64,000 bases of DNA, from assembly GCA_021732745.1 (NCBI GenBank), contig JAKFUK010000001.1:1438931-1502930 (forward strand), in the 5' to 3' direction. Position numbers and translations under genes: made by a program. This DNA is from Nevskia sp. (GTDB taxonomy: Bacteria; Pseudomonadota; Gammaproteobacteria; Nevskiales; Nevskiaceae). The notes beneath the pieces were generated by a model that saw only the letters and a program-made list of their open reading frames with translations, had not been told where the DNA came from and made no database searches. Below are positions 1 through 64,000 of this stretch, one piece after another (positions within the stretch are counted from its first letter, which is position 1; every line of letters starts with the position of its first letter).

Positions 1-915
1 GGCATCGCGCCGCTGTTCCACATCACCGGGCTGATCGGCCACATCGCGCTGGGCCTGCTGATCGCAGGGCCCTTGACCCTCGCCTACCGCTTCGAGCCCA
101 GCGTGATGCTCGACGCGATTCGCGAACGCCAGCCGGCGTTCACCATCGGCGCGATCACTGCGCTGCTGGCGCTGATGAATCATCCGGAGGCGCGCGCTGA
201 CAGCTTGGCTTCGCTCAAAGCGGTCTATTCCGGCGGCGCGCCGATCGCACCGAGCCTGGTCGAGCAGTTCGAAGCGAAGTTCGGCCACTACATCCGCAAC
301 GCCTACGGCCTGACCGAATCGACCTCGCCAGCCACCGTCTGCCCGGTCGACAAGCGGGCGCCGGTCGATCCGCTGTTCGGCGCACTGAGCGTCGGCGTGC
401 CGACCTACCGCACCGATGTCCGCATCGTCGATGCCGAAACCGCCGCGCCGCTCGCCAATGGCGAAGCCGGCGAGATCACCATCCGCGGCCCGCAGATCGT
501 CAGCGGCTACTGGCGCAAGCCGGAAGCGACGCTGGAGGCGATCCGCGAAGGCTGGCTGCACACCGGCGACATCGGCGTGATCGACGCCGACGGCTGGCTG
601 TACCTGGTCGATCGCAAGAAGGACATGATCAACGCCGCCGGCTACAAGGTCTGGCCGCGCGAAGTCGAGGACGTGCTGTACAGCCATCCGGCGGTGCGCG
701 AAGCGGCTGTCGTCGGCGTGCCGGACGCCTATCGCGGCGAAACCGTGAAAGCGGTGCTGAGCCTGAAGGCTGGAGTCGACGTCACCACCGCCGAAATCGT
801 CCAGCACTGCCGCGAACGCATGGCTGCCTACAAGGTGCCGCGCTTCGTTGAATTCATTGCTGAACTGCCGAAGACGGTGACCGGCAAGATCCTGCGCCGC
901 GAGCTGCGCGGCTGA
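1..915 (+). CDS. Acyl-CoA synthetase / AMP-dependent ligase, C-terminal part
   Basis: The frame is open from the first base of the window, so the N-terminus lies outside. It encodes the C-terminal 304 residues of a class I adenylate-forming enzyme, which activates a carboxylic acid to acyl-AMP and transfers it to CoA. Visible family motifs are YSGGAPI, the AYGLTES substrate/adenylate motif, the hinge region GWLHTGDIG...DGWLYLVDRKKDMI, and the terminal PKTVTGKILRREL containing the catalytic lysine of the mobile C-terminal domain. The layout resembles medium or long-chain fatty acyl-CoA ligases; the substrate cannot be told from this fragment. The nearest downstream gene, on the same strand, starts about 160 bp later. 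Confidence 0.9.
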   Translation, partial: GIAPLFHITGLIGHIALGLLIAGPLTLAYRFEPSVMLDAIRERQPAFTIGAITALLALMNHPEARADSLASLKAVYSGGAPIAPSLVEQFEAKFGHYIRNAYGLTESTSPATVCPVDKRAPVDPLFGALSVGVPTYRTDVRIVDAETAAPLANGEAGEITIRGPQIVSGYWRKPEATLEAIREGWLHTGDIGVIDADGWLYLVDRKKDMINAAGYKVWPREVEDVLYSHPAVREAAVVGVPDAYRGETVKAVLSLKAGVDVTTAEIVQHCRERMAAYKVPRFVEFIAELPKTVTGKILRRELRG

Positions 916-957
916 TGGCAGGTGTTGCTGGCGCAGCATCCACTCATTCGCCATAAA

Positions 958-1070
958 TGACGAATAAATCCCGCTATTCTTCATAAGTCGTCAGATAATG
1001 TGATTTTATGCAAATCGCCTTTCATGACGACAAACAGCGCGTATCCTCATTGAGTCGACTTCCGTGACGA
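958..1070. promoter_or_regulatory. Candidate operator cluster upstream of hipBA-1
   Basis: The 158-bp gap before the first hipB gene is AT-rich compared with its surroundings. The hexamer TGACGA occurs at 958, 1024 and 1065 and its complement TCGTCA at 988. A GATAAT at 994-999 could be a -10 box. HipB proteins repress their own operon by binding paired sites, so repeated TGACGA words here are reasonable operator candidates. This is pattern inference only. Confidence 0.35.
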
Positions 1071-1073
1071 ATC

Positions 1074-1430
1074 ATGAAGATAAAAGCCTCTCTCACCGAT
1101 GACGCGGTCCTGCTGGAGCTCGGCGCACGCCTGCATGCCGCCCGCCTTGGCCTCAACCTCACGCAGGCTGCACTCGCCGAACAGGCTGGCGTGGCCAAGC
1201 GCACGGTCGAGCGACTGGAATCCGGCGCGGTAGCCATGCAGTTGTCGAGCCTGGTGCGCGTCTGCCGCGTGCTCGGCGTGCTCGATCGCTTCGATCTGCT
1301 GGTGCCCGAGCCCGCGCCCAGCCCGATGGCGCAGATCAAGCAGCGCACAGGATCACGCCAGCGCGCCACGGGCAGCCGTCGCAGCGCCGCGCCTGCCAAG
1401 CCGGAATGGACTTGGGGCGACGAACCGTGA
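1074..1430 (+). CDS. hipB: XRE-family helix-turn-helix antitoxin (HipB-like), module 1
   Basis: A 118-residue protein with an XRE/Cro helix-turn-helix at about residues 15-70 (LGARLHAARLGLNLTQAALA, then AGVAKRTVERLESG), followed by a basic, disordered-looking tail. The HipA-like gene follows immediately and its probable GTG start overlaps this stop in a GTGA tetranucleotide, so the two are translationally coupled. In HipBA systems, HipB neutralises the HipA kinase and autoregulates the operon. The Shine-Dalgarno match before the ATG is poor. Assignment rests on the HTH plus the partner gene. Confidence 0.85.
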   Translation: MKIKASLTDDAVLLELGARLHAARLGLNLTQAALAEQAGVAKRTVERLESGAVAMQLSSLVRVCRVLGVLDRFDLLVPEPAPSPMAQIKQRTGSRQRATGSRRSAAPAKPEWTWGDEP

Positions 1431-2734
1431 GCATTGCCGAAGTCCGGCTCTGGGGACGCACCATCGCTGCCGTGTCGCTGGACCCGGCACAGGGCTGCGC
1501 CAGCTTCGAGTACGACCCTGCGTTCGTCGCCAGCGGCATCGAAATATCGCCGCTGAGCATGCCGCTGCGACGACCGATCTACCGCTTTCCCGAACTGGCC
1601 GCGAACAGCTTTCATGGCCTGCCGGGGCTGCTGGCCGATTCCCTGCCGGACAAGTTCGGCAACGCGCTGATCGACGCCTGGCTGGCCAGCCAGGGGCGGA
1701 CGCCGGACAGCTTCAATGCCGTTGAACGGCTTTGCTACATCGGCACCCGCGGCATGGGCGCACTGGAGTTTCGGCCGGCCACCGGGCCAGCGCCGCTCCG
1801 CGCGCAGACCATCGAGATCGACAGCCTTGTGAGCCTCGCATCCGATGTCCTGAGCCAGCGTCAGGACTTCCGCAGCCGGCTCGACGACAAGGCGCGCAGC
1901 GCAGCACTCGCCGGCTTGCTGAGCGTCGGCACCTCGGCCGGCGGCGCCCGCGCCAAGTCGGTGATCGCCTGGAATCGCGCCAGCGGCGAGGTCCGTTCCG
2001 GGCAGTTGCCGGCCGATGAGGGCTTCGAGCACTGGTTGCTGAAGTTCGATGGCGTCAGCAGCAACCGCGACAAGGAACTCGACGATCCACAGGGCTTCGG
2101 TGCCATCGAATTCGCCTACTCGCAGATGGCCCGCGCCGCCGGCATCACCGTCAGCGAATGCCGCCTGTTGGAGGAAAACGGCCGCCGCCACTTCATGACC
2201 CGGCGCTTCGATCGCCCCGATGCGCGCAGCAAGCTGCACATGCAGTCACTCGGAGCACTCGCCCATTTCGACTTCAATCAGGCTGGTGCCTACAGCTACG
2301 AACAAGCCTTGCTGGTGATCCGTCAACTCGGCCTGCCGATGGCCGCCCTCGAACAGCAATTCCGGCGGATGCTGTTCAACGTCGTTGCCCGCAATCAGGA
2401 CGATCACGTCAAGAACATCGCCTTCCTGATGGACAAGACCGGCCGATGGTCGCTGGCCCCGGCCTTCGACATCACCTGGAGTTACAACCCCGCAGGTGCC
2501 TGGACATCCCGTCACCAGATGAGCGTCAACGGCCGTCGCGACGACTTCACGCTCGCTGACTTCAAAGCCTGCGCCGCCAGCGCCATGCTCAAACGCGGGC
2601 GGGCCACCGCAATACTCGACGACGTGCTGGCCGCCGTGCGGCAGTGGCCGACGTTTGCGGCCGCTGCAAAGCTGTCAGCCGACTGGACGCAGCAGATCGG
2701 TGCCACGCATCGCCTGCGCTTCGCGGCGGAATGA
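1427..2734 (+). CDS. hipA: HipA-family serine/threonine kinase toxin, module 1
   Basis: About 435 residues from a GTG at 1427, which is preceded by a GGGGCGA ribosome-binding sequence and overlaps the hipB stop; an ATG at 1406 in the same frame has no ribosome-binding site. The HipA fold is shown by the N-terminal subdomain, the TRGMGALEF motif, the SAGGARAK segment, the HWLLKFDG nucleotide-binding lysine motif, the catalytic loop RNQDDHVKN and the metal-binding APAFDITWSY. Family members such as E. coli HipA phosphorylate glutamyl-tRNA synthetase and induce dormancy; the target here is unknown. All key catalytic residues appear present, so it is probably active. Its sequence is clearly unlike the second HipA at 5230-6567. 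Confidence 0.87.
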   Translation: MSIAEVRLWGRTIAAVSLDPAQGCASFEYDPAFVASGIEISPLSMPLRRPIYRFPELAANSFHGLPGLLADSLPDKFGNALIDAWLASQGRTPDSFNAVERLCYIGTRGMGALEFRPATGPAPLRAQTIEIDSLVSLASDVLSQRQDFRSRLDDKARSAALAGLLSVGTSAGGARAKSVIAWNRASGEVRSGQLPADEGFEHWLLKFDGVSSNRDKELDDPQGFGAIEFAYSQMARAAGITVSECRLLEENGRRHFMTRRFDRPDARSKLHMQSLGALAHFDFNQAGAYSYEQALLVIRQLGLPMAALEQQFRRMLFNVVARNQDDHVKNIAFLMDKTGRWSLAPAFDITWSYNPAGAWTSRHQMSVNGRRDDFTLADFKACAASAMLKRGRATAILDDVLAAVRQWPTFAAAAKLSADWTQQIGATHRLRFAAE

Positions 2735-2766
2735 CCCGGCCGTCCAAGACACATGGAGGATTCACG

Positions 2767-3855
2767 ATGACCCAGAAAGTTCTGATTGCAGGCGCGAGCG
2801 GCGTGGTCGGTGCGAGCGCGGTGGACGCCTATCTCGCAGCAGGCTGGGACGTGGTGGCGCTGTCGCGACGCGCCCCGGAAGTCGATTCCGACCGGCCGTT
2901 CCTGCATCTGGCCTGCGACCTGCGCGACGCGGCGTCGGCCACGGCGGTGCTGTCGTCGCTGTCAGGCGTCACCCACGTCGTCTACGCCGCGTTGTACGAG
3001 AAGCCGGGCCTGATCGCCGGCTGGCAGGACGCCGAACAGATGCAGACCAATCTGGCGATGCTCGACAACTGCCTGAAGCCGCTGCTGGCCGGTGCCAACG
3101 CCATCGCCCACATCAGCCTGCTGCAAGGCACCAAGGCCTATGGCATCCACCTGCACCCGATGCCGATCCCGGCCCGCGAGCGCGCCCCGCGCGACGACCA
3201 CGCGAACTTCTACTGGCTGCAGGAAGACTGGCTCAAGGCAGCCGCCGGCCGCCACGGCTTCGGCTGGACCATCCTTCGCCCGCAACTGATCCTCGGCCGC
3301 GCCCATGGTGCAGCGATGAACCTGATCCCGGTGCTCGGCGCCCATGCCGCGATCTGCCGCGAAACCGGCAAGCCGTTCGGCTTTCCCGGCGGCATCAGCT
3401 ACGTGTGGGAAGCGGTGGACGCCCGCCTGCTGGCCAACGTCTTCGTCTGGGCTTCAGGCGCCGAAGTGGCTCGCGGCCAGCACTACAACGTCACCAACGG
3501 CGACGTCTTCGAGTGGCGCAACCTGTGGCCGGCGATCAGCGCAGCGCTCGGCGTCGAGCCCGACCCGGACGCGCCGATGTCGATGGCGGAATTCCTGCCC
3601 GCCAACGCCGCCGTCTGGGACCGCGTGGTGGCCCGAAACGGGCTGCGCAAACTGTCGATCGAAGCCCTGCTCGGCGAATCCCACCACTACGCCGACTTCT
3701 GCTATGCCCATGGCGCAACCACGCCACCGCCAGCCGCCTTCGTCAGCGCCATCAAGCTGCGCCGCGCCGGCTTCACCGAGGTTTGCGATACCGAGGACAC
3801 CTTTCGCTACTGGATTGCGGATTTTCAGCGGCGGGGGATTTTGCCGAGGGTGTGA
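2767..3855 (+). CDS. PRISE-like NAD(P)-dependent short-chain reductase
   Basis: A 362-residue extended SDR. The Rossmann glycine motif is at the N-terminus (VLIAGASGVVG). The residues that mark the PRISE group (progesterone 5-beta-reductase/iridoid synthase-like enone reductases) can be recognised: a lysine in LQGTKAYGIH and the catalytic-type tyrosine in NFYWLQEDWL. PRISE enzymes reduce activated C=C bonds with NADPH. A GGAGG sits just before the ATG at 2767; the frame is open further upstream but overlaps hipA. Annotators often label such proteins NAD-dependent epimerase/dehydratase. The natural substrate cannot be inferred. Confidence 0.8.
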   Translation: MTQKVLIAGASGVVGASAVDAYLAAGWDVVALSRRAPEVDSDRPFLHLACDLRDAASATAVLSSLSGVTHVVYAALYEKPGLIAGWQDAEQMQTNLAMLDNCLKPLLAGANAIAHISLLQGTKAYGIHLHPMPIPARERAPRDDHANFYWLQEDWLKAAAGRHGFGWTILRPQLILGRAHGAAMNLIPVLGAHAAICRETGKPFGFPGGISYVWEAVDARLLANVFVWASGAEVARGQHYNVTNGDVFEWRNLWPAISAALGVEPDPDAPMSMAEFLPANAAVWDRVVARNGLRKLSIEALLGESHHYADFCYAHGATTPPPAAFVSAIKLRRAGFTEVCDTEDTFRYWIADFQRRGILPRV

Positions 3856-3938
3856 GTTGGAGTGTAAATAGACGCAAAGAGGCTTTTTAGCCCTTAGCAG
3901 ATGTCAGGACGGTATGTTGCCGGGGAGTAAACTAACCG

Positions 3939-5150
3939 ATGCAAAATGCAATGAACGAGCTTGCAAGAATGGGCGGCGAGACGCTTTCATTTATTCTCGT
4001 TTCACGCCTAAAGGATGTTTCTTTCAACCCGCAGCGAAAGGAGCCGCTGATCTTCGAAGTCTTGCGACCTTCTCGGATTCGCATCAACATTCAATCTACG
4101 AACCCACTGGGATCTTCGCAAGAAGGATTCGATAATCTGGAGTGTAAGAGCTATCTGGAGCTTCCAACGTCCAGACAGTGCGCAAATTTTGTTGCGCACC
4201 TTGCCGACAAAATCTATCTTCCAATTGAAGGAGCCTCAATCAGCCTTCCCGTTAGGGTGCGCGGAGTAGAACGAATCAGTGCTAACGGAAAAATTTTGGA
4301 CGGAGAATCGGTACCTTTTGAGTTGTATCCGCTCGAGGCTCGCGAACTAGTGACGTCGGCCTGGGAAACATTAATGAGCACGCAAGCCCGCTTCCTCCGA
4401 CTTCTTAGATGGCACCAAGATATCGATGCGCCGCCAGACCTATACGACTCTGAGCCATCAATCTATTGGAGATCGTCTAGGTCCGGTAACGGCGATGAGC
4501 ATCGTCATGTGAGCAGACAGGTTTCGCGCGATGGCGAGTTGTGGCTACCAACATCACACGGGATTGTCTGGAACGAATTTTTAGAGCAGGAACTTCAGCA
4601 ACTTTGGGAAGGTGGCAACGATGAGCCGATAGCTCACGAGTTGCTCCGCGAGGCGAGTTTACTTACTTTGAATGGCTCATACCGTAGCGGTCTGCTCATG
4701 GCAGCTACTGCTGTTGAAACTGCCGTAAAAGATCACATTGGAAAGCTACGCCCGGATACACATTGGATTCTTCAGAATCTTCCAAGTCCTCCCGTTGAGA
4801 AGATGTTGCGTAAGTACTTACCTGATATGCATGCCCATTCAGCAGTAATTTCCGACTGGAAATTATTAAATCCACTATGGAAAGCTTGTGGCAAATTATT
4901 CGAAGCACGGAACGCGACCGCACACGGCGGCGCCGATACCGATGGACCATCGATGCGCCAACACATTCAAACAGCCTCAGATATCATTTATATCCTTGAC
5001 GTACTGGCTGGCAGGTTGTGGGCTCGTCAGAGAGTCAACTTTAAAATCCGCGATGCGCTTGGATGGCCAGCGCCGATAGAACCTAACGTGTTTATATCGA
5101 TATCGCAGCCAAGATGGGAAATCGACGACACCCCAAAGATGTCGAGTTGA
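3939..5150 (+). CDS. Hypothetical protein with a HEPN-like RNATAH motif, AT-rich
   Basis: 403 residues, not assigned to a named family. The N-terminal two thirds have no motif I recognise. The C-terminal third looks helical: a segment around residue 250 (SYRSGLLMAATAVETAVKDHI) and later RNATAH at residues 324-329. That fits the R-x4-6-H signature of HEPN domains, many of which are RNases or structural parts of toxin and phage-defence systems. Base composition and codon use are visibly more AT-rich than the neighbours, which suggests transfer. A GGGGAG lies 12 nt before the ATG at 3939. It sits between two hipBA modules and converges on the second. Defence or toxin function is inference. Confidence 0.7.
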   Translation: MQNAMNELARMGGETLSFILVSRLKDVSFNPQRKEPLIFEVLRPSRIRINIQSTNPLGSSQEGFDNLECKSYLELPTSRQCANFVAHLADKIYLPIEGASISLPVRVRGVERISANGKILDGESVPFELYPLEARELVTSAWETLMSTQARFLRLLRWHQDIDAPPDLYDSEPSIYWRSSRSGNGDEHRHVSRQVSRDGELWLPTSHGIVWNEFLEQELQQLWEGGNDEPIAHELLREASLLTLNGSYRSGLLMAATAVETAVKDHIGKLRPDTHWILQNLPSPPVEKMLRKYLPDMHAHSAVISDWKLLNPLWKACGKLFEARNATAHGGADTDGPSMRQHIQTASDIIYILDVLAGRLWARQRVNFKIRDALGWPAPIEPNVFISISQPRWEIDDTPKMSS

Positions 5151-5229
5151 TACCCAATAGTGATGTAGCGTGCGCTTCTAGGGTTGAACGTCTGTTTCCA
5201 GCAATACCAGGTCCGTCGTTTGAAGACCG

Positions 5230-6567
5230 TCAACTCGAAACCGCGAACAGCATCCGATCAATGCTCGGAATAGCCGACGCCGAAACGCGCAGAACCGTGC
5301 TCGTCTCGATAGCCAGGTTCATCACGCGCAGCACGATGCTCGCGTCCCCGCCTTCCGTTATCGCCTGCTTTGCCACCTCTGGCGCGTGCCTTTCAATGGC
5401 CATAGCCAGCTTCACGATCTCGCTCGCGAGTTGCCGCGGTCGGAGATCGCACTTCGCGGCCATGTGAGCCCATTCGTAAGGAATCAGGTCGTTCACGGCA
5501 AAGGCGTCGCCAACCGCCATGGCCAGTTTCTGCGGGAACCAGTCGCCGGGGTAGATGCCGATGCTCAGCAGGTCGTAGGCAGGCGCGATCTGCAGGCCGC
5601 GTCGATCCCAGAAGAAGCTCAGGTTCTTGGCGTGGGCGTCGCAGTTTTGGATCAGGGCCTGGAAGATCACCCAGCGCATCAGTTGCAGCTTGAATGCAGC
5701 CGGCACGGCGGCCCAGCGCCCCAGGCCGAATAGTTGCGGCAGGCTGACGCCGGTGCGCACGTCGGCAACGTCGCGGCTGTCGCCATAGGGCCGCTCGTAC
5801 TTCAGTGACGGCGGAACACCCAATGCCTGGCAGGCGTCGATCACTTGAAGGCGGCGCACCTCGTCAGCGGCGCGCACGCGGTCGAATCGTTCGACCACCA
5901 GTACCGGCTCCGGGACGTGTTCCAAGCGTACTGGTGCAACCGGCAAACCGACGGCAGCGGCGAGGCGCATGCAGAAGAACTCGTTGCTTGTCAGGCCGGC
6001 GAGGCGTGGCGCGATGGGGTCAGGCTTGAGGATGTGTGTCGAAGCCCGCGTTGCGCCTTCGACCAAGGCCCACTCGCCGCTGGCGTCGAAGGCAGCGAGC
6101 TTGTCCTGATAGCCGGCGATCGAGAGCCGTACCGTGCCGTCCCAGACGCTGAAGGGCCGGTCCTGCCGTTGGCGAATCCGCTCTGACAGTTCGGCGCGTG
6201 GAACGAGCCGGACTCGATCGACTTCAGCGACGGGATCGGACTCCAGCACTCGCACAGCGCCTGCCGCTTCACGTCCCATTGCGCGCAACAAGCCGAAGGT
6301 GCTGGATCGCGAAACCTGAAGCGACCGGCAGACATCTTCCAGCGCCTGTCCTTCGGGCAGCAGGTTCTGGAAGTAGGCCACGGCGGCGTCGTGCCACTCG
6401 ACCGGCTGATCAGCCGTTGGCACCAGCGGCACACTGGGCGAGAGCGGAAAGCCGGTCTGACGCCAGCCGCCCGTGTAGTCGAACTGCAAGTGCTGCTGCG
6501 CATCGACGCGAAGATGGCCCACCTCCGCATCCGCCAGCATCACGCGAAGGCTTAAGCCTTCGGCCAC
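5230..6567 (-). CDS. hipA: HipA-family kinase toxin, module 2
   Basis: 445 residues. HipA features are the N-terminal subdomain (FQNLLPEGQALEDV), the central kinase fold, the catalytic loop NCDAHAKN and the metal-binding IAPAYDLLS. The ATP-binding segment EGATRASTHILKPDP is also evident. Its start overlaps the preceding hipB-like gene by 16 bp, implying translational coupling. It resembles the classical HipA layout more closely than module 1, and the two are too different to be a recent duplication. It converges with the AT-rich HEPN-like gene, leaving about 80 bp between stops. Confidence 0.88.
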   Translation of the reverse strand: MAEGLSLRVMLADAEVGHLRVDAQQHLQFDYTGGWRQTGFPLSPSVPLVPTADQPVEWHDAAVAYFQNLLPEGQALEDVCRSLQVSRSSTFGLLRAMGREAAGAVRVLESDPVAEVDRVRLVPRAELSERIRQRQDRPFSVWDGTVRLSIAGYQDKLAAFDASGEWALVEGATRASTHILKPDPIAPRLAGLTSNEFFCMRLAAAVGLPVAPVRLEHVPEPVLVVERFDRVRAADEVRRLQVIDACQALGVPPSLKYERPYGDSRDVADVRTGVSLPQLFGLGRWAAVPAAFKLQLMRWVIFQALIQNCDAHAKNLSFFWDRRGLQIAPAYDLLSIGIYPGDWFPQKLAMAVGDAFAVNDLIPYEWAHMAAKCDLRPRQLASEIVKLAMAIERHAPEVAKQAITEGGDASIVLRVMNLAIETSTVLRVSASAIPSIDRMLFAVSS

Positions 6568-6836
6568 GGCAGATCCCGTTCGATGTTCTGACTGGCCGGC
6601 AGGACCCCGAGTGTCAGACCCAGCTCGCCCAAGATCCTGAGCAGATTGTCGAACTGGAGCCCACCCTTGCCCTGTTCGGCGCGCAATAGCGTGGCCTTCG
6701 CCACACCGATGGCCTGCGCGGCATCGTCGACCGTCAGCCCTGCCTGCATCCGGGCATACCGAATGACGCGGCCAAGATCTTGCTGGCTGGTGATGCGCCC
6801 TGATGACGGCGCAGGTGGTGATGGAATCTTCGGCAT
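6552..6836 (-). CDS. hipB: XRE-family antitoxin (HipB-like), module 2
   Basis: A 94-residue protein with an XRE helix-turn-helix at about residues 20-75 (LGRVIRYARMQAGLTVDDAAQAIGVAKATLLRAEQGKGG...NLLRILGELGLTL), the typical layout of HipB/Y4mF antitoxins. The C-terminal tail ends near a tryptophan-proline (DLPWPKA), similar to the tail of E. coli HipB. It is the first gene of a two-gene operon with hipA-2. Inverted GGTC/GACC repeats lie upstream at 6887-6954. Confidence 0.86.
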   Translation of the reverse strand: MPKIPSPPAPSSGRITSQQDLGRVIRYARMQAGLTVDDAAQAIGVAKATLLRAEQGKGGLQFDNLLRILGELGLTLGVLPASQNIERDLPWPKA

Positions 6837-6886
6837 GGTCTAACTCTTCAGCTCTTGAAGGCCATGCTCGCAGAGTTCGATGCCTT

Positions 6887-6954
6887 GGTCCATATCTGTA
6901 GACCTTTAACTGCGGTACTCCGCTGGTCGACAGAAAAAACCAAGGTCTTGGACC
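6887..6954. promoter_or_regulatory. Candidate HipB-2 operators: GGTC...GACC inverted repeats
   Basis: Upstream of hipB-2 there are two inverted repeats with the same half-site: GGTC-N10-GACC at 6887-6904 and GGTC-TTG-GACC at 6944-6954. The second also lies within the near-palindrome CCAAGGTCTTGG at 6940-6951. Paired inverted repeats upstream of a self-regulating XRE antitoxin gene fit operator sites. The spacing of the two copies differs, so at least one may be fortuitous. Confidence 0.35.
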
Positions 6955-6964
6955 GTTGATTGCC

Positions 6965-7030
6965 GTAGCGTGCGCCCGCGCACGATGTCCCTCATTCAGG
7001 CAGGGGTTTCGTGCGCCGAGCGCACGCTAC
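6965..7030. repeat. GTAG REP inverted pair, stem variant CGTGCGC
   Basis: The element starts with GTAG followed by the hairpin CGTGCGC-CC-GCGCACG and ends with the complementary arrangement closing in CTAC. This is the architecture of GTAG-type REP sequences arranged as an inverted pair (SMAG/REPIN type). It lies between the fbp stop and the hipBA-2 promoter, where it may also help end fbp transcription. A GTAGCGTGCGC remnant at 5165-5175 could be a decayed single copy. Confidence 0.75.
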
Positions 7031-7043
7031 TCTGGGCACCGCC

Positions 7044-8048
7044 TCAGCCCTCGCTGTGATAACTCGTCACCCGCTCGACTTCATTCTTCGAGCCGAGAAT
7101 CACCGGCACGCGCTGGTGTAGCTGGGTCGGCTGGAGGGTCATGATCCGCTCGCGGCCGGTGGTGGCGGCTCCGCCGGCCTGTTCGACGATGAAGGCCATG
7201 GGATTGGCTTCGTACATCAGGCGCAGCTTGCCGCCCTTGTCCTTCATCTTCGAGTCCATCGGGTACAGGAACACGCCGCCACGGGTGATGATCCGATGCA
7301 CGTCGGCGACCATCGAGGCGACCCAGCGCATGTTGAAGTCCTTGCCCCGGGGGCCGTCCTTGCCGTCGAGCATTTCGTCGATGTAGCGCTTGACCGGCGC
7401 TTCCCAGAAGCGGGCGTTCGAGGCGTTGATGGCGAATTCCTTGGTGTCGGCCGGAATCTGCAAGTCGCGGCCGGTCATCCGGAAGCTGCCGAGTTCGCGG
7501 TCGAGCGTGAACGCGTGGGTGCCGTTGCCCAAGGTCAGCACCAGGATCGCTGACGGGCCGTAGACGCAGTAACCGGCGGCCACCTGCGTGGTGCCGGGCT
7601 GCAGGAAGGCTTCGTCTTCGGCGCCGGTCATGCCTTCGGGGCAGCGCAGCACCGAAAAGATGGTGCCGACCGAGACATTGACGTCGATGTTGCTGCTGCC
7701 ATCGAGCGGATCGAACAGCAGCAGGTAGCCGCCCTTCGGGTACTGGCCGGGGATCGGATGCGGATGATCCATTTCCTCCGAGGCCAGACCGGCGAGATGG
7801 CCGCCCCATTCGTTGGCTTCGAGCAGGATTTCGTTGGACAGCACGTCGAGCTTCTTCTGGGCTTCGCCCTGGATGTTGCCGGTGCCGGCGTCGCCGAGCG
7901 CATCACCGAGGCCGCCCTTGCCGACGGCGATCGCGATGGTCTTGCAGGCGCGGGCGACGACTTCGATCAGCAGGCGCAGGTCAGGCGCGATCTGGGCCTT
8001 GGAGCGCTGCTCCTCGATGAGGTAGCGGGTCAGGGAAATGCCGTTCAT
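7044..8048 (-). CDS. fbp: Fructose-1,6-bisphosphatase class I
   Basis: A 334-residue enzyme, the usual length for class I FBPase, which hydrolyses fructose 1,6-bisphosphate to fructose 6-phosphate in gluconeogenesis. Diagnostic segments are the N-terminal [11 protein letters not shown], the metal-site motif [24 protein letters not shown], the acidic segment ASEEMDHP and, near the C-terminus, GGVFLYP...[23 protein letters not shown]. The start was set at 8048 because the family begins near [10 protein letters not shown]; the open frame continues upstream into repeat DNA and has no homology there. Confidence 0.95.
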
Positions 8049-8172
8049 CTGTGGGGGTCTTGGAAGTGGGAGGCGGTGTTGCAATGCAATGTTACCGGGG
8101 CGGCGTCGCCAGCAACGGCCGATCTCACGCGGAGAACGCGGAGTCCGCAGGGAAAAGCGACTCGCGTCATCG

Positions 8173-8245
8173 GTAGGGCGGCAATCCCTTGCCGCCGATC
8201 GCGGTCGCTCATGCACAGGGTGTCGGCAAGGGATTGCCGACCTAC
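8173..8245. repeat. GTAG REP inverted pair, stem variant GGCGGCAA
   Basis: GTAG is followed by the hairpin GGCGGCAA-TCCC-TTGCCGCC, then a spacer and a second REP in opposite orientation ending GATTGCCGACCTAC. It is nested inside the period-9 element of the fbp gap. Confidence 0.75.
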
Positions 8246-8278
8246 GGCTTCGAGGTGCCGCCGATGGAGCGCAGCGCC

Positions 8279-8300
8279 GTCGCCATGAATGGCGACCTAC
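8279..8300 (-). repeat. Solo GTAG REP, stem variant GTCGCCAT
   Basis: Read on the minus strand it is GTAG followed by the hairpin GTCGCCAT-TC-ATGGCGAC. Foot and loop match the REPs at 14295 and 37219; only the stem bases differ, and they do so in a pairing-preserving way. No inverted partner was found nearby. Confidence 0.65.
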
Positions 8301-8489
8301 CAAAAGGCATGGGCTTCGTTCGCTGTTCTCTGCGTTCTTCGCGTTCTCTGCGTGATGCAAGGCTTTGGCCAGCCCCGTTTCAAACCCCCGACATCATGTG
8401 TCAGCGCCGCGAAATCGCCTGAACACGGGCCGCGTCCAGAGTGTGTTCCAAGGCAGCACCGCCTTCCGAACCCTCTCAGGAGACACGCC

Positions 8490-10385
8490 ATGAAAACCCT
8501 CAAAGCCACCCCGATCGCCGTCGCCCTGGCCGCTGCCTGCGCGACCCTTTCCGCCCATGCCGCCACCGATTACTCGATTGCCCCGGCTTCGGTGAACAAC
8601 CAGATCCAGATCCTGCTCAATCAGGCCGCCGCCGCCCGCAACCTGCCGGGGATTTCGATCGCGGTGTCGCGTCATGGCGAATCGGTCTACGCCGGTGCCG
8701 CCGGCTGGGCCGATATCGCCAACAACGTGCCGATGCGTTCGGACCTGCGCAGCCGCATCGGCAGCGTGTCGAAGGCGATCGTCACCGGCCCCAGCGGTTA
8801 CCGGATGCTGGAGCAGGCCGGCCGCGAGCCGAAGCAGGCGCTGGTCTATGGCCCGAACGGCCTGCTCGGCACCACCTACGACGCCGACATCAACGAGGGT
8901 GCCAGCACCCAGGCACCGATCGTCGAAGTCGATATTTCCTCCACCGACAAGACCACCACCTGGTACCAGAACGGCACGGTCAGTGTTGGTGCCAGCAACA
9001 ACCTCGGCCAGTACGAAGCGCCGCAGCCGTTCAAGGCACCGGCCACCTGGCTGCCGATCGACATCGCCGGCATCGCCATCGCCAAGAACGACACCGTCTA
9101 CACCTGGGTGCAGGACGCCCGCAAGGTCAGCTCCGGCACCCCGGAAGTGCGCGTCTACAAGGGCACGCCGACCGATCTCGATTCGATCACCAACCCGCTG
9201 AACCTGAGCACCGCCAACGGCTCGAAAGTGAGCCTGCCGGCCGGTTACAGCGCGCTGAACATCGTCGGCATGGCGATCGCCAAGTCCAACGATCACGTCT
9301 ACACCTGGTTCAACGACGGCCGGATGGCCGAAGGCACGTCCACCGATCTCGACTACTACTCGAACGGCACGGTGTCGTTCACCACCGCCAACCAGACCGG
9401 CGGCAAGGTGCGCAACATCCGCGGCATCGGCATCGCCTCGAACGACCGCGTCTACGCCTGGTTCGGCAACAACACCGCCAGCAGCGGCTGGAGCCGCGAT
9501 CTGGATGCCTACATCGCACCTTACGCCGTGCAGATGCCGAATCAGCCGGGCATGCCGGACTTCAAGGCGCGCTACTACACGATCACCGCGCAGCACCTGC
9601 TCGATCACCAGGCCGCGTTCACCCGCTCGGGTGACGCTGACGGGGCCGCCGCGATGTTCAATACCACCACCGAACTGGTCGACTACGCCCAGATCCATCG
9701 CCACTTCCTGCGCACCCGGCCGATGATCGGCGAACCGGGCAAGGTCAGCAGCTACTCGAACCACGGCATCGGAATGTGGACGGTGCTGGTTGAAGGCTTC
9801 ACCGGCATCCGCTTCGCCGACTACATGGAAGGCTGGCTGATCTCGCCGATGGGCCTGTCCGGCAAGATCGTGCCGCAGGGTCCGACGCTCGACAGCCAGG
9901 ACGCTGCCGGCTATGCCCTGAGCAACGGCCAGATGCAGCCGATCACCGTCGAAGCCTCGAACACCGGCCTCGCCGCCGGCGGCTACCGCGCATCGACGCA
10001 AAGCATGGTCAAGGCGATGGAATGGCTCACCGGCAACTACTCCTACACCTGCATCAACGAGATGGGCTGGGGCACGGAGGGCGCGGTGCTGAGCCACAAC
10101 GGCGCGATCGACGGCGGCAATGCGCTGGCGACAATCGTCCCGGCCGGCTTCAAGAACGGCGGTGGCCGGGATGTCGGTGGCTTCCGCATCGCCCTGTCCA
10201 TCAACCGTGACGCCAGCGACGACGACAACGATGGCGACGGCGATCAGGACGGCCTCGGCTGGATGTACGAGCTGCGCGACGACATCGCCGACCTCTTGTC
10301 GAACTACGGCCCGAAGACCGCGCCGGTGCAGGGTCCGGTGATCGGCAGCGGTGGTGGCTTCAAGCTGGCCTGCCAGAGCAAGTAA
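8490..10385 (+). CDS. Secreted serine hydrolase (class C beta-lactamase fold) with inserted repeat domain
   Basis: 631 residues with a Sec signal peptide cut after about residue 24 (LSAHA). The beta-lactamase/DD-peptidase triad motifs are present in order: SVSK at 92-95, YSN at 422-424 and HNG at 536-538. The first two are about 330 residues apart, whereas class C enzymes have fewer than 100 between them. The extra segment (about residues 115-355) contains three copies of a motif like GIAIAKNDTVYTW followed by a charged strand, suggestive of a small beta-repeat module. A C-terminal acidic stretch (DASDDDNDGDGDQDG) may bind calcium. An AGGAGA precedes the ATG and an intrinsic terminator follows. 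Esterase, peptidase or penicillin-binding activity cannot be separated by sequence alone. Confidence 0.8.
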   Translation: MKTLKATPIAVALAAACATLSAHAATDYSIAPASVNNQIQILLNQAAAARNLPGISIAVSRHGESVYAGAAGWADIANNVPMRSDLRSRIGSVSKAIVTGPSGYRMLEQAGREPKQALVYGPNGLLGTTYDADINEGASTQAPIVEVDISSTDKTTTWYQNGTVSVGASNNLGQYEAPQPFKAPATWLPIDIAGIAIAKNDTVYTWVQDARKVSSGTPEVRVYKGTPTDLDSITNPLNLSTANGSKVSLPAGYSALNIVGMAIAKSNDHVYTWFNDGRMAEGTSTDLDYYSNGTVSFTTANQTGGKVRNIRGIGIASNDRVYAWFGNNTASSGWSRDLDAYIAPYAVQMPNQPGMPDFKARYYTITAQHLLDHQAAFTRSGDADGAAAMFNTTTELVDYAQIHRHFLRTRPMIGEPGKVSSYSNHGIGMWTVLVEGFTGIRFADYMEGWLISPMGLSGKIVPQGPTLDSQDAAGYALSNGQMQPITVEASNTGLAAGGYRASTQSMVKAMEWLTGNYSYTCINEMGWGTEGAVLSHNGAIDGGNALATIVPAGFKNGGGRDVGGFRIALSINRDASDDDNDGDGDQDGLGWMYELRDDIADLLSNYGPKTAPVQGPVIGSGGGFKLACQSK

Positions 10386-10406
10386 TCCTGCTTCGTCAGT
10401 GATCAA

Positions 10407-10434
10407 GGGCCGCGACGCGAGTCGCGGCCCTTTT
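10407..10434 (+). terminator. Rho-independent terminator of the serine hydrolase gene
   Basis: A perfect 10-bp stem GGGCCGCGAC / GTCGCGGCCC with a GCGA loop, followed by TTTTCGCTTTT, placed 21 bp after the stop codon. Confidence 0.9.
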
Positions 10435-10442
10435 CGCTTTTC

Positions 10443-10528
10443 GTAGGGTGGGCGGGCTTCATCTGCCCACCGATTCGCAACCGTCAAACCGTGACGCACG
10501 GTGGGCAGATACAGCCTGCCCACCCTAC
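10443..10528. repeat. GTAG REP inverted pair, stem variant GGTGGGCAG
   Basis: GTAG, then the hairpin GGTGGGCGG-GCTTCAT-CTGCCCACC, a spacer, and a second copy inverted and ending in CACCCTAC. The same variant recurs at 28159-28245 and, decayed, at 15353-15438. Its right foot supplies the TAG stop of the small minus-strand gene that ends at 10525. Confidence 0.8.
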
Positions 10529-10710
10529 GAAAGGCCGATCGGCGGTGGCAGCATCATCAGAAAGCTGAGCATGCTCAACAACAACAGCAACCAGCCGCAG
10601 AGGTGCAGGAAGCCGTCCAGCAGCCGCCAGCGCCAGGTGCGCGGCGGGGTCGAAGCGGGGCTGATGGCCTTGGGTACGGGCTGGCGGCGGGCAAACGGGA
10701 ACCGGTTCAT
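10525..10710 (-). CDS. Small single-pass membrane protein
   Basis: 61 residues: a basic N-terminal half (RRQPVPK, TPPRTWRWR) followed by one clear hydrophobic segment (FLHLCGWLLLLLSMLSFLMM) and a short proline-rich tail. A GGAG sits 8 nt before the ATG. The stop TAG is the foot of the adjacent REP. No family was recognised. The basic-then-hydrophobic layout predicts a C-out topology. It could be a real small protein or a chance frame; the ribosome-binding site and well-formed membrane helix favour the former. Confidence 0.5.
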   Translation of the reverse strand: MNRFPFARRQPVPKAISPASTPPRTWRWRLLDGFLHLCGWLLLLLSMLSFLMMLPPPIGLS

Positions 10711-10964
10711 CGGGTTGCTCCAGTGACGAGCGGGGCAAAAGCCCTCTCATGACCGATGCGTGAACGCTCGGCAAACCGGCTCAGCCATCGAATCGACCAT
10801 CGGCACGCCCCAAATAGGGAAAGGAATTCTTTTTCGATTCAACAGCTTGCAAACCGATGTAAATCCGTTGGATTTCCGATGTGATTTCGTGAGGATTGTG
10901 GACAGGGCGATGGGTTCAATGCGAGCGCCTCGAAATCCGTGGCGACTGCTCTGGGAATCCGACC
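10711..10964. other. Divergent intergenic region upstream of the Ig-repeat lipoprotein gene
   Basis: 254 bp without a supported gene. The central part (about 10818-10900) is AT-richer, with runs such as GGAATTCTTTTTCGATTCAAC, and probably holds the promoters of the small membrane protein (minus) and the lipoprotein (plus). No convincing -35/-10 pair or operator palindrome was identified. Confidence 0.4.
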
Positions 10965-13900
10965 ATGACAACCTTCACTCGCTGGCCCCGGCTGATGCTC
11001 GGGCTGCTCCTCGCAGGCGGCCTTGCCGCTTGCGACAAGAACGACAATCCCGATGACGATGACGGCAGCCCGCCGCCGGCCGTGCCCACCGTCACCCTCG
11101 CCGCCGCCCCGACCACCCTGGTTCAGGGCGCGGCCACCACGCTGACCTGGTCGTCGACCAATGCCACCGCCTGCGCCGCTTCCGGTGCCTGGACCGGCGC
11201 ACGCGGCGTTTCCGGCAGCGAAGCGAACACCCCGGCTGCGGCCGGCAGCGCCAGCTACACGCTGACCTGCACCGGTGCCGGCGGCTCCGGCACCGCCACG
11301 GCAACCGTCACCGTCACCGCACCGCCGCCGCCCGCAGCACCCACCGTCACCCTGTCGGCCGCACCGACGTCGATTGCGCTCGGCTCGCCGACCACGCTGA
11401 GCTGGTCATCGACCAATGCCACCGCCTGCACCGCCTCCGGTGCCTGGTCCGGTGCTCGCGCCGTGTCCGGCAGTCAGGCGAATACGCCAGCCGCCGCCGG
11501 CACTGCCAGCTACACCTTGACTTGCACCGGCGCGGGTGGCTCGGCCAATGCCAGCGCCACGGTGACGGTCAACCCGCTGCCCACGGTCACCATCAGCGCC
11601 GATCCGGCCACTCTGACCCTGGGTGCGGCGAGTACGCTGACCTGGTCGTCGACCAATGCCACGGCCTGCACCGCTTCCGGTGCCTGGACCGGTGACCGCG
11701 CCAGCAGCGGCACCGCCAGCGTCACCCCGGTGGCAACCGGCAGCATTCCCTACACCTTGAGCTGCACCGGCCCCGGCGGCTCGGCCGCAGCAACGGCCAG
11801 CATCACGGTGAATCCGGTGCCGACGCTCACCCTGAGCGCCGCGCCAGCGACCGTGATCATCGGCAACAGCAGCACGCTCACCTGGTCGTCGTCGAACACC
11901 ACGGCTTGCACGGCATCCGGCGGCTGGAGCGGTACGCGCGCGGTCAGCGGTACCGAAGCGGTCACACCGGCTGCGGTGGGCAGCGCCAGCTACACGCTGA
12001 CCTGCACCGGCCCGGGCGGTTCGGTCGCCGCCACCTCGGTGGTGACGGTCAACCCGATCCCCACGGTGAGTCTCACCTTTGAAGGCCGCGCCGTCAGCGC
12101 GGGTGGCGCGACCGGCGACGGTGCCCTTGCCAACGCCGCGATTCGCGTCACGGCGGGCGGCCAGAACTTCACCGGCACGGCCGACGCCGCCGGCAATTTC
12201 TCGATTCCGGTGACGATTCTGGAATCCGAGCAGGACCGGCTGGTGCGCATCTTCGCCACCGAAGCGTCGGCCACGCCGATCGTGGTCTATGTCAGCCAGC
12301 TCGCCAGCTTCCGCACGCTGCTGACCCAGGCCGGACCGGACTTCACGCTGTCCGACAACGAGAATTTCCGCGTCAACGTCAGCAATGTCGCCACGGCCGA
12401 AACCGCACTGGTGCAGGAAGCGGCATTCGGCTTCCCGGCCAATGACGCCACCGTCCGTCCGCCCCTGCTGGCGGCTGCCGCACGGCCACGCAGCTTTCCG
12501 GTGACCAGCATCGCCGCCAACGACGGGGAACTGGAAGCGGCGCTGATGTCGATCAACCAGACCGAACTGCTCGACATTGCGGTGTCGCTGAGCCTGGTCG
12601 CCGATCGCGGCTTCGCCCTGCCTGCCGACATCGACAGCACGCTCGGTCTGGCGCTGACGCCGGCTGCGCGGCAGCAGCTCATCAACGATGCGCGCACGGC
12701 CGACGCAGCGGTGGTCGACGAAACGCTGGGCAGCTTGCTCGCCAATCCATCGGCGGTCATGGGAACGTCCGTCGCCGACGTGCCGCGCATCGCGATCTCC
12801 GCGATCACCGGCGCATCCACCGAGGAAAACCTGATCGGCAATGGCGGCGGCAGCGGCGGCGCGGCCAGCTTCCGATTCGATGCCGATGGTCGCGGCACCT
12901 ACGCCGACAGCTCGTATTCGTCGGAAAGCTCGACTTGGTCGGTCAACGGCAACGGCGTCATCGAAATCCGGTTCCCGGTGCCACCGTCGGTCAACATCGA
13001 GCGGTTCATCGACGATCCAGACTCCGAAGAAGGTTTCCGGATCATCATCTGCACGCTTTCCCTGACCGCTGTTGACGTCCGCCCGATCTCCACGACCACG
13101 GCGCGTCGCACGGATACGCAAGCGTTCGCCTGCCCGGAGGCCCCGGAACTGGATGAACAGTTCCAGAATTCCGTGACCTCGCTGTTCGTGGCTCCGGGCT
13201 CGCTGCCGCCGATCACCGCGGCCGACGTATCCGGCCAGACGCTGGGCCTGCGGATCGCCGATCCGTTCGACATCGGCTTTGGCAGCGGCCCCTTCGGCTT
13301 CCCAGGCGATCTGCTGAGCTTCAACGCCGACGGCACCGGCACCACGCGGGCGCAGGCGCTGACGTTCACCTGGTCGATTGACGACGATGGTGCGCTGGTC
13401 GTCAATGTTTCCAACGGCATCCAGAGCCGCTTCCGGAAGCTGCGCGAAGTGGTCGACGGCATCGACCTGTACTTCTCCGAATATTCCGGTGCGGACGCAA
13501 GGCGCACGTTGCAGCAACCCGCCTTCCGGGCGAACGGCGCGCTGACCTTCACGCCTGCCAATGTCGTGGGGACGCATTACAACGCCGGTGTCGGTGCAGT
13601 GTTTCCGCTGGAGTCCGTCGACTTCGCGCGCCCGGCAACAGAGGCCGAGACGGCGCTGCTGAAGGGCTTCGTGATTGAAGTGTTCGACAACGGCTTCTTC
13701 GATCAAACGGCCGATCGCCTGGTGACGAACGCGGAAGGTCAGGTCATCAGAAGCTTTGGCCCAACGCGCAGCACGGACATCGGAAACTACTGGCGGATCA
13801 TGCCGGACGGCAGTCTGGTATTCCGGCGTTATGTCAGCGTTCCTCCCAGACGCGGTGAAGGAACAGGCTGCGGCTTTGATGGAGCGGAGCCTGGATGCGC

Positions 13901-14204
13901 GCTGTTGACGGAGCGCATTGTCGAGCCTTACTTCCTGCACGGGAATCGTCAGGGCTGGTTCGAGCGGCTGCGAATCTTCGATCTCGGTACCGGTGAATTG
14001 AACGACGAATGCGTGCGCACGTTCTATTACATCCGGCGTCCGAATGGGGATTGGGTGCTGCCACGCGAGGATGCCAACCCGTTGCGTCAGCAGCCGAGCA
14101 ACGAGCCGTTCCCGGAGATCACCATGGACGACCTTCGCGGGCGAACCGGCAATCGCAGCCCGATGATCGACGCCATTCGCAGCGGTCGCGCCGTCATGAA
14201 CTGA
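10965..14204 (+). CDS. Large lipoprotein with four Ig-like repeats
   Basis: 1079 residues. The N-terminus is a lipoprotein signal with lipobox LAAC, then an acidic linker (DKNDNPDDDDG). Four tandem Ig-like repeats of about 80 residues follow (about 38-365), each with the pattern VTLSAAPT...LTWSSTNATACTASGAW...YTLTCTGAGGS; the two cysteines per repeat could form a disulfide. A carboxypeptidase-regulatory-like segment (GTADAAGNFSIPV) comes next. The remaining 650 residues were not recognised. The lack of lysine after the lipid-modified cysteine and the acidic residue at +2 (CDK) could signal inner-membrane retention under the E. coli Lol +2 rule, though that rule varies between groups. A surface or periplasmic binding role is inference. 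Confidence 0.8.
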   Translation: MTTFTRWPRLMLGLLLAGGLAACDKNDNPDDDDGSPPPAVPTVTLAAAPTTLVQGAATTLTWSSTNATACAASGAWTGARGVSGSEANTPAAAGSASYTLTCTGAGGSGTATATVTVTAPPPPAAPTVTLSAAPTSIALGSPTTLSWSSTNATACTASGAWSGARAVSGSQANTPAAAGTASYTLTCTGAGGSANASATVTVNPLPTVTISADPATLTLGAASTLTWSSTNATACTASGAWTGDRASSGTASVTPVATGSIPYTLSCTGPGGSAAATASITVNPVPTLTLSAAPATVIIGNSSTLTWSSSNTTACTASGGWSGTRAVSGTEAVTPAAVGSASYTLTCTGPGGSVAATSVVTVNPIPTVSLTFEGRAVSAGGATGDGALANAAIRVTAGGQNFTGTADAAGNFSIPVTILESEQDRLVRIFATEASATPIVVYVSQLASFRTLLTQAGPDFTLSDNENFRVNVSNVATAETALVQEAAFGFPANDATVRPPLLAAAARPRSFPVTSIAANDGELEAALMSINQTELLDIAVSLSLVADRGFALPADIDSTLGLALTPAARQQLINDARTADAAVVDETLGSLLANPSAVMGTSVADVPRIAISAITGASTEENLIGNGGGSGGAASFRFDADGRGTYADSSYSSESSTWSVNGNGVIEIRFPVPPSVNIERFIDDPDSEEGFRIIICTLSLTAVDVRPISTTTARRTDTQAFACPEAPELDEQFQNSVTSLFVAPGSLPPITAADVSGQTLGLRIADPFDIGFGSGPFGFPGDLLSFNADGTGTTRAQALTFTWSIDDDGALVVNVSNGIQSRFRKLREVVDGIDLYFSEYSGADARRTLQQPAFRANGALTFTPANVVGTHYNAGVGAVFPLESVDFARPATEAETALLKGFVIEVFDNGFFDQTADRLVTNAEGQVIRSFGPTRSTDIGNYWRIMPDGSLVFRRYVSVPPRRGEGTGCGFDGAEPGCALLTERIVEPYFLHGNRQGWFERLRIFDLGTGELNDECVRTFYYIRRPNGDWVLPREDANPLRQQPSNEPFPEITMDDLRGRTGNRSPMIDAIRSGRAVMN
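11083..12063 (+). repeat. Four tandem coding repeats of about 245 bp
   Basis: Within the lipoprotein gene, units beginning near 11083, 11338, 11578 and 11818 share long stretches of nucleotide identity, for example CTGACCTGGTCGTCGACCAA and GCCAGCTACACGCTGACCTG. Conservation at DNA level implies recent duplication or gene conversion, so copy number may vary between strains. Confidence 0.85.
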
Positions 14205-14258
14205 GCGCCGTCCGCGCCCATGTAGCGCAAGCGGATTGAAGGGTTTCTAGCAAATTGA

Positions 14259-14281
14259 GGGGCGCGAAAGCGCCCCTTTTT
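14259..14281 (+). terminator. Rho-independent terminator of the Ig-repeat lipoprotein gene
   Basis: Stem GGGGCGC / GCGCCCC with a GAAA tetraloop followed by five T residues, 54 bp after the stop codon. Confidence 0.92.
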
Positions 14282-14294
14282 GCTGGGCTTTATC

Positions 14295-14404
14295 GTAGGT
14301 CCGGATTCATCCGGACTGCGCGCTCGGTTGATCGGGCAACGCGTCCGGATGAATCCGGACCTACGCTTGCTTGGGGAAAGCTGTCCGGATGAATCCGGGC
14401 TTAC
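14295..14404. repeat. Three GTAG REPs, stem variant GTCCGGAT
   Basis: An inverted pair at 14295-14364 (GTAG, hairpin GTCCGGAT-TC-ATCCGGAC, spacer, inverted copy ending CTAC) is followed by a third, slightly decayed copy at 14383-14404 in the minus orientation. The third has foot GTAA instead of GTAG, and that TAA is the stop codon of the LpxH-like gene. Confidence 0.82.
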
Positions 14405-15291
14405 GCGGCTTTCGCAGCCCCCGGCAGCCGCAACGGCGTCACGTTCGGACGCTCGTTCAGGTGATCGATGTCGACCCAGCGGATCACCGAAATCTTGCCG
14501 TTGAAATCTTCGGCGAGTGCCGTGCAGGACTCCACCCAATCACCGCAGTTGTGATAGCTCACACCATTGATGTCGCGAATCTCGGCGTGGTGAATGTGGC
14601 CGCAGACCACACCATCCAGCTCGCGGCGCTTGCATTCGCGCGACACCGCTTCCTCGAAGCTGGACACGATCGACACCGCGTTCTTGACCTTCTGCTTGGC
14701 GTAGGCCGACAGGCTCCAGTAGCGCATGCCGGCCATCGCCCGCAGGCGATTGAACCAGTAATTCGTGTGCATCATGGTTTCGTAGGCGACATCGCCGGCC
14801 AGCGCCACCCAGCGGTGGTAGCGGGTGATGACGTCGAAGTAGTCCCCGTGCAGCACCAGCAACTGGCGGCCGTCGGCGGTGGTGTGGATCGCTTCGTTGA
14901 CCAGCTTGATGTTGCCGATTTCAAGGCGATAGTCGACGAACTTGCGCAGGAATTCGTCGTGATTGCCGGTCACGTAGATGACCTGGGTGTCGCGTTTGGC
15001 CTTGGTCAGAGTCCGGCGGATGACGTTGGTATGTTCCTGCGGCCAGTACCAGCCGGATTTCAGCTTCCAGCCGTCAATGATGTCGCCGACCAGATACAGG
15101 GTTTCGCACTGGTTGCGCTTCAGGAAATCGGTCAGGAACTCCGCCTTGCAGCCGGGCGTGCCGAGGTGGATATCGGACAGCCAGATGGTGCGGTACTGGA
15201 ACTGCGGCTTGTCGGCCTTCGGCGTCTTCGGGGTGGTCGGCGACTTCGCCGGCTTGCCAGTGCTGACCTTCGGCTTCGCGATACGGGCCAT
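14401..15291 (-). CDS. UDP-2,3-diacylglucosamine diphosphatase-like metallophosphoesterase
   Basis: 296 residues with a basic, low-complexity N-terminal extension of about 35 residues, then a calcineurin-like phosphoesterase fold. All metal-ligand motifs are visible: SDIHLG, VGDIIDGW, TGNHDEFL, HGDYFDVI and CGHIHHAEI. The group is the LpxH-like branch, which hydrolyses UDP-2,3-diacylglucosamine to lipid X in lipid A synthesis; many of these proteins are paralogues of the true LpxH. An AAGGAG sits before the ATG at 15291. The stop TAA falls in a decayed REP foot. Confidence 0.82.
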   Translation of the reverse strand: MARIAKPKVSTGKPAKSPTTPKTPKADKPQFQYRTIWLSDIHLGTPGCKAEFLTDFLKRNQCETLYLVGDIIDGWKLKSGWYWPQEHTNVIRRTLTKAKRDTQVIYVTGNHDEFLRKFVDYRLEIGNIKLVNEAIHTTADGRQLLVLHGDYFDVITRYHRWVALAGDVAYETMMHTNYWFNRLRAMAGMRYWSLSAYAKQKVKNAVSIVSSFEEAVSRECKRRELDGVVCGHIHHAEIRDINGVSYHNCGDWVESCTALAEDFNGKISVIRWVDIDHLNERPNVTPLRLPGAAKAA

Positions 15292-15352
15292 GTCCGTGCT
15301 CCTTTTCAGGGTTTCGACATTGTCCGCAGCGATTGTTACAGCCCCGCGAACC

Positions 15353-15438
15353 GTGGGGGGGCAGGCTGCATCTGCCCACCGATTCGCCCGTGCTGGACCC
15401 TCGCATTCGCCTGGGCAGATGGTGCCTGTCCACCCTGC
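15353..15438. repeat. Decayed GTAG REP inverted pair, stem variant GGTGGGCAG
   Basis: Same layout as 10443-10528 but with altered feet (GTGG, and CTGC instead of CTAC) and a few stem substitutions. It fills the gap between the LpxH-like gene and the hypothetical gene that ends at 15440. Confidence 0.65.
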
Positions 15439-15439
15439 G

Positions 15440-16126
15440 TCAATGCACCGCCGCCCCCGCCATGCGCTCGATGCCGTCGCGGTAGTAGTCGAAGCGGATC
15501 GCCAGTTGGGCGAACACCGGCTTGAGACCGAATGCGTCGGCCAGGTCGTGTTTCGCGGCCGACGCATAGTGGCTGCGACTCATGTTGCAGTAGTAGTCCA
15601 GCCCCAGCGGCCGGTTGAAGTAGCGGCGGCGATGCTCGATCCACGGCGCGCACCAGCCGGCCAGGAACAGCGCGTAGTTGCCGATCTGGCTCAAGACCAG
15701 AAAACGCCGCTGGTGATCGGCTTCGCGCGCCGCCTGCACCAGATCGACGAGGTAGTCATAGCCCTGAGCTTCACCGCTCTGGACGTGATGCAGGCGTTCG
15801 TCGCTGGCGAACAGCGCCAGCAGGTTCGACAGGTAATGAATGGTTCGCCGCTCGCCGGAATCGCGCTTGGCGGTCAGCGACCGGCGCAGCATCACGTTGA
15901 AATAGAGCCTGGGCGAAACATTCACCCAAGCCTCGGCCGGATCGAGCATCGCGTCCTGCACGTAGCGGCTTTCCAGCAGCGATTCCAGGGTGCTCGGCTG
16001 CTCGATCACCCGGCGCGCGGCTTCCACCGCGTCGGTCCCGGGCACCGGGAAATGCTCGAACAGGAACAGCAGATCCTTCTGTTCCAGGGCTGCGGCACCG
16101 AACTGCGCAAAGTCGGGAGATTGCAT
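15440..16126 (-). CDS. Conserved-looking hypothetical protein, 228 aa
   Basis: No family was recognised. The start at 16126 is supported by a strong GGAGG; the frame runs 14 codons further up without one. The protein lacks a signal peptide and membrane segments, is predicted largely helical, and is rich in aromatic and histidine residues in its second half (HYLSNLLALFASDERLHHV, WIEHRRRYFNRPLGLDYYCN). Third-position composition is strongly GC, as in real genes here. It lies upstream of the LpxH-like gene on the same strand, with a decayed REP pair between, and about 120 bp downstream of the photolyase-type gene. Confidence 0.75.
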   Translation of the reverse strand: MQSPDFAQFGAAALEQKDLLFLFEHFPVPGTDAVEAARRVIEQPSTLESLLESRYVQDAMLDPAEAWVNVSPRLYFNVMLRRSLTAKRDSGERRTIHYLSNLLALFASDERLHHVQSGEAQGYDYLVDLVQAAREADHQRRFLVLSQIGNYALFLAGWCAPWIEHRRRYFNRPLGLDYYCNMSRSHYASAAKHDLADAFGLKPVFAQLAIRFDYYRDGIERMAGAAVH

Positions 16127-16249
16127 GACGGCCTCCGGCGGGTTTGAGCTTGCCAGGCTTCCTTGCAAGTCCCGCGCCGGATTTCAGCCTGCCGAACGTC
16201 AAAATATCCTGTCAGCACAAGGGCTTGGCGAGTGCTAACGCACGGTCGC

Positions 16250-17437
16250 TCAGGGAATGCCGAGTTCACCCAGCAGCGGGCGGATCTTTTCGCGCAACTG
16301 GAAAAAGCCCTTGCCGGCATGCGGCCAGAATGCCGTGTCCCAGCCGCGGCGCACGCGGACCAAGACGATGCCGCGTGCCGCCAGTTCGCGTTCCCGCCTG
16401 GCGAGGGCGTCCGCCACCGGGCCAACCGTTGCGTACGCCGTCACGATCTGCTCGATGCCGTGGTCATCGCACCAGCGCTGCAAGTCGCCGGTCGTGATTC
16501 TTTGCGCGGCGACGCCAAAGTGCGACGCAGCGCGGTCCAGACCATCGGCCAGCGCGGTGGTTGTCCAGTCGATCACCGCCGCACTGACCGGCAGCCGCGA
16601 GCGCGCTGCCGGATCGACATCGCCGCCGATCGCCACCACGCCGATGCCTTCGGGCAGCGGCCAGGACTCGGCCGACAGATCGTCCTCATGCAGCCAGAGC
16701 GCCGTGCGCAGGCCGGCTTCCGGCAGCGGCAGTTCGGCAATGCGACCAGCAGCGGGGATGTCGTCCGGTGGCAGCGGCGTGGCGTTCTCGTTCAGCTCGC
16801 CTTTCGGCCAGAAACGACCGGCGGTGTATTGCTGGATGTTGTCGGCCCGCGCCAGATAGTGCTTGCCGCGCGTCTGCAGGCCGGCTACCCAGCGCCAGCT
16901 CAGGGTGTTGGCGGCCGGATCGCCGTCAAGCAAGTGGCGATAAAAGAAGTCCGCACCCAGCTGCCACGGCAGTTTCAGGGTGAAAATCCAGATCGACGCG
17001 AACCACATGCGCGCGTGGTTGTGCAGGTAGCCGGTGGTCAGCAGCTCCGCGACCCAGGCGTCGAAGCAGGCGATGCCGCTGCGGCCTTCGACGGCGGCGC
17101 GACAGCCATCGTCCGGCGTCAGGGCGCGCAGGGCGGCCTGATAGTCCGCCCAGACCTGCGGCCGCAGCTCCAGCCAGCCTTTCCAGTAGCTGCGCCAGCA
17201 GACTTCCTGAATGAATTTTTCCGCCGATGAAAAGGCATGGCGATCGAGCACGGCGCGGACGATCTCGTCCTCGCCGATCAGCCGGTGGCGCACGGCGGGC
17301 GACAGCAGCGACACGTTGTCGCGCGCCTCCGTACCGCCGTCCGTATTGCGCTCGCTCGCGTAATGCGCGGCGGCGCGCGGCAGGAAGGCATCAAGCTGCG
17401 CCAGGGCGGCGCGGCGGGTGGCAATGAAATGGGACAT
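16250..17437 (-). CDS. Photolyase/cryptochrome-type flavoprotein with swapped domain order
   Basis: 395 residues. The first 230 match the helical FAD-binding catalytic domain of the photolyase/cryptochrome family: WRSYWKGWLELRP, TGYLHNHARMWFASIWIF, LPWQLGADFFYRHLLDGDPAANTLSWRWVAG and DNIQQYTAGRFWP. In usual photolyases an alpha/beta antenna domain precedes this part. Here such a domain seems to follow it, from about residue 240 (TALWLHEDDLSAE, then VAIGGDVD, ITTGDLQRWCDDHGIEQIVTAYATVGPVADAL, ending GKGFFQLREKIRPLL). The architecture is therefore circularly permuted. DNA repair or blue-light sensing are both possible. The BenE gene lies 18 bp upstream on the same strand, so the two may be co-transcribed. 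Confidence 0.85.
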   Translation of the reverse strand: MSHFIATRRAALAQLDAFLPRAAAHYASERNTDGGTEARDNVSLLSPAVRHRLIGEDEIVRAVLDRHAFSSAEKFIQEVCWRSYWKGWLELRPQVWADYQAALRALTPDDGCRAAVEGRSGIACFDAWVAELLTTGYLHNHARMWFASIWIFTLKLPWQLGADFFYRHLLDGDPAANTLSWRWVAGLQTRGKHYLARADNIQQYTAGRFWPKGELNENATPLPPDDIPAAGRIAELPLPEAGLRTALWLHEDDLSAESWPLPEGIGVVAIGGDVDPAARSRLPVSAAVIDWTTTALADGLDRAASHFGVAAQRITTGDLQRWCDDHGIEQIVTAYATVGPVADALARRERELAARGIVLVRVRRGWDTAFWPHAGKGFFQLREKIRPLLGELGIP

Positions 17438-17455
17438 AGAAGAAAGGGTCGTGAA

Positions 17456-18622
17456 CTAGGGTCTGCGCCAGCGCAGCACGATCATCGCCAACACCCCGGC
17501 GACCAGCCCCCAGAACGCCGAGCCGATGCCGGCGAAGCTGACCCCGGCGGCGGTGACCAGAAAAGTGATCAGCGCCGGTTCGCGATCCTGCTCGCTGGCG
17601 AACGCCGATGCCAGGCCGTTGCCGATGGTGCCGAGCAGGGCCAATCCGGCAATCGCCAGCACCAGCTCGCGCGGAAAGGCAGCAAACAGCGCGGTGACCG
17701 TGGCCCCGAACACGCCGACCAGCACATAGAGCAGGCCGGCGGAGATCGACGCGGTATAGCGCCGCGCCGGGTCTTCATGGGCTTCGCGACCCATGCAGAT
17801 CGCCGCCGTGATCGCCGCCAGGTTCAGCGCGAAGGCACCGAACGGCGCCAGCAGCAGGTTGACCACGCCAATCCAGCCGATCACCGGCGACACCGGCACC
17901 GTGTAGCCCGAGCTGCGCAGCACCGCGAGGCCGGGAATGTTCTGCGAAGCCATGGTGACGATGAACAGCGGAATCGCCACGCCGATCAGCGCCGACCACG
18001 AGAACGCCGGGGCGATCCACACCGGCCCGGCCAGCGCCAGATGCAGGCCGTCGAGCTTCAGCAGATCAAGCGCAGCGGCGATGGCGATGCCGACCGCCAG
18101 TGTCGCCATCACCGCGTAACGCGGCAGCAGGCGGCGCATGGCGAGGTAGCTGAGGAACATCGCGAACGCCATCTCGAACTGGCTTTTCATGGCCACGAAC
18201 AGGTCGAGCCCGAAGCGCAGCAGCACGCCAGCCAGCATGGCCGAGGCCAGCGCCACCGGCACCCGGCTGATCAGCCGCTCGAACAGCCCGGAGAAGCCGG
18301 CGATCACGATCAGCACGGCGGACACCATGAACGCACCGATTGCTTCATCCAGACGCAGGCCGGCACCGCTGGTGATCAGCATCGCCGCACCCGGTGTCGA
18401 CCAGGCCGTGACCACCGGCACCCGGTAGCGCAGCGACAGGCCGATGCAGGTGACGCCCATGCCGAGCCCCAGCGCCCACATCCACGAGGCGATTTCCGCG
18501 GGCGAGGCCCCGAGCCCCTGCGCCGCCTGGAACACCACGACGGCCGAGCTGGTGTAGCCGACCAGCACGGTGACGAAGCCGGCCACGATGGCTGGCAGCG
18601 AGAAGTCTTTGAGGATTTGCAC
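17456..18622 (-). CDS. benE: BenE-family benzoate/H+ symporter
   Basis: 388 residues with about 12 hydrophobic segments across the whole length, matching the BenE family in size and in the N-terminal SLPAIVAGFVTVLVGYTSS and the GVTCIGLSLRYRVPVVTAWSTPG segments. BenE proteins import benzoate with protons, although many members are uncharacterised and no benzoate catabolic genes are in this window. The start is the GTG at 18622, with an AGGA upstream; no ATG is suitably placed. It is divergent from the ABC exporter gene with about 110 bp between. Confidence 0.88.
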   Translation of the reverse strand: MQILKDFSLPAIVAGFVTVLVGYTSSAVVVFQAAQGLGASPAEIASWMWALGLGMGVTCIGLSLRYRVPVVTAWSTPGAAMLITSGAGLRLDEAIGAFMVSAVLIVIAGFSGLFERLISRVPVALASAMLAGVLLRFGLDLFVAMKSQFEMAFAMFLSYLAMRRLLPRYAVMATLAVGIAIAAALDLLKLDGLHLALAGPVWIAPAFSWSALIGVAIPLFIVTMASQNIPGLAVLRSSGYTVPVSPVIGWIGVVNLLLAPFGAFALNLAAITAAICMGREAHEDPARRYTASISAGLLYVLVGVFGATVTALFAAFPRELVLAIAGLALLGTIGNGLASAFASEQDREPALITFLVTAAGVSFAGIGSAFWGLVAGVLAMIVLRWRRP

Positions 18623-18730
18623 GCGGGAATCCTGCCAGACCGGCCGTTGCCGGTGGCGATACGACAGCAATCGGCAGGCCAGCGGCCTTGCGCCCTTACA
18701 ATGCCCGCCTGCCGCCCCTGACTTCCCTCG

Positions 18731-20539
18731 ATGACCGCAACGGCTTCCGATTCCCGCCCCGGCGTTTCCGCAACCGCAAGTCCGCCGCCGAAGACCGCGC
18801 GCAAGCTGTCGGCCCTCGCCGGCCTGCTGCCGTTCCTGCGGCCTTATCGCGGCTATCTCGCGGTGGCCACGGTGATGCTGGTCCTGAGTTCGGCGGCGAT
18901 GCTGGTGGTGCCGATCGCCTTCCGCGACCTGATCGACAAGGGTTTCGTCAGAAACGCCACCAGCGGCGACATCAACGGCCACTTCGCTGCCCTGGGCGTG
19001 CTGGCGGTGTTCTGGGCGCTGGCGACGGCGGGCCGCTACTACTTCGTGTCCTGGATCGGCGAACGGGTGACTGCCGATCTGCGCAGTGCCGTCTATCGCC
19101 GCATGTTGTTCCAGGCCCCGGCCTACTTCGAGACCACGCGCACCGGCGAAGTGCTGTCACGGCTGACCGGCGACACCACCCTGGTGCAGACCGTGGTCGG
19201 CTCGTCGGTGTCGATGGGCCTGCGCAGCGTCCTGCAGTTCATCGGCGGGCTGGTGATGCTCGGCGTCACGTCCCCGCGCCTGTTCGCGATCACAGCCGTG
19301 CTGCTGATCGCGGTGGTGGTGCCCCTGGTAGCGATTGGCCGCGCGGTAAAACGGGTGTCACGCGATGCCCAGGACAGGGTCGCCGACACCTCGGCCATCG
19401 CCGGGGAAATCCTTAACGCGGTGCCGACCGTGCAGGCCTTCACGCAGGAAAACGCAGAGGCGGCGCGCTACGACCGCACGGTCGAAAGCAGCTTCGACTC
19501 GGCCATCCGCCGCACCCGCCTGCGCGCAGCGATGACCGCCGGGATCATCGGCGGCGTCTTCGGGGCCATCGTCTTCGTGCTCTGGCTCGGTGCCCAGGCG
19601 GTGGTGGCCGGCAGCATGAGCGCCGGGCAACTGGCGTCGTTCGTGCTCTATGCGGTGCTGACGGCCGGTGGTGTCGGTGTGATCGCCGAAGTCTGGGGTG
19701 ACGTGATGCGCGCCGCCGGTGCCACTGAACGGCTGATCGAGCTGCTGCACGCCGAAAGCAGCATCCAGCCGCCCGCGCATCCGAAGCCGCTGCCGGAATC
19801 GCGGCAGGCGCGCATCGAGTTCCGCGACCTGAGCTTCCGTTATCCCTCGCGCCCCGACACGGCCGCGCTGGACCACATCGCCCTCGACATCCGCGAAGGC
19901 GAAACCGTGGCCGTGGTCGGCCCAAGCGGCGCTGGCAAGACCACCCTTTTCCAGTTGCTGCTGCGCTTTCACGACGCCAGCAGCGGCGCGATCCTGTTCA
20001 ACGGCGTGGACCTGCGCGATCTCGATCCGGAAAGCTTGCGCGCCCGCATCGGCATCGTGCCGCAGGACGCGGTGATCTTCTCGGCGGATGCCGCCACCAA
20101 CATCCGCTACGGCAATCCGAACGCCACCGACGAAGAAGTACGTGCCGCTGCCCGCACCGCCCGCGCCGACGAGTTCATCGAACGCCTGCCGGATGGCTAC
20201 GCAACCTTCCTCGGCGAGCGCGGCCTGCGCTTGTCGGGCGGTCAGCGCCAGCGCATCGCCATTGCCCGGGCGATCCTCAAGAACCCGCCGCTGCTGTTGC
20301 TGGATGAGGCCACCAGCGCACTGGATGCCGAAAGCGAGCAGCACGTCCAGCGCGGCCTGGAAGCGGCCATGGTCGGCCGCACCACGCTGGTCATCGCCCA
20401 TCGTCTGGCCACCGTGCAGCGCGCCGACCGCATCGTGGTGATGGACGCCGGCAAGATCGTCGAAATCGGCACGCCGGCCGAACTCGTTGCCAATGGTGGG
20501 CTCTATGCGCGGCTGGCGAGCTTGCAGCTGATGGCCTGA
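18731..20539 (+). CDS. ABC exporter, fused membrane and ATPase domains
   Basis: 602 residues: a proline- and serine-rich N-terminal leader of about 25, a six-helix exporter domain (about 35-330), then the ATPase domain with Walker A GPSGAGKTT, Q-loop VPQDAVIF, signature LSGGQRQR, Walker B LLLLDEATSALD and the H-loop IAHRL. This is the homodimeric type IV exporter group that includes MsbA and drug pumps such as BmrA. The fact that another gene would be expected for essential lipid A flipping and the lack of lpxK next door make MsbA identity uncertain. Substrate unknown. Confidence 0.9.
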   Translation: MTATASDSRPGVSATASPPPKTARKLSALAGLLPFLRPYRGYLAVATVMLVLSSAAMLVVPIAFRDLIDKGFVRNATSGDINGHFAALGVLAVFWALATAGRYYFVSWIGERVTADLRSAVYRRMLFQAPAYFETTRTGEVLSRLTGDTTLVQTVVGSSVSMGLRSVLQFIGGLVMLGVTSPRLFAITAVLLIAVVVPLVAIGRAVKRVSRDAQDRVADTSAIAGEILNAVPTVQAFTQENAEAARYDRTVESSFDSAIRRTRLRAAMTAGIIGGVFGAIVFVLWLGAQAVVAGSMSAGQLASFVLYAVLTAGGVGVIAEVWGDVMRAAGATERLIELLHAESSIQPPAHPKPLPESRQARIEFRDLSFRYPSRPDTAALDHIALDIREGETVAVVGPSGAGKTTLFQLLLRFHDASSGAILFNGVDLRDLDPESLRARIGIVPQDAVIFSADAATNIRYGNPNATDEEVRAAARTARADEFIERLPDGYATFLGERGLRLSGGQRQRIAIARAILKNPPLLLLDEATSALDAESEQHVQRGLEAAMVGRTTLVIAHRLATVQRADRIVVMDAGKIVEIGTPAELVANGGLYARLASLQLMA

Positions 20540-20726
20540 ATGTCAATGCAGTTGAATGGATTGTCAGTACGTTTCTGCCGCGATTTCAGCACCCTGTCGC
20601 AAACCTGAATCAGACGAGCTTGCGGCGCAAAAATTTTCACTCTCTTGGGCGAATTTTCAGCGTACGCTCCCCGTGCTTGCGGCCCTTCTCCGGTGGCCGC
20701 GTCATCTCAGCGCCACCGATTCAACC

Positions 20727-23048
20727 GTGTCCAATTCGAGTTCTCCGCCATTCCCGGATGCCTCGCCGAGTTTGCGTGACAGCCTCCTCGAAGCCCGGGC
20801 GCTTTACGACCAGGCCGGCTGCGGCTATCACGCCGCCACAGCCGAAGGCCTGCTGCTGGAAGTCAACGACACCCTGCTGCAATGGCTCGGTTATCAGCGC
20901 GACGAACTGGTCGGCAAACGCCATTTCCGCGATCTGATCACCCCCGCCAGCCAGCCCACGTTCGACGTCTGCTGCGCCCAGTTCTCGGTCAGCGGCCAAG
21001 TGCGCAATCTGGAAGTGGAGTTGAGCTGCGCCAGCGGCGAAGCGATCGTCGCCCTGGTCAGCGCCACCGCAGTGCGCGACCGCGACGGGCACTGTCGCTA
21101 CGTGCAGGCGCTGCTGGTCGACATCTCCGTGCGACACCGGGCCGAACGGCGCGCCGAGCGTCTGGCCCAGCGCACTTTCCGCGCCCTGCGGGTGCTGAGC
21201 GCGATGAACGCCGAACTGGTCAATGCCGATCAGGAAAAGACCTTTCTCGACGCCGTTTGCCGGATGGTGGTCAACCGCGGCGGCTACCGGCTGGCCTCGG
21301 TTGGCTATGCCGAGCACGATCGCCAGCGACGGGTGCGGGTCGCCGCGCAGGCCAGCGCCAACGCCAACGCCAACGACGGTGCCGATAATGACGAAGCGTC
21401 GATCAGTTGGGCCGACAACGCCATCGGACAGGGGCCGACCGGCCGCGCCATCCGCACCGGCACATTGCAGATCAGCCAGAACATCCTGACCGACCCGCAG
21501 ATGACCGCCTGGCAGGATCAGGCCCGGGCGGCGGGCTATCAGTCGGCGATCGCCTTGCCGCTGTCGGCCGGCGGCGTGGTGATCGGCGCGCTTTCGATCT
21601 GGGCACCGGAGCCGGATGCCTTCGACGGCGACGAAGCCGACTTGCTCATGGAACTGGCCAACGGCCTGGCCTTCGGCATCCACACCGTGCGCGCCCGCAT
21701 CGAACATCTGCGCGCCCAGGAAATGGTCGCCCGGCTCGCTTATCACGATCCCCTGACCGGCCTCGCCAACCGGCCCCGGCTGCTGATCCGCATTCGCGAT
21801 GCGATGACCCAGACCGCTGCCGGGCAGCCGCTGGCCTTGATGACCGTGGTCATCGAACGCTTCAGCGACATCCTGGCCGGCATCGGCGTGCGCCCGGCCG
21901 ACCAGTTGCTCGCCCAGGTGGCCGACCGCCTGACCTCGACGCTTGGCGGCCGGGCATCCGCCGCGCGCGTCGGCAGCAAAAGCTTCGCCGTGCTGCTGAT
22001 CGACACCGCCGAGACCGCCGCCCGCGACTGTGCGCAGCAATTGCGCGACGCGATGCGGCCCTCGTTCATGCTGGCCGGGATTCCGGTCGGCATCGAGATC
22101 AGCATCGGCGTGGCCATGGCCCCGGCCCATGCCGATGACGCCGAAACCCTGCTGCTGCGCAGCGGACTGGCGGCGCGCGCGGCGGCATCAAGCCCCGAAG
22201 CCTGCGAGTTCTACAGCGGCAGCGCGCTCGAGGACCGGCGCTGGCTGGCCCTGCTCGGCGATCTGCGCGCAGCGATCGAAGAGCAGCAACTGCGGCTCTA
22301 CTACCAGCCCAAGATCGACGTGCGCAGCGGCCAGGTTGCCGGGGCCGAAGCGCTGCTGCGCTGGACCCATCCGCAGCGCGGCAAGGTGTCGCCGGCCGAA
22401 TTCATGCCGATCGCCGAGCAGACCGGCGTCATCGCCCAACTCACCGATTACGTGCTCGACGCCGTGCTGCGGCAATTGCGGGCCTGGTGCGATCAGGGCT
22501 TCGTGCTGCCGGTGGCGGTCAATGTCTCGGTGCGCAATTTTTCCGATGCCGGCTTCGTCGACCGGGTGATTTCCGGGCTTGCGCGCCACGGCGTCGACCC
22601 GTCGCTGCTGCAACTGGAACTGACTGAAAGCACGCTGATGGAAGAGCCATCGCGCACCCGCAGCCAGTTGTCGCGCTTGCAGCGGCACGGGGTGACCACC
22701 TCGATCGACGATTTCGGCACCGGCTATTCGTCGCTGGCCTACATCGCCAATCTGCCGGTCGCGTCGCTCAAGATCGACCGCTCCTTCGTCAGCCGCATGC
22801 ACGATTCCCCGCGCGTGCAAGGCATCGTGGCGGCGACCATCTCGATGGCCGAAGCGCTGGCGCTCGGCACCGTCGCCGAAGGGGTCGAAAACCGCGCCCA
22901 GGCCGAAGCGCTGATCGCCCTCGGCTGCGATCAACTGCAGGGCTACTGGTTCTGCCGCCCGGTGCCGGCCGACACCCTGCGCAACTGGGTGCAAAGCTTC
23001 CAGCCGCAGGTCTGGGGGCTGGTGCAGTCGGCGGACCTGATGTCCTGA
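20727..23048 (+). CDS. PAS-GAF-GGDEF(degenerate)-EAL cyclic-di-GMP phosphodiesterase
   Basis: About 773 residues from the GTG at 20727. Order: PAS (about 20-140), GAF (about 170-320), GGDEF-like (about 340-490), EAL (about 510-760). The GGDEF signature is replaced by VGSKSF, so cyclase activity should be lost. The EAL domain keeps its catalytic set: AEALLRW, NVSVRNF, ELTES, IDDFGTGYSSL, LKIDRSF, AEGVEN and QGYWFCRP. It should hydrolyse cyclic-di-GMP under PAS/GAF control. An in-frame ATG exists at 20556, but codons 20556-20726 have low GC at third positions, unlike the rest, so that part is probably untranslated promoter DNA. Confidence 0.88.
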   Translation: MSNSSSPPFPDASPSLRDSLLEARALYDQAGCGYHAATAEGLLLEVNDTLLQWLGYQRDELVGKRHFRDLITPASQPTFDVCCAQFSVSGQVRNLEVELSCASGEAIVALVSATAVRDRDGHCRYVQALLVDISVRHRAERRAERLAQRTFRALRVLSAMNAELVNADQEKTFLDAVCRMVVNRGGYRLASVGYAEHDRQRRVRVAAQASANANANDGADNDEASISWADNAIGQGPTGRAIRTGTLQISQNILTDPQMTAWQDQARAAGYQSAIALPLSAGGVVIGALSIWAPEPDAFDGDEADLLMELANGLAFGIHTVRARIEHLRAQEMVARLAYHDPLTGLANRPRLLIRIRDAMTQTAAGQPLALMTVVIERFSDILAGIGVRPADQLLAQVADRLTSTLGGRASAARVGSKSFAVLLIDTAETAARDCAQQLRDAMRPSFMLAGIPVGIEISIGVAMAPAHADDAETLLLRSGLAARAAASSPEACEFYSGSALEDRRWLALLGDLRAAIEEQQLRLYYQPKIDVRSGQVAGAEALLRWTHPQRGKVSPAEFMPIAEQTGVIAQLTDYVLDAVLRQLRAWCDQGFVLPVAVNVSVRNFSDAGFVDRVISGLARHGVDPSLLQLELTESTLMEEPSRTRSQLSRLQRHGVTTSIDDFGTGYSSLAYIANLPVASLKIDRSFVSRMHDSPRVQGIVAATISMAEALALGTVAEGVENRAQAEALIALGCDQLQGYWFCRPVPADTLRNWVQSFQPQVWGLVQSADLMS

Positions 23049-23121
23049 GGAGCCGCCCCAACGGCGCGCGGGCACTGTCTTTGCGACACTCGCCGCTGAC
23101 CCCGACTTGGCTGCCCTGCTG

Positions 23122-24564
23122 ATGAAATCCACTGCTCCCTGCCGCCTGCGGCTGGCCGCGCCCTTTGTCGCCCTGATGCTGTTCGCCAGCGGCCCTGTCC
23201 AGGCAGCCACCCACTCAGCCGACCCCGGCGAAGCGGCGTTCCGCGCGCTTTACAAGGAACTGGTCGAAACCAACACCACGCTGTCGGCCGGCAGTTGCAC
23301 GCTGGCCTCGGAGCGAATGGCGGCGCGGCTCTTGGCGGCGGGCTTGCCGGCCGCCGACATCGAACTGCTCGGCCCGGCCGACCGGCCGAAGGAAAAATCG
23401 CTGACCGCCACGCTGCGCGGCCGCGATCCGAAAGCCGCCACCATCCTGCTGCTGGCGCATGTCGACGTGGTGGAAGCGCGGCGCGAAGACTGGCAGCGCG
23501 ATCCCTTCACCCTGGTCGAGGAAAACGGCTTTTTCTACGCCCGCGGCGTCAGCGACGACAAGGCGATGGCCGCTGTGCTCACCGACAGCCTGATCCGCTA
23601 CCTGCAAACCGGCTTCAAGCCGCGCCGCACGCTCAAGTTGGCACTGACCTGCGGCGAGGAAACGGCGGACAGCTTCAACAGCGTCGCCTGGCTGCTGAAA
23701 CATCATCCCGATGCCTTGAAAGCCGCGTTCGCCTTGAATGAAGGGGCTGGCGGCGAACTCGATGCCGACGGCCGGCCCAGCGTGTTGCAGATTCAGGCCG
23801 GCGAAAAGGTTTACCAGGACTTCGCGCTGGAAATCAGCAACGGCGGCGGTCACAGCTCGCGTCCGGTGCCTGACAACGCCATCTACCGGCTGAGTGCTGC
23901 ACTCGGCCGGATCGGGGTTTATCAGTTTCCGCTGGCCCTGAACCCGGTGACCACGGCCTACTTCCAGGCGCAGTCGAATCTGGTGCCGAAAGACGCTGCC
24001 GACGCCATGAAAACCGTGCTCGCCCAGCCGGTCGATGGTCCGGCAACGGCGGCACTCTGGGCGCTGAACCCGGGCTGGAACAGCATGCTGCGCACCACCT
24101 GTGTCGCCACCCAGGTCAGCGCCGGCCATGCGCCGAATGCGCTGCCGCAGCGCGCCCGCGCCAACGTCAACTGCCGCATCCTGCCGGGCGTGGCGATCGC
24201 CGAGGTGCAGGCGACATTGAAGCGTGCAATGGCCGACGACGGCATCGGCATCAGCACCGTCGGCGAACCTGCCGTCACCGCCCCGGTGCCGCCGCTGACC
24301 GCAGCGATGCTCGATCCAGTGAAAAAGATCGCCAAAACCATCTGGCCGGCCGCCACCCTGGTGCCGACCATGGCGACCGGTGCCACCGACGGCCGCTTCC
24401 TCAACGCCGCCGGCATCCCGACCTACGGCCTGACCGGCCTATTCCACGACGCCGAAGGCAGCCATGCCCACGGGTTGGACGAGCGCATCCGGGTGCAATC
24501 GCTGATGGACGGCCGGCGCTTCCTGCACGAGGTGATCCGGATTTACGCGATGCAGCGGGACTGA
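23122..24564 (+). CDS. Secreted M20-family metallopeptidase
   Basis: 480 residues with a signal peptide (RLAAPFVALMLFASGPVQA). M20 dizinc features: HVDVVEA (first metal-binding histidine and aspartate), GRGVSDDKAMAA-like (YARGVSDDKAMA), catalytic glutamates TCGEETADS, LNEGAGGELD, the dimerisation-domain segment with GGGHSSRPVPDNAIY, and the final metal histidine in GLTGLFHDAEGSHAHGLDERI. Family members cleave small peptides or N-acyl amino acids; export suggests dipeptide or peptide scavenging in the periplasm. Confidence 0.9.
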   Translation: MKSTAPCRLRLAAPFVALMLFASGPVQAATHSADPGEAAFRALYKELVETNTTLSAGSCTLASERMAARLLAAGLPAADIELLGPADRPKEKSLTATLRGRDPKAATILLLAHVDVVEARREDWQRDPFTLVEENGFFYARGVSDDKAMAAVLTDSLIRYLQTGFKPRRTLKLALTCGEETADSFNSVAWLLKHHPDALKAAFALNEGAGGELDADGRPSVLQIQAGEKVYQDFALEISNGGGHSSRPVPDNAIYRLSAALGRIGVYQFPLALNPVTTAYFQAQSNLVPKDAADAMKTVLAQPVDGPATAALWALNPGWNSMLRTTCVATQVSAGHAPNALPQRARANVNCRILPGVAIAEVQATLKRAMADDGIGISTVGEPAVTAPVPPLTAAMLDPVKKIAKTIWPAATLVPTMATGATDGRFLNAAGIPTYGLTGLFHDAEGSHAHGLDERIRVQSLMDGRRFLHEVIRIYAMQRD

Positions 24565-24735
24565 TCGGCTAGCGCGACCGCCGTCACGCCAGCCGCAGCC
24601 AAACCTGCGGCTGACATCGCGCTGACACGCTGTTTCAGCGCGTCGACACCGTCGGAACACCGTCGGCGAGGACAGTGAAGGCACCCGGCGCATCGCCGCC
24701 GGGACCGCCAACACCATCCGCCCCCGGAGTCCGCC

Positions 24736-26169
24736 ATGAAGCCCTCATCCCTGCTGTCCACGCTGTTCAACCCGCGCCGAAAATTGCTGACCGGCCTTCC
24801 CTTTCTCGCTGCCGCCGCGCTGTTCGCGAGCCCGGCCAGCGCCCAGCTCAAGCCGTCGACCGACCTCCGCCTGCTGCCCTGCGGCCCGCATCCGGAACTG
24901 GTGTCGTGCAGCGAAGACGCCTCGGTGCGCACCGATCGCGCCGAACTCGATGAAGTCGTGCGCAGCATGTTCCGCGCGCTGCCGGACGAGGATTTCGCTC
25001 CCGGCGAGATCTTCATCCGCTATCTGGGCCGCGTGCGCCAGACGCCGGAAGCGCAGTTCGTGCCCAACGAGCGCGAAGCCACCACCGGCGGCAGCGCGCT
25101 GTTCGCGCCCGCTGCGGTCACCATGTTCCGGGCGATCAGCCCGGGCACCGGCAACGAGTTCGAGATCGAAGTGCCGCGCGCCATCCGCGATGCCTTCGAC
25201 CGCGTCGCCGCCGAAAACGGGGCCAATCGCGAAAATCGCGGCAGCCTCCGCCTGCCCGATTCGCGCGAGACCCCGCAGGTGTTTCCGCAGCGCAGCAGCG
25301 GCCCGGTCGCCAATGCCTACAGCGGCGGCAGCGACAGCCGCGTGGTGCTGGCCGGCAACAGCACGACCTTTCCCTGGGTCGCCGTCGCCAACATCGGCGG
25401 CTGCACGGCCACCTTCGTCGGCCCGCGCCACCTGCTGACGGCCGCGCACTGCCTGTACAGCCGCAGCGATGCCACGTTCAGCAGCCAGTACACCATCCAG
25501 CCCGGCCGCACCGCGACGAGCACGCCCTACCAGACCACCATTCCCGGCAACCAGGGCACCGGCAAGTCGTGGATCTTCGTGCCGCCGCAGTGGATGCAGG
25601 CCAACCCCGCCGGCGGCACCGGCCAGTACGACTTCGGCATCATGGTCACGCCGGATCGGCTCGCCAACCAGTTCGGCCACCTGGGCTACGGCACGCTGTC
25701 CTCGGGCGCGCTGCGCAACCGCACGCATCTGGTGCGCGGCTATCCCTGGTGCGAGTCGGAATCGGTCGATGACCCGACGACCGCTGCCAGCGAAGAGCGC
25801 ATCGACGAGCCGGACAACATCACGCCCGCCGCCAATGGTGTGGTGCCGACCGGTGCCGGCTGCCGGATCAACGACTTCTTCGGCGGCGATGCCTGTACGG
25901 TCGGCAGTTTCTCGGTGCAGGACGGCGACGGCTGGAACCGTCGCGTCAGCCACGGCTGCGATGCCAGCGCGGCGAACAGCGGCTCGGCGGTGTACAGCTA
26001 TGTCGACGGCTTCGGCGCCTTCGTGTCGATGATCCACACCACCTCGACCGCCTGCGCCTTCCTCGGGCAGAACGCCTGTACGGCAGCCGACACCCATCCG
26101 CTGGTCGCCACCCGGATGACGCCGGAGTACACCGGCTGGGTCAGCTGGTTCCGCAACGCCTGGCAATAA
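24736..26169 (+). CDS. Secreted trypsin-like serine protease
   Basis: 477 residues: signal peptide (to about residue 36, SPASAQ), an N-terminal propeptide-like region of about 150, then an S1-type protease domain. The triad can be placed as His in LLTAAHCLYS, Asp in TGQYDFGIMV and Ser in DASAANSGSAVYSY. Several cysteine pairs suggest disulfide bonds and an extracellular location. The overall layout resembles V8/glutamyl endopeptidase-like bacterial S1 proteases, but the specificity residue was not identified. GGAG precedes the ATG and a strong hairpin terminator follows. Confidence 0.88.
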   Translation: MKPSSLLSTLFNPRRKLLTGLPFLAAAALFASPASAQLKPSTDLRLLPCGPHPELVSCSEDASVRTDRAELDEVVRSMFRALPDEDFAPGEIFIRYLGRVRQTPEAQFVPNEREATTGGSALFAPAAVTMFRAISPGTGNEFEIEVPRAIRDAFDRVAAENGANRENRGSLRLPDSRETPQVFPQRSSGPVANAYSGGSDSRVVLAGNSTTFPWVAVANIGGCTATFVGPRHLLTAAHCLYSRSDATFSSQYTIQPGRTATSTPYQTTIPGNQGTGKSWIFVPPQWMQANPAGGTGQYDFGIMVTPDRLANQFGHLGYGTLSSGALRNRTHLVRGYPWCESESVDDPTTAASEERIDEPDNITPAANGVVPTGAGCRINDFFGGDACTVGSFSVQDGDGWNRRVSHGCDASAANSGSAVYSYVDGFGAFVSMIHTTSTACAFLGQNACTAADTHPLVATRMTPEYTGWVSWFRNAWQ

Positions 26170-26185
26170 GCCCGGTTCTGGCAAC

Positions 26186-26222
26186 GGACGGAAGCCGCGC
26201 GGGGTCCGCGCGGCTTCCGTCC
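26186..26222 (+). terminator. Long-stem terminator after the serine protease gene
   Basis: A perfect 17-bp stem (arms 26186-26202 and 26206-26222; GGACGGAAGCCGCGCGG) with a GGT loop, beginning 17 bp after the stop codon. Only two T residues follow, so it may act as a transcript-stabilising hairpin as much as a terminator. Confidence 0.7.
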
Positions 26223-26283
26223 TTGGGCAATCACGCCCCTGTTGCAGCGCACCAAGAATCGCGCCAACCCGTAAACTAGGCGA

Positions 26284-28155
<1,872 letters not shown>

Positions 28156-28158
28156 CAC

Positions 28159-28245
28159 GTAGGGTGGGCAGGCTTCATCTGCCCACAGATTCAGCTCGGT
28201 TCAACGGTCGGCGCACCATGGGCAGATACGGCCTGCCCACCCTAC
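28159..28245. repeat. GTAG REP inverted pair, stem variant GGTGGGCAG
   Basis: Near-identical in layout to 10443-10528: GTAG, hairpin GGTGGGCAG-GCTTCAT-CTGCCCACA, spacer, inverted copy ending CCACCCTAC. The left foot lies 3 bp after the ABC-F stop, and the right foot provides the TAG stop of the convergent GST gene. Confidence 0.82.
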
Positions 28246-29018
28246 AAGCGCTTTGCCGCTCGAATCAACACGGAATCGGCCGGTTCCGGCGTGCGGTGCT
28301 GTGCGTAGACCTCGCGCACCCAGGCCAGCGTCGGGTGTTGCAGCCAGGCGGCTGCGGAATCGGCGGCGACAGCGCGGAAATCAGGGGAACCGTAGAGCGG
28401 GTGCTGGTCCGGGCTGGCCAGCGGGGCCAGCAGGGCGCATAGGGTCAGGTCCTCGATTCCGAATGCGTTGCCTAGATACGGCCGATTCCCGCGGCGCTCG
28501 GCGATGCTGTCGAGTGCCGCCTCGATCTTTGCCCGCGCGCGGGCAATGCCGGCATCGTTCATTGCGAAGCGGCGGCGGAAGGCCGGCAGCATCAGCGGCA
28601 TGATCGCTTTCAGCACGGCGATCTCGGCCGCATTCGAGGCCAGCGTCCAGACCCGGATGATCTCGCGCGGATCGCTCAGCATCGGCGCGTAAGCCGCCAT
28701 CAGCACCGCGCGGCCCAGGCCGTCATGGCTGGCGGCGGCGGCCAGCGCTTCGTCGCGCGCTTCGTCTTCGTCGGGCAGCAGGCGGTCGATCAGGCCGCGC
28801 GTCGCCAGCCTGTGCAGGATGCGGTCGCTGCCCTGCACGCGCAGTCCGTCGCCAGTGACGATCGGCACGGTGCTGCCGTGGCGGCCGATGAACGGCGTGA
28901 CCGCCATGTGCAGCCCCGGCGTCAGCGCCCGTTCGACGAACGGCACGCCGGTGGCGAGCAGGGTCCAGCGAATCTTTTCGCTGAAGTGGGAAATGACGAA
29001 GCTGTGCAGGGTGAGCAT
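28242..29018 (-). CDS. Glutathione S-transferase family protein
   Basis: 258 residues. The N-terminal 80 form a thioredoxin-like GST domain (LHSFVISHFSEKIRWTLLATGVPF, then STVPIVTGDGLRVQGSDRIL with the glutathione gamma-Glu contact motif). The rest is the helical C-terminal domain with the N-capping-like GIEDLTLCALLAPLA. The start at 29018 fits the fold; upstream codons have no homology. Its TAG stop is exactly the foot of the neighbouring REP (AAG CGC TTG TAG). It is divergent from the RidA gene. Substrate unknown. Confidence 0.85.
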   Translation of the reverse strand: MLTLHSFVISHFSEKIRWTLLATGVPFVERALTPGLHMAVTPFIGRHGSTVPIVTGDGLRVQGSDRILHRLATRGLIDRLLPDEDEARDEALAAAASHDGLGRAVLMAAYAPMLSDPREIIRVWTLASNAAEIAVLKAIMPLMLPAFRRRFAMNDAGIARARAKIEAALDSIAERRGNRPYLGNAFGIEDLTLCALLAPLASPDQHPLYGSPDFRAVAADSAAAWLQHPTLAWVREVYAQHRTPEPADSVLIRAAKRL

Positions 29019-29182
29019 CGTTTTCGGATCGGCAAACAGGGCGGGAGCACCATGATGCCGTGCCGAAGATGACCGGAATGGCACAGCTCGCGAACCCGGC
29101 ACGAATTTCGCGCCAGTTTCGAGCCGCCATCGCGATTAAGCTCGCCGCTTGCCACCACGAACCGTTACCGGAGAGACCGAAC

Positions 29183-29704
29183 ATGAAGACAAAGACCGCA
29201 GGCGCGGCACTGCTGCTGACGATCGGCACCACCTTGCTCGGAGGCTGCGCGCTGCAGGCCCCGGTGGGCGAGGTCACCCGCATTTCCCTCGGTGATCCGA
29301 AGTTTCCGATCGCCGCCGCCGTCACCGTGCCGGCCGGCCACACCACCAGCTATCTGAGCGGCAATCTGCCCGATGTCGCCAATCCGGCCGCCGCGAAAGG
29401 CAGCGTCGAGGCCTATGGCAACACCGAAACGCAGACCGCGTCGGTCTTGAAGAAGCTCGGCGATACCTTGGCCAAGCTCGGTCTGGGCTATGGCGATGTG
29501 GTGTCGGCCACCGTGTTCCTGGTCGGCGATCCGGCGAAGAACGGCGATATCGACTTTGCCGGCATGAATGCGGCGTTCTCGAAGGTGTTCGGCTCTGAAA
29601 CCCAGCCCAACAAGCCGTCGCGGTCGACGGTGAAAGTGGCCGGTCTGGTCATTCCCGGTGCGCTGGTGGAGATCGACCTGATTGCCGTGCATCCGGCGAA
29701 GTAA
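29183..29704 (+). CDS. Lipoprotein-anchored RidA-family imine deaminase
   Basis: 173 residues. The first 22 form a lipoprotein signal ending in LLGGC, with alanine at +2, which predicts outer-membrane anchoring. The mature part is a RidA/YjgF/UK114 trimeric fold: SYLSGNLPDV, YGNTETQTASVLKKLGDTLAKLGLGYGDVVSATVFL, and the active-site arginine in KPSRSTVKVAGL followed by GALVEIDLIAV. RidA proteins normally act in the cytoplasm, hydrolysing reactive enamines/imines. An exported one next to a Tat-exported amine oxidase suggests it processes the imine made by that enzyme. GGAGAG precedes the ATG. Confidence 0.87.
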   Translation: MKTKTAGAALLLTIGTTLLGGCALQAPVGEVTRISLGDPKFPIAAAVTVPAGHTTSYLSGNLPDVANPAAAKGSVEAYGNTETQTASVLKKLGDTLAKLGLGYGDVVSATVFLVGDPAKNGDIDFAGMNAAFSKVFGSETQPNKPSRSTVKVAGLVIPGALVEIDLIAVHPAK

Positions 29705-30130
29705 GACTGCGGAACGGATGTCGCGATGCGATCCTTTGCGAAAATCCGCTCCGCGCTGAAAGAGTGCAGTTCACAGGCTCGAATCGGCAGCATTCAACCG
29801 CTTGACCCGCGCTTCTGCACTGCTTTTTGTTGATTTTCCTGCGTTGATGATTGCCCGCCACCGTCCGGATTTCCGGACGGGGACGGCTGCGCCGTGCCGG
29901 CCATTTCCGACACCTTTCCAGGGTCTTCGATCGAACCCTGAAGAATTGCTTCAAGCAATTGAATTAAATCAATATTGCTCTCAACGAACAACACCGATCC
30001 GGCGCTTTTCAAGCGCGTTTGACGCGGCATTTGCACCCCTCAGGAAGCTGGCACGTTCCTTGAAGAATCGTCATGGGACGTTTGCAATTTCTTGACATTG
30101 ATGAACTTCACATTAAGGGGTGCTGCCGCC
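29705..30130 (+). promoter_or_regulatory. Leader region of the TonB receptor operon with palindromes and a sigma-54-like site
   Basis: 426 bp without a supported gene. It holds three inverted repeats: CCGTCCGGA-TT-TCCGGACGG at 29861-29880, an AGGGT...AACCCT repeat near 29920-29940 and AATTGC-TTCAA-GCAATT near 29944-29960. At 30049-30064 the sequence TGGCACGTTCCTTGAA departs from the sigma-54 consensus at one key base (GA for GC at -12). An exact TTGACA at 30092-30097 has no good -10 partner. The long leader with several palindromes suggests regulated expression; none of the sites is certain. Confidence 0.35.
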
Positions 30131-32749
30131 GTGACCAAATTGAATCGGATACAGGATGGACTGGAGTCTCTCGCGCTTCGGCAACCGTTGTTCAGGGGCT
30201 ATTGCGCGCCGCTGGTGCTGTCGGCGGCGGTGGCCGTCTTGCTGCCGTCGCGGAGCCATGCCCAGGACGCAGCAGCCGAGGCGCCAGCCGCTGCTGTCGA
30301 AGTGGCGGCGGCCGGCACGCCGACCAGCGCCGTGGGCGCACAGCTTGAAGAAGTGGTGGTCACCGGCACCCGCGGCAAGGGCTTGCAGGCGTCCGAAACC
30401 CTGGCACCGGTGCAGGTGCTCAGTGCCGACACCCTGAAAAGCGCCGGCCAGCCCGACCTGATCGGCTCAATCGCCCAGATCGTGCCCTCGTTCACCGCCC
30501 AGGCGTTTGGCGGCGACCAGGCCAACCAGACCTTGTCGGCGAAGTTGCGCGGCGTGTCACCGAACCACGCGCTGGTGCTGATCAACGGCAAGCGGCGGCA
30601 CACCACGGCCAATCTCGCGGTGCTCGGCGGGCCGTTTCAGGGCGCGGCCTCGGCCGATCTCAACTTCATTCCGGTGTCCGCGATCAAGCGCGTTGAAGTG
30701 CTCACCGATGGTGCGGCCGCCCAGTACGGCACCGATGCCATTGCCGGCGTCATCAACATCATCCTCAAGGACAAGGACGAAGGCGGCACGGTCGACGGCA
30801 CCTACGGCGGCTACCTGAACGGCGGCGGCGACACCATCAACCTGTCGAGCAACATCGGTTTCAGTCTGGGGCCGGATGGCTTCATCAATCTCACCGGCGA
30901 AATTCGCAGGCGCGAACGCAGCGATCGTGGCGGCATTGATCCCCGGGTCACCAACCCGGGCAATCTGGCGACCTTCCCGAACTCCAATCTGCCGCTGGCC
31001 CCCGGGTATCCGTTCCTGAATCGCATCCAGGGCGATCCGGAAATCGACATCTACACCGGCTCCTACAACGCCGGCTACCAATTCGGCACCGTCAAGTTCT
31101 ACAGCTTCGGCACCTACGGCATCAAGAAGGCCAATTCGCACGAAAACTACCGCCTGCCGAGCCGCGCGTCCTACACGCCGCCGCCGATCACCGATTCCGG
31201 CGGCGACACCGTGCAGCCGCCGACCGAATATTTCTACCCCTTCGGTTTCAGTCCGCGCGAAGCGACCGATGAAGAGGATTTCGCCGCCACTTTCGGCGTC
31301 AAGGGCACGGTGTTCGGGGCTTGGGACTGGGATCTGAGCAGCACCTACGGCAAGGACGAAGTGAAGTTCTTCACGCTCGACTCCATCAATGCCGATCTCT
31401 ACGCGCTGAACGGCACCTCGCCGACCGATTTCTTCGGCGGCGTCTATCTGTCGAGCCAGCTGACCAACAATCTCGACGTGGTGCGCGAATTCGAGGTCGG
31501 GCTCAGCAGCCCGCTGAACGTGGCGGTCGGCATCGAGCAGCGCTACGAGAACTACCAGCTCAAGACCGGCGATCTGGCCTCGCGCTTCGGTTCCGGCGCG
31601 CAGTCGTTCCCGGGTGTGCAGGTCGGCGACGCCGGCTCGCACGGCCGCCACAACTACGCGCTGTATGTCGATCTGGCGACCTCGCCGATCAAGAACCTGC
31701 AGGTCGATATTGCCGGGCGACTCGAATACTTCACCGACTTCGGCAGCACCCTGGTCGGCAAGCTCAGTTCGCGCTACGACTTTTCGCCGACGGTGGCCGT
31801 CCGCGGCACGGTCAGCACCGGCTTCCGGGCACCGACCCTGGCGGAGTCCTATTACTCGGCCACCAACGTCGGCCCGCAGAGTGCCTTCGTGCAGTTGCCG
31901 CCGAACGCCGCAGCGGCCAGCCTGCTGGGTCTGGGCAGCGGCTTGCAGCCCGAGGAATCGACCAATCTGAGCGTGGGCTTGGTGCTGCATCCGACCCGCC
32001 AGCTCAGTGCCACGATCGACGCCTACCAGATCGAGATTCGCGACCGCATCGTCGGCTCCGGCACCCTGTTCAGCCAGTTCAACGGCGTGCCGGTGCCCGG
32101 TGCCGAAGCGATCACCGCCGCGATCATCGCCAACGGCAATGTGCTGGACCCCACCGTCACCGACACCGGCATCAACATCTTCGCCAACGGCCTGACCACG
32201 CGCACCCGCGGTGTCGACCTGGTGCTGAGCTACCCGGACAACTACGTCTGGGGCGCGGTGGACTGGTCGGTGAGTGCCAACTACAACAAGACCAAGGTCA
32301 CCAAGATCAATGCCAGCCCGGCGCAGCTTGGCGGTCAGTCCTTGTTCGATGCCGTGGCGCTGTCCGATCTGGAAACCGCATCACCGGAGTACCGCTTCAA
32401 CTTCAGCGGCGTCTGGAGCCTGAACCGCTTCACCGTCACCCTGCGCGAAACCATCTACGGGCCGGCGGCGGAGAAGGAAATCGGCAACGACGGCAGCATC
32501 TTCACCAACCGCATCAAGGTCACGCCGATCACCGATCTGGAACTGGGCTTCAAGGCGACCAGGAAGGTCAAGTTCAGCCTGGGCGCGAACAATCTGTTCA
32601 ACGTCTACCCGGATCAGAAGAACGCCGCACTGTTGCAGGGCTATCGTGACGGCAACAACAACTCGGCGGTGGCGATCTATCCGTCGTCGTTCTCGCCGTT
32701 CGGCTACAACGGTGGCTACTACTACGCCAAGCTCGGCTATACCTTCTGA
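30131..32749 (+). CDS. TonB-dependent outer-membrane receptor
   Basis: About 872 residues from the GTG at 30131, which has an AAGGGG at suitable distance; an in-frame ATG at 30101 lacks one. A signal peptide ends near SHAQDAA. A TonB box-like EEVVVTG precedes the plug domain (about residues 85-205: LRGVSPNHALVLINGKRR, ASADLNFIPVSAIKRVEVLTDGAAAQYGTDAIAGVINIILK). The barrel follows, with the usual FRAPTLAESY segment and a terminal aromatic residue (LGYTF). There is no N-terminal signalling domain. It probably imports a substrate for the amine oxidation genes that follow 95 bp downstream on the same strand. Confidence 0.92.
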   Translation: MTKLNRIQDGLESLALRQPLFRGYCAPLVLSAAVAVLLPSRSHAQDAAAEAPAAAVEVAAAGTPTSAVGAQLEEVVVTGTRGKGLQASETLAPVQVLSADTLKSAGQPDLIGSIAQIVPSFTAQAFGGDQANQTLSAKLRGVSPNHALVLINGKRRHTTANLAVLGGPFQGAASADLNFIPVSAIKRVEVLTDGAAAQYGTDAIAGVINIILKDKDEGGTVDGTYGGYLNGGGDTINLSSNIGFSLGPDGFINLTGEIRRRERSDRGGIDPRVTNPGNLATFPNSNLPLAPGYPFLNRIQGDPEIDIYTGSYNAGYQFGTVKFYSFGTYGIKKANSHENYRLPSRASYTPPPITDSGGDTVQPPTEYFYPFGFSPREATDEEDFAATFGVKGTVFGAWDWDLSSTYGKDEVKFFTLDSINADLYALNGTSPTDFFGGVYLSSQLTNNLDVVREFEVGLSSPLNVAVGIEQRYENYQLKTGDLASRFGSGAQSFPGVQVGDAGSHGRHNYALYVDLATSPIKNLQVDIAGRLEYFTDFGSTLVGKLSSRYDFSPTVAVRGTVSTGFRAPTLAESYYSATNVGPQSAFVQLPPNAAAASLLGLGSGLQPEESTNLSVGLVLHPTRQLSATIDAYQIEIRDRIVGSGTLFSQFNGVPVPGAEAITAAIIANGNVLDPTVTDTGINIFANGLTTRTRGVDLVLSYPDNYVWGAVDWSVSANYNKTKVTKINASPAQLGGQSLFDAVALSDLETASPEYRFNFSGVWSLNRFTVTLRETIYGPAAEKEIGNDGSIFTNRIKVTPITDLELGFKATRKVKFSLGANNLFNVYPDQKNAALLQGYRDGNNNSAVAIYPSSFSPFGYNGGYYYAKLGYTF

Positions 32750-32844
32750 GCCGCTGGCGGTGAATCACGGCGGCAATCTTTCGCGGATTGCCGCCTTTCC
32801 CGGTTTCCCTTGAGCCTGGCAGCCAACATCGGCAGGAGTCGTTC

Positions 32845-34443
32845 ATGAGCACACCCGCAACACCCGCGTCGATGACCCGGCGCGAGCTGCTGACCCTGAT
32901 CGGCAGCGTCGCCGGCAGCAGCGCGTCCTACACGGCGATGGCCGGCATGGGCCTGACCACGCCGTCCAACTACACCGGGCCGATCAAGCTCGAAGGCGAT
33001 CCGAAGGGGGCGTCGGTGCTGATCCTCGGTGCCGGCCTGGCCGGCATGGTCGCCGCGTATGAACTGCGCAAGGTCGGCTACAAGGTGCGGGTGCTGGAGT
33101 ACAACACCCGCGCCGGTGGCCGCAACTGGACCTTGCGCGGCGGCGACAGCTACACCGAACTCGGCGGCATCACCCAGACCTGCGGCTTCGACAAGGGCCT
33201 GTACATCAATCCCGGCCCCTGGCGCATTCCCCATCACCATCACGGCGTGCTCGACTACTGCCGGCGCTTCGGGGTCGCGCTCGAACCCTATGTGCAGGTC
33301 AACTACAACGCCCTCGTGCATTCGACCAAGGCCTTCGGCGGCAAGCCGCAGCGCTTCCGCGAAATCCAGTCCGACTATCAGGGTCAGATCGCCGAACTGC
33401 TGGCCAAGGCCACGCAGCAGCACAAGCTCGACGAACTGGTGACCAAGGAAGACCAGGAAATGCTGCTGGAATCGCTCAAGGACTGGGGAGCCCTGGACGA
33501 GCACCACGCCTACGCGCCGGGCCGCGAAAGCAGCGAGCGTCGCGGTTACGAAAAGCTGCCGGGCGGGGGCGTATCGGCCGTACCGGTGTTCTCCAAGAAC
33601 ATCATTCCGTTTTCGCCGCTGCTGCATTCGCAACTGTGGGGTGCCATCGGGGCCGGCCAGAATTTCGAGATGCAGACCATGCTGTTCCAGCCGGTCGGCG
33701 GCATGGACAAGATCGGCGATGCCTTCAAGCGCCAGGTCAACGACCTGATCCAGTACAACGCCAAGGTCACCCGCATCCAGCAGGCCCCGGGCAAGGTCAC
33801 GGTGAGCTATGTCGATGCCGTGAAAGGCGGTGCGCCGCGCACCGCCACTGCCGACTGGTGCCTGTGCACCATTCCGCTGTCGGTGCTGAGCCAGATCGAG
33901 ATCGACGTCGGCGATGACATGCAGGCGGCGATCAACGCCGTGCCGTACGCGGCTTCGACCAAGGTCGGCCTGCAGTTCAAGCGCCGCTTCTGGGAGGAGG
34001 ACGAGCACATCTACGGCGGCATCACCTACACCGACCTGCCGATCCGGGTGATCGCCTATCCGAACAACGGCTATCACTCGGCCGGCAAGGGCGTGCTGCT
34101 GGGCGGCTACATGTTCGGCCCCAATGCCTACGAGTTCACGTCATTGCCACCAGCGGAAAGAGTGCGCCGGGCCGTGGAATACGGTGCGCAGATTCACCCG
34201 CAGTACAAGACCGAGTTCGACAACGGCATCGCCGTGGCCTGGCATCGCGTGCCCTGGACGCTCGGCTGCCTCGGCGTCTGGACCGACGAACGCCGCGCCG
34301 AGCACTACCAGAACCTCTGCCAGATCGACGGCCGCTTCCTGGTGGCCGGCGAGCATGCGTCCTACATCCCGGGCTGGCAGGAGGGCGCGGTGCTGTCCTC
34401 GCTGGACGCCATCACCCGCCTGCACCAGCGCGTCGTCGCCTGA
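32845..34443 (+). CDS. Tat-exported flavin amine oxidase
   Basis: 532 residues. The N-terminus has a twin-arginine signal (TRRELLTLIGSVAGSSASY). The FAD-binding dinucleotide motif is VLILGAGLAGMVAAYELRKVGYKVRVLE, followed by NTRAGGRNWT. The C-terminus has the second FAD motif (GRFLVAGEHASYIPGWQEGAVLSSL). This is the flavin monoamine oxidase / L-amino acid oxidase family, which oxidises amines to imines. The cytochrome c gene starts 8 bp after the stop, so electrons may go to cytochrome c rather than to oxygen, making it a dehydrogenase in practice. The substrate could be an amino acid or polyamine; that cannot be decided here. Confidence 0.9.
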   Translation: MSTPATPASMTRRELLTLIGSVAGSSASYTAMAGMGLTTPSNYTGPIKLEGDPKGASVLILGAGLAGMVAAYELRKVGYKVRVLEYNTRAGGRNWTLRGGDSYTELGGITQTCGFDKGLYINPGPWRIPHHHHGVLDYCRRFGVALEPYVQVNYNALVHSTKAFGGKPQRFREIQSDYQGQIAELLAKATQQHKLDELVTKEDQEMLLESLKDWGALDEHHAYAPGRESSERRGYEKLPGGGVSAVPVFSKNIIPFSPLLHSQLWGAIGAGQNFEMQTMLFQPVGGMDKIGDAFKRQVNDLIQYNAKVTRIQQAPGKVTVSYVDAVKGGAPRTATADWCLCTIPLSVLSQIEIDVGDDMQAAINAVPYAASTKVGLQFKRRFWEEDEHIYGGITYTDLPIRVIAYPNNGYHSAGKGVLLGGYMFGPNAYEFTSLPPAERVRRAVEYGAQIHPQYKTEFDNGIAVAWHRVPWTLGCLGVWTDERRAEHYQNLCQIDGRFLVAGEHASYIPGWQEGAVLSSLDAITRLHQRVVA

Positions 34444-34451
34444 GCACGATC

Positions 34452-34877
34452 ATGAAAAAGCCCAAGAATCCTGCGGGTCTGCGGTTCCTTTGCGTGCTCA
34501 CAGCAGCGCTGGTGACCACCACGGCGCAGGCGCAGAGCGATCTGAGTTCCGGCGCCGTGTTCAGCACCGGGCCAAGCTTCGCGCAGCGCGACGGCCGCGC
34601 GCTGTACGAAGCCATCTGTCAGGGCTGCCACATGCCCGACGCCAAAGGTGCGGTCGGTGCCGGCCGTTATCCTGCGCTGGCCGGCAATGCCAATCTGGCG
34701 GCGGCGCGCTATCCGGCGACGGTCGTGGTCAATGGCCTGCGAGCGATGCCGGCTTTCGGCGATCAGCTCGATGACCAGCAGATTGCCGAAGTCGTCAACT
34801 ACGTGCGCAGCCATTTCGGCAACGATTTCAAAGACCTGCTCGACGCAGGCACGGTGAAGTCACTGCGGCCGAAGTAG
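34452..34877 (+). CDS. Periplasmic mono-haem cytochrome c
   Basis: 141 residues with a signal peptide ([16 protein letters not shown]) and one haem-binding CQGCH in a class I cytochrome c fold ([31 protein letters not shown]; axial methionine probably in [29 protein letters not shown]). It starts 8 bp after the flavin oxidase gene and is almost certainly its partner, passing electrons to the respiratory chain. It ends tail-to-tail with the YkgJ-like gene, overlapping by 18 bp. Confidence 0.93.
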
Positions 34878-35150
34878 CGGCGCCGTTGCCCGTTCGAGCC
34901 GATCAAGAAAAGCCAGCGCCTCGGCACGGGCGCTTCCGCACATCGCAGGATCAGGCTTGAGGCCGCTGCACACCGTCGGCCTGCGCGGATCGCCGAAGAT
35001 CGCGCAGCTTTGGTCATCGCGCAGTTGCACGCAGCGCACGCCGGCCGGTTTGCCGTCCGGCATGCCGGGAATGGCGGAAGAAATCGACGGTGCGATGCAG
35101 CAGGCACCGCAGCCGGGGCGGCATGACGCAACGCCGGCTGCGGGCTTCAT
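34860..35150 (-). CDS. YkgJ-family cysteine cluster protein
   Basis: 96 residues with the YkgJ/Fli-type cysteine pattern: CRPGCGACC, later [24 protein letters not shown]. These small proteins are thought to bind zinc or an iron-sulfur centre; no reaction is established. The start at 35150 lies 8 bp after the stop of the GFA-family gene, and together with the LysR gene they make one compact operon. The frame upstream of 35150 belongs to the GFA gene in another phase. Confidence 0.82.
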
Positions 35151-35158
35151 CGACCGCT

Positions 35159-35566
35159 TCAGCCGGGCATCCGCTCGAAACCCGGCAGGCCTTCGACGAC
35201 GCCGTGCCAGCTCGGCTTGTCGATGGTGAAGACGGCGAAATCGGGCTTGCCGAAGATCGAGGTCTGATCGAGCGAGCCGGCCTTGAGCAGCACCATGCCG
35301 GGGATGGCCGGTGTGCGGCTGGTCAGCGGCGTGCCGCAGTCGCCGCAGAATTCGCGAGTGACCGGAGACGGCAGATCGCTGCGGCTGAACCGTTTCGGCG
35401 TGCCCTTGACGTAGTGGAACGCGGCGTCCGGCAAGCCCATCACCGGATTGGGGCCGCCGCCGGAGATGTACTGGCATTCGCGGCAATGGCATTGCGCGCG
35501 CAACTGCGGCTCGGCCTCCGCTGCATAACGCACCGCACCGCAGTAGCAGCCGCCTTCGATCTTCAT
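35159..35566 (-). CDS. GFA/CENP-V family protein
   Basis: 135 residues with the zinc-binding layout of the GFA family: [18 protein letters not shown] and FCGDCGTPL. The founding annotation is glutathione-dependent formaldehyde-activating enzyme, but the enzyme role of most members is unproven. Its ATG overlaps the LysR stop in an ATGA, so it is translated from the LysR transcript. Confidence 0.9.
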
Positions 35567-36516
35567 GTCGCGCTCCTCTTCGTTGTTCTGGTCCTCGAAG
35601 TATGCCGTTGTGCATCGACGCGGGTGCAGTTGGCAGCCACCGTTTCGCGCAGGATTTCGCTGAGTTTCAGCAAGCCGGGACCGGCATAATCACGGTCGGC
35701 AAAGATCAGATACAGGGTCAGGAAGCGTTCGGCCCCGTCGCGCAGCGGCAGGGCTTTCAGGCTGCCGACGGCCAGTTCGTCGACGATCTTGTCCTCCGGA
35801 AACCAGGAAAAGCCGTAGCCCATCGCCACTGCCTGGATCGAGGTCGACATCTGGCTGACCACCCAGCGCTGCTTGGCCTCGAGCGACTGCTGGCGCGGAT
35901 CGCGCGCCGCACCGGAATCGCGCACCACCAGATGACGGTGGTTGCGCAGGTCGTTGGGCGTCAGCGGGCGGTTAAGTTGATGCAGCGGATGGTCCGGATG
36001 CGCCACAGCCAGAAAGCGCAGATTGATCAGCGCTTCGCCGAGAAAACCCTGCGGAATCACCGGTGCGATCGCCAGATCGGCCCGGCCAGACAGCAGCGCT
36101 TCCGAGGTGCCGCCGATCACCGATTCGATCAGTTCGATGCGCGTATGCGGGCTGACCTCGCCGAACGCGGCGAGTGCGGGCAGCAGCACCCGGTTCGGAA
36201 AGATGACTTCCACCGCCAGCCGCAGCTCGGCCTCCCAGCCGGCCGACAACTGCCCGGCAGCGCGCTCCAGGCCGGTGGCTTCGTCGAGCAGCGCCTTGGC
36301 CCGGCGCACCAGCAACTGGCCGGTGGCGGTCAGCACCGCTTTCCGGCCCTGTATTTCAAAGGCTTTCAGCCCGAGCCGCGATTCGATCTGCTGCACCGCG
36401 TAGCTGATCGCCGACTGGCTCTTGTGCAGCGCTTCCGCCGCCTGCGCATAGCCGCCGGCTTCCACCACCGCGAGCAGCGCGCGCCATTGTTCGAGGGTGA
36501 TGTGGGGGCTGGGCAT
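35563..36516 (-). CDS. LysR-family transcription regulator
   Basis: 317 residues. The N-terminal winged HTH ([44 protein letters not shown]) is followed by a periplasmic-binding-protein-like effector domain. It is divergent from DoxX-pirin, the classical placement of a LysR activator and its target. It also heads an operon with GFA and YkgJ genes. DoxX-pirin pairs with a nearby LysR gene are frequent in proteobacteria. The effector is unknown. Confidence 0.92.
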
Positions 36517-36543
36517 GGGGTTCGTGAGGTGTTGGGCGTGAGG

Positions 36544-36603
36544 GTTGGATCGGCGCGTGCTTTCGGAAGTGCCTTGAATGGCACTTCCGAGCGTCGATCC
36601 AAC
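36544..36603. repeat. Nested inverted repeat in the LysR-DoxX gap
   Basis: An inner perfect repeat CGGAAGTGCC-TTGAAT-GGCACTTCCG (36564-36589) lies within outer arms GTTGGATCG (36544-36552) and CGATCCAAC (36595-36603). Placed 28 bp upstream of the LysR start. It could be a regulator site or a REP-like hairpin without a GTAG foot; the loop (ATTCAA on the minus strand) resembles that of the GTAG REPs. Confidence 0.6.
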
Positions 36604-36758
36604 GGGCGGCAGCCCTGGGTGAGGCGTCGGCCGGGAAGCAAAGCTATCAAATGATTAGATTGAAACAAGTGAAAACTTATGCTTTTTAATCGACTTCGAC
36701 AATCGTTCAATACGTCCACCGAAGCAGCCCCTCTCAACTCGACGCACCGGAGACCGAC
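36604..36758. promoter_or_regulatory. LysR/DoxX divergent promoter region
   Basis: An AT-rich block at about 36645-36715 (TGATTAGATTGAAACAAG and the following TTATGCTTTTTAATC) contrasts with the surrounding GC-rich DNA and probably holds the promoters and LysR binding site. GGAG lies before the DoxX ATG. No exact T-N11-A box could be singled out. Confidence 0.4.
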
Positions 36759-37184
36759 ATGAACACCGCCACCCTCAGCGCAGCCCGCACCACCCCATCC
36801 ACCACCCTGGCCGACAGCGCCGGGCTTGCCGGCCGCGTCCTGCTGGCGGCGATGTTCCTGCTGGCCGGCATCACCAAGATCAGCGGCTATGCCGGCACGG
36901 CAGGCTACATGGCTTCGGTCGGGGTACCGGCGGCCTTGCTGCTGGCGGTGATCGCGCTGGAAATCGGCGGTGCCATCGCCATCATCATCGGCTTCCAGAC
37001 GCGCCTCGTGGCGCTGGCGCTGGCCGGTTTCACGCTGGCGGCGGCCGCGCTGTTCCACTCGAACTTCGCTGATCAGATGCAGATGCTCCTGTTCCTGAAG
37101 AACATTTCGGTGGCCGGTGGCTTCCTGGTACTGGCCGCCTACGGTGCCGGGCGCTATAGCTTCGATGCCCGCCGCAAGGCCTGA
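36759..37184 (+). CDS. DoxX-family membrane protein
   Basis: 141 residues with four hydrophobic helices and the family segment GRVLLAAMFLLAGITKISGYAGTAGYMASVGVP. DoxX/DoxD-like proteins are small inner-membrane proteins linked to redox and thiosulfate or sulfur stress in various bacteria. Pirin follows after a REP pair, and LysR is divergent. A role in an oxidative or electrophile response is inference from the neighbours. Confidence 0.9.
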   Translation: MNTATLSAARTTPSTTLADSAGLAGRVLLAAMFLLAGITKISGYAGTAGYMASVGVPAALLLAVIALEIGGAIAIIIGFQTRLVALALAGFTLAAAALFHSNFADQMQMLLFLKNISVAGGFLVLAAYGAGRYSFDARRKA

Positions 37185-37218
37185 TCCCCATCCGGATTCA
37201 TTCAAACGCCCACCTTCC

Positions 37219-37290
37219 GTAGGTCCGGATTCATCCGGACGGCTACCACGCCAGCCGGCCAATGTGCCGTCCGGATAAATCCGGACCTAC
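37219..37290. repeat. GTAG REP inverted pair, stem variant GTCCGGAT
   Basis: GTAG plus hairpin GTCCGGAT-TC-ATCCGGAC, spacer, and an inverted copy (ATAAAT instead of ATGAAT in the loop) ending CTAC. It lies between DoxX and pirin and ends 22 bp before the pirin ATG, so its hairpins would be in the leader or intercistronic RNA. Confidence 0.85.
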
Positions 37291-37312
37291 AAGAATTTCA
37301 CGGAGAAATGCC

Positions 37313-38179
37313 ATGACCGCTCGCCACCTCCAACGTGTGATCCCGTCAATGCCGACCAGCGATGGTGCCGGCGTCAAGCTGCGCCGCTCCATCGGCGCAC
37401 AGCGCGGGCTGTATCTCGATCCGTTCCTGATGCTCGACGAATTCGGCACCGACAACCCCGGCGACTACATCGCCGGCTTCCCGGCCCATCCGCATCGCGG
37501 CTTCGAGACCGTCACCTACATGCTCGACGGCCGCATGCAGCACCGCGATCACCTCGGCAACGTCGGCGATCTGGGCCCCGGCGGCGTGCAGTGGATGACC
37601 GCCGGGCGCGGCGTGATCCATTCGGAAATGCCGCTGCAGGAAAGCGGGCGGATGCGCGGTTTCCAGTTGTGGATCAATCTGCCGGCGGCCGAAAAGATGA
37701 AGCCGGCCGGTTATCGGGACATCCCGGCGGCGGAGATTCCTGAAGTCGCGCTGCCTGGTGGCGGCACGGTCAAGGTGATTGCCGGCACCGTCGGCGAGGT
37801 CAGCGGCCCGGTCAACGGACTAGGCAACCGGCTGCCGACCGATCCGCTGTATCTCGACATCGAACTGCGGGCCGGTGCGCGTTTCGAGCAGGCGATTGCG
37901 GCTGGTCACAACGCGTTTGTCTACGCCTACGAAGGCTCGCTTTCGATCGGCGAAGGTGCGGCCGCGAAGGCGATTCCGACTCAGGCCGCTGGCGTGCTGA
38001 CGCCGGGCGATACGGTCACGCTCACCGCCGGTCCGAACGGCCTGCGCGCGGTGTTGATCGCGGGCAAGCCGATCGGCGAGCCGGTGGTGCAGTACGGGCC
38101 GTTCGTGATGAACACCCGGGAGGAGATCGAGCAGGCGATTCGCGATTACAACGACGGCACGCTGGCCAAGGCTGCCTGA
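37313..38179 (+). CDS. Pirin family cupin protein
   Basis: 288 residues with the pirin N-terminal cupin (DPFLMLDEFG, HPHRGFETVTYMLDGRMQHRDHLGN, GVQWMTAGRGVIHSEMP) that binds iron through three histidines and a glutamate, and a C-terminal cupin ending with the usual FVMNTREEIEQAI. Bacterial pirins include quercetin 2,3-dioxygenases and regulators of pyruvate metabolism. GGAG is placed well before the ATG at 37313. Confidence 0.93.
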   Translation: MTARHLQRVIPSMPTSDGAGVKLRRSIGAQRGLYLDPFLMLDEFGTDNPGDYIAGFPAHPHRGFETVTYMLDGRMQHRDHLGNVGDLGPGGVQWMTAGRGVIHSEMPLQESGRMRGFQLWINLPAAEKMKPAGYRDIPAAEIPEVALPGGGTVKVIAGTVGEVSGPVNGLGNRLPTDPLYLDIELRAGARFEQAIAAGHNAFVYAYEGSLSIGEGAAAKAIPTQAAGVLTPGDTVTLTAGPNGLRAVLIAGKPIGEPVVQYGPFVMNTREEIEQAIRDYNDGTLAKAA

Positions 38180-38196
38180 ATCGCGGAAGGCGATGC

Positions 38197-38286
38197 ATTT
38201 CGCACGAAGTACACGAAGAACACGAAGAAAAGCAATCAACTCTCCGCGCTTTTCACTTTGTGGTCTTTGTGTACTTCGTGCGAAAT
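38197..38286. repeat. Period-9 hairpin element, type B arms
   Basis: The left arm is TTTCG plus units CACGAAGTA, CACGAAGAA, CACGAAGAA and AAG. The right arm is the imperfect complement ending in TACTTCGTGCGAAAT. It fills the gap between pirin and pilD. Confidence 0.75.
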
Positions 38287-38397
38287 ATCGTTTCTCTGGC
38301 CGTTCCTCCGCCACACACCTCCGCGCAAGGACGGAGGTGCCATCCGGAAAGTGACCAGCGGTTACGATCACCCTCCCGCTTGTCACCGACCCGCCGC

Positions 38398-39264
38398 ATG
38401 ACCGCCCTGCTCGACGCGCTCGCCGCCGACCCGTTGTTTCTCGGCATCACCACCACCCTGCTGGGCCTGCTGGTCGGCAGTTTCCTGAACGTGGTGATCC
38501 TGAGGCTGCCGCGGATGCTGGAAGCCGACTGGAAATCGGAAGCGCGCGACCTGCTCGATCTTCCAGCGGACGCGAAGCCGGGAAAGAAGATTTCCCTGAC
38601 CCATCCAGCCTCCTGCTGCCCCGGCTGCGGTGCGGCGATCCGGCCCTGGCAGAACATCCCGGTGATTTCCTGGCTGGCCTTGCGCGGCCGCTGCGCCAAC
38701 TGCAAGACCGGCATCTCGATCCAGTATCCGCTGGTCGAATTCGCCAGTGCCGCGATGTCCGCCGTCTGCGTCTGGCGCTTCGGCTGGTCGCCGCAGCTGG
38801 CGGCCGCCCTAGTGTTCACCTGGGGATTGATTGCGCTGACCGTGATCGACCTGCGCGAAACCATCCTGCCAGACGACCTGACCCTGCCGCTGATGTGGAT
38901 CGGCCTGGCCTTGAGCACGGTCGGCGTGTTCGTCGACATGAGCGCCAGCATCTGGGGCGCGATCGCGGGGTATTTGAGCCTGTGGTCGATCTACCACCTG
39001 TTCCGCATCGTCACCGGCAAGCACGGCATGGGCTATGGCGATTTCAAGCTGATGGCCGCGCTCGGTGCCTGGTTCGGCGTTGCCGCGCTGCCGCTGATGC
39101 TGCTGCTGTCGTCGGTGGTCGGGGCAGTGGTAGGCCTGAGCCTGATCGTGTTCAAAAAGCACGATCGCAACGTGCCGATCCCGTTCGGGCCGTATCTGGC
39201 CGGCGCCGGCTGGCTGATGCTGATCTGGGGCGACGCCCTGTCCGGCGTCGTGACGGGGCGCTGA
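38398..39264 (+). CDS. pilD: Type IV prepilin peptidase / N-methyltransferase
   Basis: 288 residues, about eight hydrophobic segments. The N-terminal cytoplasmic loop has the zinc-binding cysteine pairs (CCPGCG, CANCKTG) needed for full PilD function, and the two catalytic aspartates are in DLRETILPDDLT and GYGDFKLMAA. It cleaves and methylates type IV pilins and type II secretion pseudopilins. It is followed after 1 bp by coaE. pilB and pilC, its usual upstream neighbours, are not next to it. Confidence 0.94.
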   Translation: MTALLDALAADPLFLGITTTLLGLLVGSFLNVVILRLPRMLEADWKSEARDLLDLPADAKPGKKISLTHPASCCPGCGAAIRPWQNIPVISWLALRGRCANCKTGISIQYPLVEFASAAMSAVCVWRFGWSPQLAAALVFTWGLIALTVIDLRETILPDDLTLPLMWIGLALSTVGVFVDMSASIWGAIAGYLSLWSIYHLFRIVTGKHGMGYGDFKLMAALGAWFGVAALPLMLLLSSVVGAVVGLSLIVFKKHDRNVPIPFGPYLAGAGWLMLIWGDALSGVVTGR

Positions 39265-39265
39265 G

Positions 39266-39871
39266 ATGGCCGCATTGACCATCGGCCTGACCGGCGGCAT
39301 CGCCAGCGGCAAGAGCCATGTCGCAAGCGCCTTCATCGCGCTCGGCGTGCCGCTGCTCGAAGCCGATGACGTGGCCCGTGAAGTGGTCGCCCCGCCATCG
39401 CCCGCGCTTGCCGAGATCGCCGAAACCTTCGGCGCTGCGATGCTCAACGCCGACGGCACGTTGAATCGCCGCGCCCTGCGCGAAGTGGTGTTCGCCGATC
39501 CGTTGGCGCTCAAGAAGCTGGAAGCGATCACCCATCCGGCGATCCGCAAGCGGGTGGCCGACTGGCGCGCCGCGCAGACCGCGCCCTACTGCATCTACTC
39601 GGCGGCGATCCTGATCGAAGCCGGCATGACGGCACTGGTCGACCGCGTGCTGCTGGTCGATGCGCCGGAAGATGTGCAGCTGCGCCGACTCACTGCGCGC
39701 GACGCCGCCAGCGTCGAACTGGCCAAGCAGATGATCGCCGCGCAAGCCAGCCGCGAGCGGCGGCTGAACGCGGCGCACGATGTGATCGACAATCGCGACG
39801 AGCGCGTGGCGGTCGAAGCGCAGGTCGCCAGACTTCATCGGATGTATCGGCGACTTGCGGAAAGCATCTGA
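39266..39871 (+). CDS. coaE: Dephospho-CoA kinase
   Basis: 201 residues with P-loop GLTGGIASGKSHVA, the substrate segment LLEADDVAREVV and lid motif RRALREVVFADP. It catalyses the last step of coenzyme A synthesis. The ATG comes 1 bp after the pilD stop, in the conserved pilD-coaE-zapD-yacG string. Confidence 0.95.
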   Translation: MAALTIGLTGGIASGKSHVASAFIALGVPLLEADDVAREVVAPPSPALAEIAETFGAAMLNADGTLNRRALREVVFADPLALKKLEAITHPAIRKRVADWRAAQTAPYCIYSAAILIEAGMTALVDRVLLVDAPEDVQLRRLTARDAASVELAKQMIAAQASRERRLNAAHDVIDNRDERVAVEAQVARLHRMYRRLAESI

Positions 39872-39946
39872 TTTCTGACGGAAAAGGTTTGCCCCTGCGG
39901 CGTGACGCGGGTCACAATCGGGGCTGATGCGATTCGCCAGGTTTCG

Positions 39947-40741
39947 ATGGACCGTACCCCCGACTGGGTCAGTTTCGAGCAGCCGCTCAACGAGCGGACG
40001 CGGTCTCTGCTGCGCCTCGAATTCCTGTTCGCCGAATACGTGCACCACGCGGCCGATGCCACGGTATGGGGCATTCGCTCGGGTTTGCAGACCCTGCTCG
40101 ACATCCTGTCGGTGATCGGCCGCGCCGATCTGCGCACCGAGCTGATCCGCGATCTCACCGAACAGCGCAGCCTGCTGAATCGCCTGCGCACCCGCCCGGA
40201 ATGCGATCGCGCCAAGCTCGACGCCGTGCTGGCCGAAATCACTGCGGTGCTGACCACGCTGCATGCCTCGGGCGCGCATCCGTCGACGGTGCTGCGCGAC
40301 AACGAATTCCTGTTCTCGGTGCTGAACCGCAGCGGCGTGCCGGGCGGCACCTGCATGTTCGATCTGCCGGCCTTCCACCGCTGGCTGTCGCGGCCCTACG
40401 CGAACACCGAGCGCGATCTGTCGCGCTGGTTCTCGCTGCTGCGCCCGTATCAGGCGGCGATCGGCCTGTATCTGCGGCTGCTGCGCGACTCCACCGCCTC
40501 GTCCGAGCAGATCGCCGAAAGCGGCGTCCATCTGCATGTGCCGCAGGGCGTGTTCCCGCTGCTGAGAGTCCACGTGCCGCCGGACGCCGATGTCTATCCC
40601 GAGATCAGCGCCGGCAAGCACCGTTTTTCCTTCCGCTTCATGCGCTTGGGCGACGTCAACCAGCGCAACGTGCAGACCGCCGACGACATCGTGTTTCATC
40701 TTCAGTGCTGCACGCTGGCCGGCGTTCACGAGCACGCATGA
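39947..40741 (+). CDS. zapD: Cell division protein ZapD
   Basis: 264 residues. N-terminal segment SFEQPLNERTRSLLRLEFLF and the later GGTCMFDLPAFHRWLS and SAGKHRFSFRFM are typical of ZapD (YacF), which bundles FtsZ filaments at the division ring. The start at 39947 agrees with the family N-terminus. The stop overlaps the yacG start in an ATGA. Confidence 0.93.
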   Translation: MDRTPDWVSFEQPLNERTRSLLRLEFLFAEYVHHAADATVWGIRSGLQTLLDILSVIGRADLRTELIRDLTEQRSLLNRLRTRPECDRAKLDAVLAEITAVLTTLHASGAHPSTVLRDNEFLFSVLNRSGVPGGTCMFDLPAFHRWLSRPYANTERDLSRWFSLLRPYQAAIGLYLRLLRDSTASSEQIAESGVHLHVPQGVFPLLRVHVPPDADVYPEISAGKHRFSFRFMRLGDVNQRNVQTADDIVFHLQCCTLAGVHEHA

Positions 40742-40932
40742 GCGCGATACCTTCGATCCGCATCGCCCGCTGCCCGCAATGCGGCGCGTCCAGCCGACTG
40801 GACGAGCGCAACACGTTTCGGCCGTTCTGCAGCGAACGCTGCAAGCTGCTCGACCTCGGCGCCTGGCTCGACGGCCGGCATGCGATTCCGGTTGAGCCGG
40901 ATCCGGACGCCTTCGACGCAGACGAAGCGTAG
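40738..40932 (+). CDS. yacG: DNA gyrase inhibitor / zinc-binding protein YacG
   Basis: 64 residues with the YacG zinc knuckle: ARCPQCGASSRLDERNTFRPFCSERCKLLDLGAWLDG. Four cysteines bind one zinc ion. In E. coli, YacG inhibits gyrase. It is coupled to zapD by a 4-bp overlap. Its stop is a TAG inside GTAGGGCTGC, another GTAG followed by an imperfect inverted repeat. Confidence 0.93.
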   Translation: MSAIPSIRIARCPQCGASSRLDERNTFRPFCSERCKLLDLGAWLDGRHAIPVEPDPDAFDADEA

Positions 40933-40980
40933 GGCTGCCGCGGTTGGCTGGCCTGCCGCAGCCGAACAGCAACGGCAGTC

Positions 40981-41076
40981 TCACGCGGAGAACGCGGAGA
41001 TCGCAGAGAAAAGCGAGAGGAAAAATGCTTTTCCTTGCTTTTGCCGTTCTCTGCGTCCGCCGCGTTCTCTGCGTGA
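40981..41076. repeat. Period-9 hairpin element, type A arms
   Basis: Left arm TCA plus CGCGGAGAA, CGCGGAGAT, CGCAGAGAA and AAG; right arm complementary, ending CGTTCTCTGCGTGA. Interior is short, so this is the simplest type A copy. It sits between the convergent yacG and oxygenase genes and could serve both as a transcription stop. Confidence 0.78.
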
Positions 41077-41093
41077 GATAAGCCTTTGGCGCT

Positions 41094-42317
41094 TCAGTGC
41101 GGCGCTTTCAGCGACGCCCCGACCGCCACACCCTTCTGCATCACCAGCGAACGGACGTTGGCCTCCTGCTCGGCCCGGCCGCGCTTGGCGGCGCGCTTGC
41201 GGCCACCCGGGATCACGCGGCTCAAACCGTGGCGCACGAAGTTGCGCGGGATTGCCAGCAGCGGATACCAGGGCAGCATGCGGGTCGGAATGCCGAGCCG
41301 CTGCATCGCTTCGCCGCCAAGGAAGGCGCGGCTGAGCGACATGTTCTTCGCGTACTCGTAGCGGCCGCGCAGCCAGCTGAAGTTCGGGTACTCGCGGCTC
41401 AGCGGCTCCCAGGCCAGCGGCTGGGCCATCATCGGGCTGGTTTCGTCGGGATTGGTCAGGCTGAGCAGGAATTGCAGCAGCTGCGCCGCGCCACCGGTTT
41501 CGGTATCGGCCAACCAGCGCTCGTCGACGCCGATCAGCCAGCCGACATAACGGACCAGATGGGCCGCGTCGTCACGCTCGCGGCGGGTCTGCGGCATGCC
41601 GAGCAGGCGGCTGCCGAGCACCGGCACCAGCAGCGAGCCGTAGAGCGTCGCGCCCATGTCGGCCTGGTTGATCGGCAGGCCCCAATCTTCGAGCTGCCAG
41701 TCCGGCCGCGCCGCCACCGTGCGCCGCACCAGCGCGTGGATGAAGCGGACCATCAGGGTAGAGCGCCAGCCGATCGCATGGGCTTCCAGCCCACCGGCGA
41801 CCGTGCAATCGAGCTTCCACTGCACGGTTTCGGCGAGTCGCCGGGTCGGGCCTTTCTGCAGCGCGCCGGTCAGGATCAAGGTGCGGTTGAACGCCGAAGC
41901 CTGATAGCCACCGAGCAGCGCGACATTGCGGCCGACATGGAACGCGGTCCTGCCGCAGCGGCGGAACAGCTCGGCACCGCGCTCGACGCGGGCGCGATCG
42001 AGCCAGGCCGGCGGCGTGCTGACCTCGGTCATGAACTGGCGCAGCGCCGACAGCGCGTTCGGCACCGCGTCGATGCCGTGTTCGAGCGCGGTCTCGAACT
42101 GCTGGCGGGCGTCACGCATGCCGTGCAGGCTCATCGCGCTCAGCAGCTGGTCCATCGCCAGATCGCCCTGCATCAGCCCGATGCCGATCTGGTTCCAGCG
42201 TTCGGCGTCCGGCGACTCGATGGCCGGCATGATCCGGCCGAGCTTGCCGAGCACGGCGTCGATGTGTTCGCTGCGGCGATGGCGAGTCGGGATGAAGCCG
42301 GGGGCAATCTGGGTCAT
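41094..42317 (-). CDS. MpaB-type oxygenase family protein (DUF2236)
   Basis: About 407 residues. The region DQLLSAMSLHGMRDARQQFETA, RCGRTAFHVGRNVALLGGYQASAFNRTLILTGALQKGPTRRLAETVQW and the conserved histidine segment HAIGWRSTLMVRFIHALVRR match the DUF2236 family, which includes the MpaB oxygenase and the rubber oxygenase Lcp-like haem proteins. The start was placed at the ATG 42317; a GTG at 42344 is possible. The divergent TetR gene and a palindrome in the gap suggest repression by that regulator. Substrate unknown. Confidence 0.85.
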   Translation of the reverse strand: MTQIAPGFIPTRHRRSEHIDAVLGKLGRIMPAIESPDAERWNQIGIGLMQGDLAMDQLLSAMSLHGMRDARQQFETALEHGIDAVPNALSALRQFMTEVSTPPAWLDRARVERGAELFRRCGRTAFHVGRNVALLGGYQASAFNRTLILTGALQKGPTRRLAETVQWKLDCTVAGGLEAHAIGWRSTLMVRFIHALVRRTVAARPDWQLEDWGLPINQADMGATLYGSLLVPVLGSRLLGMPQTRRERDDAAHLVRYVGWLIGVDERWLADTETGGAAQLLQFLLSLTNPDETSPMMAQPLAWEPLSREYPNFSWLRGRYEYAKNMSLSRAFLGGEAMQRLGIPTRMLPWYPLLAIPRNFVRHGLSRVIPGGRKRAAKRGRAEQEANVRSLVMQKGVAVGASLKAPH

Positions 42318-42337
42318 GGCGGTTTTCGCTTGCGGGC

Positions 42338-42373
42338 TTGACACACACCCTAATGCGAATGTTTATTCGCATT
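42338..42373. promoter_or_regulatory. TetR operator: perfect 8+6+8 palindrome, with promoter
   Basis: AATGCGAA-TGTTTA-TTCGCATT at 42352-42373 is a perfect inverted repeat in the divergent gap between the oxygenase and TetR genes. A consensus TTGACA lies at 42338-42343, and a weak -10 (GTTTAT or TTTATT) at 17-18 bp spacing falls inside the palindrome, so a bound repressor would block RNA polymerase. Confidence 0.75.
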
Positions 42374-42411
42374 CAATTCGCAAACCCTTCGCTTGAGACT
42401 CGCCTTCCCCC

Positions 42412-43014
42412 ATGCGCAAGAAACCCGTCCAGCAGCGCGCCCGCATGCTCGTCGACAGCCTGATCGACGCTGCTGGCGAAGTCGTCGCCCGCGATGGCCT
42501 CGAAGCGCTGACCACGGTGCGCGTGGCGGCACGGGCCGGCGTCAGCGTCGGCTCGCTGTACCAGTACTTCGACAACAAGAACATGCTGGTCGCAGCACTC
42601 ATGGACCGGGTCAATGCCGACCTGATTGCCGCCGTCGACCAGGTCGCCGCACAGCATGTCGGCGATGACCCCCAGCGCTTCGCCCGGGCGCTGCTGGAGG
42701 CCGCCTTCGCGGTCTTCGAGACGCGCCAGGGTCTGGCCCGCGAGCTGATGCGCCACTGGCACCGGCTCGACATCGCCCGCGGCCTGCACCGTTTCGAGCA
42801 GCGCATGCTCGACCTGCTGCGCGCCTACGCGCTCGCCCATCTGCGCGAGCATCCGGTCGATCCCTCGCCGGCCCGCGCCTTCATCCTGATCAACAGCGTG
42901 GTGTTCACCCTGCTGCGCTACCTGAGCGAGCCCTCGCCGCTGATGTTCCAGCGCGCGGAACTGATCGACGAACTGGCGGCGATGGCCGCGCGGCTAATCA
43001 GCGCGCCGCGCTAG
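42412..43014 (+). CDS. TetR-family transcription repressor
   Basis: 200 residues with the TetR HTH at about residues 12-60 (LIDAAGEVVARDGLEALTTVRVAARAGVSVGSLYQYFDNKNMLVAAL) and a divergent helical ligand domain. It is transcribed away from the MpaB-type gene and most likely controls it through the palindrome at 42352. Its last codons overlap the convergent Nudix gene by 4 bp. Confidence 0.92.
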   Translation: MRKKPVQQRARMLVDSLIDAAGEVVARDGLEALTTVRVAARAGVSVGSLYQYFDNKNMLVAALMDRVNADLIAAVDQVAAQHVGDDPQRFARALLEAAFAVFETRQGLARELMRHWHRLDIARGLHRFEQRMLDLLRAYALAHLREHPVDPSPARAFILINSVVFTLLRYLSEPSPLMFQRAELIDELAAMAARLISAPR

Positions 43015-43955
43015 CGTGGCCAGTACGCGCTGATCGCCGCAATCCCCTGCGCGCCGTGCTGGCGCGCCTCGAACAGATCGCCCTGATCGAGCCCGCCAAG
43101 CGCATAGACCGGCAGGCCGACCACGCCGCGCCGCGCCGCGAAGCCGGCCCAGCCGATGCCGTCGGCCCCCGGATGAGTCGCGGTCTCGAACACCGGCCCT
43201 AGCACCGCGAAATCGGCGCCGACGATCTGCGCGGCCTGCAACTGCTCGTTGCTGTGCACCGAGGCCCCGAACCAGCGATCGGCGGCCATCGGTCGTGCGC
43301 CGTAACGTGCGAGTGCAGCGCTGGTGGCATGCCAGCCATCGGCCCCGATCAAGGCCACCATCGCCGGGTCGCGATCGACGATCAGCTTCAGGCCGGCGGC
43401 GTGGGCGGCGGGCAGCAGGGTGCTTGCCAGTGCTGCGTACTCGCGTTCGCTGAGCGATGGCAGGCGCAGCCGCAACAGCGCGCCGCGCGGCAGGCGCGTC
43501 AGGCCGGTCAGCAATTCGATCAGGCTCGCATCGGGCCGCGTGAACACGTAATGCGGCGGAAGACGCAGCGCGGTGACGATCGGCGCGACTGTCGGCAGCA
43601 GATCGAGCGTGCTCAGCGCATCGGCGGGCAGCCACGCGAAGGCCTGCTGTTCGCGCGACACCGGCTCGCCGTCCCAGGCGTCGACGCACCAGGTGTCGAG
43701 CAGCACGTGGCGGTCGCGATAATCGTGTCGGAAGCGCAGCAGCGGCCGGGCGCGGGTGACGGTGATGCCCAATTCCTCGTGCAGTTCGCGAGTGAGCGCC
43801 TGGAGCACGGTTTCGCCCGGCTCGATCTTGCCGCCGGGGAACTCCCATTTGCCGGCCGCGATCTTGCCGGCCGGGCGCTGGGCGATCAGCAGCCGGCTTT
43901 CGCCGTCGAGCAGCACCCCGCAGGCAACCGGAATCAGCGGCAGCGCGCGGTTCAT
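43011..43955 (-). CDS. Nudix hydrolase fused to a thiamine-phosphate-synthase-like domain
   Basis: 314 residues. Domain 1 (about 1-130) is MutT-like with the full Nudix box GGKIEPGETVLQALTREL followed by HEELGI. Domain 2 (about 135-314) is a TIM-barrel resembling ThiE/TenI (LKLIVDRDPAMVALIGADGWHATSAAL, GASVHSNEQLQAAQIVGADFAVLGPVFET, PVYALGGL). This Nudix-TenI fusion is known from pseudomonads and relatives near secA and argJ, where the N-terminal half cleans 8-oxo-dGTP; the role of the C-terminal half is unproven. The start was set at 43955, where the ATG fits the family. Confidence 0.9.
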   Translation of the reverse strand: MNRALPLIPVACGVLLDGESRLLIAQRPAGKIAAGKWEFPGGKIEPGETVLQALTRELHEELGITVTRARPLLRFRHDYRDRHVLLDTWCVDAWDGEPVSREQQAFAWLPADALSTLDLLPTVAPIVTALRLPPHYVFTRPDASLIELLTGLTRLPRGALLRLRLPSLSEREYAALASTLLPAAHAAGLKLIVDRDPAMVALIGADGWHATSAALARYGARPMAADRWFGASVHSNEQLQAAQIVGADFAVLGPVFETATHPGADGIGWAGFAARRGVVGLPVYALGGLDQGDLFEARQHGAQGIAAISAYWPR

Positions 43956-44067
43956 CGGGCTGCATCCTGCTTGCCGGATATCGCCGCCAAGCATGCGCTG
44001 CGGTCACAATTCACGGGTCGAATCATCTGTTCGCCATCCACCGTCCAATCCATCGAGGAAATCCCGC

Positions 44068-44784
44068 ATGGCCATCGTCACCCGCCGCGTCGACTACGTT
44101 GATCAAACCACCGCCCTGCGCGGCCGCGTCTACTTCGACGACAGCAGCAGCGCACCGCGTCCCGGCGTGCTGGTCAGCCACGCCTGGGGCGGTCGCGACG
44201 ACTTCGCCAACCAGCAGGCCGAGAACATGGCCAAACTCGGTTATGTCGGCTTCGCGCTCGACATGTACGGCGAAGGCCGTCGCGGCAACGGTGTGGAGGA
44301 ATGCCAGAAGCTGATGACGCCGTTCATGGAAGACCGCGCGCTGCTCGCGCGTCGCATCACCGCTGCGCTGACGACGCTGCGCAGCTTGCCGGAAGTCGAT
44401 GCGTCGCGGGTTGCCGCCTTTGGCTTCTGCTTCGGCGGTCTGTGCGTACTCGACCTCGCACGCAGCGGAGCCGATGTGAAAGGTGTCGTGAGCTTCCACG
44501 GCTTGCTCAAGGGTCACGATCTGCCGAAACAGAAGATCACCGCCAAGGCGCTGGTGCTGCACGGCGACGCCGACCCGCTGGCGCCGTTCGAGGACGTGGT
44601 CGCTTTCCGCAACGCGTTCAACGAAGCCGGAGCCGACTGGCAGCTGCACGCCTACGGCAAGATCCTGCATGCCTTCGCCGTGCCGGGCGCCAACATGCCG
44701 GGCATTGCCGCGCATGACGCGGTGGCGGAAGCGCGTTCGCAGGCGGCGATGCGGAATTTCCTGGCCGAGGTGCTGGCCGATTGA
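44068..44784 (+). CDS. Dienelactone hydrolase family protein
   Basis: 238 residues in an alpha/beta-hydrolase fold. The nucleophile is cysteine in GFCFGG, with the acid in LHGDADPL and the base in KILHAFAVPG, the triad expected of dienelactone hydrolases. Other dienelactone (ortho-cleavage) genes are absent, so the substrate may be a different ester or lactone. GAGGAA lies at suitable distance from the ATG. Confidence 0.9.
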   Translation: MAIVTRRVDYVDQTTALRGRVYFDDSSSAPRPGVLVSHAWGGRDDFANQQAENMAKLGYVGFALDMYGEGRRGNGVEECQKLMTPFMEDRALLARRITAALTTLRSLPEVDASRVAAFGFCFGGLCVLDLARSGADVKGVVSFHGLLKGHDLPKQKITAKALVLHGDADPLAPFEDVVAFRNAFNEAGADWQLHAYGKILHAFAVPGANMPGIAAHDAVAEARSQAAMRNFLAEVLAD

Positions 44785-44820
44785 TGCGCTCGGCCTGATG
44801 CGTATATCCTGACCGTATAC
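44781..44820 (+). promoter_or_regulatory. vapBC promoter with overlapping GTATA repeats
   Basis: TTGATG (44781-44786), 17-bp spacing, then TATCCT (44804-44809) make a plausible sigma-70 promoter. GTATAT at 44802 and the palindrome GTATAC at 44815 overlap the -10 and start region and would suit binding by the VapB dimer for autorepression. Confidence 0.5.
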
Positions 44821-44837
44821 ACATCGAGGACACCGCG

Positions 44838-45071
44838 ATGAACACCGCCAAGATCTTCCAGTCCGGCAACAGCCAGGCCGTGCGGCTGCCGAAGGAATTT
44901 CGTTTCGCCGCGTCGGAAGTCGAAATTTTCCGGCGCGGCGCGGAGATCGTGCTTCGCGAACGGCGGCCGAGTCTGGCCGCCTTGCTCGCGGAACTGGAAC
45001 CGTGGCCGGATGACATCACCGCCCCGGACGAACTGCCGCAGCAGACGCGCGACTACGGTGCCTTGCCGTGA
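44838..45071 (+). CDS. vapB: VapB-type AbrB-fold antitoxin
   Basis: 77 residues. The N-terminal half is a swapped-hairpin AbrB/MazE DNA-binding fold (AKIFQSGNSQAVRLPKEFRF). The C-terminal half is the acidic, proline-rich segment that wraps the toxin (LLAELEPWPDDITAPDELP). The last base overlap GTGA couples it to vapC. Confidence 0.93.
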   Translation: MNTAKIFQSGNSQAVRLPKEFRFAASEVEIFRRGAEIVLRERRPSLAALLAELEPWPDDITAPDELPQQTRDYGALP

Positions 45072-45490
45072 GCAGCGGGGCGACCCGGACACGCTATCTG
45101 CTCGACACCGACACCTGCATTTACGCGCTGTCCGGCCGCTACCCGCAGGTGATGGCCGCGTTCGACGCTCAGTTGCCCGGCAGCGTGCAGGTATCGGTGG
45201 TCACGCTCGGCGAGCTGTTGTTCGGAATCGCGAAGAGCCAGAAACCTGCGGCGGCCAGGGCGCGGGTCGACTCCTTGTTGAGCGTTGCGGACTTGGCCGC
45301 CTTGCCCGTGGAAGCAGCCGAGCACTACGCGGAAATCCGGGCGGCCCTGGAACGCGCCGGCACGCCGATCGGCCCGAACGACCTCTGGATCGCCGCCCAT
45401 GCTCGCGCGGCCGGGGCGGTGCTGGTCACCAACAACGTCCGCGAGTTCGAGCGCGTCGAAGGGCTCGCGATACAGAATTGGGCGGTCTGA
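45068..45490 (+). CDS. vapC: VapC-type PIN-domain ribonuclease toxin
   Basis: 140 residues from a GTG that overlaps the vapB stop. PIN-domain acidic residues: LLDTDTCIYAL near the N-terminus, TLGELLFGI, and IGPNDLWIAAHARAAGAVLVTNN near the C-terminus. VapC toxins cleave tRNA or rRNA; the layout matches the group that cuts initiator tRNA in enterics, though the target here is not known. Confidence 0.92.
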   Translation: MSSGATRTRYLLDTDTCIYALSGRYPQVMAAFDAQLPGSVQVSVVTLGELLFGIAKSQKPAAARARVDSLLSVADLAALPVEAAEHYAEIRAALERAGTPIGPNDLWIAAHARAAGAVLVTNNVREFERVEGLAIQNWAV

Positions 45491-45538
45491 GCCGCCTCAG
45501 GTCCGGTAGTGCATCACTTTGAAATTGCGATGAAGCGG

Positions 45539-45632
45539 TTCCGCACGAAGTACACAAAGGCCGCCAAGAAAGACGTCAATCTGATGGGCTTGGATTGATT
45601 TTCTTCGTGTTCTTCGTGAGCTTCGTGCGAAA
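45539..45632. repeat. Period-9 hairpin element, type B arms
   Basis: Left arm CGCACGAAG TACACAAAG-like units; right arm TTCTTCGTGTTCTTCGTGAG then CTTCGTGCGAAA. It lies between the convergent vapC and argJ genes. Confidence 0.7.
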
Positions 45633-45666
45633 CATCACGACCACACCTCAAACTGAGTCGCGACCC

Positions 45667-46887
45667 TCAGGTCCGATATTCGGCGTTGATCTTCACATAG
45701 TCGTAGCTGAAGTCGCAGGTCCAGACCCGGGTCTTCGCGGTGCCGCGACCGAGGGCGACACGGATCGTGAATTCCGGCTTCGCGACCACCGCCGAACCCA
45801 GTTCCTCGCGATACGAGGGATGCGGTTCGCCGCCGTCGAGCAGGCGCACATCGTCCAGCCACAGATCGACCTTGCCGGGATCGAGCCCCGGCACGCCGGC
45901 CTTGCCGATCGCCATCGCCAGACGACCCCAGTTGGCGTCGCCGGCGAACATCGCGGTCTTGACCAGCGGCGAGTGGGCGATCGAGTAGGCGACCAGACGC
46001 GCTTCGTCGACGGTGCCAGCGGTTTCGACGTCGACCGTGATGAAGCGCGTCGCACCTTCGCCATCGCGGACGATGGCTTGGGCGAGTTCGATGCAAACCT
46101 CGGTGACGGCTGCCGAGATCACCGGGAAATCGGCGTGTGCGGCATCGACATCCACGTTACCGACCTGCGCAGTCGCGAACAGCACGCAGGAATCGTTGGT
46201 CGAGGTGTCGCCGTCGACCGTCGCGCTGTTGAACGATGCGGCGACGGCGGACTTCAGCAGGCTGTCGGTCGCTTCAGCCGTCAGGCGCGCATCGGTGCCG
46301 ATGTAGGCGAGCAAGGTCGCCATGTTCGGGTAGATCATGCCGACACCCTTGGCGATGCCGGTCACGGTGACAGCGCCCTGCGACGTTTCGACCGTCCGCG
46401 ACGCGCCCTTCGGCACCGTGTCGGTGGTCATGATCGCGCGCGCCGCCGCGTTCCAGGCGTCGGCCTGAAGATTGGCGACCGCCTTCGGAATCGCCTCGAC
46501 CATCCGCGAAACCGGCAGCTGCTGGCCGATCACGCCGGTCGAGAACGGCAGCACCTGCGCAGGCTCGCAGCCGATCGCGGCAGCCACCGCAGCCGCAGTT
46601 TCGCGGGCATTGGCCAGGCCCTGCGCGCCGGTCGCGGCATTGGCATTGCCGGCGTTGATCAGCAGCGCGCGGATGTTCGGCGTGGCAGCAAGGCGTTCGC
46701 GGCAGACCTGCACCGGGGCGGCACAAAAAGCGTTCTGGGTGAACATGCCGGCCACCCGCGAACCCGCTGCGAGTTCGATGACCAGCAGATCCTGACGACC
46801 CGGCTTCTTGATCGCCGCTTCCGCGGAACCGAGACGGACACCAGCGATCGGCGTCAATGCGCCGGGGGCTTCGAGATTGACGGGCAT
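45667..46887 (-). CDS. argJ: Glutamate N-acetyltransferase / amino-acid acetyltransferase
   Basis: 406 residues; an ArgJ that makes N-acetylglutamate and recycles the acetyl group in arginine synthesis. The self-cleavage site is the threonine in NSATVDGDTSTND, preceded by the first-subunit oxyanion residues in TGIAKGVGMIYPNMATLL. The C-terminus ends in the usual SYDYVKINAEYRT. The start at 46887 lies 16 bp after the secA stop, so argJ is probably co-transcribed with secA. Confidence 0.95.
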   Translation of the reverse strand: MPVNLEAPGALTPIAGVRLGSAEAAIKKPGRQDLLVIELAAGSRVAGMFTQNAFCAAPVQVCRERLAATPNIRALLINAGNANAATGAQGLANARETAAAVAAAIGCEPAQVLPFSTGVIGQQLPVSRMVEAIPKAVANLQADAWNAAARAIMTTDTVPKGASRTVETSQGAVTVTGIAKGVGMIYPNMATLLAYIGTDARLTAEATDSLLKSAVAASFNSATVDGDTSTNDSCVLFATAQVGNVDVDAAHADFPVISAAVTEVCIELAQAIVRDGEGATRFITVDVETAGTVDEARLVAYSIAHSPLVKTAMFAGDANWGRLAMAIGKAGVPGLDPGKVDLWLDDVRLLDGGEPHPSYREELGSAVVAKPEFTIRVALGRGTAKTRVWTCDFSYDYVKINAEYRT

Positions 46888-46903
46888 CGGGAAACTCTCG
46901 GAA

Positions 46904-49663
<2,760 letters not shown>

Positions 49664-49811
49664 GGATTCCGAAGTCTGAAAACGGCGCGGACGAAAGGTA
49701 CGCCCGGTGCGGACGAAAGGCGTCGATTATGCCTCAGACCTTTGGCGCGCCGGTTTCGCTTTCAATAGCGCTGCTGCTGGCGGTGGCGATCGAGGCCGGG
49801 AAAAGGCGATC

Positions 49812-50006
49812 TCACGCGGAGAACGCGGAGATCGCAGAGAAAAGCCAAAGGCGTTTCGCACAAAGAACACGAAGGACACAAAGAAAAGCTGCCCGCTGGC
49901 ATCGCGCATGTTCTTGGTGAGCTTTGTGATCGTTGTGAGAAAAGCTTTTCTCGCTTTGCCTTTCTCCGCGATCTCGGCCCTCGTGGCATGCCACTCGACT
50001 GCGTGA
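49812..50006. repeat. Composite period-9 element: type B hairpin inside type A arms
   Basis: The outer type A left arm (TCACGCGGAGAACGCGGAG...) is followed by type B arms (CACAAAGAA CACGAAGGA CACAAAGAA and, inverted, GTTCTTGGTGAGCTTTGTGATCG), then a decayed type A right arm ending in GCGTGA. It occupies the 365-bp gap between the secA 5' end and the M23 peptidase stop. Confidence 0.7.
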
Positions 50007-50028
50007 GAAATGCTTTCCAGGCCTGTGG

Positions 50029-50958
50029 TCAGTGCGCCGCGTCGAGGTACTGCGCCGGGTTGACGGTGTTGCCGTTCAGCACCAGCTCGAAATGGACGTG
50101 CGGGCCGGTCGATCGGCCGGTCGAGCCCATCAGGGCGATCGGCTGGCCTTTCAGGATGCGGTCGCCCGGCTTCACCAGCAGCTTGGAGTTGTGGCCGTAG
50201 CGGGTGCGATAGCCGTTGCCGTGGTTGATCTCGACCAACTGACCGTAGCCGTTTTCCGCCTGTGCTTCGGTGACGATGCCGCTGGCCACCGACAGCACCG
50301 GCGTGCCTTCGGCAGCGGCGAAGTCGATGCCCGGATGTGAGCTGCGCAGGCCGGTGAACGGATCGGTGCGGCTGCCGTAGCCGGACGTGATGTAGCCGGC
50401 GCCGACCGGCCAGCCACTCGGTTTCACATCGCGCTGCATGCGGCTGGCCAGCAGCAGGTCTTCAAGCACCCGCATCTGCCGTTCGCGGTCACCCAGCAGA
50501 GTTTGCAGGCGATCAAGCGAGCCGATGACATCGGCGAGCACGGCCGGCGAGCCGAAGGATTCGGTTTCCGGGCCACCGACCGGCGGCGGACGGTCGAAAT
50601 TGAATTCGCTAGGGTCGATGTCGGCGATCTGGGTCAGTCGCGCGCCGGCCGCATCAAGACGAATGACATGCGCCTGCAACTGGGCAATGCGTCGGGCCAG
50701 CGCACTGGCGTCTTCCTCGGCCTTGGCACGGGCCTGCGCCAGCTCTTCGCGCTGCTGCGAAAACGCCTCACCCCAGGCGCCGACCACGCGCTTCGGCAGC
50801 AGGCCGCGATCGGATTGCAGGCTCATGCCGGCGAAAAAGGTCAGACCGAGCACAACCAAGGTGCCTGCGGCGTACGGCAACCAGCTCAGAACCCGGCTCG
50901 GGTCCAGTCTCAGCCGCCAGGTACGACCCCGGCGATGGCTGACGAGGATAATATCCAT
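50029..50958 (-). CDS. M23 (LytM) family peptidase, membrane-anchored
   Basis: About 309 residues. An N-terminal membrane segment (WLPYAAGTLVVLGLTFFAGMSL) is followed by a coiled coil (REELAQARAKAEEDASALARRIAQL) and a C-terminal LytM domain with zinc ligands in SSHPGIDFA and HVHFEL. Such proteins cut peptidoglycan cross-links or activate amidases. A homologous gene sits in the same place between lpxC and secA in pseudomonads. The start was chosen before DIILVSHRRGRTWRLRL. It is divergent from dciA with about 50 bp between. Confidence 0.9.
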   Translation of the reverse strand: MDIILVSHRRGRTWRLRLDPSRVLSWLPYAAGTLVVLGLTFFAGMSLQSDRGLLPKRVVGAWGEAFSQQREELAQARAKAEEDASALARRIAQLQAHVIRLDAAGARLTQIADIDPSEFNFDRPPPVGGPETESFGSPAVLADVIGSLDRLQTLLGDRERQMRVLEDLLLASRMQRDVKPSGWPVGAGYITSGYGSRTDPFTGLRSSHPGIDFAAAEGTPVLSVASGIVTEAQAENGYGQLVEINHGNGYRTRYGHNSKLLVKPGDRILKGQPIALMGSTGRSTGPHVHFELVLNGNTVNPAQYLDAAH

Positions 50959-51009
50959 GCAACACTTCACCCACGAAATTGGCCCAACCAGCAGGGCGAC
51001 GATCCCCCC

Positions 51010-51333
51010 ATGCACGCGGACGATGATCGCCTCGGCGCACACCTCGCACTTCCAGATTCCCCGCTCCAGCGCCTGCTACTCACGGCCGGTCGTCTCGAAG
51101 CCATCCAGGGGATGATTCGGGACTGGGCGCGCGCACCGCTGGCGGGTTTCCTTTCAGTGGCCAACGAGCGCGGCGACGTGATCGTGATCCACGTCGCCTC
51201 GGCTGCTGCCCACACCCAGCTTCGCTATCGCAAGCAGGAATTGCTCCAAATCCTGCAGGAGCGGCTGAAAAAGCCCGCCTTGCGCCTCGAAATCAAAGTG
51301 CGACCCGCGTCACCGTTGGGCGCACAGAAATGA
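51010..51333 (+). CDS. dciA: DciA-like DUF721 protein
   Basis: 107 residues. The family pattern is visible: LLTAGRLEAIQGMIRDWARAPLAG, then VIHVASAAAHTQLRYRKQELLQIL. DciA loads the DnaB helicase in most bacteria that lack DnaC; this copy has the KH-like domain but little else. Position beside lpxC and the M23 peptidase matches pseudomonads. It runs opposite to its neighbours and converges on lpxC. Confidence 0.85.
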   Translation: MHADDDRLGAHLALPDSPLQRLLLTAGRLEAIQGMIRDWARAPLAGFLSVANERGDVIVIHVASAAAHTQLRYRKQELLQILQERLKKPALRLEIKVRPASPLGAQK

Positions 51334-51382
51334 GGCATGGCCCGAGTCTAAGCGCGGGTTTGCCCCCGGTGCAAGCCGCCGG

Positions 51383-52300
51383 TCAGGCCGGGACTGGGCT
51401 CGAACTACTGTAAAAAGCCGGCGTCTTGCTGCCAACGTCGTCGAAAACGACGTGTTCCCAAGCTGACGGCGTTGCCAGCAAGGCACGCGCCAGCTTGTTG
51501 TTCAGCGCATGGCCGGACTTGAACGCGGTGTAGCTCCCTAGCAGCGGATGGCCGAGCAGATAGAGATCGCCGACCGCGTCGAGAATCTTGTGGCGGACGA
51601 ATTCATCGTCGTAACGCAGGCCGTCGAGGTTCAGCACGCGGAACTCGTCGACCGCCACCGCATTTTCAAGACTGGCCCCCAGCGCCAGACGGCGCGAGCG
51701 CAGGAACTCGAATTCCTTCATGAAACCGAAGGTGCGCGCGCGGCTGACTTCGCGGATGTAAGCCTGGGTGGAGAACTCCACCGACGCGCTCTGCGCCGTG
51801 GAATTGATCAGCGGGTGATCGAATTCGATGTTGAAGGTGAGGCGGAAGCCGTCATACGGCTCCAGACGCGCCCACTTGTCGCCGTCCTGCACCTGCACCG
51901 GCGCTTTCAGGCGAATGAAACGCTTGGCCGCGTCCTGTTCCTGAATGCCGGCGGACTGGATCAGGAACACGAAAGGGGAAGCCGAGCCGTCCATGATCGG
52001 AATTTCGGCGGCCGACAACTCGACCAGACAGTTGTCGATGCCCAGACCGGCGAGCGAGGACATCAAGTGCTCGACCGTGGCGACCTTGACGCCGTCTTCG
52101 ATCAGATTCGATGACAGCGTGGTTTCGCCGATGCCTTCCGCGCGTGCGCGCACTTCGCGCGGCGGGTTCAGGTCAACGCGGCGAAACAGGATGCCGGTAT
52201 CGGGCTGAGCCGGAAGCAGGCTCATGTAAACCTTCTGGCCGCTGTGCAGGCCGATGCCGCTGACGCGGACCGCAGTGCGAAGCGTTCGTTGGCGGATCAT
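51383..52300 (-). CDS. lpxC: UDP-3-O-acyl-N-acetylglucosamine deacetylase LpxC
   Basis: 305 residues, the standard length. Zinc ligands: histidine in [16 protein letters not shown] and the [15 protein letters not shown] segment; [12 protein letters not shown] and [10 protein letters not shown] also match. It commits precursors to lipid A. The start at 52300 (MIRQRTLR) is preferred over upstream alternatives because it matches the family N-terminus. It is separated from ftsZ by 680 bp of repeat DNA. Confidence 0.96.
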
Positions 52301-52331
52301 CAAGGGAGTCCGGATAAGGCGGCCCGCTCTA

Positions 52332-52599
52332 GGGCCTGTAAACAATCACTTTGGTCGCTGCGTTGCAGGTCAAAAAGTCGCCGGGCGAGGCGCGAACCGC
52401 AGGCGGTAGCCTACCTACGGCCAAGGTTCGCAACGAAGTCCCGGCGGCTTTTTGGCCGCAACCCTTCGGGGCGGGATCGTTTTTGCCCATTGCTGCCTCG
52501 CTCGTCGCGCCAATGGAGGGACCATTGGCCGCTCCGATCGACTTGCACTGGGCAAAAACGACCTCCGCCGCAGCGATCAAAGTGATTGTTTACAGGCCC
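52332..52599. mobile_element. 268-bp MITE-like element with 30-bp terminal inverted repeats
   Basis: The left end GGGCCTGTAAACAATCACTT continues for about 10 more bases and is repeated in inverse at the right end with one mismatch. Further nested complements lie inside: AAAAAGTCGCCGGG with CCCGGCGGCTTTTT, and CGTTTTTGCCCA with TGGGCAAAAACG. The whole can fold into one long branched hairpin. No coding frame of note. No clear target-site duplication. The terminal inverted repeats and size are those of a non-autonomous MITE, but a structured RNA is an alternative. Confidence 0.65.
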
Positions 52600-52707
52600 C
52601 GGCGCGGATCGACGAGGTGATTGAGCCTTTCGACCCGGATTCTAGCATCCGGTTCCAGCGCCCTTGCCGCGGTGCAACACGCGGCTTGGGTTCACGAAAA
52701 GCGATCC

Positions 52708-52892
52708 TCACGCGGAGAACGCGGAGATCGCAGAGAAAAGCCGAAGCAAGAAAGACGTGTCGCACGAAGCACACAAAGACCACGAAGGAAAACCACAGTG
52801 GTCGACGCGCGGCGCTTCTACCTTTATGTCCTTCGTGTTCTTCGTGAGAAACGCTTTGGCTTTTCTCTGCGATCTCCGCGTTCTTTGCGTGA
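52708..52892. repeat. Composite period-9 element: type B hairpin inside type A arms
   Basis: Outer type A arms (TCACGCGGAGAACGCGGAG... and ...TCTCCGCGTTCTTTGCGTGA) flank type B arms (CGCACGAAGCACACAAAGAC... and ...GTCCTTCGTGTTCTTCGTGA). It is the best-preserved nested copy. It lies between the ftsZ stop (52980) and the MITE-like element. Confidence 0.78.
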
Positions 52893-52979
52893 GAAACGCT
52901 TTTCGTTGCAGACAAACAAGCCGGCGCGCGACTGGGCGAGGTCGCGCACCGGCTTTCCACGACGAGACGAATACCGCGA

Positions 52980-54251
52980 TCAGTCGGCCTGGGCGCGCAG
53001 GAAGGCCGGGATGTCGAGCATTTCCTCGTTGTATTCCAGTGCCGCGAACGCCGGAGCAACCGCCGGACGCGCATTGCGCAGCGGCTGACCCGACGGGGCC
53101 GACTCATGCAGACGTGGGGCCCAGCCACCGGACTCCGACTGCTGACGCAGCGGCGTCACCACGCCACGCTGGCCGCCGAGACCTTCGCTGCCGAGCGGTG
53201 CGCCCATGCCGCGCAGTCGCGGGTTGAAGCCTTCCTGCACCGGTGCCGGCTTGACCGCTGCGGCACGCGAACCTTCGAGGCCTGTGGCGACCACGGTGAC
53301 GCGCAGTTCGCCACCGAGCGTCGGATCGAACGAGGTGCCGCACTTGATGTCGGCCTCAAAGGAGGCGATCTCGCCGATGCGGTCGTTGATCAGTTCCAGC
53401 TCGTCGAGGGTCAGCGATTCGTCGCTGGTGATATTGACCAGGATGCCGCGGGCGCCGGTCAGTTCGAGATCGTCGAGCAGCGGGCTGGACAGTGCCGCTT
53501 CGACGGCCTTGCGGGCGCGATCTTCGCCGCTGGCAGCGCCGAGACCCATCATCGCCATGCCACGATTGGTCATCACGGTTTTCACGTCGGCGAAGTCGAC
53601 ATTCATCATGCCGGGGCGGGTGATCAGGTCGGAGATGCCCTGCACCGCGTTCTGCAGCACATCGTTGGCGGCCTTGAAGCCGGACAGCAGGGTCACGGCA
53701 CCGCCGAGCACCAGACGCAGCTTTTCATTCGGAATCATGATCAGCGAGTCGACATGCTGCTGAAGCTGCAGGATGCCTTCCTGGGCGATCGCCATGCGCT
53801 TCTTGCCTTCATGCGGGAACGGCTTGGTGACCACGGCCACGGTCAGGATGCCCAGTTCGCGCGCGATTTCGGCAATCACCGGTGCTGCACCCGTGCCGGT
53901 ACCACCGCCCATGCCGGCAGTGATGAACAGCAGATCGGTGCCTTCGAGCATTTCGCGGATGCGATCGCGATCTTCCTCGGCGGCTTCACGGCCGATGCGC
54001 GGGTTCGAGCCGGCACCGAGGCCGCGCGTCACTTCCGCGCCGATCTGCAGTTGCAGGGTCGGACGACACTTTTCCAGGTGATCGCGATCGGTGTTGGCGA
54101 CGATGAATTCGACGCCCTCGATGCTCGCCGCCGCCATCTGGTTGACCGTGTTGCAGCCGCCGCCGCCAACACCGATCACGCGGATCACCGCGCGCGGCGT
54201 GACGCCATCGACCAGTTCGTACAGCTCGTTTGAATGTTTGCTTCCGCCCAT
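52980..54251 (-). CDS. ftsZ: Cell division GTPase FtsZ
   Basis: 423 residues. Tubulin-type GTPase motifs: VGGGGCNTVN and the signature AGMGGGTGTGAAPVIAEIA, the T7 loop NVDFADVKTVM, and the C-terminal binding tail LDIPAFLRAQAD that recruits FtsA and ZapD-type partners. GGAG precedes the ATG at 54251. The longer frame upstream has no ribosome-binding site. Confidence 0.97.
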   Translation of the reverse strand: MGGSKHSNELYELVDGVTPRAVIRVIGVGGGGCNTVNQMAAASIEGVEFIVANTDRDHLEKCRPTLQLQIGAEVTRGLGAGSNPRIGREAAEEDRDRIREMLEGTDLLFITAGMGGGTGTGAAPVIAEIARELGILTVAVVTKPFPHEGKKRMAIAQEGILQLQQHVDSLIMIPNEKLRLVLGGAVTLLSGFKAANDVLQNAVQGISDLITRPGMMNVDFADVKTVMTNRGMAMMGLGAASGEDRARKAVEAALSSPLLDDLELTGARGILVNITSDESLTLDELELINDRIGEIASFEADIKCGTSFDPTLGGELRVTVVATGLEGSRAAAVKPAPVQEGFNPRLRGMGAPLGSEGLGGQRGVVTPLRQQSESGGWAPRLHESAPSGQPLRNARPAVAPAFAALEYNEEMLDIPAFLRAQAD

Positions 54252-54341
54252 GATTTCGTCTCCGTCAGTCGTCGTCGTGTACCGCGCCCTTTGCCACTGC
54301 ACTGCCCCGCCGCGTTCGCCCGAACGCAACGGTTTACAAAC

Positions 54342-55583
54342 TCAAAGATTTCCCTTGAACCAGCCCTTGACTCGGCCGAACAACTGGCCGGCGTCGCTGT
54401 TGCCGAGCCGCCGCATGTTGGTGGCGCCCACAGGCCGCTGCTGGCGCGCGAACAGCAAAAGCCCGACGCCGGTCGAATAGGCCGGCGAGCGCGACACTTC
54501 GTCGATGCCGGTCACGTCCTGCGGCAGACCGAGGCGGACGCCGACTTCGAGCACTTCCTCGGCCAGTTCCAGAATTCCCGGCGTCTGCGCCACACCGCCG
54601 GTGAGCACCACGCCGCCGGCGATCTGGTCGTAGACGTCGGCGCGATGCAGTTCCTTGCGCACATAGCGGAACAGCTCCTCGAAGCGCGGCCGCATCACCT
54701 CGGCCAGCATCTGCCGCGACAGATGGCGGGTCGGCGATTCACCGACACCGGGCACGTCGAACGGCGCGTCGTGGGCCACCAGTTCCGGCAGCGCGCAGCC
54801 GTAGCGGATCTTGATCGCCTCGGCGTGCTGGGCCGGGGTGCGGAAGGCCACCGCGATATCGCTGGTGACCAGATCGCCGGCAATCGGAATCACCGCCGTG
54901 TGGCGAATCGAGCCGCCCTTGTAGACCGCGATGTCGCAAGTGCCGCCGCCGATGTCGACGAGGCAGATGCCGAGATCGCGCTCGTCCGGCGACAGCACCG
55001 CATCGGCCGAGGCCAGGTGCTGAAGCACCAGACGTTCCACCGTCAGCCCGCAGCGTTCGACGCACTTGTAAAGGTTCTGCGCCGCACTCAAGGTGCCGGT
55101 GACCATGTGAACCTTGGCTTCCAGGCGCACGCCGGACATGCCGATCGGGTCCTGAATGCCTTCTTGGCCGTCGACCACGTATTCCTGCGGCACCACATGC
55201 AGGATCTGCTGATCGGCCGGGATCGCCATCGCGCTTGCCGCTTCGATCACCGCATCGACATCGCGCGCGGTGATTTCGCGGTGGCGGATCGGCACCACGC
55301 CAACCGAGTTCAAGGACCGGATATGGCTGCCGGTGATGCCGACGTGTGCTGCACGGACGCGGCAGTTGGCCATCAGCTCGGCGGCTTCGACGGCGCGGCG
55401 GATCGAATCGACCGTGTTGTCGATGTTGATGACGACACCCTTCTTCAGGCCGCGCGTCGGTGCGGTGCCGAGGCCGACCACCTGTACGGCACCGGTCGGC
55501 GTCACTTCACCGATCATCGCCGCCACCTTCGACGTACCGACGTCGAGGCTGACCAGGTACTCGGGCTTTCTGTTCTTGTTCAT
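54342..55583 (-). CDS. ftsA: Cell division protein FtsA
   Basis: 413 residues of actin-like ATPase: YLVSLDVGTSKVAAMIGEV, LVDIGGGTCDIAVYKGG, GGVVLTGGVAQTPGILELA, and a C-terminal amphipathic helix (RVKGWFKGNL) that tethers FtsZ to the membrane. The ATG begins 2 bp after the ftsQ stop. The ftsA-ftsZ gap is 90 bp, which often holds an ftsZ promoter. Confidence 0.96.
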   Translation of the reverse strand: MNKNRKPEYLVSLDVGTSKVAAMIGEVTPTGAVQVVGLGTAPTRGLKKGVVINIDNTVDSIRRAVEAAELMANCRVRAAHVGITGSHIRSLNSVGVVPIRHREITARDVDAVIEAASAMAIPADQQILHVVPQEYVVDGQEGIQDPIGMSGVRLEAKVHMVTGTLSAAQNLYKCVERCGLTVERLVLQHLASADAVLSPDERDLGICLVDIGGGTCDIAVYKGGSIRHTAVIPIAGDLVTSDIAVAFRTPAQHAEAIKIRYGCALPELVAHDAPFDVPGVGESPTRHLSRQMLAEVMRPRFEELFRYVRKELHRADVYDQIAGGVVLTGGVAQTPGILELAEEVLEVGVRLGLPQDVTGIDEVSRSPAYSTGVGLLLFARQQRPVGATNMRRLGNSDAGQLFGRVKGWFKGNL

Positions 55584-55585
55584 CG

Positions 55586-56374
55586 TCAATGCGTCGTCCC
55601 ATCAGCCGGCTTGGCCGTGGCGCTGGCGAGCGGCGAAACGCCGTCCTTCCAGCCCACCGAAAAGCCGTTCGAATAACGAAGGTCGACGTAAGCGACCTTC
55701 TCCAGTTGTGCGTTCAGCGTGTCGCTGACCGTGCCGAGAATCAGCGGTACCCGGCTACGCGGATCGCCCTGCCCGAGCCGCAGCTCGATGCCGATGCGGC
55801 TGGTCATCCGCCATTCACCGCGCGCATCAAGGGCCAGACCCATCGGTGCGAAGGCATTGCCCGACAGCCGCAGGCGCAGTTCCTCGAACACTGCTGCCGC
55901 TTCGGCTTCGTGTCCCGGTGGCGCCGACAACAGCGGCAATTCCTGCGGAATTTCGTCGGCAGCCGGCGTGAACACGCGGCTGTCGCGGTCGATCACCCGT
56001 GACTCGCCCCAGCGCGCGAACGGCGTGCGTTCGGTGAGCTTCACGGCCAACTTGTCGGGCCAGACCCGGCTGACTTGCGCGGCCGACACCCAGGGCAGCG
56101 CTTCGATGCGGGCACGCAGCTCGACCAGATCGGTATCGAACAGGCGCTGATCGGGTTCGAGATCGGCAGCCAAGGCGATGTCGGCCGCTTTAAGCCGGGT
56201 CATCGCGCCGTCAATGCGGATGCTGTCGACCGGCGGATTGACCAGCGGTGCCAGCGCCTGCGCGGCGACCACGGCGATCGCCAGCATCGCAGCGGCCATC
56301 AGCGCCGGGCGCAGGTAGCGCGGCCAGGTCGCTGGTTCGTCGTCGTGGTGGCGGCGCAGCATCGTGGCGCTCAT
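55586..56374 (-). CDS. ftsQ: Cell division protein FtsQ
   Basis: 262 residues: cytoplasmic tail, one membrane helix (LRPALMAAAMLAIAVVAAQALAPLV), a POTRA domain (VDSIRIDGAMTRLKAADIALAADLEPDQRLFDTDLVELRARIEALPWVSAAQVSRVWPDKLAVKLTERTPFARW) and the FtsQ-specific domain. It links early and late division proteins. The start overlaps the ddl stop by 4 bp. Confidence 0.95.
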   Translation of the reverse strand: MSATMLRRHHDDEPATWPRYLRPALMAAAMLAIAVVAAQALAPLVNPPVDSIRIDGAMTRLKAADIALAADLEPDQRLFDTDLVELRARIEALPWVSAAQVSRVWPDKLAVKLTERTPFARWGESRVIDRDSRVFTPAADEIPQELPLLSAPPGHEAEAAAVFEELRLRLSGNAFAPMGLALDARGEWRMTSRIGIELRLGQGDPRSRVPLILGTVSDTLNAQLEKVAYVDLRYSNGFSVGWKDGVSPLASATAKPADGTTH

Positions 56375-57315
56375 GGGCGATCAACCTCCAGCGTGGTTTC
56401 CAGGATCGCCCAGCACAGCGCGTCGTAATCCATGCCGACGGCGTTCGCGGCCATCGGCACCAGGCTGTGCGAGGTCATGCCCGGCAGGGTGTTCACTTCC
56501 AGCAGCCAGGGCCGGCCTTCGGCATCCATCATGAAATCGACCCGGCCCCAGCCGCGGCCGCCGATGGCGTCGAAGGCTCTGACGCAGATCGCCTGGAGTT
56601 CGCGCTCGTGCGTCGGCACCAGATCGGTCGGGCAGATGTAGCGGGTATCGTTGGAGATGTACTTGGCGTGGAAGTCGTAGAACTCGCCATCCGGCACGAT
56701 GCGGATCACCGGCAGCGGCTGACCGTCGACAATCGCGCAGGTGTACTCGCCACCGGCGATGAAGCTTTCCGCCATCACCACGCGGCCGCTGTCGCCGAGT
56801 GCAGAGGCAAACGCGGCTTCGATCTCTTCGCGGCGTTTGACCTTGGATACGCCGACGCTCGAACCATCGGCCGCCGGCTTGATGATGAACGGGTAGCCGA
56901 ACAGATCGGCCGCGCCATAGGCATCGGCGACGCTATCGAGAATCCGCCAGTCCGGCGTCGGCAGGCGCTCGCCTTTCCAGATCCGCTTGGTGCGCAGCTT
57001 GTCCATGGCGAGTGCCGAGGCCAGCACGCCGCAGCCGGGATACGGAATGCCATGCAGATCGAGGATCGCCTGCACCGTGCCGTCTTCCCCACCCGTGCCA
57101 TGCAGCACGCTGAACGCGCGGTCGAGCTTCAGCTTCGGCAGGTTCAGGATGGCTTCGCGATCGGCGTCGATGGCGACCACGTCAATGCCCAGCCGCGTGA
57201 GGGCTGCGACCACGCCCTCGCCGCTCCAGATCGACACCTGACGTTCGGCGGACCAGCCGCCCATCAAGACACCGACCTTGCCGAACGCTTTCGGATCAGA
57301 AACGCGCTTACGCAT
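56371..57315 (-). CDS. ddl: D-alanine--D-alanine ligase
   Basis: 314 residues of ATP-grasp type: VGVLMGGWSAERQVSIWSG, FIIKPAADGSSVGVSKV, and RGWGRVDFMMDAEGRPWLLEVNTLPGMTSHSLVP. It joins two D-Ala for the peptidoglycan precursor. Overlaps murB by 8 bp at its start and ftsQ by 4 bp at its end. Confidence 0.97.
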   Translation of the reverse strand: MRKRVSDPKAFGKVGVLMGGWSAERQVSIWSGEGVVAALTRLGIDVVAIDADREAILNLPKLKLDRAFSVLHGTGGEDGTVQAILDLHGIPYPGCGVLASALAMDKLRTKRIWKGERLPTPDWRILDSVADAYGAADLFGYPFIIKPAADGSSVGVSKVKRREEIEAAFASALGDSGRVVMAESFIAGGEYTCAIVDGQPLPVIRIVPDGEFYDFHAKYISNDTRYICPTDLVPTHERELQAICVRAFDAIGGRGWGRVDFMMDAEGRPWLLEVNTLPGMTSHSLVPMAANAVGMDYDALCWAILETTLEVDRP

Positions 57316-58213
57316 CGGCCTTCTCCCCGACCATCTTCACTTCAGGATGCAAATCGACTCCGGTCTTCTGCTTCACGGTCGCGCGGATGTGCTCGATCAG
57401 GGTTTCGACGTCGGCAGCAGTGGCGCCGTCCTCGGTCAGGATGAAATTGGCGTGCTGCTGCGAGACATGGGCACCGCCGATGCGGTGGTTCTTGAGCCCG
57501 CAGGACTCGATCAGCCTTGCAGCGTGATCGCCGGGCGGATTGCGGAAGGTCGAACCAGCGCTGGGCTTGCCGACCGGCTGGGTCGCCTTGCGCTGGGCCA
57601 GCGATTCGCGAGTGGCGATGGCGTAGCGGCCGTCGGCATCGGCGCTGACCGCGAAGCGTGCGGCGAGGAAGCCCAGAAAATCGGCGGGCGGAACCACGCT
57701 GCGGTAGCGGGTCGCGAACGCCGATGGCTTGAGCCACGCGGTCGAACCGTCGCGCAGCAGCACTTCGACTTCCGTCACGGTCGGCCAGGTTTCGCCACCC
57801 CAGGCACCGGCGTTCATCGCCAGCGCGCCGCCCACCGTGCCGGGAATGCCGGCCATGAAACCCAGACCGGCGAGCTGATTGCGCTCGGCGTACTTGGCCA
57901 GACGCGCACAGTGCAGGCCGGCTTCGGCGTACAGGCAGTCCGCTGCTTCAAGGCGCAGCGCATCGAGCGCGCCATGCAGCGCGATCACCGTGCCGCGAAA
58001 GCCGCCATCGCGGACCAGCAGGTTCGATCCCAGACCCAGCCACAACACTGGCTCGTCGGCCGGCAACTGACGCACGAAAGCGATCAGGTCTTCGCGATCG
58101 GCAGGCTCGAAGTAACGATCGGCCGGACCACCGACGCGCCAGCTGGTATGGCGAGCCAAGGGCTCGCCGATCCGCAGCGCGCCGCGCACGGCAATCGGCG
58201 GAAGCTCGCGCAT
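57308..58213 (-). CDS. murB: UDP-N-acetylenolpyruvoylglucosamine reductase
   Basis: 301 residues from the ATG at 58213 (a GTG precedes it at 58216). FAD-binding segment NTSWRVGGPADRYFEP-like (HTSWRVGGPADRYFEP), LGLGSNLLVRDGGFRG and GIPGTVGGALAMNAGAWG. The catalytic serine is in SAGSTFRNPPGDHAARLIE and the glutamate in DLHPEVKMVG. The shorter C-terminal domain without the extra loop makes it a type II enzyme like that of B. subtilis rather than the E. coli type I. Confidence 0.95.
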   Translation of the reverse strand: MRELPPIAVRGALRIGEPLARHTSWRVGGPADRYFEPADREDLIAFVRQLPADEPVLWLGLGSNLLVRDGGFRGTVIALHGALDALRLEAADCLYAEAGLHCARLAKYAERNQLAGLGFMAGIPGTVGGALAMNAGAWGGETWPTVTEVEVLLRDGSTAWLKPSAFATRYRSVVPPADFLGFLAARFAVSADADGRYAIATRESLAQRKATQPVGKPSAGSTFRNPPGDHAARLIESCGLKNHRIGGAHVSQQHANFILTEDGATAADVETLIEHIRATVKQKTGVDLHPEVKMVGEKADA

Positions 58214-59679
58214 CACGCCGCACCCCCGCGCTGTTCCGCCTCATGCCTCACGCCTGACGCCTGACGATCCAGCGCCTCACGCGGCACCGTCAGCAAGCCA
58301 GCCAGACCACCGATGTCACCGGCCCCGACGGTCAGCACCACATCGCCGTCACGAACCATCGTCGCCAGCGCGTCCGGCGCTTCGGCAACGGTCTTGACGA
58401 ACACCGGCTCGACTTTGCCTCGGGCACGGATGCCGCGCGCCAGCGCTCGACCATCGGCGTCGGGCAACGCGGCTTCACCAGCGGCGTAGACCTCGGTCAG
58501 CAGCAGCGCATCGGTTTCGCTCAACACGGCGCAGAAGTCGTCGAACAGATCGCGCGTGCGGCTGTAGCGGTGCGGCTGGAACGCCACCACCAGGCGGCGA
58601 CCGGGATAGGCACCGCGAATCGCGTCGAAGGTCACCTTCAGCTCGCGCGGGTGATGGCCGTAGTCGTCGACGATGCGCACCGTTGCCGCGCCGACCTGCC
58701 AGTCGCCATGAGATTCGCAGCGGCGGCCGACGCCCTGGAACTCGGCCAGCGCCTTGCGCATGGCGTCGAAACTCACGCCCAGTTCGCGGGCCACAGCGAT
58801 CGCGGCGAGCGCGTTCAGCACGTTGTGGCGTCCCGGTAACTGGACGTGCATCGGTTCCGAGGTGCTATCGGCGAGCAGCACATTGAAGTGCGCGCCATTG
58901 GCTTCGAAGCGGATGTCGGTGGCGCGCAGGTCAGCGGGGCCGTCGATGCCGTAGGTCAGCACCGGGCGGCCGATTTCGTCGATCACGCCACGCACTTCGG
59001 CATCGTCGACGCACATCACCGCCAGCCCGTAGAACGGCAGACGTTGCAGGAATTCGATGAACGTGGCGCGCAGGCGGCGGAAGTCGCCGCCATAGGTTTC
59101 CAGGTGATCGGCGTCGATGTTGGTGACGATCGCGATCATCGGTGTCAGATGCAGGAAGCTGGCATCGCTCTCGTCAGCTTCGGCGACCAGATAGGTGCCG
59201 CTGCCGAGCTTGGCGTTGGTGCCGGCGCTCTTCAGCTTGCCGCCGATCACGTAGGTCGGATCGAGTCCGCCTTCGGCGAGCACGCTGGCGACCAGGCTGG
59301 TGGTCGTGGTCTTGCCATGCGTGCCAGCCACTGCGACGCCATAACGGAAGCGCATCAGCTCGGCGAGCATTTCGGCGCGACGGACCACCGGGACGCGGGC
59401 GGCGCGCGCCGCCACCAGTTCCGGGTTGTCGGCCTTGATCGCGGTGGAAATCACCACGACGTCGACGGCCGCGACGCGGCTGGCGTCGTGGCCGTAGGCG
59501 ATCACGGCACCGAGCGCGATCAGCCGCTTGGTGGCAGCCGATTCCTTCAGGTCCGAACCGCTGACCTCGTAGCCGAGATTGATCAGCACTTCGGCGATGC
59601 CAGCCATGCCGGAGCCGCCGATGCCGAGCAGGTGGATGCGGCGGATGCGGCGCATCGGCTGGGTTCCGAGCGTGGTCAT
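58213..59679 (-). CDS. murC: UDP-N-acetylmuramate--L-alanine ligase
   Basis: 488 residues. Mur ligase motifs: [17 protein letters not shown], the ATP-binding [25 protein letters not shown] and the C-terminal [13 protein letters not shown]. Adds L-Ala to UDP-MurNAc. Its start overlaps the murG stop by 4 bp. Confidence 0.97.
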
Positions 59680-60743
59680 GCGCGCGCGGCTCCCATTTCG
59701 AGGCAGAGATCGGCAATCCGCTCATCGGCCGCAATCCAGGCGGCGGTACGGGCAGCGGTCGCCATCATCGCCAGCTGCGGGCGGCGCGACAGCAGATCGG
59801 TCAAGGTGTCGGCAAGGCGCTGCGGCGTGAGTGCCGCCTCCTGGATCAGGATCGCGGCACCGGCTTTGACCAGGAACTCGCCGTTCTTCGTCTGGTGATC
59901 GTCGACGGCGGCCGGAAACGGCACCAGCAGTGCGGCACTTCCGGACGCAGCCAGTTCGGCAACCGTCGAGGCACCCGAACGGCAGATCACCAGATCGGCC
60001 CAGTCATAAGCGGCGGGCATGTCGTCGATGAAGGCGATCACGTCGCCGACAACGCCGGCCTGTGCGTACGCAGCCTGCGCGACATCCAGCGTGCGGCCGG
60101 CCTGATGCCGAACCTGCGGACGCTGCTCGATCGGCATCAGCGCCAGTGCCGCCGGTACCACCTGATTCAAAGCGCGTGCGCCCTGGCTGCCTCCGAGCAC
60201 CAGCACCCGTGGCACTGCACCATGCGCCGCCAGCCGCTGCGCTGGTGCAGCGAGTTCGAGAAAGCCGGCCCGTACCGGATTGCCGACCGTGGTCGCACCG
60301 GCAAAGGTGCCCGGAAACGCTTCCAGCACTTTCGAGGCGATCCGCGCCAGCAGGCGGTTGGTCATGCCGGGGGCGGCATTCTGTTCGTGGATCAGCAGCG
60401 GCCGGCCGGACAGGCGTGCGGCGAGCCCACCCGGTCCGGCCGCGAAGCCGCCCATGCCGAGCACCAGCGCCGGCTTCTGGCGGCGCAGCACGGCGAGCGC
60501 ATCGAGCACCGCGCGCAACACCAGCAGCGGGGCCTTGAGCAGGGTCAGCAGGCCCTTGCCGCGCACGCCCTTGACCCTCACCAGCTCGAAGGCAATGCCC
60601 TGCGGCGGCACGACGCGGGATTCGAAACTGTCCGGCGTGCCCATCCACACCACTTCATGGCCCCAGCGCATCAGCACCTTGGCGACGGCGAGTGCCGGAT
60701 AGACATGACCACCGGTGCCGCCTGCCGCGATCATGATTTTCAT
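59676..60743 (-). CDS. murG: Lipid II synthase MurG
   Basis: 355 residues of GT-B fold glycosyltransferase: [51 protein letters not shown], and [35 protein letters not shown] for UDP-GlcNAc and lipid I. The long open frame upstream is the ftsW gene read in another phase; the start at 60743 overlaps the ftsW stop by 4 bp. Confidence 0.96.
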
Positions 60744-62026
60744 GAGCGGCCTCCGCGACGGCGGAAGAACGCGAATAGCTTGTTGCCGGATTCCGCGCGG
60801 CTGGCCGTGCCACCGCTGCCGGCGCGACGCGCCAGCGCATCGGGCGCGCCCGCGCGGCCGCCGATGCCGGGATGGCCGGCCTGCATGAAACGGTTTTCGT
60901 AGTCGACGCGAAGAATCAGTGCAGCCATCACGCAGACGGTGATCAGGGACGAGCCGCCGTAGCTGATGAACGGGAGGGTCAGACCCTTGGTCGGCAGCGA
61001 GCCCATGTTGACGGCCATGTTGATCAGCGATTGCAGGCCGAACCAGCCGGACAGGCCGTAGCAGAGGTAAGCGCTGAACCGGCAGTTCATCGCTTCCGCC
61101 ACGCGGCCGATCGCGAAACCGCGCCAGACCAGCGTCGCGAACAGGCCGATCAGGATCAGCACGCCGATCAGGCCGAATTCCTCCGCCAGGATCGCGAAGA
61201 TGAAGTCGGTGTGCATTTCCGGCAGGTACAACAACTTCTGCAGGCTGTTGCCCAAGCCCACACCGCTCAACTCGCCGCGCGCCACCGCGATCAGCGATTG
61301 CACCAGCTGGAAGTTGTCGCCTCTGGGATCGAGTTCCGGATTCAGGAAGCCGATCACCCGCTTGACGCGATACGGCGCGATGGCAATCAGCAGCGCCAGC
61401 ACCGCGCCGACCGACGCACCGATCACCGCCATGTCGCGCAACCGCGCGCCGCCAATGAACAGCATCAGCAGTGCCACGCCCATCAGGATCGCGGTGGCAC
61501 CGAAATCGCGTTCGCCGATCAGCAGCATGCCGACGATCGCCAGCGGAATGAACGGCGCGAACAGCCCCACCGTGGTGGTGCGCAGCGGAACCTGACGACG
61601 CACGATGTAGCCGGCCAGATAGACGATCACCGCCAGCCGCGCCGGCTCGGACACCTGCAGCAGGAATGGCCCGATCGGAATCCAGCGCCGCGCGCCGTTG
61701 CGGATCACGCCAACGCCGGGAATCAGCACCAGCACCAGCAGCACCAGCGCCAGCATCAGCAGCAGCGGCCCGGTGCTTTCCCAGGATTTCATCGGCACTG
61801 CGAAGGCAATGGTGGCGCAGCCCAGACCCAAGGCCATGAACATCAACTGGCGCTTGAAGTAGTAAAGCGTCGAGGCATCGGCCATGCGCTCGGATACCGC
61901 GACCGAGGCCGAGGCGACCATCACCAGCCCCCAGGCGATCAGGATCGCGACCGCGAGGCAAAAGCCGGTGTCCAGCCCGTAACGGGCCGGCGACAGGCCG
62001 AACGGCAGGCTGGCCTGGGTGCTCAA
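60740..62026 (-). CDS. ftsW: Peptidoglycan glycosyltransferase FtsW
   Basis: 428 residues with about ten membrane helices and the SEDS-family segments NPELDPRGDNFQLVQSLIAVARGELSGVGLGNSLQK, LPEMHTDFIFAILAEEFGLIGV and PTKGLTLPFISYGGSSL. The start is a TTG at 62026 overlapping the murD stop in a TTGA; no suitable ATG exists. It polymerises septal glycan with FtsI. Confidence 0.95.
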   Translation of the reverse strand: MSTQASLPFGLSPARYGLDTGFCLAVAILIAWGLVMVASASVAVSERMADASTLYYFKRQLMFMALGLGCATIAFAVPMKSWESTGPLLLMLALVLLVLVLIPGVGVIRNGARRWIPIGPFLLQVSEPARLAVIVYLAGYIVRRQVPLRTTTVGLFAPFIPLAIVGMLLIGERDFGATAILMGVALLMLFIGGARLRDMAVIGASVGAVLALLIAIAPYRVKRVIGFLNPELDPRGDNFQLVQSLIAVARGELSGVGLGNSLQKLLYLPEMHTDFIFAILAEEFGLIGVLILIGLFATLVWRGFAIGRVAEAMNCRFSAYLCYGLSGWFGLQSLINMAVNMGSLPTKGLTLPFISYGGSSLITVCVMAALILRVDYENRFMQAGHPGIGGRAGAPDALARRAGSGGTASRAESGNKLFAFFRRRGGRS

Positions 62027-63363
62027 GCCTTCATCTCCAGCACTCGCGCGCGGAAATCGGCACCGCGCTGCTCGTAGTTCTTGAACTGATCGAGGCTGGC
62101 GCAGGCCGGCGACAGCAGCACACGGTCGCCATGCTGCGCAGCCTGCTTCGCGGCGATGACCGCAGCCGCCAGATCATCGACGCGCTTGACTGCGACTTGC
62201 CCGGCCAGATCGCGCTCGATCAACGCCGCGTCCTGCCCGAACAGGATCGCGATGCGCGCCTTGTCCTTGAGCGGCGCGCGCAGTGCAGAGAAGTCCTGCC
62301 CCTTGCCCTGTCCGCCGGCGATCCAGACCAGCGGACCCTGCAAGCCCTGAAGCGCGGCCAGGGTCGCGCCGACATTGGTGCCCTTGGAATCGTTGATCCA
62401 GGACACACCGTCGATGTCGGCCACCCATTCGCAGCGGTGCGCCAGACCCGGAAAGCTGAACAGCGCGGCGAACATGCCGGCTTCATTAAGACCCGCCGCT
62501 TCCGCCAGCGCGAATGCGGCGAGCGCATTGGCGGCGTTGTGCAGGCCTTCGATCTTGAGGCTGGCAATCGGGAACAGCGGGGTTTCGCCGCGCGCTGCCC
62601 AGGTTTCGCCATCGTGCTGGATCAGGCCGTAATGGCCCTTGCCCGGCGCGTCGGGCCCGAAACTGACGACCCGCCGCGCGGTGTGCGCGCCGGTATGCGT
62701 CGAGCGGTCATCGCGATTGACCACGGCGGTCTGCGCATGCGCGTAGATGCGCGCCTTGGCGGCGGTGTAGCGCTCGATCGAGCCGTGGCGGTCGAGATGA
62801 TCGGGCGAGATGTTCAGCACCGTTGCCGCGACCAGCTTTAGCGTTTCCGTCGTCTCCAGCTGGAAGCTGGAGAGTTCCAGCACGTAGAGCTGATTGCTGT
62901 CATCGAGCAGGTCGAGCGCCGGGGTGCCGAGATTGCCGCCGACCCCGGCCTTGACGCCGGCTTCGCGGGCCATCGCGCCGACCAGTTCGGTGACCGTGCT
63001 CTTGCCGTTGGAGCCGGTGATGCCGATCACCGGCGTGTCGCCGACCGCGCGGGCGAACAGCTCGATGTCCCCGATCAGTTCCAGCTTCGCGGCACGCAAG
63101 CTGTCGATGAACGGGTCATCGAGCGGCACGCCGGGCGACACCACAGCGAAGGCGAATTGCGACAGCGGCTCGGGTGCGGCAAACGCGCCGACGTGGATGC
63201 CATCAACACCCGGCAGCGTGCGCAATTCGTCCAACCCGCCGGGCGCAGCGCGGGAATCGGTCAGCACCATCCGCGCGCCTTCGCGCGACAGGTAGCGGGC
63301 GGTCGAAGCGCCGCTCTTGCCGAGGCCGACGACGAGCATGGACTGACCGGCATAGCGAGCCAT
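62023..63363 (-). CDS. murD: UDP-N-acetylmuramoylalanine--D-glutamate ligase
   Basis: 446 residues. N-terminal SMLVVGLGKSGASTARYLSREG, ATP motif GITGSNGKSTVTELV, ELSSFQLETTE, AHRCEWVADIDGVSWINDSKGTNVGATLAAL and the C-terminal LLSPACASLDQFKNYEQRG. Adds D-Glu to the precursor. Its ATG shares one base with the mraY stop (TGATG). Confidence 0.97.
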   Translation of the reverse strand: MARYAGQSMLVVGLGKSGASTARYLSREGARMVLTDSRAAPGGLDELRTLPGVDGIHVGAFAAPEPLSQFAFAVVSPGVPLDDPFIDSLRAAKLELIGDIELFARAVGDTPVIGITGSNGKSTVTELVGAMAREAGVKAGVGGNLGTPALDLLDDSNQLYVLELSSFQLETTETLKLVAATVLNISPDHLDRHGSIERYTAAKARIYAHAQTAVVNRDDRSTHTGAHTARRVVSFGPDAPGKGHYGLIQHDGETWAARGETPLFPIASLKIEGLHNAANALAAFALAEAAGLNEAGMFAALFSFPGLAHRCEWVADIDGVSWINDSKGTNVGATLAALQGLQGPLVWIAGGQGKGQDFSALRAPLKDKARIAILFGQDAALIERDLAGQVAVKRVDDLAAAVIAAKQAAQHGDRVLLSPACASLDQFKNYEQRGADFRARVLEMKA

Positions 63364-64000
63364 CAGCGCACCTTCAGCGTGGACAAGCCGATCAGCACCA
63401 GAATCAAGGTGATGATCCAGAAACGGACGATGATCTTCGGCTCGGGCCAGCCCTTCAGTTCGTAATGGTGGTGCAGCGGCGCCATCCGGAAGATGCGCTT
63501 GCCGCCGGACCACTTGAAGTAACTGACCTGGATCGCGACTGACATGGTTTCAGCCACAAACACGCCGCCCATGATCGCCAGCACGATTTCCTGGCGGACC
63601 AGCACGGCGACGACACCGAGCGCGGCACCCAAGGCCAGCGCGCCGACATCGCCCATGAACACCTGGGCCGGATAGGCGTTGAACCACAGGAAGCCGAGGC
63701 CGGCACCGGCAATCGCGGTGCAGAACACCGCCAGTTCGCCAACGCCCTGGATGTACGGGATACCCAGATAGGTCGCGATCTTCACGTTGCCGGTGGCGTA
63801 GGCAAAGATCGCGAGAGCGGAGGCCACCAGCACCGTCGGCATGATCGCGAGGCCATCGAGGCCATCGGTCAGGTTCACGGCGTTCGACGAGCCGACGATG
63901 ACCAGATAGGTCCACGGGATGAAGAACAGCCCGAGCGGAATGGTCACGTCCTTGACGAAGGGCACGATCAGGCTGGTTTCGATCGGCGTCTTCGCCGTGT
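63363..64000 (-). CDS. mraY: Phospho-N-acetylmuramoyl-pentapeptide transferase MraY, C-terminal part
   Basis: The gene runs off the right edge; about 212 C-terminal residues are present. Family motifs visible: [32 protein letters not shown] and [20 protein letters not shown]. It makes lipid I at the inner membrane. The upstream part of the dcw cluster (murF, murE, ftsI, ftsL and so on) should lie beyond the window. Confidence 0.96.

Follow-up and report, generated by a model that had tools for sequence, protein, structure and literature searches.

The window analysed here, 64,000 nucleotides of a Nevskia sp. contig, contains four genes on the same strand at 29183-34877: a Rid-family gene for a predicted lipoprotein, followed by genes for a TonB-dependent receptor, a flavoenzyme exported by the Tat route and a cytochrome c with a single haem (Table 1). 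The original prediction of four consecutive genes including a TonB receptor is confirmed by strand and by Pfam domains, and the three export signals that it named (the Rid lipobox, the twin-arginine motif of the flavoenzyme and the cytochrome signal peptide) were all found.

Table 1. Features of the locus, in window coordinates.
Feature	Coordinates	Strand	Evidence
Rid3-type imine deaminase, predicted lipoprotein	29183..29704	+	PF01042 8.6e-16 (Ribonuc_L-PSP, Pfam); PFL1385 (9bkc) 6.2e-39; R147, E163 conserved
Rid-receptor intergenic gap, 426 bp	29705..30130	+	Block conserved in Nevskia MAG L015; sigma-54-like element inside
TonB-dependent outer-membrane receptor	30131..32749	+	Likely GTG start 30131; Pfam Plug 2.6e-18, TonB barrel 1.8e-31
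Tat-exported flavin-dependent L-amino acid oxidase-like dehydrogenase (predicted)	32845..34443	+	Amino_oxidase 7.4e-54; TRRELLT; R127, K373, Y422
Mono-haem cytochrome c, proposed electron acceptor	34452..34877	+	Cytochrome_CBB3 1.1e-15; signal peptide; one CQGCH

The longest open frame of the receptor runs from 30092. Alignment with the Nevskia MAG L015 placed the most likely start at the GTG at 30131, thereby leaving 426 bp between the Rid and receptor genes. Short spacers separate the receptor from the flavoenzyme (95 bp) and the flavoenzyme from the cytochrome (8 bp), so that the Rid gene stands apart from the other three. Within the block of the gap conserved with L015 lies a sigma-54-like element (TGGCACGTTCCTTGAA, 30049-30064) with one mismatch to the consensus used; since two such matches occurred in the window against 0.99 expected, and 22 of 100 shuffles reached two, the element is suggestive only. 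Upstream of flavoenzyme genes, 14 of 98 de-duplicated sequences (from 108) scored at least 10/12 for a sigma-54-like site, against a mean of 3.5 and a largest value of 9 in 100 simulations, and 3 on the antisense strand. These candidate sites are a lead only. Consensus sigma-70 promoters numbered 0 against 1.0 expected, and terminator-like sites 5 against 5.5 expected, which is uninformative. An Rfam search of 28900-35000 (E up to 0.5) returned no match, which speaks against an RNA element in the gap. The fold z-score of 29700-30100 was -2.66.

The Rid protein was assigned to the Rid3 subfamily, its closest solved relatives being PFL1385 (PDB 9bkc) and PSPTO3006 (PDB 9bka; 3.5e-34), with the next best match at 9.5e-7. 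The catalytic arginine, R147, is present in the window protein and in 102/102 linked Rids, in agreement with the original claim of an intact active site, and E163 is retained in 101 of the 102. The N-terminus (MKTKTAGAALLLTIGTTLLGGC, followed by ALQ) comprises a hydrophobic stretch and then the lipobox LGGC, with alanine after the cysteine. By this signal peptide the protein is predicted to be a bacterial lipoprotein and, under the lipoprotein sorting rule, would probably sit at the outer membrane, facing the periplasm.

Export signals were detected on 89 of the 102 linked Rids and lipobox matches in 15, while by inspection none of 24 other PF01042 proteins carried a signal (from 30 of the 61 matches in eight genomes). 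As predicted from these N-termini, export is the rule for linked Rids of the window type, usually by a Sec-type peptide, with the lipobox confined to a minority. The original prediction had considered an exported Rid unusual, a point that this corrects. It had also taken homologues lacking the lipobox as counting against the proposal; most linked Rids do lack it, yet are exported anyway.

The two solved relatives are active imine deaminases in vitro on imines from unrelated oxidases (PMC5619798). PFL1385 carries a Sec-type signal peptide and the PSPTO3006 chain has none, whereas the window Rid has a lipobox. In the open PMC literature (titles and abstract starts), no statement on bacterial Rid3 export was found among the matches listed. 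Complementation in PMC5619798 was dropped as evidence of export: four of six genes complemented, and the available text is silent on which.

The flavoenzyme begins MSTPATPASMTRRELLTLIGSVAG, including the twin-arginine motif TRRELLT, and its best solved relative is the L-amino acid oxidase (LAAO) of Rhodococcus opacus (2jae, E 1.8e-87). In FAD-type LAAOs, an arginine and a tyrosine bind the substrate carboxylate and a lysine holds a water molecule (PMC9331233). Placing these roles onto the window protein by alignment identified R127, Y422 and K373, respectively; R127 and K373 are kept in 142/142 sequences and Y422 in 139/142 (three Phe). With an LAAO as its nearest solved relative and the carboxylate-binding residues retained, the enzyme most likely acts on an L-alpha-amino acid. 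The amine oxidation originally proposed is thereby narrowed, a generic amine being disfavoured by these same residues.

Among 398 genomes of the phylum, the flavoenzyme was present in 27, the window Rid type in 25 and both in 24 (p 3.7e-34), and the Rid gene lay within 3.5 kb of the flavoenzyme gene in all 24 sampled genomes with both. Co-occurrence and adjacency together reject a chance neighbourhood and uphold the linkage that the original prediction had put forward for checking. A relative of the window cytochrome lay no more than 1 kb from the flavoenzyme in 78/80 named loci and 19/30 phylum-sample loci; three of the remaining 11 carry another protein, one that contains two CxxCH motifs. 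No Rid was found within 4.5 kb in 6/30 phylum-sample and 34/80 named loci (some on short contigs), among them the window's next-nearest relatives, Hydrocarboniphaga L016 and L017. TonB receptors were enriched near the flavoenzyme (14 near vs 2 far, and 17 vs 0), and the four genes follow one another as Rid-receptor-flavoenzyme-cytochrome in Azospirillum sp. RU38E (L046) as well. The original interpretation is thus supported in part: comparative genomics shows that linkage between the flavoenzyme, cytochrome c and an exported Rid is conserved, with the TonB receptor as an optional linked part.

The Rid and receptor genes could instead be separate transcription units, with only the flavoenzyme and cytochrome forming the working unit. 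The 426 bp gap with its sigma-54-like block would fit such an arrangement, as would the 24 gains or losses of Rid adjacency counted along the tree of flavoenzymes. We nevertheless regard it as rather unlikely, given the proximity of Rid in every sampled genome with both genes, the enrichment of receptors and the repeated four-gene order in Azospirillum.

Thirteen linked Rids have no signal. Twelve of these belong to a single clade, inferred to be Pseudomonas, and the flavoenzymes of that clade carry charged residues in the Tat region as well. With N-termini read by eye, the compartments of Rid and flavoenzyme matched in 31/31 pairs from one genus, taken to be Pseudomonas, and the switch represents one event only. 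A hydropathy score for the Tat region failed to tell flavoenzymes linked to exported Rids (mean 0.82) from those linked to signal-less ones (mean 0.85). A rule requiring an uncharged run of at least 15 residues was rejected, as it missed several real-looking Tat signals and passed two of cytoplasmic type. A charge count, picked after seeing the data, mislabels five flavoenzymes with exported Rids; the tree test using it gave one concordant and four uninformative pairs and was therefore not significant. On balance, we lean slightly towards Rid3 being a largely dedicated exported branch, in which periplasmic imine repair travels with its flavoenzyme partner and Rid's own signal was lost as the flavoenzyme moved back into the cytoplasm in the one clade taken to be Pseudomonas. 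On that view, amino acid catabolism outside the cytoplasm would generally include imine control in the envelope, in some cases anchored to a membrane and supplied through a TonB receptor.

Judged from sequence, the cluster probably works outside the cytoplasm, where it would take the nitrogen off amino acids and pass electrons to the cytochrome while the exported Rid clears the reactive by-product. We infer activity, substrate and electron flow as follows. The receptor would carry an amino-acid-bearing compound into the periplasm, where the flavoenzyme, by the chemistry of the LAAO family, would abstract hydride from an L-alpha-amino acid bound through R127 and Y422. Reduced FAD would be reoxidised by the cytochrome c of the adjacent gene and not by oxygen, as in Tat flavoenzyme-cytochrome pairs tested elsewhere; as originally proposed, H2O2 would thereby be avoided. 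The exported Rid3 would hydrolyse the imino acid to a 2-oxo acid and ammonium, and uptake of both would follow. The imine also hydrolyses spontaneously (PMC4433059), which counts against this reading.

Alternatively, the flavoenzyme might be a periplasmic oxidase that uses O2 and makes H2O2, combining scavenging with an antimicrobial effect, the cytochrome acting as a side partner or peroxide handler. Its solved relative from Rhodococcus is called an oxidase; 11/30 phylum-sample loci lack a neighbouring cytochrome relative, so that related enzymes may use oxygen, and most cytochrome-less Tat flavoenzymes tested reacted fast with O2 (PMC12224317). With a cytochrome gene 8 bp downstream in the window and within 1 kb in 78/80 named relatives, and with a Tat signal plus operonic cytochrome described as a good predictor of dehydrogenase function (PMC12224317), an oxidase is improbable. 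Equally doubtful is a Rid that is a structural subunit of an oxidase complex and not a free imine hydrolase: the Chlamydomonas periplasmic LAAO-RidA complex (cited in PMC5053998), a drawing that places LAO1 with LAO2/RIDA in the periplasm (PMC10805672) and the 31/31 compartment match favour it, against which stand the conservation of R147 and E163, as in an enzyme, and the action of PFL1385 and PSPTO3006 on imines of unrelated oxidases (PMC5619798). The subunit and hydrolase roles may also go together. We consider an extracytoplasmic cluster for scavenging nitrogen (and energy), a version of the lao-cccA-ridA cluster already described, to be the best explanation and a likely one.

The best-known role of Rid proteins is to protect PLP enzymes in the cytoplasm (PMC5619798, PMC4433059). 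If correct, our reading ties an exported Rid class to extracytoplasmic amino acid oxidation: imines would need clearance in the envelope too, and at least one Rid3 studied in vitro, PFL1385, would probably have its place outside the cytoplasm. With the flavoenzyme, its cytochrome and the Rid sharing a compartment, the cluster would make a simple testable system. The pathway idea is not new, since the trio is in print and Tat/cytochrome dehydrogenases are established (PMC5053998, PMC4433059, PMC12224317). Earlier work had found the core cluster in other bacteria; the less noticed parts are the exported Rid and the linked outer-membrane TonB receptor.

Pairs of Tat flavoenzyme and cytochrome c, including NicA2, Pnao and relatives, are established dehydrogenases, and the class using cytochrome c is marked by a place in clades 1-3 of a NicA2-based tree and by poor O2 and good cytochrome reactivity (PMC12224317). 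The window likewise pairs a Tat flavoenzyme with an adjacent exported cytochrome c. The enzymes of that study were NicA2 relatives found via BLAST, whereas the window flavoenzyme is nearest to LAAOs; because the available text does not mention LAAOs, a cytochrome-c-using dehydrogenase is proposed here by analogy. RidA, present in the window cluster, receives no mention in the main text of that study. Chlamydomonas LAO1, with LAO2/RIDA, resembles the window enzyme in working outside the cytoplasm as an LAAO whose gene cluster includes a RidA partner, and differs in being a eukaryotic, H2O2-forming oxidase for which the available text mentions no cytochrome partner (PMC10805672). The lao-cccA-ridA trio of Gluconacetobacter diazotrophicus (GDI2456-2454) was published with genetics and is reported to be needed for indole-3-pyruvate/IAA formation from tryptophan; the location of its RidA is not stated in the available text (PMC5053998). 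When translated, five of the six primers published for it yield peptides matching window proteins, at most eight residues from the expected place. Both clusters combine a Tat-exported LAAO-type flavoenzyme, an adjacent cytochrome c and a linked RidA-family gene, but in the window the Rid gene lies upstream, carries a lipobox and is separated from the flavoenzyme by the TonB receptor.

The four genes named in the original prediction, encoding a predicted lipoprotein of the Rid family (PF01042), a TonB-dependent receptor, a Tat flavoenzyme and a mono-haem cytochrome c, were found as described in a genome of 3.99 Mb. The closest named relative, a Nevskia MAG (L015; flavoenzyme identity 91%), has the same gene order and shares the upstream ABC-F gene. 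Pfam assignments for seven flanking frames were an ABC-F-like ATPase, a GST-like protein, a CxxCxxCC protein, GFA, LysR, DoxX and pirin. Between window and MAG a block at 30040-30100 is kept while the rest of the gap between the Rid and receptor genes has diverged; it holds a sigma-54-like element, and such elements also lie 5' of a subset of the related flavoenzyme genes, in 14 of 98 upstream regions vs 3.5 expected. A link to nitrogen control is possible, as a lead only.

Coordinates of the cluster genes and of two-CxxCH proteins at related loci
Feature	Location	Positions
Rid-family predicted lipoprotein	window	29183-29704
TonB-dependent receptor (likely)	window	30131-32749
Tat flavoenzyme	window	32845-34443
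Mono-haem cytochrome c	window	34452-34877
Exported-looking two-CxxCH protein in cytochrome's place	L126 (G689)	3072-3680
Exported-looking two-CxxCH protein in cytochrome's place	L127 (G560)	869-1480
Exported-looking two-CxxCH protein in cytochrome's place	L128 (G697)	822-1475

The best solved relative of the flavoenzyme is the Rhodococcus opacus L-amino acid oxidase (LAAO; 2jae, E 1.8e-87). We compared 142 relatives: 80 from named loci (the best 80 of 561 found), 31, counting the window flavoenzyme itself, from the phylum sample, 3 from further class loci and 28 from a single genus. All 142 conserve R127 and K373; Y422 is conserved in 139 and replaced by Phe in the other 3. By alignment these residues were equated with those of three LAAOs compared in PMC9331233, where a conserved Arg and Tyr lie at the substrate carboxylate and a Lys is also conserved. 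Since these LAAO residues are kept, an L-alpha-amino acid appears the likeliest substrate.

Flavoenzyme and Rid occur together. In the class sample of 369 genomes each was found in 6 (the Rid query being the window protein), with 5 common to both (p 6.5e-10), and in the phylum sample of 398 the flavoenzyme was found in 27, Rid in 25 and both in 24 (p 3.7e-34), these p values overstating independence because the sampled genomes are related. The search scores only some candidates in each genome, and the phylum-sample Rid profile, unlike the class-sample query, was made from flavoenzyme-linked Rids. Each of the 24 phylum-sample genomes with both has a Rid no more than 3.5 kb from a flavoenzyme; G431, G490 and G671 have a flavoenzyme but lack the Rid, and G659 has just a Rid fragment. 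The odd class-sample genomes are G240, with a distant flavoenzyme and no Rid near it, and G143, with an orphan exported Rid3 (L101 8142-8699) whose neighbours resemble by eye dnaG and a peptidase; no flavoenzyme of the window's family was found in G143 at E up to 1e-30. With a limit of 4.5 kb, 46 of the 80 named loci (best 80 of 561) and 24 of the 30 phylum-sample loci have a Rid near the flavoenzyme, some contigs being short. With 24 changes on a FastTree of 141 flavoenzymes, Rid adjacency seems to have been gained and lost repeatedly, unlike acceptor type. Locus L160 (G506; 4904-14059) packs two convergent flavoenzyme-cytochrome pairs, two Rid3 genes and a TonB receptor into ~9 kb.

The nearest solved relatives of the window Rid are PFL1385 (PDB 9bkc) and PSPTO3006, both classed as Rid3; PMC5619798 showed in vitro that they act as deaminases on imines derived from several L-amino acids and from D-arginine. 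The solved PFL1385 chain includes an N-terminus that reads as a Sec signal peptide, so this assayed enzyme is probably periplasmic in its own host; 'signal' and 'periplasm' have zero occurrences in the main text of that paper. The 9bkc chain also has a match at L179 3107-3655. A simple hydropathy rule, applied to 102 Rid frames from loci around the 142 flavoenzymes, called signals in 89 (74 Sec-type and 15 matching a lipobox; two of the latter, L027 and L038, also fit a Sec site). The 13 signal-less Rids fall at 12 loci in a single clade and at L052, a MAG locus whose Rid frame adjoining the flavoenzyme (12059-12556) appears broken. As a control, 8 cluster-bearing genomes gave 61 PF01042 matches, of which 30 were returned as loci and inspected: 1 had no hit, 5 were Rid3 and 24 were others. 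All 5 Rid3 proteins carried a signal, and on inspection none of the 24 others did. The rule flagged one of the latter (L217), probably because its open frame is taken to begin too far upstream. Hydrolysis of the imine would take place in the envelope.

The signal-less clade belongs to a single genus (g274), presumably Pseudomonas given the closeness of its Rids to PFL1385 and PSPTO3006. Among 149 genomes searched, 35 had the flavoenzyme, and 31 pairs were read (30 returned loci plus L125, a phylum-sample locus of the same genus). A Tat flavoenzyme accompanies a signal-bearing Rid in 19, a flavoenzyme with charged residues in its Tat-like stretch accompanies a signal-less Rid in 12, and mixed pairs number 0 of 31. 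The change is a single switch on the flavoenzyme tree, making this one natural experiment rather than statistical proof. The window-type cytochrome was seen at 0 of the 31 loci.

The cytochrome would serve as electron acceptor. A relative is found no further than 1 kb from the flavoenzyme at 78 of the 80 named loci (the top-ranking 80 of 561, a set biased towards closest relatives) and at 19 of the 30 phylum-sample loci, which hold 31 flavoenzyme genes. At 3 of the other 11, a protein of 202-217 aa bearing two CxxCH motifs sits between flavoenzyme and Rid, suggesting that the acceptor has been swapped. Only 3 changes in cytochrome adjacency fall on the 141-flavoenzyme tree, so acceptor type looks to be a clade trait.

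The TonB receptor, which may import a compound for the pathway, is a genuine yet optional part of the cluster, judging by counts near and far from the flavoenzyme and by 24 Plug matches in the 3.99 Mb. Window-like receptors occur within 4.5 kb at 16 of the 80 named loci (best 80 of 561), with 17 genes near vs 0 at 4.5-9 kb; the phylum sample has them at 14 of its 30 loci (14 near vs 2 far). Three of the four queries were drawn from such loci and are hence biased toward near matches. With the window receptor as sole query, hits at the 80 named loci (best 80 of 561) were again all near.

Precedents exist for the individual associations: amine oxidase genes cluster with RidA or sometimes Rid3 genes (PMC4433059), an operonic cytochrome with a Tat flavoenzyme predicts cytochrome-using dehydrogenases (PMC12224317), and an alga has a periplasmic LAO1 with LAO2/RIDA (PMC10805672). 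For Gluconacetobacter diazotrophicus, PMC5053998 describes a Tn5 insertion in lao that left no IAA detected from tryptophan and lowered lao, cccA and ridA transcripts; its authors propose a periplasmic LAAO assisted by cytochrome c and RidA. Five of the six primers given there fit the window proteins close to the expected place: lao at residues 404 and 447 vs 405 and 448 (4/7 identical each), cccA reverse (NYVRSH, 6/6) at 108 vs 116, and ridA at 48 and 113 vs 53 and 119 (3/6 and 4/6 identical); the sixth, the forward primer of cccA, gave no fit. The ridA primer position leaves space for a signal peptide, which the window Rid also has. By its genes the window system is a relative of the lao-cccA-ridA cluster and would work like it, with two differences: its Rid is a predicted lipoprotein, and Rid and flavoenzyme are separated by a TonB receptor.
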